From the NCBI GenBank assembly GCA_016192705.1, contig JACPTQ010000038.1, positions 1-36,407 of the forward strand: DNA of 36,407 bases, given 5' to 3'. Source of the stretch: Deltaproteobacteria bacterium (lineage in GTDB: Bacteria; Myxococcota; JACPTQ01). Below the pieces are notes generated by a model. The model saw nothing but the letters and a program-made list of their open reading frames with translations. It ran no database searches and was not told the DNA's origin. The number at the start of each line of letters is the position of its first letter. The stretch's first letter is position 1. Of the stretch, positions 1 through 36,407 are shown in pieces. Position numbers and translations under genes: made by a program.

Positions 1-1
1 A

Positions 2-664
2 CGCCTCGACTACGACGACTGGGGCCGCATGACGCTCGACACCGCGCCCGGCTTCCAACCGTTCGCCTTCGCCGGCGGCCTCTACGACACGCACACCAGC
101 CTCACCCGCTTCGGCGCCCGCGACTACGACGCCGAAACCGGGCGTTGGACAACGAAGGACCCCATCGGCTTCGCGGGTGCCGACATGAACCTTTACGGCT
201 ACGTCGTCAACGATCCGATTAACTGGATCGATCCGGAGGGACTTCGAATTCGCCCCTTCCCCAAGGTTCTGCCACCCATTATCGATCCTGACCTTCCCAA
301 TCCCGGTGCCACGGGCCTTCGTTTCTTTCCGCCTGGACGTCCTTCTCGATGCACGAAGCGGGCAGGCGGGTGGGGGTTCAACGTAGACGTCTATCCGCAG
401 TTCCAGTTTGGGTTTGCCAGCCCAAATGCGCCGGGACTCCCAAGCGCGGAGTCGCCGGGAAAGACGGTTAAAGGACACGAGAAGGAACATCTTCGCGATC
501 TTCAAGCTGCCTGCAAATCGCGACGACTCAACAAGGAGATTCCGACCGAGCGGTTCCGAAGTCGAGAAGCTTGCGAGAAGGCACGGTCCGGCCTGGAGGA
601 GGCGCTGAAGCGTTTCCAGGACAAAGTACTCGACGAGTCCAAACGTCGTCGACACAAACGTTAG
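2..664 (+). CDS. RHS repeat protein, C-terminal end with HExxH toxin-like tip (5' truncated by window)
   Basis: The reading frame is open to the left edge, so only the last ~220 residues of a long RHS/YD-repeat protein are seen. The first ~75 residues carry the RHS-associated core: [14 protein letters not shown], then [10 protein letters not shown]-like and [19 protein letters not shown]. This is the conserved junction after which RHS proteins switch to a variable toxin domain. The variable tip of ~140 residues is Pro-rich at first, then contains [11 protein letters not shown], an HExxH motif of the zinc metallopeptidase type, followed by a charged helix rich in Lys/Arg up to the stop. RHS proteins form a shell around a C-terminal toxin and act in contact-dependent or secreted competition. 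The peptidase assignment rests on one motif, so toxin activity is inferred. A small exported protein begins 15 bp downstream. The RHS identity itself is secure. Confidence 0.9.
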
Positions 665-679
665 CGGCGGGAAAACGAA

Positions 680-1216
680 TTGGTCCCGCTGTCGAAAACG
701 AGTTTCCGAGCGTCCGCGTTTTGTGTCGTGCTGTTCCTTTCGTCGTCATCGGCCTCTGCAGAATCGAAGAAGCGAGATACACGCCAAGAAGAATCCAACG
801 AGAACGAAGACACTGGATGGAGCGTTGAGATACTCCCCGCAGCTCCGCTCACAACAACGTCCAAACGGTTTCAGCTCTATCTGGTTATCAAAAACTTGGA
901 TTGGATACCGAAGAACCTCCATGGCTGGACCCTGCGCCACTTCATTACCTGGTCAGATGCTCCCGGGTCGATCGGCGGCAGCACGTTTCACTGCTCAGGC
1001 TCGCAAGTGCCCTTTCTTCCGAAACAGACGCGGATTCTCCCGTATTCGCACAAGTTTTGGGACGAGAAGCCCCGACCCGGCCCCGCGCGTTTTCGCTTGA
1101 CGTTCAAGGCTTTCGCCACTCCCTTTGGAACAACTTGCCGATACGCAAACGAGATCTCCATCAAGACCGACCTGTCTGTCGTGGTTCCGCCGAGAGTCAA
1201 GAAAGGCCGTCGTTGA
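680..1216 (+). CDS. Small secreted protein downstream of RHS tip, possible immunity partner
   Basis: A 178-residue protein that starts at TTG only 15 bp after the RHS stop, so it is probably co-transcribed. No strong Shine-Dalgarno is visible. The N-terminus is a plausible signal peptide: basic start, hydrophobic AFCVVLFL core, then SSSSASA before the charged mature region SKKRDTRQEE. The mature part looks like a small beta-rich domain with two cysteines (STFHCSGS and GTTCRYAN) that could form a disulfide outside the cytoplasm. I do not recognise the family. Its position directly behind a polymorphic-toxin tip is where immunity genes normally lie, and an exported immunity protein would fit a toxin acting in the periplasm. 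That role is inference from position alone; an unrelated secreted protein is equally possible. Confidence 0.65.
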   Translation: MVPLSKTSFRASAFCVVLFLSSSSASAESKKRDTRQEESNENEDTGWSVEILPAAPLTTTSKRFQLYLVIKNLDWIPKNLHGWTLRHFITWSDAPGSIGGSTFHCSGSQVPFLPKQTRILPYSHKFWDEKPRPGPARFRLTFKAFATPFGTTCRYANEISIKTDLSVVVPPRVKKGRR

Positions 1217-1247
1217 TTTGGGCGAAAGTAGAGCGAGATACTGTACC

Positions 1248-1436
1248 CGCAACGGCAACTCCGGTGCCCACAATTGCAACTCGGCTCCTCGAACAAGCAA
1301 CTCCGCTGTCCGCAACAGCAATTCCGCTGGGTGCAATCGCAATTCAGCCGCCTACAACGGTAACTCCGGCGCCCGCAACAGCAACTCTGCTGGCTGCAAG
1401 GGTAACTCCGCTGGCTACAACGGTAATTCGACTGCT
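1248..1436. repeat. Tandem repeat, nine copies of a 21-bp unit
   Basis: Nine consecutive degenerate 21-bp units fill most of the 270-bp gap between two convergent genes. The unit is close to yrCAAcrGyAACTCCGCtgsc. Read in one plus-strand frame it gives a heptapeptide series of the form N-x-N-S-A-x-x (for example NSNSAGC, NGNSGAR). All three plus frames lack in-frame stops across much of it, so open frames there are not evidence of a gene. The array may be a leftover of a coding repeat or a non-coding satellite. The remainder of the gap (1217-1247 and 1437-1486) shows nothing recognisable. Confidence 0.85.
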
Positions 1437-1486
1437 TCGGATGCCTTTCTGGCGGCTGAGGGGGCGGATGCAGGAGTGGACGCGAA

Positions 1487-2431
1487 CTACCGTGGCCCCG
1501 ACGAACCCGGCGTCACCGGCGAGACCGGTCCACCGCCCGCCGCCGGCGCCGTTCGATTCCCGTCCGCCGCCGCGCCGTGCCCCTTCGGCCGCCGCGCCCC
1601 GGCAATCCGCCTTATCTCGTCCGTCATCGAGAAGCGCAGGTCCGCACGCCCGGAAACGCGAGCGACCGTCGTCGCCGCACGCCCGAATACCTTTCCCACT
1701 TCCCACAAAATCCCATCGTAGACGTCCCACGGCCCGTTCGCCTGCCCTTGCGCCTCGACGCGCGTCCGGTCGCGCTCCGATGCGGCCTTCTGGAGCGCCT
1801 CCGCCACGGCGCCCGCGCGAGCGAGCGTCTCCTCCCCAAGCCCGAACGCCTTGAGACGCCCCGCAAGGTCCACCTTGACGCCGTCCGGTCCATCCCACGT
1901 GGCCGGCACGCCCCGAAGCGCCGCGACGACTCCGCCGAGCGCCTTTGCCACATCAATCGGCCGCCTTCCCCCGGCCGCCGCCGCACGCCGAACCGAATCG
2001 GCAAGCACGGTGGGGAGCGCGTTATCCGCTATCGTCGTCAGCTCCGCGCGATGGAGCTTCGCCTCTTTGACGAGGTCCCCGACCTTCGCGGAGGCAAGGG
2101 TAACGTCAACGGTCGCCCCCTCGCTCTTGTGGTAGGCGACTTCGAGGTGCATTGCGGCATCGAAGAACTGTTGGCGGTCGGGCGCCGGGAAGCCGAACCG
2201 CGCAAGCTCCTTGGCGAAGTCGGGATAGCGCTCGACCTCGGCGACGAAATTTCGCGCGGCGGCGGTCACGTCGAGCGTGGCCACGCGGGAACCGCGTTCA
2301 ATGAGAGCGGCCTTGTCAGCATACGGGACGTATCGCTTGTGAAGCACGCTGAACGTTTCGGTCAGCTCCGCCGGGACTGGGCCTGGCTTCGTGCTGTTCG
2401 CGGCGGTTTGTGTTTCGTTTTTTTCTTGCAT
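1487..2431 (-). CDS. Hypothetical alpha-helical protein
   Basis: A 314-residue protein. ATG at 2431 is chosen because GGGGAGAA lies 4-6 nt upstream. The frame stays open a further 81 codons, but that extension runs through the hexanucleotide array and reads as RERERMRV-type sequence, so it is probably not translated. The body is Ala-rich and predicted helical (KLHRAELTTIADNALPTVL; RRPIDVAKALGGVVAALRG), with a low-complexity Gly/Pro/Ser tail after about residue 285. There is no signal peptide or membrane segment. I do not recognise a family or catalytic motif. Its neighbours are two four-helix-bundle proteins and an RHS locus, which suggests an accessory region rather than a conserved operon. 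Confidence 0.7.
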   Translation of the reverse strand: MQEKNETQTAANSTKPGPVPAELTETFSVLHKRYVPYADKAALIERGSRVATLDVTAAARNFVAEVERYPDFAKELARFGFPAPDRQQFFDAAMHLEVAYHKSEGATVDVTLASAKVGDLVKEAKLHRAELTTIADNALPTVLADSVRRAAAAGGRRPIDVAKALGGVVAALRGVPATWDGPDGVKVDLAGRLKAFGLGEETLARAGAVAEALQKAASERDRTRVEAQGQANGPWDVYDGILWEVGKVFGRAATTVARVSGRADLRFSMTDEIRRIAGARRPKGHGAAADGNRTAPAAGGGPVSPVTPGSSGPR

Positions 2432-2537
2432 TGGTTTCTCCCCTCGCGCCGCATCAATCCACTCGCTCCACTGCGAATGGTTCGCGACACGCGGGCGTTT
2501 GTTGCGCATACCGCGGGGGCGTGTCAAGGCGAGGGGC

Positions 2538-2646
2538 TCCCGCATCCGCTCCCGCACCCGCATCCGCTCCCGCTCCCGCACCCGCATCCGCTCCCGCTCC
2601 CGCTCCCGCACCCGCACCCGCATCCGCTCCCGCTCCCGCTCCCGCT
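2538..2646. repeat. Hexanucleotide array, ~18 copies of [AT][CT]CCGC
   Basis: About 18 perfect-phase copies of a 6-bp unit, mainly TCCCGC, ACCCGC and ATCCGC, lie in the 304-bp divergent gap between the helical protein (minus) and the first four-helix-bundle gene (plus). Positions 4-6 of each unit are invariant; only the first two vary. Shorter arrays of the same unit occur at 3431-3462, 7203-7243 and around 15247-15595. The rest of this gap (2432-2537 and 2647-2735) holds only the ribosome binding sites of the two flanking genes. Confidence 0.9.
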
Positions 2647-2735
2647 TTCCTCCGTTCATCGCCTCCTTTCTCACCGCCTCACGCGACCCATTTCCTTGCG
2701 GGGGCCGCGTTCGGCGGTTTCGAAAGGAGTTCTAG

Positions 2736-3074
2736 ATGCATCACTTCATCGCTCTCGACGTTGCGTTCGAGTTCGCGACCGCGGTTCGTCCCGCGCTTGA
2801 TGTCATTCGTCGCAAGGATCGCTCACTCGAAGATCAACTCCATCGCGCCGTCGCGAGTTGCGTTTTGAATATTTCTGAGGGTGACGGGAAAAGTTCCTTA
2901 CGCGATCAAGCGCGCTACTTCGAAATCGCGCGCGGCTCCTGCCGTGAAGCCCGCGCAGCCCTGAAGCTCGCGGCTATATGGGGTTATCTCGACGAGACAA
3001 CAGTCGCCGAGCACGATGCGCTCGGTGATCGAGTTTGCGCGCTACTCTCGAAACTCATCGCGCGAGCCGCGTGA
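2736..3074 (+). CDS. Four-helix-bundle protein (S23 / 23S rRNA intervening-sequence protein family)
   Basis: A 112-residue protein with ATG preceded by GAAAGGAG at 8-nt spacing. The pattern is typical of the four-helix-bundle (S23) family: an N-terminal helix around FEFATAVRPALDVI, then DQLHRAVASCVLNISEG with the conserved N-I-x-E-G turn, the RDQARYFEIARGSCREARAAL helix, and a final short helix. Length matches the family (about 110-130 residues). Members are small cytoplasmic proteins, first found inside 23S rRNA intervening sequences and often free-standing in genomes; their biochemical role is unknown. There is no rRNA here, so this is a free-standing copy. The 3' end overlaps the convergent paralogue by 20 bp. 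Confidence 0.88.
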   Translation: MHHFIALDVAFEFATAVRPALDVIRRKDRSLEDQLHRAVASCVLNISEGDGKSSLRDQARYFEIARGSCREARAALKLAAIWGYLDETTVAEHDALGDRVCALLSKLIARAA

Positions 3075-3405
3075 GCATCGCGATTACGCGCGAAAGCAAT
3101 TCGCCGATCTCGTTCGGTGCATCGTCGATGAGGTCGAGCAGCGCGGCGCTCTCACACGCCTCGCCTCGCGCGATCGCGTAACATCTTCGCTTATCGGCAC
3201 GAGCCACGCGACCCGCGCCTTCCGCGACGTTTGTCAGCACGCTCAATGATGCACGCCGAAACTGATCGCGCAGAACTTGATTCGCAATCGGGAGTCGCTG
3301 TGCAAGCCGCGCAAAGTCGCGAGCGACTCGAAAGCAATCGAGGCGTTCGAGAGAGACGGTCGCGGGAACGGTAGCGGTAGGGGTTGCGGATTCGGGAAGC
3401 GGCAT
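3055..3405 (-). CDS. Four-helix-bundle protein (S23 family), convergent paralogue
   Basis: A second S23-type protein, 116 residues from ATG 3405. The family pattern is clear: LDCFRVARDFARLAQRLP, then LRDQFRRASLSVLTNVAEG (the N-x-A-E-G turn), then RRCYAIARGEACESAALLDL. An upstream ATG at 3501 would add 32 residues, but that stretch is encoded by a short hexanucleotide array (RERERVR) and lacks family similarity, so the internal start is preferred; its ribosome binding site is weak (GAGAT). The gene converges on and overlaps the preceding S23 gene by 20 bp at the stop codons. The two proteins are clearly diverged from each other, so this is not a recent inverted duplication. Confidence 0.82.
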   Translation of the reverse strand: MPLPESATPTATVPATVSLERLDCFRVARDFARLAQRLPIANQVLRDQFRRASLSVLTNVAEGAGRVARADKRRCYAIARGEACESAALLDLIDDAPNEIGELLSRVIAMLTRLAR

Positions 3406-3430
3406 CGGATCTCGTTTCAAAGTGGTGAGC

Positions 3431-3462
3431 CGCACCCGCTCCCGCTCCCGCAACCGCTCCCC
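3431..3462. repeat. Short hexanucleotide array
   Basis: Five or so units of the same CCCGCT/CCCGCA type as the 2538-2646 array, located just upstream of the second four-helix-bundle gene start. Confidence 0.7.
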
Positions 3463-3472
3463 TCCCTCCGTC

Positions 3473-3501
3473 TTGATCCGGGTCAACGCGCCCCCTACCA
3501 T
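3473..3501 (+). promoter_or_regulatory. Candidate sigma-70-type promoter for the PilT pair
   Basis: TTGATC (3473-3478) and TACCAT (3496-3501) are separated by 17 bp. Transcription would start near 3508, about 23 nt before the GTG start at 3531. This is pattern matching only. Confidence 0.4.
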
Positions 3502-3530
3502 GATCTTGTGAATCCGCGAAGGACTTCCGC

Positions 3531-6011
3531 GTGTTAAGCGGCCTGTTTCGCTCCGATGAACGGGCCGTTCTCGACGCGCTTAAGAACCGAACGTTTCGCA
3601 CACAAGACGAACGAAACGACCTTTGCGCCCGGCTCGAAAAACTAGAAAAGGTTCGGCTGAACGATCTCTTATCGCTCGCCAATACGCCCGATACGGCCGT
3701 CCGCGCGTCAGTGGGTCGCGCGATACTGCGCATCACAGACCCGAACCGCGTTGCCCAACTTCTCGAGGCCATCCCAACCGCGACCGAGATTGGGCAGCGC
3801 TTCCTTCGCAAGCTCCTCTCCGTCTTCCCTGCGGACGAAGTCAAGGTTCCACTGGGGCGTTTTTTCTCGACGCAAGACAAGCGCCGGCGCCGCATGGCCG
3901 TTGAGATTCTTCGAGAGCTGCCGCTCGAAACGTTCGAGCCCCTCCTCATCGAAGCCCTGAACGACCCCGACTCCGAGATACGCCTCTCCGCGCTCACGAA
4001 GCTCAAAGAGTCCGAGCGCCCCGACACGCGCAAAGCCATCTCCGACCTCGAAGAGGATCCCGAGGAACGGGTTCGGGTTGCCGTTGTCCAGGCGCTTGCC
4101 GCAGCGCCGCACGATGAAGACATCGAACTCTTTGTCCGCCGCTTTGCGACCGACACCTTCGCGGTTCAGCAAGCCGCCATCAAACCGCTTCAGGATCTCG
4201 GTGCGCGCACGGACGTCAACCTCCAAGCGAATCTCATCCCCCTGCTCGGCGATGGCCGCGCACGCGTCCGCAACGGCGCCATCAAAATTCTCCTTAGCCT
4301 GCCGAACAACAAGGCCGTCGTCCGCGACTTTTTTGTTTACGCGAAGCAGCTCGCCGGTTGGGTCCGCGACCGCGCCCTCGACTCCTTCAAAGCGTTCGCC
4401 GAAACGATCGTCGACACGGTCATCGAGCTCATGTACGACAAGGACCCTGAGATTCGCAGCGCCGCGCTCTACCTCGGGTCGTCACTCGAAGATCCACGCG
4501 TTGTCGACTCGCTCTGCGCGCTCCTTGCGGATGGCGATTGGTGGATTCGCATTCAGTCCGCCGAAACGCTCGGCCGCATCGGCGACCCGCGCGCCATCGA
4601 TCCGCTCCTTGGCCTCATGAAAGACCCCGACGCCCGCTGGTCCGCCGTCGAGGCGCTCGCACACATCAGTCACCCGCGCGTCGTTGAGGCGCTCGTCCCC
4701 TTGATGCGCGACCCCGCGGTTGAAGTGCGCGAGCAAGTTCTCGCGTCGGTTGCGCAACAGAACGACAAGCGAGTCCTGCCACTCCTCGAGAAATTCCTTC
4801 AGATCGAAACATCCCTTGAGCTCCGTGAGCAGGCGGCCAACGCGCTTCGCAAAATCAGCGAGGCACACGGAATCGCCGTGTCCGACGAAAAAATGCAGGT
4901 CTACTCGAAGGGCATCGCGGGCGTTCGCGCGGAGTACGAAATCGACAGGTACCTCGTCGACGCGCGAGACCGCTCCGCCTCCGACCTTCACATTCGCGCT
5001 GAAATGAAGGCCGTCGTGCGAGTCTTTGGCGATCTCCAAGAGCTCGGTCAAGAGCCGCTGTCGGCCGCCGCTGTCGAAAAAATCCTCCTCCCGATGATGA
5101 ACCCCGAACAGCGACGCGTGTTCGATGAAAACCGACAGCTCGATTTGTCGTGGACCATCCCGAACGGCGGTCGCTTTCGCGTCAACTTGTTCGTCGAGCG
5201 AAAAGGCCTGGGCGGCGTGTTCCGCCTGATTCCGCCGAAGATCCCGACGTATCTCGACATCGGCCTCCCCGCGCGCTGCCTTGAGCTCACCGATTTCCAC
5301 CAAGGGCTCATCGTCGTCGCCGGCCCATCCGGCTGCGGAAAATCAACAACGCTGGCGGTCCTTGTTAATATGATCAACGAGGCGAAGGCCGCTCACATCA
5401 TCACGCTCGAGGATCCCGTTGAGTACGTTTACCCGCACAAATCGGCGCTCATCAATCAGCGCGAGGTTCCGAAACACACACGCTCGTTCGCGCACGCCCT
5501 TCGCGCCGCGCTCCGCGAGGACCCAGACGCCATTATCGTCGGCGAAATGCGCGACGCGGAAACTGTGGCCCTTGCGATGACAGCCGCCGAAACTGGTCAC
5601 CTTGTCATCGGCACGATGCACACGACGTCCGGCGCGAAAACCATCGACCGCATTCTCGCGGCGTTTTCGCCCGCCGAGCAGCAGCAGGCGCGCATGATGT
5701 TGTCGGAGTCGCTGAAGGGTGTCGTCGCGCAACGCCTCGTGCCGCGCGCCGATGGCAAGGGGCAGGTCGCCATTTTCGAAGTCCTGCGCCACACCCCCGC
5801 GCTCTCGTCGCTCATCCGCGAAGGCAAGCTCCTGCAAGTGGTGTCGGTTATGCAGACGGGACGCGCGCACGGAATGCAAACCATGGACGAATCGCTCCTG
5901 ACCGCGGTTGAATCGGGCGTCGTCGCGGCGGAAGATGCCTATATGATCGCCGAGAAAAAAGAAACGTTTACGGATTTGGTGCCTCCCGGGTTTTTGGATT
6001 CGCTCGCATGA
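3531..6011 (+). CDS. HEAT-repeat / PilT-type ATPase fusion protein
   Basis: An 826-residue cytoplasmic protein with GTG start and GAAGGA 7 nt upstream. Residues ~1-440 are tandem HEAT/armadillo-like helical pairs, with repeated motifs such as LNDPDSEIRLSAL, MYDKDPEIRSAAL, LADGDWWIRIQSAETL and GDPRAIDPLLGLM. Residues ~455-826 are a complete PilT-like secretion ATPase: ASDLHI entry motif, Walker A GPSGCGKST (K604), Asp box ITLEDPVE (624-631), Walker B GEMRD (E672), His box GTMHTT (H697), and SSLIREGK near the C-terminus, the position of the PilT AIRNLIREGK motif. The usual PilT is ~350 residues; this is more than twice that because of the HEAT domain. It probably powers pilus retraction or a related motor, with the HEAT solenoid docking a partner. 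The last codons overlap the next pilT (ATGA). Confidence 0.92.
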   Translation: MLSGLFRSDERAVLDALKNRTFRTQDERNDLCARLEKLEKVRLNDLLSLANTPDTAVRASVGRAILRITDPNRVAQLLEAIPTATEIGQRFLRKLLSVFPADEVKVPLGRFFSTQDKRRRRMAVEILRELPLETFEPLLIEALNDPDSEIRLSALTKLKESERPDTRKAISDLEEDPEERVRVAVVQALAAAPHDEDIELFVRRFATDTFAVQQAAIKPLQDLGARTDVNLQANLIPLLGDGRARVRNGAIKILLSLPNNKAVVRDFFVYAKQLAGWVRDRALDSFKAFAETIVDTVIELMYDKDPEIRSAALYLGSSLEDPRVVDSLCALLADGDWWIRIQSAETLGRIGDPRAIDPLLGLMKDPDARWSAVEALAHISHPRVVEALVPLMRDPAVEVREQVLASVAQQNDKRVLPLLEKFLQIETSLELREQAANALRKISEAHGIAVSDEKMQVYSKGIAGVRAEYEIDRYLVDARDRSASDLHIRAEMKAVVRVFGDLQELGQEPLSAAAVEKILLPMMNPEQRRVFDENRQLDLSWTIPNGGRFRVNLFVERKGLGGVFRLIPPKIPTYLDIGLPARCLELTDFHQGLIVVAGPSGCGKSTTLAVLVNMINEAKAAHIITLEDPVEYVYPHKSALINQREVPKHTRSFAHALRAALREDPDAIIVGEMRDAETVALAMTAAETGHLVIGTMHTTSGAKTIDRILAAFSPAEQQQARMMLSESLKGVVAQRLVPRADGKGQVAIFEVLRHTPALSSLIREGKLLQVVSVMQTGRAHGMQTMDESLLTAVESGVVAAEDAYMIAEKKETFTDLVPPGFLDSLA

Positions 6012-7315
6012 ATTTTCGTATCGACCGATTTCTCAAGCTCATGAACGACCGCGGCGCGTCGGACCTTCACTTTTCGGTTGGGCGCCCGCCGCATCTTCGA
6101 CAGCGCGGCGAGATGGTTCCGATTCGATATCGTCGCCTGACGCAGCACGACTACGAGGAACTGTTTCGCCCTTTGCTCACCCCCGAAAAATGGGAAGACT
6201 ACAGCCGCACAGGCGATCTCGACTTCGCGTATGAGCTGAAAGACGTCGCGCGATACCGCGTCAACTTGTTCAAACAAGAGTTCGGCGGCGGCGCCGTGCT
6301 CCGCATCATTCCGACAAAAATTCTCACCGTCGAGGAGCTCGGCCTCCCGAAGGTCGTCCTTCGCCTCACCAAGATTCGCAGCGGCTTGACGCTCGTCACG
6401 GGGCCCACGGGTTCCGGCAAATCGACGACGCTCTCCGCGCTCATCAACGAAATTAACCGCACGAAGCGCTACCACATCATCACGCTCGAAGACCCGATCG
6501 AATTCGTCCACGGCAACATTCGGTCGATCATCACGCAGCGCGAAATGGGCGCCCACGCCATCGATTTCAACGCGGCCCTCAAAGCCGCCGTTCGCGAAAA
6601 CCCCGACTGCGTTCTCGTGGGTGAGATGCGCGACCGCGAAACGATCCGCCTCGCGCTCCAGTGCGCCGAAAAAGGGCTCCTCGTGTTCGGCACGCTCCAC
6701 ACGAACAGCGCGGGCAAAACGATCGACCGCATCATCAACGTGTTTCCGTCCGACGAGCAGGAAAGTGTGCGCGCGGTTTTGGGCGAGGTGATTCGCGGAA
6801 TTGTCGCGCAACAACTTTTGCCCAAAGTCGGCGGTGGACGATGTGCCGCGATCGAAGTTCTTTTCGGTTCACCGGCGCTCGGCGCGATCATTCGCGAAGG
6901 CAAGACCAACCAGATCACGTCGTATATTCAGACGGGACGCGGGGTTGGGATGGTGGCGATGGACGAGACGCTTCGGCGCATGGTGGAGGAGGGACTTGTG
7001 ACGGGCGAAGCGGCGTTCGAAAAGGCGATCGACAAAGAAGGGTTTCACGAGTGGCTCGAAAAGCGCGGCGAAGCGGGCGTCGCCGAGGAGCGCGCGGAGC
7101 GAATGGCGAAGAAGGCCATCGCAGGCGTCGCGACGGGAGCGAAAACCGGAGCATCGGGGGCGGCCGCTCGACCGGGAACGCAGCCTGGAGCCCAGCGACC
7201 ACCCGCAACCGCTACCGCCTCCGCTCCCGCAACCGCTCCCGCTCAACGCGCGTCGACGCCGACCGCTGCCGCTCAGCAACCCCGCCCCGCGCAGTTGAAC
7301 GTGCGCAAACCATAA
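6008..7315 (+). CDS. pilT: Type IV pilus retraction ATPase PilT
   Basis: A 435-residue protein whose ATG overlaps the preceding stop (ATGA), implying translational coupling. All PilT-family signatures are present: ASDLHFS near residue 18, Walker A GPTGSGKST (K138), Asp box ITLEDPIE, Walker B VGEMRD (E206), His box GTLHTNSAGKT (H231) and AIIREGK (293-299), which matches the PilT C-terminal AIRNLIREGK. After residue ~365 there is a low-complexity Ala/Pro/Thr tail absent from standard PilT. Part of that tail is encoded by the same hexanucleotide repeat found elsewhere in the window. PilT hexamers disassemble type IV pili at the inner membrane. No other pilus gene is in the window. Together with the HEAT fusion it forms a two-ATPase unit, possibly a hetero-hexamer or alternative motors. 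Confidence 0.95.
   Translation: MNFRIDRFLKLMNDRGASDLHFSVGRPPHLRQRGEMVPIRYRRLTQHDYEELFRPLLTPEKWEDYSRTGDLDFAYELKDVARYRVNLFKQEFGGGAVLRIIPTKILTVEELGLPKVVLRLTKIRSGLTLVTGPTGSGKSTTLSALINEINRTKRYHIITLEDPIEFVHGNIRSIITQREMGAHAIDFNAALKAAVRENPDCVLVGEMRDRETIRLALQCAEKGLLVFGTLHTNSAGKTIDRIINVFPSDEQESVRAVLGEVIRGIVAQQLLPKVGGGRCAAIEVLFGSPALGAIIREGKTNQITSYIQTGRGVGMVAMDETLRRMVEEGLVTGEAAFEKAIDKEGFHEWLEKRGEAGVAEERAERMAKKAIAGVATGAKTGASGAAARPGTQPGAQRPPATATASAPATAPAQRASTPTAAAQQPRPAQLNVRKP
7203..7243. repeat. Hexanucleotide array inside the pilT tail
   Basis: About seven units of CCCGCA/ACCGCT/TCCGCT phase lie in frame within pilT, encoding alternating Ala with Pro, Thr or Ser. This is the same unit as in the intergenic arrays at 2538 and 3431. 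Confidence 0.7.
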
Positions 7316-7348
7316 ACGCGCAAGGCTTGTCATCACCCATAATGCGGG

Positions 7349-8962
7349 TCAGTTGTCGACGTGGAGCGTCACGTCGCTAATCGCCTGCTTGTCCGGTTTG
7401 ATCTCAACAACCCTGTTAAACCGAATATGCCCGGGGTACGAGATCTCGATTTGGTATTTGCCAGGCGGCAACGCGACCGAGAATTTTCCGTCCGGATCGC
7501 ATGTCGTTCGGACCTGTCCATTATTGAGTACGACGGTCGCCCGAAGTGGCTTCCCGCGCGCGTCGCTCACCTGTCCAATCAGAAGCCCCGTCTGATTCAC
7601 CCTTCGACTCAAAGTGAACTCGACTTCGGTCTCCATTCCCGCCTTGATTTCTGCCGCTCGCTTCGCGGACGGCAAGTGAGAGAACCGCTCCGCCCGCAAG
7701 ATCACCGTCCCCTTGAGTAGCTTCTCCGTGATCTGGCCGTCCTTGTCGGTCATGACGCGCTTCTTATCGATGTAGACTTCCGTATCGCCAAGCGGCGACT
7801 TCGTTTGCTCGTCGATCACCTTCACGCGCAACGTCCCGGTCGGATCGCGCTCCACAATTATCGGTGGAGGAGCCGGACCAGGTCCCAGCTCTGACGCGCG
7901 CCCGAACGTGTACGCCACGTTAATGATAAAGGTCCACGGCAATTGCCCCGGGACACCCACCGTGTTCGCAAACCGGCCGCCGTTGAACCCAAAATCAAGA
8001 GCGCCGCCCACCGTGAACGCGCGATCGCGTGTTACGAACGCGCGCGCGCCAAGAACGAGATGCTGTGGATGATCCCCGGCGTTCAACCGGTCCGAAGAAA
8101 ACGTCGGGAACTCGCTCGCGGTCTGCAAATCAAGCGCGTACTCGATCCACGGAACAACATTCTTGAGCGGCACCTCAACGCCCAGCCGAAAAAGGTACGT
8201 GAGGCCAAACGCTGACATCCCATACGCCGAAATGGCGGCGCCGTCGACGCGCCCGTACAGGTCGGCGAGCGAGCTCGCCGAATCGCCTGATGTCCGAAAA
8301 CCCTCGAGCAAGAAGCGCGTGCGATCGACGAACACGCCGAAATTGAAATGAAGCTTGAGTGGAATTGATTTCGGAAAAACATAGCTCGTGCCGAGAATAA
8401 CACCGAAAGAAAACGCGTCCGTCTCGTATAGCCCCTTAGAACCAGACATAAGACGGAATTGCGGGCCGAGCGATATTCCGAGCCGCCCGCCCGCAAGTGG
8501 GAGCGAATAGGCGCCGCGAACGTCAAAAGTGGCGTCGCCGAGCAATTGAAGCGTCGCTTCAGAACCGCTTGTGGGCTTGTCGTTTGAGTTGATGAGCATA
8601 TGGTACGTCGCAGAGACCTCGAGAAACTCAAGCGGAATGAAGAGCACGCCCAAGTGTCCGCCAATCCGCGAGTTCCGGTCATCGCTGACCATGGCATTCC
8701 TCGCATAAGAGAGTTCAAAGTTCCCGCTGAGCGTCAAGCTCATCGCCTGCCCTTTAAGATCGGAGCTGTACGAACGATAAAGGCCGTGTTGGCCCCAAAG
8801 CCCGATCGACGGAGGCGTCGGGGCGACTTCAGATTTCGGGGCGACAGCCGGTTTTTCGGCCGTGGCGGTGGTCGCTCGACCTTGCGCCCAAGCAGCGACC
8901 GCGATCATCTGCAACATCCCCATCACAGCCAGGAGACGCGAGAGTGGGTTCTTCGCCTGCAC
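7349..8962 (-). CDS. Outer-membrane beta-barrel protein with C-terminal carboxypeptidase-regulatory-like domains
   Basis: 537 residues. GTG at 8962 is chosen because GGAGGA stands 6 nt upstream; a TTG six codons earlier lacks this. A signal peptide is evident (SRLLAVMGMLQMIAVAAWAQ), followed by a Thr/Ala/Pro linker. Residues ~40-370 alternate in short amphipathic beta strands (for example LEVSATYHMLINS, RLGISLGPQFRLMSG, FIINVAYTFG), as in an outer-membrane barrel. After ~385 come two Ig-like modules of the carboxypeptidase-regulatory/CarboxypepD_reg type: GTLRVKVIDEQTKSPLGDTEVYID and TGLLIGQVSDARGKPLRATV, the second ending in PPGKYQIEISYPGH. These modules are probably periplasmic. It follows the response regulator gene by about 20 bp on the same strand, so the two may share a transcript. 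The exact function is unknown. Confidence 0.85.
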   Translation of the reverse strand: MQAKNPLSRLLAVMGMLQMIAVAAWAQGRATTATAEKPAVAPKSEVAPTPPSIGLWGQHGLYRSYSSDLKGQAMSLTLSGNFELSYARNAMVSDDRNSRIGGHLGVLFIPLEFLEVSATYHMLINSNDKPTSGSEATLQLLGDATFDVRGAYSLPLAGGRLGISLGPQFRLMSGSKGLYETDAFSFGVILGTSYVFPKSIPLKLHFNFGVFVDRTRFLLEGFRTSGDSASSLADLYGRVDGAAISAYGMSAFGLTYLFRLGVEVPLKNVVPWIEYALDLQTASEFPTFSSDRLNAGDHPQHLVLGARAFVTRDRAFTVGGALDFGFNGGRFANTVGVPGQLPWTFIINVAYTFGRASELGPGPAPPPIIVERDPTGTLRVKVIDEQTKSPLGDTEVYIDKKRVMTDKDGQITEKLLKGTVILRAERFSHLPSAKRAAEIKAGMETEVEFTLSRRVNQTGLLIGQVSDARGKPLRATVVLNNGQVRTTCDPDGKFSVALPPGKYQIEISYPGHIRFNRVVEIKPDKQAISDVTLHVDN

Positions 8963-8983
8963 GCTAAATCCTCCGATCAATCC

Positions 8984-10357
8984 TCACTTGAACGCACGCG
9001 CCACCACCTTGAGGCGTTTCAGGCGATCTTGAAGCGTCCGCAGCGGCAGGCCAACTTCCTTCGCGGCCTTGGACGTGTCACCGCGGTTCCGCTCGAGCGC
9101 CAACACCAAGAAGTGCCGCTCATATTCGTCTCGCGCTTCGTTCCAATCCCTATTCTTCGAGGTGAAACCGGCCTCCGAAGCGGCGCCCTTCTTCCCAAGC
9201 CCGGCCGCCTTGAGCGACCCGAGACCGAGCTCGCTGCCCGTTTCCACCAAAAACGCACGCTCAAGAACCGTCTTTAGTTCGCGCACGTTTCCCGGCCACG
9301 CATGCGCTTCAAGAAGGGCCTCTGCCTCCGCCGAAACCCCTGTCAGACAGCGCCCCATCGATCGATTGAATTGCCCAACGAAGTGCCGAACGAGCGCGGG
9401 GAGATCGGCCGCGCGCTCGCAGAGCGGCTTCAGGCGAATTGGGAAAACCCCGACCCGATAAAAAAGGTCCTCGCGAAAACGACCCTCGGCAACTTCACGC
9501 TCGATGTCGCGTGTCGACGCCGAGACGATGCGCACGTTGACGTGATGAGCGACCGTCGACCCGATCGGTTCAAAGGTGCCGTCGAGCAAGAGGCGCAAAA
9601 GTCGGCTCTGGACCTCGGGCGTCGCTTCCGTCACTTCGTCTAGGAAAAGTGTTCCGCCGTCCGCCTGGATGAGGCGTCCATCGCGCTCGGGTGGCGCGTT
9701 CGTCACGGCGCCCCGGGTGTGCCCAAAAATTTCGCTCGCCAAATGATCGCCGCGCACGCCCGCGCAATTCACGGGAACAAACGACCGCGTCGCGCGCGTG
9801 CTCGCAAAGTGAATCTGCCGCGCCACAAGCTCCTTGCCACTGCCGTGTTCCCCCAGAATCAAAACCGCGGTGTCGCGCTTCGCAACGTCCGACATCCGCT
9901 TGACGACTTCCTTCATCGACGCGTCCTCGGCAACCAGCACACCCGCCGCGTCGCGCCGCAAATCCGCCGCCGCCCGCTCTCGCCGGCACGCCTCGACGTG
10001 GTATTCGAGCCGCGCCCGAATCTCCTCCCATTCGGTCCCCTTCAAAATGTAGTCGTCGATCCGCCGCTCGGCGAGCATCCCCTGCGCAAACTCGCGCGCC
10101 CGCCCCGACAACGTCACGATCCGCGCGCCCGGCGCCCGCGCCCGCACATGCGTGACGACTTTCACGCCACCGTCCTCGTCTTTACCCAGCACAATGTCCG
10201 ATACGACAAGGTCGGGGGCCGCCACCTCGAGCTCCCGCTCCGCCTCCTCGACCGAGTGCGCCTCAACCACGCGCGCGTTTTCGAACCGATTCCAAACTCG
10301 CTTCTTCAGCTCCTTCGCGTACCCCAGGTCATCTTCAACCGAGAGAATTGTAAGCAT
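8984..10357 (-). CDS. NtrC-type response regulator (receiver, AAA+, Fis HTH) with degenerate GAFTGA loop
   Basis: 457 residues; ATG preceded by GAGGGAGA. The receiver (1-120) has the acidic pocket VEDD (7-10), phospho-acceptor D54 in VVSDI, S84 and K106. The AAA+ core (135-370) has Walker A GEHGSGKE (169-176), Walker B GGTLFLDE (234-241), the FREDLFYR segment (294-301) and AWPGNVREL (353-361). A Fis-type helix-turn-helix ends the protein (DTSKAAKEVGLPLRTLQDRL). The sigma-54 contact loop, normally GAFTGA, reads GAVTNA (216-221): Phe is Val and the second Gly is Asn. Family knowledge says this loop is needed to remodel sigma-54 holoenzyme, so the protein may act differently or use an altered contact. 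No histidine kinase gene is adjacent. It is probably co-transcribed with the barrel protein and is divergent from the PHP lipoprotein gene. Confidence 0.93.
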   Translation of the reverse strand: MLTILSVEDDLGYAKELKKRVWNRFENARVVEAHSVEEAERELEVAAPDLVVSDIVLGKDEDGGVKVVTHVRARAPGARIVTLSGRAREFAQGMLAERRIDDYILKGTEWEEIRARLEYHVEACRRERAAADLRRDAAGVLVAEDASMKEVVKRMSDVAKRDTAVLILGEHGSGKELVARQIHFASTRATRSFVPVNCAGVRGDHLASEIFGHTRGAVTNAPPERDGRLIQADGGTLFLDEVTEATPEVQSRLLRLLLDGTFEPIGSTVAHHVNVRIVSASTRDIEREVAEGRFREDLFYRVGVFPIRLKPLCERAADLPALVRHFVGQFNRSMGRCLTGVSAEAEALLEAHAWPGNVRELKTVLERAFLVETGSELGLGSLKAAGLGKKGAASEAGFTSKNRDWNEARDEYERHFLVLALERNRGDTSKAAKEVGLPLRTLQDRLKRLKVVARAFK

Positions 10358-10409
10358 CTAAAATCTCCCTCTTGATCTCGTGTGGCTCCAGTATCAAGGT
10401 GGGATCCGT

Positions 10410-11591
10410 TTGGGTCAAGCGATTGGCAAAAGTTTTTTTCGTCTTGAAATCACCTTCTTCGTCGCCCTTCTGGTCGGCGTTTGCACGGGCTGTCGGCGTT
10501 TGGGCGAAGCGTTTCTCGAACACGACGGGCGCGTGGCAAGCCCCCTCGCGGCCTTTGCGATTCCAGTTCCAGCGGGTCGAGCGGGCAATTGGCTCGCCGG
10601 CGATTTTCACTGCCACGTGAGGCCGCCCGATGGACCGCGCGAAGTTCGGAGCGACTTCGACGACACCGTCACCATGGCGCGCGCGGGAGGCCTCGACTTC
10701 GTGGTGCTCGTGCCGCATGTGCGCGGGAAGTTTTATGAAGACGCGGCAAATCGAAAATGGGTTGCCGAAGCGAATCGTCGGCTCACGGCGCGGGCCCGAA
10801 GTGTAAGTGACATCGTCGTCGTCCCCGGCGTTGAATATACGGACGGTGACTCCGGACACATCGGCGTCTCGTTCGTCGATTTGGCCGACGTGCTCGACGC
10901 GCGCGAGCCGTTTTTCGAGGCGGTCGTGCGACAGAGCGGCATCCTAAACATCCACCACCCGTACGCGCTCCCGATGTCGCTCCCCTTTTACCGCCGCGGT
11001 CTCCCCGACATGAGCTGGCGGCCCTTCACGCGCGGAACCAAAATCCCGCGTGAAATCGCGTTCGTTAACGACCGTTACAGCGCGATCGAAGTCTTCAACC
11101 ACAGCAAGTCGGTGGTCGACCGCGTGGTGCAGGGCGATCGCTTTATCGACATTCGGCGCGCCCTCGCGAAAGCCGACACCGAGGTCGTGCGGCGCGGGCA
11201 CCCCATCGCGCTCATCGGCGGAAGCGACAACCACGCCTTTTCGCTGCGCGCGACAACGTACGTCTTTGCGGAAACGCGCGACGGGCCTGGCATCGCGAAC
11301 GCCGTTCGCGGTGCGCACACGTGCGCCATGGGTCCCGACGCATGCACCTTTCAAGTGCGGTCGAGCGTTGATCGCAGGTGGCGAATCGTCGGCGACGTGG
11401 TGAAAACAACGACCGGCGACGCCGGATGGATCGAGGCGCGCTGGCGCGGCGACGGAACGCTCGTTGCGAACGGCGAGCGCATCTACCGCGGACGCGGTCC
11501 CGTCAGATTGCGAGTGACCGGCGATTCTTATCTTCGCCTTGAAACGGCGACCTCATTCTCGTCACACATCGCGATTCGGATGATGCGCTAA
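10410..11591 (+). CDS. PHP-domain (CehA/McbA-type) metallohydrolase lipoprotein
   Basis: 393 residues from TTG 10410, chosen because AAGGTGGGA lies just upstream and gives a compact signal peptide; GTG at 10380 would add ten residues without a ribosome binding site. The N-terminus has a hydrophobic run (FFVALLVGVCTGC), with a Cys suitable for lipid attachment although the lipobox is not ideal. The PHP-type metal ligands are visible: DFHCH (HxH), VEYTDGDSGHIGV, NIHHPY and GGSDNHAF. This is the pattern of CehA/McbA-like metal-dependent phosphoesterases in the PHP superfamily. The substrate cannot be read from sequence. It would act in the periplasm or at the inner face of the outer membrane. 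The gene is divergent from the response regulator with ~50 bp between starts. Confidence 0.83.
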   Translation: MGQAIGKSFFRLEITFFVALLVGVCTGCRRLGEAFLEHDGRVASPLAAFAIPVPAGRAGNWLAGDFHCHVRPPDGPREVRSDFDDTVTMARAGGLDFVVLVPHVRGKFYEDAANRKWVAEANRRLTARARSVSDIVVVPGVEYTDGDSGHIGVSFVDLADVLDAREPFFEAVVRQSGILNIHHPYALPMSLPFYRRGLPDMSWRPFTRGTKIPREIAFVNDRYSAIEVFNHSKSVVDRVVQGDRFIDIRRALAKADTEVVRRGHPIALIGGSDNHAFSLRATTYVFAETRDGPGIANAVRGAHTCAMGPDACTFQVRSSVDRRWRIVGDVVKTTTGDAGWIEARWRGDGTLVANGERIYRGRGPVRLRVTGDSYLRLETATSFSSHIAIRMMR

Positions 11592-11627
11592 TGCATTTCC
11601 GGCGTGGATTTCGTATCATCTGTCTCA

Positions 11628-11987
11628 ATGCGCTTTCGTCCGGTTTTTCTCATTGCGCTCGCACTCGCCCTCGCGGCTTTCGCGCCCGGTTGCGGAAAAA
11701 AGAAACTCGGCGAAGCGTGCACGCTGGATTCCGCAGGACCCAAGGCCGGAACGAACCGGTTGATCTACGCGGTGTTCGAATGCGAATCCGAAATCTGCGT
11801 TTCAATGAGCGGGGCCGCGTCTTACTGCACACAAGAGTGTACGAGCTGTCCGTCGGGCTATTCGTGCCGCACCGACGTTCTCATCACCGAAACGGGCAAC
11901 GCGTGCTCGGCATCGGCGCCGTGCAGTCAGGCTTACACCTGCACGAGCGCGCAATGCGCACCCAAGGGCTACTGCATCAAGCAATGA
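11628..11987 (+). CDS. Small Cys-rich lipoprotein
   Basis: 119 residues from ATG 11628; a GTG at 11604 in the same frame is the alternative. Neither has a Shine-Dalgarno. TATCAT at 11613-11618 would place a transcript start at about 11625, so the message may be leaderless. The signal peptide is classical (RFRPVFLIALALALAAFAPGC) with the lipobox Cys followed by GKKK. The mature part holds about twelve cysteines in pairs such as CTQECTSCPSGYSC and CSQAYTCTSAQC, a compact disulfide-rich pattern common in exported proteins of Myxococcota. The stop overlaps the RNase HII start by ATGA. Function unknown. Confidence 0.78.
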   Translation: MRFRPVFLIALALALAAFAPGCGKKKLGEACTLDSAGPKAGTNRLIYAVFECESEICVSMSGAASYCTQECTSCPSGYSCRTDVLITETGNACSASAPCSQAYTCTSAQCAPKGYCIKQ

Positions 11988-12640
11988 AACAACGCAATCT
12001 CTTCGACCCGTTGCCGTCGAGAAGAGCTTCTGTTGAAAAGGAATGGTCGCCCCATGAAGGCGAAGATTGGGCTTATGCAAACAGCTTCACGCGCATTGTT
12101 GGTCTCGACGAAGCTGGGCGTGGTCCGCTCGCGGGACCGGTTGTTGCGGCGGCCGTCGCGCTCGACGCCACGCGCCCTATTGCCGGTCTCACCGATTCTA
12201 AACTTTTGAGTGAGTCGCAGCGCGACCGACTCGCAGCGCTCATCCGCGCACAGGCGCGCGCCGTGGGCGTCGGTATCGTCGACGCTGGCGCGATCGACGC
12301 GATGAACATCCTTCGCGCGTCCCTCGAAGCGATGCGACGAGCGCTCGTCGAGAGCGGCGCAAATGCCGACGTCCTCTTGGTTGACGGCACGCACACAGTT
12401 CCCGTCGCCATCGCGCAGCGCACGCTCGTTAAAGGCGAGTTACGCAGCCAAAGCATCGCCGCCGCGTCGATCATCGCCAAAGTGACGCGCGACGCGCTCA
12501 TGCGCGACCTCGACCGACAGTACCCCGCGTACGGATTTGCGATTCACAAGGGGTACCCGACCGTCGCGCACCGCGCTCTGATTCGCGCGCTCGGCCCGTC
12601 GCCGGTGCACCGACTTACTTTTCGCGGGGTCATCGTCTGA
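11984..12640 (+). CDS. rnhB: Ribonuclease HII
   Basis: 218 residues, start ATG overlapping the previous stop (ATGA). RNase HII signatures are complete: VGLDEAGRGPLAGPVVAAAV (D42, E43), DSKLLS, LLVDG (D134), AAASIIAKVTRD (D170) and YGFAIHKGYPT. The first ~35 residues are an ordinary leader before the core. The enzyme cleaves the RNA strand of RNA-DNA hybrids and single ribonucleotides in DNA, in the cytoplasm. The longer open frame reaching back to 11591 overlaps the lipoprotein gene and is not needed. In many proteobacteria rnhB follows rplS and precedes yraN; here yraN follows directly but rplS is on the opposite strand, converging. Confidence 0.97.
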   Translation: MKQRNLFDPLPSRRASVEKEWSPHEGEDWAYANSFTRIVGLDEAGRGPLAGPVVAAAVALDATRPIAGLTDSKLLSESQRDRLAALIRAQARAVGVGIVDAGAIDAMNILRASLEAMRRALVESGANADVLLVDGTHTVPVAIAQRTLVKGELRSQSIAAASIIAKVTRDALMRDLDRQYPAYGFAIHKGYPTVAHRALIRALGPSPVHRLTFRGVIV

Positions 12641-13005
12641 CGCGCAATCGACAGTCGCTGGGTCGGCACGGCGAGGCGCGCGCAGCAGAACTCCTTCTGG
12701 GGCGTGGCTTTCGCATCGCTGAGCGCAACGTACGCAGTCGGCTCGGCGAAATCGATATCGTTGCGGAGAAGGGTGGTGACGTCTACTTCGTTGAAGTCCG
12801 AACCGCGTCGCGCGCACCTTACGGCCCGCCCCTTTACAGCGTTGGCGCCGCAAAGCAGGCACGCCTCGCACGCCTCGCCTCGGCGTATCTCGCATCGAGA
12901 CCATCGCCCGCCGGAATTCACTTCAGCGTGATCGCCATCGCGGCGAACGACAACGAGATCGCGTGGATTGAGGACGCTTTCGTCGCCGACACCCCGTGGG
13001 GGTGA
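12637..13005 (+). CDS. yraN: YraN/UPF0102-family nuclease-fold protein with apparent CTG start
   Basis: The open frame gives TRNRQSLGRHGEARAAELLL, then GFRIAERNVRSRLGEIDIVA, YFVEVRTAS, YGPPLYSVGAAKQARL and IAWIEDAF, which is the full YraN/UPF0102 pattern: LGRxGE, RN-x-R-x-R-x-GEIDI, FVEV[KR]T, terminal WIEDAF. The family has a PD-(D/E)xK nuclease-like fold (GEID, EVR) and unknown substrate. From the in-frame stop at 12430 to the core there is no ATG, GTG or TTG. The best start is CTG 12637, which overlaps the RNase HII stop as CTGA, mirroring the ATGA couplings elsewhere in this window; ACG 12640 is the next option. Length ~122 residues is normal for the family. A search for canonical starts would miss this gene. 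Confidence 0.9.
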   Translation: MTRNRQSLGRHGEARAAELLLGRGFRIAERNVRSRLGEIDIVAEKGGDVYFVEVRTASRAPYGPPLYSVGAAKQARLARLASAYLASRPSPAGIHFSVIAIAANDNEIAWIEDAFVADTPWG

Positions 13006-13012
13006 CCGCGGC

Positions 13013-13369
13013 TTACGACTCGGCGTGGACTTTCTTCGACTCGATGCGGCTCGCCTTACCGCGAAGGTCGCGAAGATAATAGAGGCGCGCCCGGCGAACG
13101 CGGCCCTGCGACACGACTTCGATTCTGTCGATGCGCGGCGAATGCACCGGAAACGTCCGCTCGACGCCAACGCCGTACGAAATCTTGCGGACCGTGAACA
13201 TCGCACGCGCGGTTCCGCGCTTTCGACGAATCACGACGCCCTCAAAAACCTGAATGCGTTCCTTATCGCCTTCGCGCATCTTGACGTGGACTTTGACCAC
13301 GTCGCCGGGTCGAAACGCCGGGAGGTCGGCGCGAAGTTGCTCCTGTTCCAAGGCACTGATGACGTTCAT
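13013..13369 (-). CDS. rplS: 50S ribosomal protein L19
   Basis: 118 residues from ATG 13369, preceded by GGAG at 6-nt spacing. The L19 signature is unmistakable: [48 protein letters not shown] and [18 protein letters not shown]. Length is close to the usual 115. The protein sits at the 30S-50S interface. The usual neighbours (rpsP, rimM, trmD) are not here; the gene instead converges on yraN with 7 bp between stops. That departs from the common co-directional rplS-rnhB-yraN order and implies a local inversion. Confidence 0.98.
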
Positions 13370-13406
13370 CACGGACTCCAATCCTCTCAACCGATAGGGG
13401 GTGTTA

Positions 13407-13435
13407 TCTTTACACGGCTTTTCCGCGAATTGCAA
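13407..13435 (-). promoter_or_regulatory. Candidate promoter of rplS
   Basis: On the minus strand TTGCAA (13430-13435) and TAAAGA (13407-13412) are 17 bp apart, about 38 nt before the rplS start. Spacing and position suit a vegetative sigma-70 promoter. Confidence 0.5.
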
Positions 13436-13482
13436 GCTGGGCGTTTGAACGTTACATCTCAGCAAAGCCAATACAGCCCCTG

Positions 13483-13564
13483 ATTCCCGGATAAGCGGCG
13501 AATTCTCTGCAGCGCGTCGGGTTGGCAGGAGGCCGCGTCGGCGCGCCGACGTCCTCGGGTCTGA
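13483..13564 (+). repeat. ~80-bp repeat, copy 1
   Basis: Starts ATTCCCGGATAAGCGGCGAA and ends GTCCTCGGGTCTGA. Its first end points towards rplS, 114 bp from the start codon. The middle is the most diverged of the three copies. Confidence 0.6.
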
Positions 13565-13685
13565 ATCCGAACGAGCGATCGAGGCACTGTTTTATGGCGT
13601 GCGAAAACTCGGAGATTCCAAGCGATATTGCGCTGCAGACCCTGCGCAAAGGTGGGGCTGCGGGCTCCGTTCCGTCGCCCTCGCC

Positions 13686-13737
13686 ATTCTGCTCGCACAG
13701 GCAAGCCACCGGCTTGCCTGCTGACCGCTCGCAGAAT
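13686..13737. repeat. Strong nested hairpin in the rplS-kinase gap
   Basis: CAGGCAAGCC (13698-13707) pairs perfectly with GGCTTGCCTG (13711-13720) across a 3-nt loop. An outer pair ATTCTGC (13686-13692) and GCAGAAT (13731-13737) encloses it. No T-run follows on either strand, so it is not a standard intrinsic terminator. Confidence 0.75.
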
Positions 13738-13866
13738 AGGCGCGCCTTTGCGGCTCCCCTGCCAACCCGACGCAACTGCTGGTGAACCGCTTACCGGGTG
13801 GTGATCTGGCGTGGATTTGCCGCTACTGCTGGCCTTGATTCAACTGGCGCAGCCGTTCTTTTGATG

Positions 13867-13947
13867 TCAGCCCCGAGGACGTCCGCGAGCCGAAGCGAGC
13901 CCAGACCCCGCCCGCTCTCTTAATGGTCTTCGCCGCTAACCGGGAAT
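13867..13947 (-). repeat. ~80-bp repeat, copy 2
   Basis: Matches the copy at 36195-36274 in the opposite orientation; the 48-bp inner part (13867-13914) agrees at 43 positions with 36227-36274. The ATTCCCGG end lies 17 bp from the -35 box of the kinase promoter. Confidence 0.75.
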
Positions 13948-13963
13948 TGGGCAATTCAGCCAA

Positions 13964-13992
13964 TTGCGCAGCGAATTCCTGGGGGCTAGAAT
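13964..13992 (+). promoter_or_regulatory. Candidate sigma-70-type promoter of the kinase operon
   Basis: TTGCGC (13964-13969), a 17-bp spacer and TAGAAT (13987-13992) make a good match to a vegetative promoter, with transcription expected near 14000. Confidence 0.55.
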
Positions 13993-14049
13993 GTTAGTCA
14001 TCGGTCGCACCAGGTCGTGGCGCGACGTGCGAAGCGGGAAGGAAGCGCA

Positions 14050-15846
14050 TTGGCAAAGACCGAACGTCCGGAAGCAACCGTCGTGGATTCGACGTCGCGC
14101 GGCGCGTTCACCGACGTCCGCTATGCGCCCGGAACCGTCGTCGCGGGGCGTTTTCGCGTTGTTGGCTTTTTGGGGCGTGGTGGAATGGGCGTCGTTTACG
14201 AGGCGACGCAGCTCAGCGTCAATCGATCGGTCGCGCTCAAGATCTTGCCGGCCGGAATTTCGAAAATTCCCGACGTCGTTCGTCGCTTTCGCCGGGAGGC
14301 CGAAATCATCGCAAGCCTCGCGCATCCCAACATCGTGACGCTGATCGATTTTGGTCAAACCGAATCGGGCGAGCTTTTTTTGGCGATGGAGCTTGTGCGC
14401 GGGGTCTTGCTCGCGGACCAGATTCAGCGCGGCATTCCGCTTCCGGCCCCCACCGCGATTTCGATCGTGCAGCAGGTTCTCCTCGCGCTCGAGCACGCGC
14501 ACGCAAAAGGGATTATTCACCGCGACTTGAAGCCCTCGAACGTGATGTTGATGGAAACGGGTGACGGCGTCTCGTTCGTCAAGCTCCTAGATTTCGGAAT
14601 CGCTAAAGTTCTCACCGAACCGACGAACGCACCAACCGCCGGCCTCACAGGCGTCGGCGTCGTCGTCGGGACGCCGTTTTACGTGGCGCCGGAGCAAGCC
14701 GCGGGCGGGAAGGCCGACGCGCGCAGCGACATCTATTCGGCCGGACTCCTTCTTTACGAGCTCTTGACGGGGACGCCGCCATTTTTTAGCGAAGACACGC
14801 AGGAAGTTTTGGTGCGCCAGCTTTACGAGGATTTGCCGGCCCTCCCAGTCGAGAGTGCGCGGGGCGTTGCTCCGAGCGTCTTGTCGACACTCCAGCGTTC
14901 GACGAAAAAACGGCCGAGCGACCGGTTCCAAACCGCGCGAGAGATGCGGTTCGCGCTCGTTGGCGAAATGGCGCGCGATACCCGGACGGGGGATCAAGCG
15001 CTCGCGCCTGTCGTTCACGCGAAGGCGGCGCGTACGACGGGTTCGCACGCCGAGACGCCGACGGCGTTTGAAACACGCGCCGTTACGGGACCGCCGCCGC
15101 GCCCACGCTGGAGGCGCGTCTCGACGTTAGGAGCCGCGGCCGTCGCATTGGCTGTTGCTGTCGCCGCCACGGTCTTGGTGTCGGGGCGTGACGAATCGTT
15201 GGAGAAGTCGGATCGCGTGGCCGCAAGCGGTGTTAACGAACCGGCGCGCGCTCCCGCATCCGCACCCGCAGAAGATTTCAACGCCAAGGCGCAAAGGAGC
15301 GGAGACGCTAGGAATGAATCCTCTTCCCTTGGCGCCTCCGCGCCTTTGCGTCAAATTCCCGCGACCGCTCCCGCATCCGCATATGAACATCGTGATCGTG
15401 GTCGTAGTCGTGCTCGTACGCGTGCTCGAGAACGATCTCTTCTCTCCACATCCGCGCCCGCGCCCGCGCCCGTAGCCGCACCCGCAGAAGATTTCAACGC
15501 CAAGGCGCAAAGGAGCGGAGACGCTAAGAATGAGGCCTCTTCCCTTGGCGCCTCCGCGCCTTTGCGTCAAATTCCCGCTCCCGCAATCGCTCCTCGGCCG
15601 CGCCCAGCGCCCGCTCCCACCGAAATCCGTGTCATCGCCTGGTGTAACGACACCGACAAGCCGTGTTGGGCCGCCATCTCTCTGAACGGCGCCGATCAGC
15701 AGACGACCCGCGTTGCGCGATTCAAGGCCAAGGACGGGAAGCACTTGGTGCGTGTCGACAAGGAGGGGTACGAAACCGCTTTTCGCAACGTAACCGTAGC
15801 GGGAGCCTCGACTGAAATCACGGTGCGGCTCACCCGCACGCCATGA
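14050..15846 (+). CDS. PknB-like Ser/Thr protein kinase with transmembrane segment and repeat-rich linker
   Basis: 598 residues from TTG 14050, which has GGGAAGGAAG upstream; GTG 14017 would add eleven residues. The kinase domain is complete: FLGRGGMGVVYEA, VALKIL, IIHRDLKPSNVML, LDFGIAK, APEQAAGGKADARSDIYSAG. It is followed by a helix (TLGAAAVALAVAVAATVLV) that should cross the inner membrane. The outer part starts with a ~165-residue low-complexity linker holding two nearly identical ~34-residue segments (EDFNAKAQRSGDA...ASAPLRQIPA). These are encoded by a palindromic DNA repeat flanked by hexanucleotide arrays. The C-terminus is a short PEGA-like beta domain (AWCNDTDKPCWAAISLNG ... EGYETAFRNVTV). 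The stop overlaps the next start (ATGA), so kinase and PEGA protein are coupled. Such kinases are abundant in Myxococcota and transmit envelope signals. Confidence 0.95.
   Translation: MAKTERPEATVVDSTSRGAFTDVRYAPGTVVAGRFRVVGFLGRGGMGVVYEATQLSVNRSVALKILPAGISKIPDVVRRFRREAEIIASLAHPNIVTLIDFGQTESGELFLAMELVRGVLLADQIQRGIPLPAPTAISIVQQVLLALEHAHAKGIIHRDLKPSNVMLMETGDGVSFVKLLDFGIAKVLTEPTNAPTAGLTGVGVVVGTPFYVAPEQAAGGKADARSDIYSAGLLLYELLTGTPPFFSEDTQEVLVRQLYEDLPALPVESARGVAPSVLSTLQRSTKKRPSDRFQTAREMRFALVGEMARDTRTGDQALAPVVHAKAARTTGSHAETPTAFETRAVTGPPPRPRWRRVSTLGAAAVALAVAVAATVLVSGRDESLEKSDRVAASGVNEPARAPASAPAEDFNAKAQRSGDARNESSSLGASAPLRQIPATAPASAYEHRDRGRSRARTRARERSLLSTSAPAPAPVAAPAEDFNAKAQRSGDAKNEASSLGASAPLRQIPAPAIAPRPRPAPAPTEIRVIAWCNDTDKPCWAAISLNGADQQTTRVARFKAKDGKHLVRVDKEGYETAFRNVTVAGASTEITVRLTRTP
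15260..15361. repeat. Palindromic ~102-bp repeat in kinase linker, copy 1
   Basis: 102 bp that recur at 15476-15577 with three differences, exactly 216 bp apart. The core is an imperfect inverted repeat: ACGCCAAGGCGCAAAGG on the left and CGCGCCTTTGCGTC on the right. It is translated in frame. Confidence 0.9.
15476..15577. repeat. Palindromic ~102-bp repeat in kinase linker, copy 2
   Basis: Second copy of the unit at 15260-15361, in the same reading frame (216 bp is 72 codons). Both copies are entered and left through CCCGCA/CCCGCT hexamers. Confidence 0.9.
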
Positions 15847-16784
15847 AGCGACTCGCAATCACCACGGGAGCGTTCTTGGCGTTCTTGATGTCCTTCATCG
15901 CTTCCGCCGAGACGCCCGATGAGACCCTTGCAAGCGCCCTCAAGGAGTTCGTACGCGGCGAGTGGGAGAAGGCCGCGACGCAGCTTCGTGTGATCGCCCC
16001 AAAACTCACGGACCTTAAGCGGCGCGCCATCGCCTGGAAAACGGTTGGCCTCGCCGAGATCGAGCGTCGTCGTGTGGCCGATGCCGAGGCCGCGTTCGTC
16101 GAAGCCCTGACCGCCGATCCGCTCGTTGAAGTCGATCCCGTCGAGGACACACCGGCCGCGGTCGCGCTCTTTCGCGGAGTTCGAAATCGCCTTGAGGGTC
16201 GCCTTGCGATCACGACAAACCACGCGGACGCCCGCCTTCTAATCGACGGCACCGACTTGGGGGCGCTTCCGTTTCACGGCGCCATAAAGATTGGGCGGCG
16301 ACAAATCCGGGCTGCCACTCCGAACGGTCATTACGAAATTGCCACGAGCGTCGTCATCCGCGTCGGCGAAAACCCGCCGCTCCGCCTTAAGCTCCTTCCG
16401 ACGTCGAAAGCACCCACGCGTTCGACAGCCGCCGCAACTTCGCCGACGGCCATTGTTCGGACCGAGCGCCGCCGCAACACGCAACCGTGGGCAATCGGCG
16501 TACTGGGCGTTGGCGTCGCGACAATCCTTGCCGGGACGTTTGCGTACGTCTTGCCCGCAACGCCGTCTTCGTCTGGATTGACGCGCGACGAATACATGGA
16601 GCGCGTCAACTCGTACAACACGACGGTTAAGGTTGGGGTTGGACTTCTCGTCGGGGGCGGCGCCGCGCTCGTCAGCTCGGGCCTCCTTTTCGCGCTTCAT
16701 CGCGACAGCGTTGGCCCAAAAATGGCCGCACATCCAACCGCAGCGCCTCAGACCTCTGCGCGGTTGACGGGATCCTCTGACTGA
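15843..16784 (+). CDS. Exported TPR-like / PEGA-domain protein
   Basis: 313 residues, ATG overlapping the kinase stop (ATGA). Signal peptide: KRLAITTGAFLAFLMSFIASA then ETPDE. Residues ~25-115 are helical pairs of tetratricopeptide type (LASALKEFVRGEWEKAATQL; AWKTVGLAEIERRRVADAEAAF). A PEGA-like beta domain follows (~118-185), with GRLAITTNHADARLLIDGTDLG split around a Gly-rich turn. Two hydrophobic helices come next (PWAIGVLGVGVATILAGTFAYVL and VGVGLLVGGGAALVSSGLLF) before a short polar tail, so the protein probably stays in the inner membrane facing the periplasm. TPR-PEGA proteins often sit beside Ser/Thr kinases in Myxococcota. A role as partner or sensor of the kinase is inferred from coupling. 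Confidence 0.82.
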   Translation: MKRLAITTGAFLAFLMSFIASAETPDETLASALKEFVRGEWEKAATQLRVIAPKLTDLKRRAIAWKTVGLAEIERRRVADAEAAFVEALTADPLVEVDPVEDTPAAVALFRGVRNRLEGRLAITTNHADARLLIDGTDLGALPFHGAIKIGRRQIRAATPNGHYEIATSVVIRVGENPPLRLKLLPTSKAPTRSTAAATSPTAIVRTERRRNTQPWAIGVLGVGVATILAGTFAYVLPATPSSSGLTRDEYMERVNSYNTTVKVGVGLLVGGGAALVSSGLLFALHRDSVGPKMAAHPTAAPQTSARLTGSSD

Positions 16785-16794
16785 CGTGACAGCG

Positions 16795-18342
16795 ATGGGT
16801 CGAATTGCGCTGCTCCTCTTCATCGCCGTCGCAAGCTGCCGCCTCGTTTCGCTGCCTTCGTCGACGTGCGCCGACGGCACCGGCTGTTTTTTGGGCGAGG
16901 TCTGCTGTTCGGGCGTTTGTGTCGCGGAAGCGTTGTGCGCGAGTTCGGATGCGGGTTTGGACGCAGGTGTGGACGCTGGAACAGATGCCGACGCGGATGC
17001 GGGCGTTGATGCGGGACCAGACGCGGGCGCGGATGCCAGTGTCGATGCTGGTATCGACGCTGGTTTTGATGGCGGTCCGCTGCCAACAATAGTCTGCAAC
17101 TGGGGCACGGCGACGCAGATCGGCTGGACGGTGACGGCCCTCCAAGACGGAACGAGGCCCCTCGCACAAGTCGCGGCCGGCCCCCACGGCGAAGCGGCCG
17201 TTGTATACGGGCAACCGGACGGCTCCGCGTGGGAAGTCTATGGTGCGTACGCTGGCGGCGACGGCGGAAATTGGGGCACACTGCAGCGTCTCGGCTCTGA
17301 TCCCTTTGGCGCAACCTCCACGCCCTTCGCGACGCCTCGGGTGGTGATCGATTGGCCCGGCACCGCGACGGCCGTCTGGGGACTCACGACGGGCGGTCCT
17401 TACCGCCTTGCGCACGCGCGCCATCGCGCCTCCGACTCTGCGTGGCAACCGGCGCTCGAGTCCGCAACCGGTTATGCAAATCCCGTCGTCTCCCAGGATG
17501 GTGCCGGCTGGATCCATGCGGTATCGAACAACGGCGCGAACTACGCGTCGCATATGCTCGATCCCGACGCCAGCACGTTCAGCTCCGTCGGACTCGTCGG
17601 CTCGTATGCGGCCACCGGCTCCGTGGGCGATATCGCGATTAAAGCAACCGGCGGTGCCGTTTTCGCTTGCCGCACTCAAGTCGCGACCAATAAACACGTC
17701 GAATGGGCCGCGCACTATTCGCCAGGAACCGGATGGACCGCGACGCAGGTCAGCTCGGACGCCGGTGATTATGGCGATCCGCGCGTGGCGATCGACGACA
17801 ATGGCAACACCCTCGTCGTTTGGACACAGCCCGTGGATGCGGGCACGTTCGACGTTTACTGGAACTGGAAACCGAGCGATGGGGGTTGGGCGATTGCGCT
17901 TCCCATCCAAGCGGCTGCGACATACTCGCGCACCGACCCGTCCGTTAGCGCGCGCGGCGGTGGATGGATCGTCGCGACCTGGACAGAATCGCCCAATGAA
18001 CTGGCAAGCGAGATTCGCGCGGTCACGTTTCGACCGGGAATCGGGTGGAGCAGCGCCGCAAAGGTTTCTGGAAGTGGTGGTTCCCGGGATCCGCGCGTTG
18101 GAGTCGACGCCGTTGGAAACGCCCGGTTTGCGTGGAATGAATGGTCTCCCGGGGACAAAATTAAAGAGCGCCGATACACGCCAGGTAACGATTTTTGGGG
18201 AACAACAACGCCCATCTCTGTTATCGACGCCGGTGTGGTTTCGCTCGATCTCGACGTCGCACCAAGCGGCCACGCGGCCCTCGTCTGGATTGAAGAGGTT
18301 GCGCCGTACCAATTCACAATCAACGCCGCAATCTGTCGTTAG
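16795..18342 (+). CDS. Lipoprotein with Asp-Ala-Gly repeat linker and beta-propeller-like domain
   Basis: 515 residues from ATG 16795; GTG 16786 is also possible and begins right after the previous stop. The lipobox is VASC in a short signal peptide (GRIALLLFIAVASC). A small Cys-rich module follows (CADGTGCFLGEVCCSGVC), then ~50 residues of DAG/DAD repeats (for example DAGLDAGVDAGTDADADAG), a linker type characteristic of Myxococcota cell-surface lipoproteins and possibly Ca2+-binding. The remaining ~410 residues contain recurring segments of the form DPRVAIDDNGNTLVVWTQ, DPRVGVDAVGNARFAWNEW and VSLDLDVAPSGHAALVWIEE, blades resembling a beta-propeller. It is the last gene of the kinase operon and probably lies on the cell surface. 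Ligand unknown. Confidence 0.85.
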   Translation: MGRIALLLFIAVASCRLVSLPSSTCADGTGCFLGEVCCSGVCVAEALCASSDAGLDAGVDAGTDADADAGVDAGPDAGADASVDAGIDAGFDGGPLPTIVCNWGTATQIGWTVTALQDGTRPLAQVAAGPHGEAAVVYGQPDGSAWEVYGAYAGGDGGNWGTLQRLGSDPFGATSTPFATPRVVIDWPGTATAVWGLTTGGPYRLAHARHRASDSAWQPALESATGYANPVVSQDGAGWIHAVSNNGANYASHMLDPDASTFSSVGLVGSYAATGSVGDIAIKATGGAVFACRTQVATNKHVEWAAHYSPGTGWTATQVSSDAGDYGDPRVAIDDNGNTLVVWTQPVDAGTFDVYWNWKPSDGGWAIALPIQAAATYSRTDPSVSARGGGWIVATWTESPNELASEIRAVTFRPGIGWSSAAKVSGSGGSRDPRVGVDAVGNARFAWNEWSPGDKIKERRYTPGNDFWGTTTPISVIDAGVVSLDLDVAPSGHAALVWIEEVAPYQFTINAAICR

Positions 18343-18353
18343 TCGTCCCTAAA

Positions 18354-18382
18354 ACGTCGCACTGCGACGTCGCGCCGCGACG
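18354..18382. terminator. Overlapping perfect palindromes, possible transcription end
   Basis: ACGTCGCA-C-TGCGACGT (18354-18370) overlaps CGTCGCG-C-CGCGACG (18368-18382), starting 12 bp after the lipoprotein stop. There is no T-run, so a terminator role is only a guess from position. The rest of the gap to 18570 holds the sigma-54-type site and a TAGAAT box (18511-18516). Confidence 0.35.
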
Positions 18383-18483
18383 CTCGGACGTTCGCGGACG
18401 CCGGTTTGTCGTCGGAAGAGGTCTTGACCCGCGCCGACCGGCGACGTTTACACGGTTTTCGTGCGACGCGCCCACATCGTGCG

Positions 18484-18499
18484 CGGCCCGGTCATTGCT
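18484..18499 (+). promoter_or_regulatory. Candidate sigma-54 (-24/-12) promoter
   Basis: The sequence reads cGGCcCG-N4-TTGCT against the consensus TGGCACG-N4-TTGCW. The invariant GG and GC are 10 bp apart as required, and only two consensus positions differ. Transcription would start about 60 nt before the ATG at 18571. Confidence 0.5.
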
Positions 18500-18570
18500 C
18501 CTTGATTGAATAGAATTGCGACTGGCGGCGTCTACATGTATGTCGCCAAGGCTCTCTTGAGGAGGGATTC

Positions 18571-21500
18571 ATGATTCGACCCTTTGGTTTTTGGAAAACG
18601 TCGATCGCGCTCATAGCGATTTTTGTCGCCACCACGACTTCGTTCGTTCACGCGCAAACAAAGTCGAAGAAGAAAACTGCGGGTGCTCTCGGCGCGGCGA
18701 CGGCGTCGGCGGCGAGTGCGGCGGGAAAGGGATTCGAGACGTGGCGCGGGAAATTCGCGAAGGGCGACGGCGACTCGAAGCTCGGTGACCTCGTCGCGAT
18801 TTCGAAGATCATGAAGGCGTATAAGGAGAAAGTCGCGGCCGGCGAGGCGATGCCGGGCGAAAAAGAGCCGAACGACCTCGCTGACGTGAAATGTCCGAAC
18901 CCCCAATCGCCGGGGCCCGACTGCGTGCCGCCGCTTGAGGATTATCGCGGGCTCCTTCCAGGGCTTTACGACTATGTCGGTTACATTTGGGAGCGCGTTC
19001 TCGACGACCTCAACAAGCCCGAAGAGAAAAAGCGGCAAATTGTCTCGTGGCTCTTCAACTACGGCTGCCGGCAGATTGCGCGCCACATGCCGGGTTTCGC
19101 GCGCATCGTCAAAGTCACGCGGCGCGCGGGCGCATCGATGTACGGCGATTGGGATGCGAAGGTTGACGATGCGGACCGCGAGAAAATGCTCGGCCGAAAG
19201 GCCGCAAAGGCGGGCGGCGCTGCGGCGAAGACCCCAGCGCCTTACTCGCCACCGCCTAAGGACGAAGTCGTCGAGATCTGCACGGTCACGCACTTGCAGC
19301 TCGAAAAGACGCTTACGAAGGACCTTCGGATCCTCGTCGACGACCGGATCAAGTCGACGGCAAAGGCGACGCTGAAAGATCCCGAAGTCATCGGCGGCGC
19401 GAAACTGACGACGCGCGAGAGCATCGTCGACCTCGCGAAGAAGGCGCCGGGCTGGAAAGACATCAAACTCGCGGACGGCAAAGGGCTCGGCGACGCGCGC
19501 GAAGTCGACCCGAAGACGACGTGCGGATCGAAGAAGGTCGTGAATCCAGGCGAAGCGGGAAATAAGGACGGCCACTTCCCGTCGTGCAAAGACGGCGACG
19601 ATATCGACATGCCAGACTGGGACAAAGTCTGCCGCGAAAAGTTTGGCGATGCCGCGGGAGCGCGTCTCGACGCGGTTTTCAGCTCGACGTCGAAAAAGGT
19701 GAACTGCGCGGTCGCGGCCGACGAAAAGGCGCGCGTCGCGGACGAGCATTTTTCCGATCTCGACTTGAGCGACGCCGACCCGACGAATCCCGCGGCCGTG
19801 ACGCTCAAGGGGGAGACCTACGCGTCGATCTCGAATCGCCTCCTCGGGTTCTTTCGAAAGGGCGGGAAGGCGCGCGTCATGGTCGAGACGAACAAGAAGA
19901 TTGCGAAAAAGGTCAAGCTTCGATCGTCGCCCAAGGGGATGGCGGAGAGCGTCAAGAAGCAGAACGAGTCGGGCGAGAAGGTCGCGTGGCGCGAGGGGTT
20001 TAAGCGGCAGGTCGACCAGTGGACCGACGCGTACGAATACGGGCAGCTCATCAACTACTTGTCGACGGACCCCGAGCTAAAGAAATCGAAAGTCCTCGCG
20101 AGCTATCAGGCGGCCGAGGCGGTCATTTACAACCGGTTCTGGAACGACTGCACGGAGACCTGGGACATCTGCCAAAACCCGAAGCTGAAGATCGAGCAAG
20201 AGGCGTGCGTGAAGTGTGCGTACAAGACACTCCTCGACCACTGCGCAGACGGCGACCGCGACGGCGATACGTGCAAGAGCCCCGTGGGCAAGGTCGTTCC
20301 GGAGATGTATTGGGCGGGAATAGCGCCGAACTGGGCGAGCAAACGCGAACCGGATACGACGAAGATCAAGGATACCGGCGACGCTAAGGTGCCGGAGTTC
20401 TCGGTGAGCCACGCGGGCGGTGCAACGGTGCGCAATGTCTTGGTCGGATGGCTTGGCGTCATGAAGGGGCTGATTGGAGCGCCACCGCTCGTGGGCACCA
20501 AAGGGTTCGCCAACGCCGTCATCCCTGCTGGCGATGCCGGGGATCTCCTCATCGACCGGCGGTTTCTACCGTTTGGATCGCCCGATGCGAAGCAGTGGTA
20601 CTCGCGCGCGGGGATTTTGTTGCTCGACCAGATGCCGCTCACAGCGTGGCAGAAGTGCTACCTCTGGACCGGCAAGATGGAGAAGACGTGCAACCTCTTG
20701 AACGACAAGAAACCGAAAAACGAAAAAAAGATGAAGGACATGCTCAAGGCATGGGCGAAGGACAACGTCCCCGCTAAGAATCCGCTCATCAAGCTCGTGA
20801 GCGAACACAAGACCGTCAAGGACGCGAAGCAGGGAAACTTCATGCTCTCGATGATTGAAGGCGCGGCATTCGGCCGTCGCGAAGACGATTTGAAGTCGGT
20901 TCTCGGAATTTCGAACGACTCCGATAAGGGCGACATGGGCGCGGTCGCCGACAAAATGATGGACCTTGCGGCGCCGATCATCGGGAAGGTGATCGGGATG
21001 CTTCTGAACGCGCCCGGGATGCGCGACACGATGAAAATGCTCGCGAAGGCCGCGGGCTTGACGCCGGAACAGGCGATCGACTGCGAGAGCGCGGAGTATC
21101 GCCAAGAGCAGATCGGGATCGCGGCGAAGTCGAAACTCGACAACAAGCGCGGCTGTTTGACGAAGGTGTTCGCGAAGAACTTCGTGAACGTCCTCGAAGC
21201 GATCATCGTCATGCTCGGCAACAAACTCGTCGATTGGGCGGTCGAAATGCTCGACGTCGCCCTCATGGCGGCAAAGCTCGCGCTCGTCAGCGCGGCCGGG
21301 TCGGTGCCGTTCGCGGGAGGCGTCTTGGCGACGCTCGTCGAAGTCGTGTGGTACGTCCTCTTCAAGTTCGGCGCGCCGGCGCTCTTGAAGGGGCTTGTTG
21401 TGTCGGAGCTGCCCAAGTGGCTCAAAATCAAGGAACTCGCGGGGGCCGACCTCGAAAAGATGATCACCGAGCACCCGATCATCAGTGCAATTTCGGGGAT

Positions 21501-24120
21501 CATTTTGCAGTCGATCGATGCGGCAATTCAATACGGCGACAAGGGGCCGCTCGAAATCGGATTTGGCGTCGCGCTTGAGGCGATCGAGGAGATTCTGATC
21601 GCCACCAAGCAGAATTTCTGGTTGCGCGTTTTCATCGAAGCGAAAAAGGAGCTTGTCACGAAGCCGGCGAAGGAGGGCACGAGCCTCATCGATCAGGTAA
21701 AAGGGTTCGTCGAGGCGATGATCGTCGGGTTCGGGAAGAGCATCGAGATGAAGCTCACGAACCCGCGGGCGCGCGAGATGCTCGCGAAGGCGATCGACAG
21801 CATTAAGGCGCTCGTCGGTACGCTGACGTCGGGCGCGGACGCCTTCACGAAAGACCCGATCAAATTCCTTATGGAGGAGGTTTTGGCGAAGCGAATCCTC
21901 CCAGCGGCGATGCCGATCCTAACTGCGTTCGTCGACCTTCCCAACTGGGCGAAGGATCTGCTCATCGAGGCGGGCGAGATGCTGGCAAAACTCGTCCAGG
22001 GCAAAGGGCAGCTCAAGTTCGCCGACATGAAGGACCAGCTCAAGAGTGTGCTCACCGCGTTGAAGGATGCGCTCCTCGAGAAACTCCCGTCCGGAGACGC
22101 ACTCACCGCAGCGCTGAACACGATGCTCACCGATACGGTCAGTATCATCGATGACGTGAAGGGTTTCGTGTCGAAGTACGTCTGGAAACCGAAAGCGATT
22201 TTACAGAAGCTCGCGTCGATCGTCGGGCCGCTTGTGACGACGTCGGGGCTCATCGAGAAGCTCGGCGGCAGCCTCGCGGCGCCGGAGTTGGCTTTCCTGA
22301 AATCGGCGGTTGGTGAATTCTTCACGTTGCTCGGTGATCCGGCGCGGCTCGGTGCGCTCGTCGCGGCGGCCCCGGCGAAAGTAGAAGAAATCCTCAAGCG
22401 GCTCGTGAAACCCGCGAAGGAGTATGCGCTCGCGCGGATCAAAGCGGCGCTCGCTGGAACGGGGCTCGATGTCGACGCCACATTCAACGAGGTCGTCGCG
22501 CCTGCGGTGACGGCGATCCTCGACGACGGACCGGATGGGCTGTTTGCAAAGGGAAAAGCGTTCGTCGATGGCGCTGCGGCGAAGCTCAAGGACAAGGCGA
22601 TCACAATTGCGACCACGGCCGCGAACGGTCTTCTCGCGGTCGTGAGAAAGCGGATCGAGGACTTCTCGCAATCACCTCTCGTCACGAAACTGACGACCGA
22701 TGGGGTTTTAAAGCTCCTCGTCGACCAGCTCAAGCAGCCGGACGCGCTGAACAAGCTGAAGGGCCTCGACCAAGGAAAACTGATCGCGCTCGCAAAGGGC
22801 GCGCTCGCACCGGTCGTCACCGCGATCGCGGACGCCGTGCCCGAGCCGACGCTCAAGCCCGCCGTGACGAATGTGCTGAACGCCATCGTCGCGTCGTTCG
22901 ACAACCCGTCGCAGCTCGTCACGGACGGCGCGACCGCGTGGGGCAAGCTGACGAAGAAGGTCGAGGCGGATTTGCGCGTGCTGATGAAGGCGGCGATCGC
23001 GAAAGTGACACCGGCCGCGATGGTCGACGAGGTGGTCCGTGCGGTCGACCTCACCACGGCCACGGCCAGCAAGGAGATGGTCATTACGGTCGTGCTTTTC
23101 TTCATCGAGAAGGCGGGCGCACCGATCGGCGTTGTCGCGACGCTTCGAACCGTGGTGCAGGATGTCGTGGGTTACATCGCCGAACCGGCAAAGCTTGACG
23201 CGCTCATTAAAGGCGCAAAGGCCGCTCTCATGACGAAGCTGATGACCACGGCGCGCGCGCTTGTGAACGCGGTTAAGGACCAGCTCTTCCGCGCGACCGA
23301 CCCCTTCCGCCCGGTTGTCGAACAGGCGATCGCGTTCGTGACCGACATTTACGAGCGAGGCCTGCCGACACCAGACCAGATCGGCACGTACGTCAAAGAG
23401 AAACTCGCGGGGCTCGCCGACGAGCTGTTCAAGTTCGCGCGTGCGAAGGTCGCCGAAATCGTGAATCGCGATCTCGCACCGCTTAAGGGCATCGTTCTGG
23501 ATGCGTTCGATTCGATCCACGCGCTTGGGATCGGTATCCTCGGCAAAGTCAAAGCGGCGGGCAAAAACGCGTGGGACGAGTTTGTGGGTGCAGCGACCGA
23601 CGCAAAGGCAATGGTCGCGAAGCTTGTCGAAAAGCTGCTGCCGATCGTCGAGAACGCAATCGCCGGTGCGACGACGTTCAAGCCCGCGGTCGAATTTGTA
23701 AAGGGAATCGCGAAGACGATCGTCGGCATTCTCAAGGACGGCAAGAAACTCGCGTCGGTTTTGAAGGACGAGGCCGCCGCGGCGAAAACGCTGCTTGCCG
23801 ACTTCGCAACGAATGCGGTCGAGACGTTTATTCAATCGGCGTTTGTCGATCGCTTGTCGGGCGCCGGGAAAACGATCGCGACGTTTTTCAAAAACGCGGT
23901 GGTCACAGCGCTCAAGAACATCGACGACTTGAAGGCGTTCATTGAGAAGTTTGCGTCGTCAAAGGCCGAAGACTTAAAGACGCTCGCGAAGGGGCTCGTC
24001 ACGGGACTCGTGGGTGGGCTTGTCGCTGAGCTCAAGAAGTCCGCCGCGACGCTCGGCGCCATCGTTGAAAAGGCGGTGTCGATTGCAACCAGTAACTTCG
24101 ATCAAATTCTCGCAAAGTAA
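18571..24120 (+). CDS. Giant secreted helical protein (1849 residues), family unknown
   Basis: ATG with GAGGAGGGA 4-6 nt upstream. The signal peptide is clear: KTSIALIAIFVATTTSFVHA then QTKSKKK. The first ~860 residues contain all the cysteines, including a cluster at ~523-568 (NDCTETWDICQ, ACVKCAYK, DHCADGDRDGDTC). After residue ~861 there is no cysteine at all. Residues ~890-940 form a hydrophobic hairpin (VALMAAKLALVSAAG, then VLATLVEVVWYVLFKFGAPALL) that could enter a membrane. From ~950 to the end the protein is a long succession of amphipathic Ala/Lys/Val/Leu helices broken by Gly/Pro turns, such as AKLVEKLLPIVENAIAG and FVKGIAKTIVGILKDGKKL, without exact repeats. I recognise no domain. 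It is followed at 13 bp by another exported protein with a similar ribosome binding site, so the two form a unit. A lipid- or pore-associated role can only be guessed. Confidence 0.85.
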   Translation: MIRPFGFWKTSIALIAIFVATTTSFVHAQTKSKKKTAGALGAATASAASAAGKGFETWRGKFAKGDGDSKLGDLVAISKIMKAYKEKVAAGEAMPGEKEPNDLADVKCPNPQSPGPDCVPPLEDYRGLLPGLYDYVGYIWERVLDDLNKPEEKKRQIVSWLFNYGCRQIARHMPGFARIVKVTRRAGASMYGDWDAKVDDADREKMLGRKAAKAGGAAAKTPAPYSPPPKDEVVEICTVTHLQLEKTLTKDLRILVDDRIKSTAKATLKDPEVIGGAKLTTRESIVDLAKKAPGWKDIKLADGKGLGDAREVDPKTTCGSKKVVNPGEAGNKDGHFPSCKDGDDIDMPDWDKVCREKFGDAAGARLDAVFSSTSKKVNCAVAADEKARVADEHFSDLDLSDADPTNPAAVTLKGETYASISNRLLGFFRKGGKARVMVETNKKIAKKVKLRSSPKGMAESVKKQNESGEKVAWREGFKRQVDQWTDAYEYGQLINYLSTDPELKKSKVLASYQAAEAVIYNRFWNDCTETWDICQNPKLKIEQEACVKCAYKTLLDHCADGDRDGDTCKSPVGKVVPEMYWAGIAPNWASKREPDTTKIKDTGDAKVPEFSVSHAGGATVRNVLVGWLGVMKGLIGAPPLVGTKGFANAVIPAGDAGDLLIDRRFLPFGSPDAKQWYSRAGILLLDQMPLTAWQKCYLWTGKMEKTCNLLNDKKPKNEKKMKDMLKAWAKDNVPAKNPLIKLVSEHKTVKDAKQGNFMLSMIEGAAFGRREDDLKSVLGISNDSDKGDMGAVADKMMDLAAPIIGKVIGMLLNAPGMRDTMKMLAKAAGLTPEQAIDCESAEYRQEQIGIAAKSKLDNKRGCLTKVFAKNFVNVLEAIIVMLGNKLVDWAVEMLDVALMAAKLALVSAAGSVPFAGGVLATLVEVVWYVLFKFGAPALLKGLVVSELPKWLKIKELAGADLEKMITEHPIISAISGIILQSIDAAIQYGDKGPLEIGFGVALEAIEEILIATKQNFWLRVFIEAKKELVTKPAKEGTSLIDQVKGFVEAMIVGFGKSIEMKLTNPRAREMLAKAIDSIKALVGTLTSGADAFTKDPIKFLMEEVLAKRILPAAMPILTAFVDLPNWAKDLLIEAGEMLAKLVQGKGQLKFADMKDQLKSVLTALKDALLEKLPSGDALTAALNTMLTDTVSIIDDVKGFVSKYVWKPKAILQKLASIVGPLVTTSGLIEKLGGSLAAPELAFLKSAVGEFFTLLGDPARLGALVAAAPAKVEEILKRLVKPAKEYALARIKAALAGTGLDVDATFNEVVAPAVTAILDDGPDGLFAKGKAFVDGAAAKLKDKAITIATTAANGLLAVVRKRIEDFSQSPLVTKLTTDGVLKLLVDQLKQPDALNKLKGLDQGKLIALAKGALAPVVTAIADAVPEPTLKPAVTNVLNAIVASFDNPSQLVTDGATAWGKLTKKVEADLRVLMKAAIAKVTPAAMVDEVVRAVDLTTATASKEMVITVVLFFIEKAGAPIGVVATLRTVVQDVVGYIAEPAKLDALIKGAKAALMTKLMTTARALVNAVKDQLFRATDPFRPVVEQAIAFVTDIYERGLPTPDQIGTYVKEKLAGLADELFKFARAKVAEIVNRDLAPLKGIVLDAFDSIHALGIGILGKVKAAGKNAWDEFVGAATDAKAMVAKLVEKLLPIVENAIAGATTFKPAVEFVKGIAKTIVGILKDGKKLASVLKDEAAAAKTLLADFATNAVETFIQSAFVDRLSGAGKTIATFFKNAVVTALKNIDDLKAFIEKFASSKAEDLKTLAKGLVTGLVGGLVAELKKSAATLGAIVEKAVSIATSNFDQILAK

Positions 24121-24133
24121 AAGAGGAGGCCCC

Positions 24134-25837
24134 ATGTTCGCAAAACGCACATCCCGCTTGAGTTTCCTAGTCGCCGTCGCCACGGTGCCGCTTTCGACCG
24201 CCCAGGCGGGCGGGTTCACCGAACGACTTGGCGACGTTTGGAAACTCGCCAAGAAAGTCGTCGACGTCGTGGGCGACTACCCGACGCTCCGCGCGACCGT
24301 GCGAACGAAACGCGCGCAACCTTGTCCCATCGACACCGGGTTTGATCCCGCGGCCGCCCTCACCGACGCCGGAAAGGCCGCCCTCCTCGCTAAAGCCGGC
24401 GCCTACGAAGACGCCCTCGCCGCGCGCCACTTCGTGCAAAACATTGTCGTGAGCCGCGCTGAAATACATCCCGACACAAAGGCCGTTCAGCTTTACCCCT
24501 CCTCCATCGGCGACGCGTCGTACCACTCGGGGCAACTCCTCGCCGCGCGCGCGTTCCGATACGGCGTGACGGGCAAACCGACCGATCTCGACCTCGTCCA
24601 AAACTCGCTCATCGGCGTTTACAACCTCCTCACGATCGCAAGCGCGCCGAGCGGCAAAATCACAAATCCCCGGGCGGGCGATGGCAAAATGGCGGCGGTG
24701 CCTGGACTTCCCGTGCGCGCGTTCGTCGAAGAGGGCAACCCGCTCTTCGCCGGCGCGACCGACCTCGATGTCAAGAACCCCGACGTTTATCGCTACACCG
24801 GGACGCTCAAGGGCGCACCGACGTCGAGGCGGTACCTCGTCAAAGCGAACGTCAGCCGCGACCAAATCAATGGCCTCCTCTTTGGAATCGCCGCCGCGCA
24901 CGAAGTCCTCAACCCGAAAAAGGAGCTCGTCGATGTTCGACGCGATGTGGCGCGCGCGGTCACGACGTTCATTCGCAACTATGTGAAGCGGGGCTACCGG
25001 CTTTTTGACCTCGACAGTCGCCTGCTCATGGAGGGGCCGCCCGCCGACCTCATTCCAACACTCTCCTGGTTAAAAACCGCGGCGATCGTCACGAACGAAT
25101 CGGACATCAAGAAAGCTTACGACAAACTCGTGAAAGATTATTTCGGCGGCTCGACCATCGAGAAGCTCTTTAAACAAGCGATATTCAAAGGGCTACAGGA
25201 CCTCGTGCAATCGCTCGTCGGCGATCACATTGAACTGTTGCAAATGGTGCTTCGCGACTTCAATTACAACCTGCTGGTGCTGCCCCTTTACGCGCTCCTT
25301 CGGTTCGAAAAGAACGCAGAAACCCGCGACGTCTACAAGCACTACCTCAAGCACACGATCAAGCCCCTCGTCGGAAACCTCCGCATCCCCTTCTTTGACG
25401 CGGTTTATCTCCTCGGCACCGGCGAAAAAGATAACGCGCGCGTCCGCCGAGCCGCCGGCGTGCTCCGCCAATTCCGAAACCCGCCCTTCCCGTTCGGCAA
25501 CCCCGCGCCCGGCGCAACGACACCCGTCACCGACTTCAGCACGCGCAAAGATCTCCGCGACCCGCTTTTCGATCACTTGTCTGAAGTCTGGGAGACGCAC
25601 CTCAAAAAAGATTTCCCTGGTGAGAACAACCCGATTCGCTACGGTGGCGGCATCTGGCCGCTCGGCCCAGGACTCGCACCGCGCGACAACAACATTGAGC
25701 GCGCGAACCCGTACCGTGTGACCGGCGAAAAAGCGAGCGGCTCAATGACCGTCGACGGCAAAAAGACGCTCCTCGAGTATCCCGGCGAAGACTATCTCCT
25801 CAACTACTGGATCGCCCGCTACCACAAGTTCCTCTAG
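24134..25837 (+). CDS. Secreted helical protein, possible alpha/alpha-toroid fold
   Basis: 567 residues. ATG 24134 is preceded by GAGGAGG; the open frame extends 40 codons upstream into the preceding gene but those are not needed. Signal peptide: SRLSFLVAVATVPLSTAQA then GGF. The mature part is mostly helical. Segments such as DASYHSGQLLAARAFRYGVTG and VSRDQINGLLFGIAAAHEVL resemble the paired-helix repeats and the S-R-D-Q element I associate with alpha/alpha-toroid proteins of Myxococcota; this is memory-based and low certainty. There is a single Cys early in the mature protein (QPCPID). The C-terminal third holds NPIRYGGGIWPLGPGL and ends LLNYWIARYHKFL. It directly follows the 1849-residue protein and probably works with it outside the cytoplasm. 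Catalytic residues cannot be assigned. Confidence 0.82.
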   Translation: MFAKRTSRLSFLVAVATVPLSTAQAGGFTERLGDVWKLAKKVVDVVGDYPTLRATVRTKRAQPCPIDTGFDPAAALTDAGKAALLAKAGAYEDALAARHFVQNIVVSRAEIHPDTKAVQLYPSSIGDASYHSGQLLAARAFRYGVTGKPTDLDLVQNSLIGVYNLLTIASAPSGKITNPRAGDGKMAAVPGLPVRAFVEEGNPLFAGATDLDVKNPDVYRYTGTLKGAPTSRRYLVKANVSRDQINGLLFGIAAAHEVLNPKKELVDVRRDVARAVTTFIRNYVKRGYRLFDLDSRLLMEGPPADLIPTLSWLKTAAIVTNESDIKKAYDKLVKDYFGGSTIEKLFKQAIFKGLQDLVQSLVGDHIELLQMVLRDFNYNLLVLPLYALLRFEKNAETRDVYKHYLKHTIKPLVGNLRIPFFDAVYLLGTGEKDNARVRRAAGVLRQFRNPPFPFGNPAPGATTPVTDFSTRKDLRDPLFDHLSEVWETHLKKDFPGENNPIRYGGGIWPLGPGLAPRDNNIERANPYRVTGEKASGSMTVDGKKTLLEYPGEDYLLNYWIARYHKFL

Positions 25838-25886
25838 CTTTCGTTCGTGGTAAGGTTCCTTCTCGCTTTCACAGAGGAGGTTCCGC

Positions 25887-26675
25887 ATGTCCGACGCCGA
25901 AAAAACGATTCTCACCGAGGCACGCAGCCACGTGCTCCACATCGGGCTAAACCGCGCGGCAAAGCGAAACGCGTTCGACCTCGCGATGCTCGAGCAGCTC
26001 GCTGGCGCCCTCACTGACCTCGAAAAAAACGACGACCTGCGCGCGGGCGTCATCTACGCCGTCGGCGAGCACTTCACGGCCGGGCTCGACCTCGCGAACG
26101 TGGTGCCGCGCTTTTTGTCGGGCGAACCACTTGTACCCGAGGGGCAGGTCGACCCATGGGCCGTGTTTGGTAGGCGGCGCACGAAGCCGCTCGTCGTCGC
26201 AGCGCGTGGACGATGCTTGACGCTCGGCATCGAGCTGATTTTGGCGGCCGACATCGCCATCGCCGCGAGCGACACGCAGTTCGGGCAGATCGAAATTCGC
26301 CGCGGCATCTTTCCGTTTGGCGGTGGGACCTGGCGCTTCCCGGCGCGCGTCGGCTGGGGCAACGCGATGCGCTGGCTTTTGACCGGCGACACCTTCGACG
26401 CGGCCGAGGCCCACCGCATCGGGCTCGTGCAAGAAGTCGTCGCGCCTGGTGCCGAACACGAACGCGCGACCACGATTGCCGAAACCATCGCCCGCCAAGC
26501 GCCGCTCGGCGTTTACGCGACGCTCGCCTCCGCATGGCAGGCCGAACGCGAGGGGAACGCCGCGGCCGCACAGGGGCTCATTCCAACCCTCACGCGGCTC
26601 ACGCAATCCGAAGACGCGCAAGAGGGCTTCGCCTCGTTCATCGAGCGTCGCGACGCTGTCTTTAAGGGGCGCTAA
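25887..26675 (+). CDS. Enoyl-CoA hydratase/isomerase (crotonase) family protein
   Basis: 262 residues; ATG preceded by AGAGGAGG. Crotonase landmarks: LNRAAKRNAF near the N-terminus, HFTAGLDLA (first oxyanion-hole strand, 62-70), RGRCLTLGIELILAADIAIA (second oxyanion strand with E116) and FGQIEIRRGIFPFGGGT (E136). Both positions that hold catalytic Glu in enoyl-CoA hydratases are occupied, so hydratase activity on an acyl-CoA is plausible, although the superfamily has many reactions and the exact one cannot be told. It is cytoplasmic. The gene stands alone between exported unknowns, with 9 bp to the convergent 804-residue protein gene. No other fatty-acid gene is near. Confidence 0.93.
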   Translation: MSDAEKTILTEARSHVLHIGLNRAAKRNAFDLAMLEQLAGALTDLEKNDDLRAGVIYAVGEHFTAGLDLANVVPRFLSGEPLVPEGQVDPWAVFGRRRTKPLVVAARGRCLTLGIELILAADIAIAASDTQFGQIEIRRGIFPFGGGTWRFPARVGWGNAMRWLLTGDTFDAAEAHRIGLVQEVVAPGAEHERATTIAETIARQAPLGVYATLASAWQAEREGNAAAAQGLIPTLTRLTQSEDAQEGFASFIERRDAVFKGR

Positions 26676-26684
26676 GCCCGCCGC

Positions 26685-29099
26685 CTATTCCGTTTCGGGT
26701 CGGCGATCGGGGAATCCTGGCGGACGTACGGGTGCAGGCTTAGGCGCAGGGTTGGCGGGAGCTTGCGGAACAATCCGCGCGCGCCATTTGCCGCCACCCC
26801 ACGTGGTGTAATCGATAACGTCGCTCGTGTGGCCGTCGGCCGCCCCGCGCTTGACATGGCGAACCTGCGCCCCCGCCAGATGCGCCGTCCACTCCCCACC
26901 ATCCCACGTCACGTAGTTCATGATGACATCGGGGTGCCCGCTCGGCGCCCCGCGGCGCGTGTGAAGAAAACGCCCACCTTCGAGTCGCGCAGTCCATTCG
27001 CCGCCTCCCCACGTGACGTAATTGAGATTGACGTCCTGGTGCGCCCGCGCGAAGTCGCCATCCGGCGCGTGCAGAAACGCACCCGCTTGGGGTATCTCGC
27101 CAGGCGGCGGTAAGGCGATCGGCTCAATTTTGCGATCCACGAGTTTCGCGGCAAACCGCGTTCCGTCCCACGACAAATAGCGGATGACATCGGTGTCCCG
27201 CGACGGAAAAACGCTCCCATCCGCGGGCGTCTGGAAAAACCCCGCGCCTTTCAAACTCGTCGCGTATGCCGGCGAACTGAAGAGGTGCAGTTGGCAGTTT
27301 GGGCCGGCAAAGCCGCCCCCGTGCGGGCAGGCGCCACCCACCTGCGCATAGTAAACACCAGGCCACTGCGGATTCGTATCGACCCAGTAATTCACGCCTT
27401 CACGGAGGACCGGTCGTGGCGGCGAAAACTTGATGACACCGCAATCGCCTCCCGCCGTGAAATTCCCGAGTGCACAGCCCGCGGTCCCCGGGCTAAAATA
27501 AACGCCTGGCAGTTTCCTACCCCCGGCGATATGATCCGGAGACCCGCGATCCCCGACGGCATCCACCCAGTAGGTCGTCCCTGGGTAGACAGTGGGATTA
27601 TCAGGGTCCCACGACCGATGGCTTATTCGATCGTCCGAATGCACGCGTGCGAAATCCCCAAGTGGCGCGTGAAGAAATCCCGAGCTACCGCCCAATCGCG
27701 CGGTCCACTTCGATCCATCCGACGCTAAGTAATTGATGTGGGCGTCCGGGGTCGCCTGCGAGAAATCGCCGTTACGTGCCACCAAAAAGAACAGTCGATC
27801 TGGCTCCACGAGCGCGGGTTGCGGCGCGGGATCGCTCTCCTTGAGCGCGGCAAACGTGGTGGCTGCATCCTCGGCTTGCAGCTGAAAGAACGCCGCGCCA
27901 CCGCCCTGGACCCAAACTTCCTGGTCAAACACCGGGCGCAGGTATTTTTTGGCGACATAGTCGAAAGCCTCGTCGACCGCGATTTTCGAGGCGAATGCGA
28001 TGAAGACTCCAGCACCCGCGGCCGCAACCGCTACACTCGCTCCGGGCCCCAGGGCCGAAACGGCAGCTGTTGTGAATACCGCGAGCTTGAGCGATAAGGC
28101 CGTCGTCACGGGCGTGAGGCCGATTTTAAGTGTGTTCCACGTTGCGTCGAACGCCAACGCTTTCGCGCCATCCATGAAGGAGCGGATGTAGCAAGCGCGA
28201 AACTCCGCATCTGGTTTCTTGTTGCAATCAAAAAAAGCGTACGGCCAAAGGAACGCCCAATCGACGGCAAGCTCGGCCATGGTGAGATACGCCTGGACCT
28301 TCATGGCCTTTAGAATCCTGGCGCCGATCGGGACCTCATTCGCCGCAGCAAACCGCGCCTTGAGGCTCTGCGCCGGCTTAAGGCCTCGCGCATAGATGTT
28401 TCCGCGGGTGTAAACGCCTTTCATCATCTCCTTGGTCTTTTGGTACTTCTCTATGATTTTGGGGAGCGCGATCACCGCTGCGACGGCATACTTCCCTTTT
28501 TCGCCGATATTCCGCGCGATGTTGTCCTCTTTGAAATCGAAGGCGTCTACAATACCGGCCGGGAGAAAGCGGGCCGCGGTCTGCACCGCGGGGGCTGGAA
28601 TCCAATCGGCTAGCCATTCAGAACCCTCGATCGTGCGCGCCGCAATCGTGTAGAGAGGCGTTAGGGCCCGCGCCATGAATTCGCACAGCCCCCATAAGAA
28701 CTTTTCGTACGCGAGAAAGAGCGCCTCCGAAAGGGCGGTGTAAACTTCGCCGGCGATCGTTCGCACCTCGTCGAAGGCCTGTCCCGCGAGATTCTTCGCC
28801 GCGCCCGCGAGATCGGACGGCGCGCTCTTGATCCACTCAATCGATTTGCTCCCCTCGCGAACGACCACATTCCCCACCGTCCGTGCGGCGGTCGATACGG
28901 CCTCCACCGCTTTCCCGGCCTCGGCCTTAAGCTTATCGTAGGCATCCTTCGCGCAGTTCCATGGGTCGCTCCAACCGCACGCCGACGCAGTCCGGCCAAA
29001 ACCGATCGGTAGGTCGAAAGTCGATGAACCATCGAAAGAAACAAGCAGAACCGCAAAAAAAAGACCTATTCGCGTGGTCTTACGGGTCAATCTACTCAT
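26685..29099 (-). CDS. Secreted protein with helical N-half and six-copy beta repeat C-half
   Basis: 804 residues; ATG with GGAGGA 6 nt upstream. An export signal is likely (RIGLFFAVLLVSF, then a stretch to TASA-CGW at 40-41). Residues ~45-390 are helical, with a hydrophobic segment at ~335-370 rich in Ala/Gly/Val. The C-half carries six ~34-residue beta repeats at about 437-470, 474-498, 619-653, 674-708, 710-742 and 745-777. The pattern is FLHAPDGDFARxHxD, then NYVTWxGGEWTARL. Between copies 2 and 3 sit two Cys-containing modules that start YWVD and continue PGVY(F/Y) (509-560, 571-610). The tail is Pro-rich. I do not recognise the repeat; a propeller or lectin-like fold is possible. The gene lies opposite the two other large exported proteins, with only the crotonase between. 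Confidence 0.85.
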   Translation of the reverse strand: MSRLTRKTTRIGLFFAVLLVSFDGSSTFDLPIGFGRTASACGWSDPWNCAKDAYDKLKAEAGKAVEAVSTAARTVGNVVVREGSKSIEWIKSAPSDLAGAAKNLAGQAFDEVRTIAGEVYTALSEALFLAYEKFLWGLCEFMARALTPLYTIAARTIEGSEWLADWIPAPAVQTAARFLPAGIVDAFDFKEDNIARNIGEKGKYAVAAVIALPKIIEKYQKTKEMMKGVYTRGNIYARGLKPAQSLKARFAAANEVPIGARILKAMKVQAYLTMAELAVDWAFLWPYAFFDCNKKPDAEFRACYIRSFMDGAKALAFDATWNTLKIGLTPVTTALSLKLAVFTTAAVSALGPGASVAVAAAGAGVFIAFASKIAVDEAFDYVAKKYLRPVFDQEVWVQGGGAAFFQLQAEDAATTFAALKESDPAPQPALVEPDRLFFLVARNGDFSQATPDAHINYLASDGSKWTARLGGSSGFLHAPLGDFARVHSDDRISHRSWDPDNPTVYPGTTYWVDAVGDRGSPDHIAGGRKLPGVYFSPGTAGCALGNFTAGGDCGVIKFSPPRPVLREGVNYWVDTNPQWPGVYYAQVGGACPHGGGFAGPNCQLHLFSSPAYATSLKGAGFFQTPADGSVFPSRDTDVIRYLSWDGTRFAAKLVDRKIEPIALPPPGEIPQAGAFLHAPDGDFARAHQDVNLNYVTWGGGEWTARLEGGRFLHTRRGAPSGHPDVIMNYVTWDGGEWTAHLAGAQVRHVKRGAADGHTSDVIDYTTWGGGKWRARIVPQAPANPAPKPAPVRPPGFPDRRPETE

Positions 29100-29214
29100 G
29101 TGAATCCTCCACTCTTTGTGACGGGGATCTGCGTCCTTAGGGCGTCCGCAAAATTACCAGATCTGCCAATCACTCCACAAGCGAAAATCGACTCCGCAAG
29201 TCCACACGTCCGAC

Positions 29215-29244
29215 TTGACGAACCCAGCCAGCCACCCCGATGAT
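29215..29244 (+). promoter_or_regulatory. Candidate promoter for the riboswitch-transporter unit
   Basis: TTGACG (29215-29220), an 18-bp spacer and GATGAT (29239-29244) would start transcription near 29251, exactly where the riboswitch begins. Confidence 0.5.
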
Positions 29245-29247
29245 CTC

Positions 29248-29372
29248 GCCCGAACGCCGAGTCTGGTTTTCAGCCAGAGCGGGGGACCCAATTTGTGGGG
29301 CGAATCGTCAAGTGACGTAGGGCGACATTCTCTTCCGCCCAAGCCCGTCAGCTAACCCCGTAGGCGTCGAAG
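29248..29372 (+). promoter_or_regulatory. c-di-AMP riboswitch (ydaO/yuaA type)
   Basis: The 5' region of the transporter gene carries the conserved blocks of the ydaO/yuaA riboswitch in order: GAGCGGGGGACCCAA (29277-29291), GGGGCGAATC (29297-29306), then TTCCGCCC (29333-29340) and CCCGTCAGCTAACCCCGTAG (from 29344). Closing stem P1 can form between ACGCC (29254-29258) and GGCGT (29363-29367). The class binds cyclic di-AMP and generally switches off potassium-uptake or cell-wall genes when the ligand is high. The ribosome binding site AGAGG (29371-29375) directly follows P1, so control may be at translation start; no intrinsic terminator is visible. The rest of the 283-bp divergent gap (29100-29214) has no further recognisable feature. 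Confidence 0.9.
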
Positions 29373-29382
29373 AGGTGTTTCA

Positions 29383-31428
29383 ATGTCGCACCAAATTTCC
29401 GATAAAGAACCTGGCCCGCCGGACGACGAACAGCCCGAACGCTTGACAATAGGTGGCCGTATTCGCCGCGCGCTCATCGGCCGCCCGCGCGACGTTCGCG
29501 ATCGGTCGCTGTTCCACAAGCTCTCGCTCATTCCGTTTTTGGCCTGGGTTGGTCTCGGCTCGGACGGCCTCTCATCGTCCGCGTACGGCCCCGAGGAAGC
29601 GTTTCGCGCTCTCGGCGAACATCGCTCGCTTGCGGTCGTGTTGGCGGGCCTCGTGGCGTTCACGGTCATCATCATCTCGCTCGCCTACTCGCGCATCATC
29701 GAACGGTTTCCGAGCGGCGGCGGCGGCTACATCGTCGCGACGCGCACCCTCGGCAAACGCGCGGGCGTCGTCTCGGGGTCGGCGCTGCTCGTCGACTACG
29801 TTTTTACAATTACGATCTCGATCGCAGCCGCCGGTGACGCCATCTGGAGCTTCTTGCCTGCCTCCTGGGCCACCGCAAAGATCCCCTTCGAAGCGTCGAT
29901 CATCGTCCTCATGACCATCCTCAATCTTCGCGGCGTCCGCGAATCGGTCGTCCCGCTCGCACCGATCTTCATCGCGTTCCTCATCACGCACCTCATCCTC
30001 ATCGGCGGTGGAATCGCAACGCACCTCGGAAACGTCAGTGCCACGGCAGCGACTGTCGCAAAGGACTTTCGAACGGGCCTCGACACGCTTGGGCTTGGCG
30101 GCATGCTCCTCATCGTCCTCCACGCCTACTCGCTCGGAGGCGGAACGTTCACGGGAATCGAGGCGGTGTCGAACGGCGTCGCGATCATGCGCGAACCCAA
30201 AGTCGAAACCGCGAAACGCACCATGCTTTACATGGCCGTCTCACTCGCCGTAACCGCGGCGGGCCTTCTCCTTTGTTATCTGCTTTGGGACATTCGCCCT
30301 GTCGACGGTAAAACCATGAACGCCGTTCTCGCCGAGCGCTTCGTGGGCGCAACCGACACCGGACACCCGTTCGTCATCGCAACCCTCGCCGCCGAAGGCG
30401 CCATCCTCATTCTCGCGGCGCAGGCGGGATTCCTCGATGGTCCGCGCGTTCTGTCAACCATGGCCATCGACTATTGGGTGCCACGCCGATTTGCGACGTT
30501 GTCCGATCGACTGACAACGCAAAACGGGATCTTGCTCATGGGCACAACGTCCCTCGCTGCACTTCTCTTGACGGGCGGTAACGTGCGCGCGCTCGTCGTC
30601 ATGTACAGCATCAACGTTTTCATCACGTTCTCGCTGTCGATGTTTGGCATGTTGCTCGACCGCTGGCAGCGGCGCGATGAGCCCAAACGGTGGCGCGGTC
30701 TCGTACTCTTCACCGTGGGTTTTGGACTCTGCGCGACGATTCTTTGCGTAACGGTTGTCGAGAAGTTCGCCGAGGGTGGCTGGATCACCATTCTCGTAAC
30801 AGGGTTTCTCATCGCGCTGTGTTTCCTCATCCGAGCCCACTACGCCCGCATCGCGAAACGTTTCGAAACCCTCGACATGGAAACGGCTTCCGTGGCCAAA
30901 ACGAAAGCTTCTGGTGAGGCGGAGCCGATCGCGACTCACGGCGCCGTTCCGCCAGCGCTCGACCCGAAGTCCGGGACGGCGGCCGTTCTCGTAACGCGGT
31001 TTGGCGGCCTCGGTGTGCGAACGGTCGAACGGATTTTCTCGGACTTCCCCAACCACTTCAAGAACGTCGTTTTCATCTCGGTCTCTGTGGTTGACTCGTC
31101 AGCCTTTCGTGACGAATCCGCGCTCGCCGAATCGACGCGGCGCGCGGAGCGAGCGCTCGACCAGTACGTCCACTGGGCCCACGACCGCGGGGGGGTTGCC
31201 GCCACAAAGCGGCTCGGCGTCGGGATCGACGTCATTGACGAGCTCGAGAAGACCTGTCGGGCGGTCGCCGAAGAGTATCCGAACGTCGTCTTCTTCGCGG
31301 GCCGCATCGCCTTCGCGCACGAGCAGTGGTACCACGCAATTCTTCACAACGATTCAACGGTGGCGCTCCAAAAACGCCTCCAGGCGCACGGCCACACGCT
31401 CGTCGTTTTGCCCGCGACGGTCCTTTAA
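29383..31428 (+). CDS. KimA-type APC-family potassium transporter
   Basis: 681 residues; ATG with AGAGG 7 nt upstream. The N-terminus is cytoplasmic, then LGSDGLSSSAYGPEEAF, close to the SSDALSSVAYATEE-type motif of KimA/YdaO transporters. About twelve hydrophobic segments follow to residue ~490 (for example AVVLAGLVAFTVIIISLAYS, TMLYMAVSLAVTAAGLLLCY). The soluble tail after ~515 (AAVLVTRFGGLGVRTVERIF ... NVVFFAGRIAF) resembles a nucleotide-binding/USP-like cytosolic domain, as KimA has. KimA imports K+ in symport with H+. The c-di-AMP riboswitch in front fits this, since c-di-AMP represses K+ uptake. An amino-acid permease is the alternative, but the riboswitch and tail favour potassium. The gene is convergent with the NAD-kinase gene, 3 bp apart. 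Confidence 0.88.
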   Translation: MSHQISDKEPGPPDDEQPERLTIGGRIRRALIGRPRDVRDRSLFHKLSLIPFLAWVGLGSDGLSSSAYGPEEAFRALGEHRSLAVVLAGLVAFTVIIISLAYSRIIERFPSGGGGYIVATRTLGKRAGVVSGSALLVDYVFTITISIAAAGDAIWSFLPASWATAKIPFEASIIVLMTILNLRGVRESVVPLAPIFIAFLITHLILIGGGIATHLGNVSATAATVAKDFRTGLDTLGLGGMLLIVLHAYSLGGGTFTGIEAVSNGVAIMREPKVETAKRTMLYMAVSLAVTAAGLLLCYLLWDIRPVDGKTMNAVLAERFVGATDTGHPFVIATLAAEGAILILAAQAGFLDGPRVLSTMAIDYWVPRRFATLSDRLTTQNGILLMGTTSLAALLLTGGNVRALVVMYSINVFITFSLSMFGMLLDRWQRRDEPKRWRGLVLFTVGFGLCATILCVTVVEKFAEGGWITILVTGFLIALCFLIRAHYARIAKRFETLDMETASVAKTKASGEAEPIATHGAVPPALDPKSGTAAVLVTRFGGLGVRTVERIFSDFPNHFKNVVFISVSVVDSSAFRDESALAESTRRAERALDQYVHWAHDRGGVAATKRLGVGIDVIDELEKTCRAVAEEYPNVVFFAGRIAFAHEQWYHAILHNDSTVALQKRLQAHGHTLVVLPATVL

Positions 31429-31431
31429 CGA

Positions 31432-32325
31432 CTACCCAAAAAGCCTGCGTCTCTCCTCAGAAAGGCCAACGACTTGAAGCGGCGACGGATCGAGCGACAG
31501 CCGCGCCTTCGCCCCAAGCGACCACGTTAAGACGCGGTGTGGCCCGTCAACGAAGGCAACGCCCTGCCGCATCTCGGAGATAACATCAAGGTGGTCCCAG
31601 GGCGCGATGAAACCCGCCATCAAGCGGTGGTCTCGGCCCGGCGGCCTAAAGATCTCGCGCACACGGAATTGAAGCCTTTGACTTCGAAGCGCCGCGATAC
31701 GACCGCCCGCGGATCGAATTCCCGCCGTCGACCCACACGCCGTCGCAACCCAGACTCCGCTCGAGCGCTGCTCTTCGTGATGGTCGCCGTGCGCAATCCG
31801 ATAGCGTGACATCGCCGCCGGATTTCGATGACAAAGGAGAACATCGTTGAGCGCCCGCGCCCGCTGCGGCGGATCGTCGATCGAAATCGCGAGCCGTGCG
31901 AGCGCCGTAACCTTGGCTCGACCGACCAAATGCTCCGCGAGACGGTCGCCGAAAGTTGCCGCCGTGCACGCACTAAACGCCGCGATGCTCCGTGACGGCG
32001 ACGAATTGACCGACATGACGGGCGTCGATTCGATCGATCGCGCCGCCTCGAGCAGTGTACCGTCGCCACCCACGGTCACAACGAGGTCGTACCCACGCGT
32101 CGCGAACTTTCGCGATCGGTATCGGTACGTCACGCGAACCCGCATCCTGTCGAGCACACGCCGAACCGTTGCCAAGCAGTGCTCGTGTTCACGGTGCGCG
32201 AGAAGCAGATTCGCAACGACCGGCGATCGCCGCTCCACCAGCTCGCGCACATGTTCGTCCCCATGCTCCGCGACGTAGATCTGAAACGCCGACTTCTTAA
32301 AAACGACGAGGATACGGGGAATCAC
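31432..32325 (-). CDS. NAD kinase-like protein (NADK2-like variant)
   Basis: 297 residues; GTG start at 32325 without a visible ribosome binding site. The NAD-kinase core is present: LVVTVGGDGTLLEAA (GGDGT at 86-90), ALNDVLLCH (160-161 in place of NE) and CGSTAGIRSAGG (the GST-x-SAGG nucleotide-binding turn). The strand after GGDGT reads VMSVNSSPSRSIAAF rather than the usual GVNxGxLGFL, which is the type found in the NADK2-like clade. The enzyme would phosphorylate NAD to NADP in the cytoplasm. Divergence from standard bacterial NadK is notable, so substrate preference is less certain. It is convergent with the transporter. Confidence 0.85.
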   Translation of the reverse strand: MIPRILVVFKKSAFQIYVAEHGDEHVRELVERRSPVVANLLLAHREHEHCLATVRRVLDRMRVRVTYRYRSRKFATRGYDLVVTVGGDGTLLEAARSIESTPVMSVNSSPSRSIAAFSACTAATFGDRLAEHLVGRAKVTALARLAISIDDPPQRARALNDVLLCHRNPAAMSRYRIAHGDHHEEQRSSGVWVATACGSTAGIRSAGGRIAALRSQRLQFRVREIFRPPGRDHRLMAGFIAPWDHLDVISEMRQGVAFVDGPHRVLTWSLGAKARLSLDPSPLQVVGLSEERRRLFG

Positions 32326-32351
32326 TTCGGCAGGCTATCTCGCGGCCTCGC

Positions 32352-34724
32352 TTACGGACAGGTGAGCGCCGTCGAGGTCTTCCCAACCTTGAGCGTGTAG
32401 TTGTTCGACACTTGCCCGAGCACGCCGTACACGCGAACGTAGTAGGTCGAATTGCCCGTGACGTACGCCTGCGTGAGGATCTCGTTGTTCACAAGCCCCG
32501 CCGACCGCTTTAGGAGCGTTCCACTGTCATCGTAGATATCGACATCGATATCGCCGTTCGCATGCGTAAAGCAGGCCGCGACCTGCAGCGTTTGCGACGA
32601 CGTCAGCGACACCGCATACCAGTCCTCGTCCGCAAGGCACATCGTCCGCGCCGTCCCCGACGTCGACGCCATCGCCTCAGCCGTCCCAAACGTGTTGTTC
32701 GCGCCACTCGCCTCGCCCGAATCGGCCGTACACCGCGCCACAACCCGAACCGGCACGAAGATCGTGTTGTTGTTTTCATTCGCCTCGGTGACCGAGCCCG
32801 CCGGGTCGACCACGATCGCGATGTAGTAATCACCCGACAGCGTCGACGACGGAATCGTCAGCTTGTCGCGCCGCGTGACCGCCGTGATTCCGTTCACAGC
32901 CGGAAGCGCCACGCTCGCCGCCAAAACCACGTCGCCCGCGTCCACCGTCTGATCCGCCGTGAGCACGAATTTCACCGCCGACGCCCCCGACGCCTTCGCG
33001 CCGAAGTTTTCAACCGTCCAGTCGACGATCGCGTCTTCGCCCGCCGTCACGGGTCGCGGCTGCGCCGTCGCATCGCGCGGCAACAAATCGATGACCTCGC
33101 TCCCCGTCACCGTCAACGACACCGTCTGACCGCTCGCGCACGACGTCCCCGAGCTGTTCGAAAGCTTCACGTAGTGGACGCCCGTCTCGGTGATGCTCGG
33201 GTTTGTCATGACGCCGCCCGTCGTTCCGCCCGCGTACACGTATTCGTAATCGACGTACGACGTGCCGTTCGGCTTATAGAGATAGAGATAATACGAGCAA
33301 CTCCCCGGCGTCGACGTGAGGCTGATTTGCTGTCCCGCCTTAAGCGGCCCGATCTTGAACCAATCCTCGTTCGACGCGCACATCGTCACGGAGTACGTTC
33401 CGTCACCAAGCGTCTTCGCCGCACCAAACGTATCGTTCGGCTCAAACGCGTCCTCGACGCACGCCGGTCCAACCTTAAACGACTGCGCCGCAATAAGAAG
33501 GTTGTTGTTCTCGTTGTACTCGGCAATCGCGCTCGCGTTATCGAGCACAACCCCGATGTAATACGTCCCCTGCGCGGTCCCCGATGGGATCGTCACGCTC
33601 GCCGTCGTATCAACCGCACCACCGCCCGCGGCCAGCGCCGAAATCGTTCCCGTCCCAATTTCGATCTTCGTTGTGAAAGCCGACGTAAGCGATAAGTACA
33701 CCTTGTACCCAAAACTCGCTCCCGTCGCGACCGTTCCGACATTGAGCGTCTTAAACGTAACCGTCGTTGCCTCGCCCGCAAGCCTGTTCGTTGCACCAAG
33801 CGCTGTCACGGCGCCAACGAGGTCCTTGCCCACGTCGCCCAACCCAACGTTGACCGACAGCGAATACGCATTCGCCTTGGTCTTGTCCCAATCGTCGTGG
33901 AGCACGCGCACAAAATAATCGCCGCCGCTCGCAACTGGCGTCAGCACGACCTTCTCTAAGTCGCTCCAGCCGTTCGACGACCCGACCGGCGACGATCCGC
34001 TCGGCCCCCAGATTTCAAGGTTGAGATCGCCCTCCGAATCCTTGAACCCAATCGACGCCGCCAAGAACGACCCGGGCGTCAGCGCCACCTTGAACCAGTC
34101 TTCGTTCGTCTTGCAGCTGTACAGACTGCTAAACGTATTGCCGGTGAGCGCGATCGCCTGCGACTTGAAGTCGTTCGGCTCCGTCGCATCTTCGCTCGCG
34201 CAGCCGCCGCCCCCATAAACCTGAACCGGCGTCGTCCCAAAGATTCGGTTGTTCGTCTCGTTCGTCTCTTGAACGGCGCTCGCCGAATCGACCTTCACGA
34301 TAATGAAGTATTCACCGTTATTCGTGGCCGTCGGCACCGTTCCCGCTTGCGAAATCTGGTGCGTCGCGCCCCCCGCGAGACTCGGCACATCGACCGTCGC
34401 AACAATCGTGTCCGACGCGTCATCGAGCGTGTCGGCTGAAAAGAGCAGCTGCACCTTAAACGCCCCGGCCGCGTCGGTTCCGTTGTTCTTCACGCTTGCC
34501 GTAACGGTCACTTGATCGCCCGCCTTCACGAGCGACGGCGACACCCCGACCTGAATCGGAGCCAAATCGATCGACGCCGTCGTCCGCACGGTCAGCTTCG
34601 CAACCGAGGTCGAGATGTTGTTCGTCTCGATCAACTCCGTAACAGCATTCGTCGCATCGGCCACAACCCCAATGTAGTAATCGCCGCCCGCCGTGTTCGA
34701 GGGAATCGTCGCCGTAATCGACGT
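32352..34724 (-). CDS. CARDB/PPC repeat lipoprotein, C-terminal part (separated by frameshift)
   Basis: The frame continues the CARDB array of the next entry after a one-base shift at about 34724-34726. From the shift: ITATIPSNTAGGDYYIGVV completes a CARDB domain, then another full CARDB, a PPC-like domain (TEPNDFKSQAIAL ... CKTNEDWFKVAL), CARDB, PPC (FEPNDTFGAAKTL ... ASNEDWFKIG), CARDB and a final PPC-like domain (ADEDWYAVSL) ending TLKVGKTSTALTCP. Four CARDB ends here read E(T/Y/A)NENNN or ETNETNN. CARDB and PPC are Ig-like adhesion or bacterial surface domains; this would be the outer part of a ~1240-residue surface lipoprotein. An ATG at 34664 could in principle start a separate product, but no ribosome binding site or signal peptide is there. 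Confidence 0.85.
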   Translation of the reverse strand, partial: TSITATIPSNTAGGDYYIGVVADATNAVTELIETNNISTSVAKLTVRTTASIDLAPIQVGVSPSLVKAGDQVTVTASVKNNGTDAAGAFKVQLLFSADTLDDASDTIVATVDVPSLAGGATHQISQAGTVPTATNNGEYFIIVKVDSASAVQETNETNNRIFGTTPVQVYGGGGCASEDATEPNDFKSQAIALTGNTFSSLYSCKTNEDWFKVALTPGSFLAASIGFKDSEGDLNLEIWGPSGSSPVGSSNGWSDLEKVVLTPVASGGDYFVRVLHDDWDKTKANAYSLSVNVGLGDVGKDLVGAVTALGATNRLAGEATTVTFKTLNVGTVATGASFGYKVYLSLTSAFTTKIEIGTGTISALAAGGGAVDTTASVTIPSGTAQGTYYIGVVLDNASAIAEYNENNNLLIAAQSFKVGPACVEDAFEPNDTFGAAKTLGDGTYSVTMCASNEDWFKIGPLKAGQQISLTSTPGSCSYYLYLYKPNGTSYVDYEYVYAGGTTGGVMTNPSITETGVHYVKLSNSSGTSCASGQTVSLTVTGSEVIDLLPRDATAQPRPVTAGEDAIVDWTVENFGAKASGASAVKFVLTADQTVDAGDVVLAASVALPAVNGITAVTRRDKLTIPSSTLSGDYYIAIVVDPAGSVTEANENNNTIFVPVRVVARCTADSGEASGANNTFGTAEAMASTSGTARTMCLADEDWYAVSLTSSQTLQVAACFTHANGDIDVDIYDDSGTLLKRSAGLVNNEILTQAYVTGNSTYYVRVYGVLGQVSNNYTLKVGKTSTALTCP

Positions 34725-36067
34725 GACGCAATCGAATCGGTGCCGACCGACGGGCTCAGCGCCGTCGCCGACGCCGTCGACGACAACACGAGCCGGTTCG
34801 TAAACGCGCCAGCCGCCTGGTCACCGCGGTTTTGCAGTTTGTACGACACCGTCACCGTCCCACCCGGCATGACCGACGACGGCGAAAACGTCACGGTCGA
34901 CACAACAAGCTCGGTTCCCGGCACCGTCCCCGTGTAAACACGAAGCGCCGCCTCACCCCGGTTGTTCGACTCGTTCGTCTCGGCAACTGTGTTCGCAAGG
35001 TCAGCGACCGCAAACACGGTGTAGTTCCCCGCGACCGCACTCTGTGGAACAACGACATCCGCAACCTTCTGCGCCGTCTGCCCCGCCGGAAGCGACGTGA
35101 TGCTCTCCGTCGCGACCACCGTGTCGGTCGGCTCAAAGCTCGAATCGGGCGACAAAAACAGCTTCACATGAAACGGCGCCGCCGCGGCTACGCCTTCGTT
35201 TTTCACCGCATAGCTGACGCGAATCGAATCGCCCGGGAACGCCGCCGCGCGGTCGAGCGACACCGACGGAATCGTCAAGTCGACGTTCGCCGCGACGCCG
35301 CCCACGCGCACCGCCTGAATCCGAATAAGGCCATTGTTCCCCTCGTCGATTTCGCCAATCGTGCCATCGGGGTCAACCACCGCGCTCACGAAATAATCGC
35401 CCGTCGCGCGCGACGACGGAACCTGCATCGACGCGGCCTGCGCCGGCGCCTGAATTTCTTCCCCGGCCGGAACCGCCGGCACCTGAACCGTGCCAATCGG
35501 CGGCAGCGACCGGTCGATCGACTGCGACGTCGACAGATACACGGCGACCGTCGTCGCCTCCGACGCCTCAGTCCCATCGTTCGCGACCTTCACTTGCACC
35601 GCGAGGTTTTCGCCCGCTTGCACGACATCGCTCCCCACAGTGATCTCGGTCACGCGCAAATCGACGCGCGAGTCACGCGTGCGAATCACAATCGGCAGGC
35701 TCTCGGCCGCCGCGCCCGTCGAATCGGTCACGCGCACCTTCGCGGTGAATTCTCCCGCGCGCGTGTAGGTGTGTTCGGGGTTCTGCTTGTTGTTCTCCTC
35801 GGTTGCAACCGAGTCATCGCCAAAATTCCAAGCGAACAAAACGCCGCCCGACGCACCAAGCACATTCGCGTTGAACTTCACTTTGAGCGCAACGGCGCCC
35901 GCAACTTTGTCCGCGGTCGTCTCAACGCGGAAACCACTCGTCGGTGGAGGCGTTCCGTTTCCATCACCGTCAGGCGTGCCGCTGCCGCTGCTGCACGCCG
36001 CGCCCACCAACATCAACGAAACGAAACCCAATCGCGAAACTGTTCGTAGCCCCCGTCGCGTCATCAT
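34631..36067 (-). CDS. CARDB/PPC repeat lipoprotein, N-terminal part (frameshifted)
   Basis: ATG 36067 is preceded by GGAGGAG 4-5 nt upstream; the frame extends ~110 codons further without a convincing start. Signal peptide and lipobox: SRLGFVSLMLVGAAC, then SSGSGTPDGDGNG. A PKD-like domain follows (FNANVLGASGGVLFAWNFGDD ... YTRAGEFTAKVRVTDS), then CARDB domains ending DEGNN and NESNN. A third CARDB runs into the frameshift: after SVGTDSIAS the frame turns into RRLRRRFPRTRRAA, unlike the repeat. Restoring one base (for example GCGTCGACGTCG for GCGTCACGTCG) joins it to the C-terminal part. Whole product ~1240 residues, probably outer-membrane anchored and surface exposed. Sequencing error or a real mutation cannot be told apart here. 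Confidence 0.85.
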   Translation of the reverse strand: MMTRRGLRTVSRLGFVSLMLVGAACSSGSGTPDGDGNGTPPPTSGFRVETTADKVAGAVALKVKFNANVLGASGGVLFAWNFGDDSVATEENNKQNPEHTYTRAGEFTAKVRVTDSTGAAAESLPIVIRTRDSRVDLRVTEITVGSDVVQAGENLAVQVKVANDGTEASEATTVAVYLSTSQSIDRSLPPIGTVQVPAVPAGEEIQAPAQAASMQVPSSRATGDYFVSAVVDPDGTIGEIDEGNNGLIRIQAVRVGGVAANVDLTIPSVSLDRAAAFPGDSIRVSYAVKNEGVAAAAPFHVKLFLSPDSSFEPTDTVVATESITSLPAGQTAQKVADVVVPQSAVAGNYTVFAVADLANTVAETNESNNRGEAALRVYTGTVPGTELVVSTVTFSPSSVMPGGTVTVSYKLQNRGDQAAGAFTNRLVLSSTASATALSPSVGTDSIASRRLRRRFPRTRRAAITTLGLWPMRRMLLRS

Positions 36068-36194
36068 TCTCTCCTCCATCATCGTCATCCCCTTAACACC
36101 CGGCGGTGTAGGATAAGGTACACACACAGAGTACATGAGATTACCATGTGCGCCTCCCGTAGCGCAAGGGCTTTTTTCGGGTCGTTTGGGCCCA

Positions 36195-36274
36195 AATCCC
36201 GGATAACCGGCAAGATTTGCGTCGGACGGGCGGGGTCTGGGCGCGCTCCGGCTCGCGAAAGTCCTCGGGTCTGA
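36195..36274 (+). repeat. ~80-bp repeat, copy 3
   Basis: Same ends as the arms at 13483 and 13947: AATCCCGGATAACCGGCAAG at the left, GTCCTCGGGTCTGA at the right, 80 bp long. It lies 128 bp upstream of the lipoprotein start, with the CCCGG end facing the gene. The remaining upstream sequence (36068-36194 and 36275-36407) shows no other feature. Confidence 0.75.
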
Positions 36275-36407
36275 CATAAAACGTGAGTCTGCACGAAATG
36301 AATCAAACATCATGAGAACGGCAATGCCACGCCCAATCGGCACCTCATCCCCTGCGGACGCGAGCCTCCGCTTGCCCAAGCCCCGCCCGCCCAACCAGAA
36401 ACCAGCC

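What the first reader, a model, noticed from the sequence alone, without database searches (positions are those of the whole stretch)
18484..29099. Three large exported proteins of unknown family in one block: candidate undescribed surface system
A 1849-residue helical protein, a 567-residue helical protein and (opposite strand) an 804-residue protein with a helical half and beta repeats all carry signal peptides, strong GGAGG-type ribosome binding sites and no recognisable domains. The first two are 13 bp apart and share a promoter region with a good -24/-12 sequence. In the giant protein cysteines are confined to the first ~860 residues, while the ~990-residue remainder is Cys-free amphipathic helix. 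This looks like a secreted or surface machine or matrix that is not in known catalogues. Function is inference.
Basis: partly seen in the sequence, partly recalled or inferred. Interest (0 to 1): 0.62.

Follow-up and report, generated by a model that had tools for sequence, protein, structure and literature searches.

The report
Expanded family of giant exported proteins
The giant 1,849-residue protein is one of sixteen huge exported proteins in this one genome that share a greasy membrane-type segment, carry interchangeable sticky domains and match nothing catalogued, so it looks like a new lineage-specific arsenal or surface coat whose job is not yet known.

Summary
The three ORFs are real, but they are not one three-gene block. 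An enoyl-CoA hydratase gene lies between the second and third, and the claimed -24/-12 promoter is no better than chance.

The 1849-aa protein is the important part. It belongs to an uncatalogued family with eight members in this genome: a conserved Cys-rich half, a hydrophobic segment built around [SA]xPFxGG, and a Cys-free amphipathic-helix tail. The hydrophobic segment recurs in 21 ORFs of the genome: 8 type I giants, 7 type II giants (one broken), 1 type III giant and 5 small helical proteins.

N-terminal modules are swapped between members (discoidin, PAN, DUF7910 and others). The 804-aa protein shares a beta module with one giant paralog. Neighbours include a membrane dipeptidase, Het-C/VWA7-like proteins and a recurrent partner family. 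The 567-aa protein belongs to a phylum-wide family of unknown function; two of its three genes here sit beside giants.

No giant core was found in 194 other same-phylum genomes, about 85,000 genomes (pattern scan), viral contigs, plasmids, Pfam, NCBIfam or the PDB.

Best explanation (0.4): secreted, surface-targeted, membrane-active proteins used with envelope-degrading enzymes. Main rival: a structural coat or matrix. Function is inference.

The parts
18571..24120 (+). Type I giant exported protein, 1849 aa
   Evidence: ORF; seven full-length paralogs in the same genome; no Pfam or NCBIfam match
18571..18654 (+). Predicted signal peptide, residues 1-28 (cleavage after VHA)
   Evidence: By inspection of the sequence; hydrophobic stretch at 10-28
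18793..20850 (+). Conserved Cys-rich region, residues 75-760, with many invariant Cys
   Evidence: Alignments A1, A2 and A9
21142..21525 (+). Hydrophobic module, residues 858-985, with AGSVPFAGGVLA; shared by 21 ORFs of the genome
   Evidence: Profile searches; hydropathy peak at 890-935
21793..24117 (+). Cys-free amphipathic-helix tail, residues 1075-1849, with degenerate internal repeats
   Evidence: Helical moment z 8.1; segment HMMs match the tail of type III giant L071 and other parts of the same tails
24134..25837 (+). 567-aa exported protein, divergent member of a phylum-wide family of unknown function
   Evidence: Profile A8 found in 28 of 193 genomes; no Pfam, NCBIfam or PDB family
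25887..26675 (+). Enoyl-CoA hydratase/isomerase gene lying inside the claimed block; probably unrelated
   Evidence: PF00378 E 3e-40
26685..29099 (-). 804-aa exported protein: helical N-half, beta repeats in the C-half
   Evidence: ORF; no paralog of the N-half in the genome
27273..27590 (-). Cys-containing beta repeat, residues 504-609, shared with the head of the C42 giant (L038)
   Evidence: BLASTP E 2e-14, 39% identity
26898..27089 (-). DUF4751 region, residues 671-734
   Evidence: PF15942, 27.1 bits against a cut-off of 25

Best explanation
The 1849-aa protein is a type I member of a new, lineage-expanded superfamily of giant exported proteins. Shown: paralogy, domain swapping, the shared hydrophobic segment, the amphipathic tail and the genomic neighbours. 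Inferred: each giant is exported by its signal peptide; its N-terminal modules and Cys-rich half dock it on a surface (a glycan or the envelope of a target cell, or the producer's own); the hydrophobic hairpin and amphipathic tail then insert into or coat the membrane. Co-encoded exported proteins, often envelope-acting enzymes, work alongside. The likely purpose is attack on other cells' envelopes (predation or competition). The 567-aa protein is an accessory partner, and the 804-aa protein is a separate secreted protein aimed at the same kind of ligand through a shared module.
For: 8 type I giants and 21 module-bearing ORFs in one genome. The module peaks at transmembrane-like hydropathy (maximum KD19 of at least 1.6 in 15 of 16 copies examined) around a Pro-Gly-Gly turn. 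Tail helical moment z 8.1. Swapped binding-type heads: F5/8C, PAN and DUF7910 above cut-off, SUEL lectin and TIG below cut-off. The 804 protein and the C34 partner protein share heads with giants. Neighbours include an M19 dipeptidase and two VWA7_N/Het-C-like proteins above cut-off, and an M15/VanY-like protein below cut-off. The recurrent A11 partner family lies directly beside giants in 3 of 8 cases, p about 7e-5 on a rough model.
Against: No direct evidence of membrane insertion, secretion or toxicity. No immunity-like gene was identified. Partner enzymes differ from locus to locus and several giants have none. Single-sequence AlphaFold models are unreliable (pLDDT 42 and 36). Hydropathy near 1.6-2.3 also fits a buried helix in a soluble bundle. 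No solved or annotated relative supports the function.
Confidence: 0.4

Rival explanations
1. Structural surface coat or extracellular matrix. The giants are long helical proteins that self-associate through amphipathic helices, are anchored by their lectin-like and discoidin modules, and build a cell coat, cyst coat or cohesive matrix. Paralogs serve different stages or substrates.
For: Very large size, repetitive helical tail, disulfide-rich heads, many co-existing paralogs and binding modules.
Against: Membrane-like hydrophobic module conserved in all types. Neighbours that look like peptidases and lipase-like proteins are not expected of a coat.
Confidence: 0.33
2. Apolipoprotein-like carriers: secreted amphipathic-helix proteins that bind and move lipids or other hydrophobic cargo outside the cell.
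For: Ala/Val/Leu-rich amphipathic tail with balanced charge; a weak ApoLp-III match (E 0.49).
Against: The ApoLp-III match is far below cut-off (11 against 36.3 bits). Receptor-type heads and wall peptidases nearby are not explained.
Confidence: 0.12
3. The three window genes form one dedicated three-protein surface machine.
For: Adjacent; all with export signals; the first two are 13 bp apart.
Against: An intervening metabolic gene and convergent orientation. The other type I loci lack both the 567 family and any full-length 804-like gene. In relatives the 567 family lives without the giant.
Confidence: 0.05

Closest known systems
Hydrophobic-hairpin channel toxins: colicin Ia type, and the LXG toxin TspA (PMC7456083)
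   Same: A secreted protein with a hydrophobic hairpin-like segment proposed to engage a membrane. TspA depolarises membranes when targeted to the E. coli periplasm (PMC7456083).
   Different: No sequence match to any such family. The giants have large Cys-rich heads, signal peptides, swapped binding modules and no identified immunity gene.
Modular secreted adhesins and lectin-domain proteins
   Same: Binding modules (F5/8C, PAN, SUEL-like, DUF7910) fused to a large conserved body.
   Different: The body is not a repeat-Ig, RTX or beta-helix body. It is a unique Cys-rich half plus helical tail with no Pfam match; no RTX or LPXTG motif.
The phylum-wide 567-aa protein family (profile A8)
   Same: The window's 567-aa protein belongs to it: profile hits over nearly the full length in 28 of 193 genomes.
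   Different: In relatives it is multicopy and occurs without a type I giant. The window copy is divergent (22-26% identity to the relatives' proteins).
Apolipophorin/apolipoprotein amphipathic-helix proteins
   Same: A long amphipathic-helix tail rich in Ala, Val and Leu.
   Different: The Pfam match is well below cut-off; heads and hydrophobic hairpin have no counterpart.

Membership tests
New type I giant family (this report) | Conserved Cys-rich region with invariant Cys | tested here: met
   Alignment with seven paralogs
New type I giant family (this report) | Hydrophobic module with [SA]xPFxGG | tested here: met
   Residues 858-985; the 1849-aa sequence is in the training set
567-aa family (profile A8) | Near full-length profile match of the window's 567-aa protein | tested here: met
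   492.6 bits over positions 42-533 of 537, with the window copy in the training set; without a profile, relatives matched at E 2e-7 to 3e-4
DUF4751 (PF15942) | Score above Pfam's gathering cut-off for the 804-aa protein | tested here: met
   27.1 bits against 25, residues 671-734
RTX toxins/adhesins | Glycine-rich GGxGxD repeats; PF02382 above cut-off | tested here: not met
   No GGxGx[DN] in any of the three proteins; PF02382 in the 804-aa protein 14.5 bits against 26.8
Apolipophorin III (PF07464) | Score above cut-off | tested here: not met
   11 bits against 36.3
Colicin-type or LXG channel toxins | Recognisable toxin-family domain | tested here: not met
   No such Pfam or NCBIfam match in the giant
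Colicin-type or LXG channel toxins | Membrane depolarisation or channel formation | not testable with these tools
   Needs a bench assay
Co-inherited three-gene surface system | Co-occurrence of the three genes in relatives or at paralogous loci | tested here: not met

The most novel reading that the evidence does not exclude
A previously undescribed class of predation or competition weapon: a repertoire of about 16 giant secreted proteins in one lineage. Each combines a swappable target-binding head with a conserved membrane-inserting hairpin, most with long amphipathic helices, and they are deployed with envelope-degrading partner enzymes.
Probability: 0.3. Interest if true: 0.85.

Novelty: categorically new. 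Interest (0 to 1): 0.6.

Why it matters
One genome without held close relatives spends roughly 80 kb on giant exported proteins whose cores match no curated family, built on one conserved hydrophobic module with interchangeable heads. If they are membrane-active they would be a new weapon class; if structural, a new type of bacterial coat. Either way the conserved module and the recurrent partner genes make function testable. The result also shows that whole superfamilies can hide in under-sampled lineages. The 'categorically new' label applies to the protein superfamily; its function may prove to be of a known kind.

Tried and rejected
(1) One three-gene machine: rejected (intervening gene; no co-occurrence). 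(2) -24/-12 promoter: no better than chance. (3) RTX, apolipoprotein, DnaJ, integrase and TPR-like Pfam hits: all below cut-off. (4) PDB profile searches for the giant core, tail, type II family and 567 family: nothing, designed helical repeats, or probable chance hits. (5) AlphaFold on window sequences alone: pLDDT 42 and 36, so no fold search was run. Paralog alignments were not submitted because the predictor's stated rule lists other sources of loci. (6) The hydrophobic module in the 804 protein: not detected (E 2-4); the A11 partner family does not match it either. (7) The giant beside the second 567-family gene (C42) is not detectably homologous to type I (hhalign probability 1%), so that pairing is by character, not family. 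(8) A 20-residue type II hit in a Bdellovibrio MAG was not followed up and is treated as probable chance. (9) Literature searches on giant or expanded secreted families in Myxococcota gave nothing relevant.

Full report
OBSERVATION. The three ORFs exist where stated. The giant and the 567-aa gene are 13 bp apart, and all three genes have good Shine-Dalgarno sequences. The giant's 18 Cys all lie at or before residue 862. Its tail (1075-1849) is 46% AVLIM, Cys-free and strongly amphipathic (mean helical moment z 8.1 against shuffled sequence). Three parts of the claim fail. An enoyl-CoA hydratase gene lies between the 567 and 804 genes. The 804-aa protein has a recognisable DUF4751 region. The -24/-12 sequence has two mismatches and is of a kind expected by chance.

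THE GIANT BELONGS TO A LARGE PARALOGOUS FAMILY. In its own 5.2-Mb, 88-contig genome the 1849-aa protein has seven full-length relatives of about 1750-2130 aa, on contigs C70, C43, C82, C58, C30, C42 and C86. They share a Cys-rich region with many invariant Cys, a hydrophobic module of about 120 aa (window copy AAGSVPFAGGVLA) and an amphipathic-helical tail of variable length. The C42, C30 and C86 tails are shorter or diverged. Conservation at roughly 30-40% identity rules out spurious ORFs.

THE HYDROPHOBIC MODULE DEFINES A WIDER SUPERFAMILY. A profile of the module finds 22 places in 21 ORFs of this genome. These are the 8 type I giants; 7 type II giants (C17, C19, C32, C34, C24, C12 and a gene on C79 that appears split in two), with a different Cys-rich head and the module near the C-terminus; 1 type III giant (C45, 1818 aa), whose tail is homologous to the type I tail (segment HMMs down to E 3e-17); and 5 small exported helical proteins. 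Type I and type II share only this module (hhalign 94%, E 1e-7). The module reaches transmembrane-like hydropathy in nearly all copies examined. By inspection of N-termini, nearly all the giants start with a signal peptide; L033 (C82) lacks a clear one.

SWAPPED HEADS AND SHARED MODULES. Heads differ between paralogs. C30 has an F5/8C discoidin domain, C42 a PAN domain plus the 804-type repeat, C82 DUF7910 and C86 a TIG-like region (sub-threshold); the type II giant on C19 has a SUEL-lectin-like region (sub-threshold). The 804 protein's repeat (504-609) matches the C42 giant head at E 2e-14. A second beta module ('GGGWWQWYRVT') is shared by the C70 and C34 giant heads and by the C34 partner protein (E 5e-15 and 6e-47). 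Giants and companions therefore draw on a common set of binding-type modules. This is the strongest link between the 804 protein and the giants.

NEIGHBOURS. Adjacent exported genes include an M19 dipeptidase (C70; above cut-off), two VWA7_N/Het-C-like proteins (C30; above cut-off for VWA7_N), an M15/VanY-like protein (C45; below cut-off) and a recurrent partner family, A11. A11 has 8 genes, all in this genome among 193 searched, and 3 lie directly beside giants; with about 4300 genes and 23 giant-like loci assumed, p is about 7e-5. The 567-aa protein belongs to a phylum-wide multicopy family of unknown function (28 of 193 genomes). Two of its three members here sit in a gene string with a giant exported helical protein (p about 0.001 on the same rough model), but the C42 giant concerned is not detectably homologous to type I.

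TAXONOMIC SPREAD. No type I relative was found outside this genome among 195 phylum genomes searched with the core profile, by a pattern-plus-tblastn scan of about 85,000 GTDB genomes, in IMG/VR or in plasmids. Type II gave one probable chance hit. The module alone gave five marginal hits in other phylum genomes (E about 0.001-0.006). Two cautions apply. The GTDB scan needs exact conserved peptides. And the relatives search returned no genome closer than the same phylum, so 'lineage-specific' may simply mean that the lineage is unsampled. The phylum was not named by any tool; genome sizes of the relatives suggest Myxococcota (inference).

MECHANISM. Shown: export signals by inspection, domain architecture, the hydrophobic segment, amphipathicity, paralogy and gene neighbourhood. 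Inferred: heads dock to a surface, the hairpin and tail engage membrane, and partner enzymes open the envelope. The likely purpose is attack on other cells (0.4). A structural coat (0.33) and a lipid carrier (0.12) remain open. AlphaFold on single sequences gave only unreliable, mainly helical models for the giant's second half and the 804 N-half, and no solved structure is related by sequence to the giant or the 567 family.

VERDICT. The real finding is genome-wide: a new superfamily of giant exported proteins with interchangeable heads.

Noticed in passing
window 13482-13943 and 36197-36407 (contig end): A dispersed repeat of several hundred bp, 75-93% identical, recurs near many of the giant loci (L037, L050, L070, L071, L075, L077); the window's contig ends inside one copy, so it probably breaks the assembly.
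   Followed up: partly
window 15241-15368 and 15457-15584; L038:12316-12448; L049:15251-15552: A 128-bp direct repeat inside the Ser/Thr kinase gene also occurs at about 76-82% identity in the Ala/Pro/Thr-rich linker of the C42 giant and in L049, possibly a shared low-complexity linker.
   Followed up: no
window 32352-34664 and 34631-36394 (-): Two overlapping minus-strand ORFs, both with CARDB domains (one also PKD, the other PPC), may be one gene broken by a frameshift, or two related genes.
   Followed up: no
window 3531-7315 (+): Two adjacent T2SSE/PilT-type ATPase genes, the first with an N-terminal HEAT-repeat region, 45% identical in the ATPase part.
   Followed up: no
window 2536-3436; L034:17726-18634: A 0.9-kb unit with two small convergent related ORFs (112 and 148 aa) is duplicated near the C58 giant at 76% DNA identity.
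   Followed up: no
L036:9149-17199 (-): A further giant exported helical protein of up to about 1710 aa without detectable type I homology, followed by a 227-aa caspase-like protein (sub-threshold) and a 752-aa 567-family protein.
   Followed up: partly
L035:11458-15553 (+): The C30 giant is followed by a 564-aa exported protein and two related VWA7_N/Het-C-like exported proteins (298 and 325 aa).
   Followed up: partly
L075:7191-12503 (-): The type II giant on C79 appears as two ORFs (967 and 767 aa), consistent with a frameshift or assembly error; DNA similarity to L050 continues across the gap.
   Followed up: no
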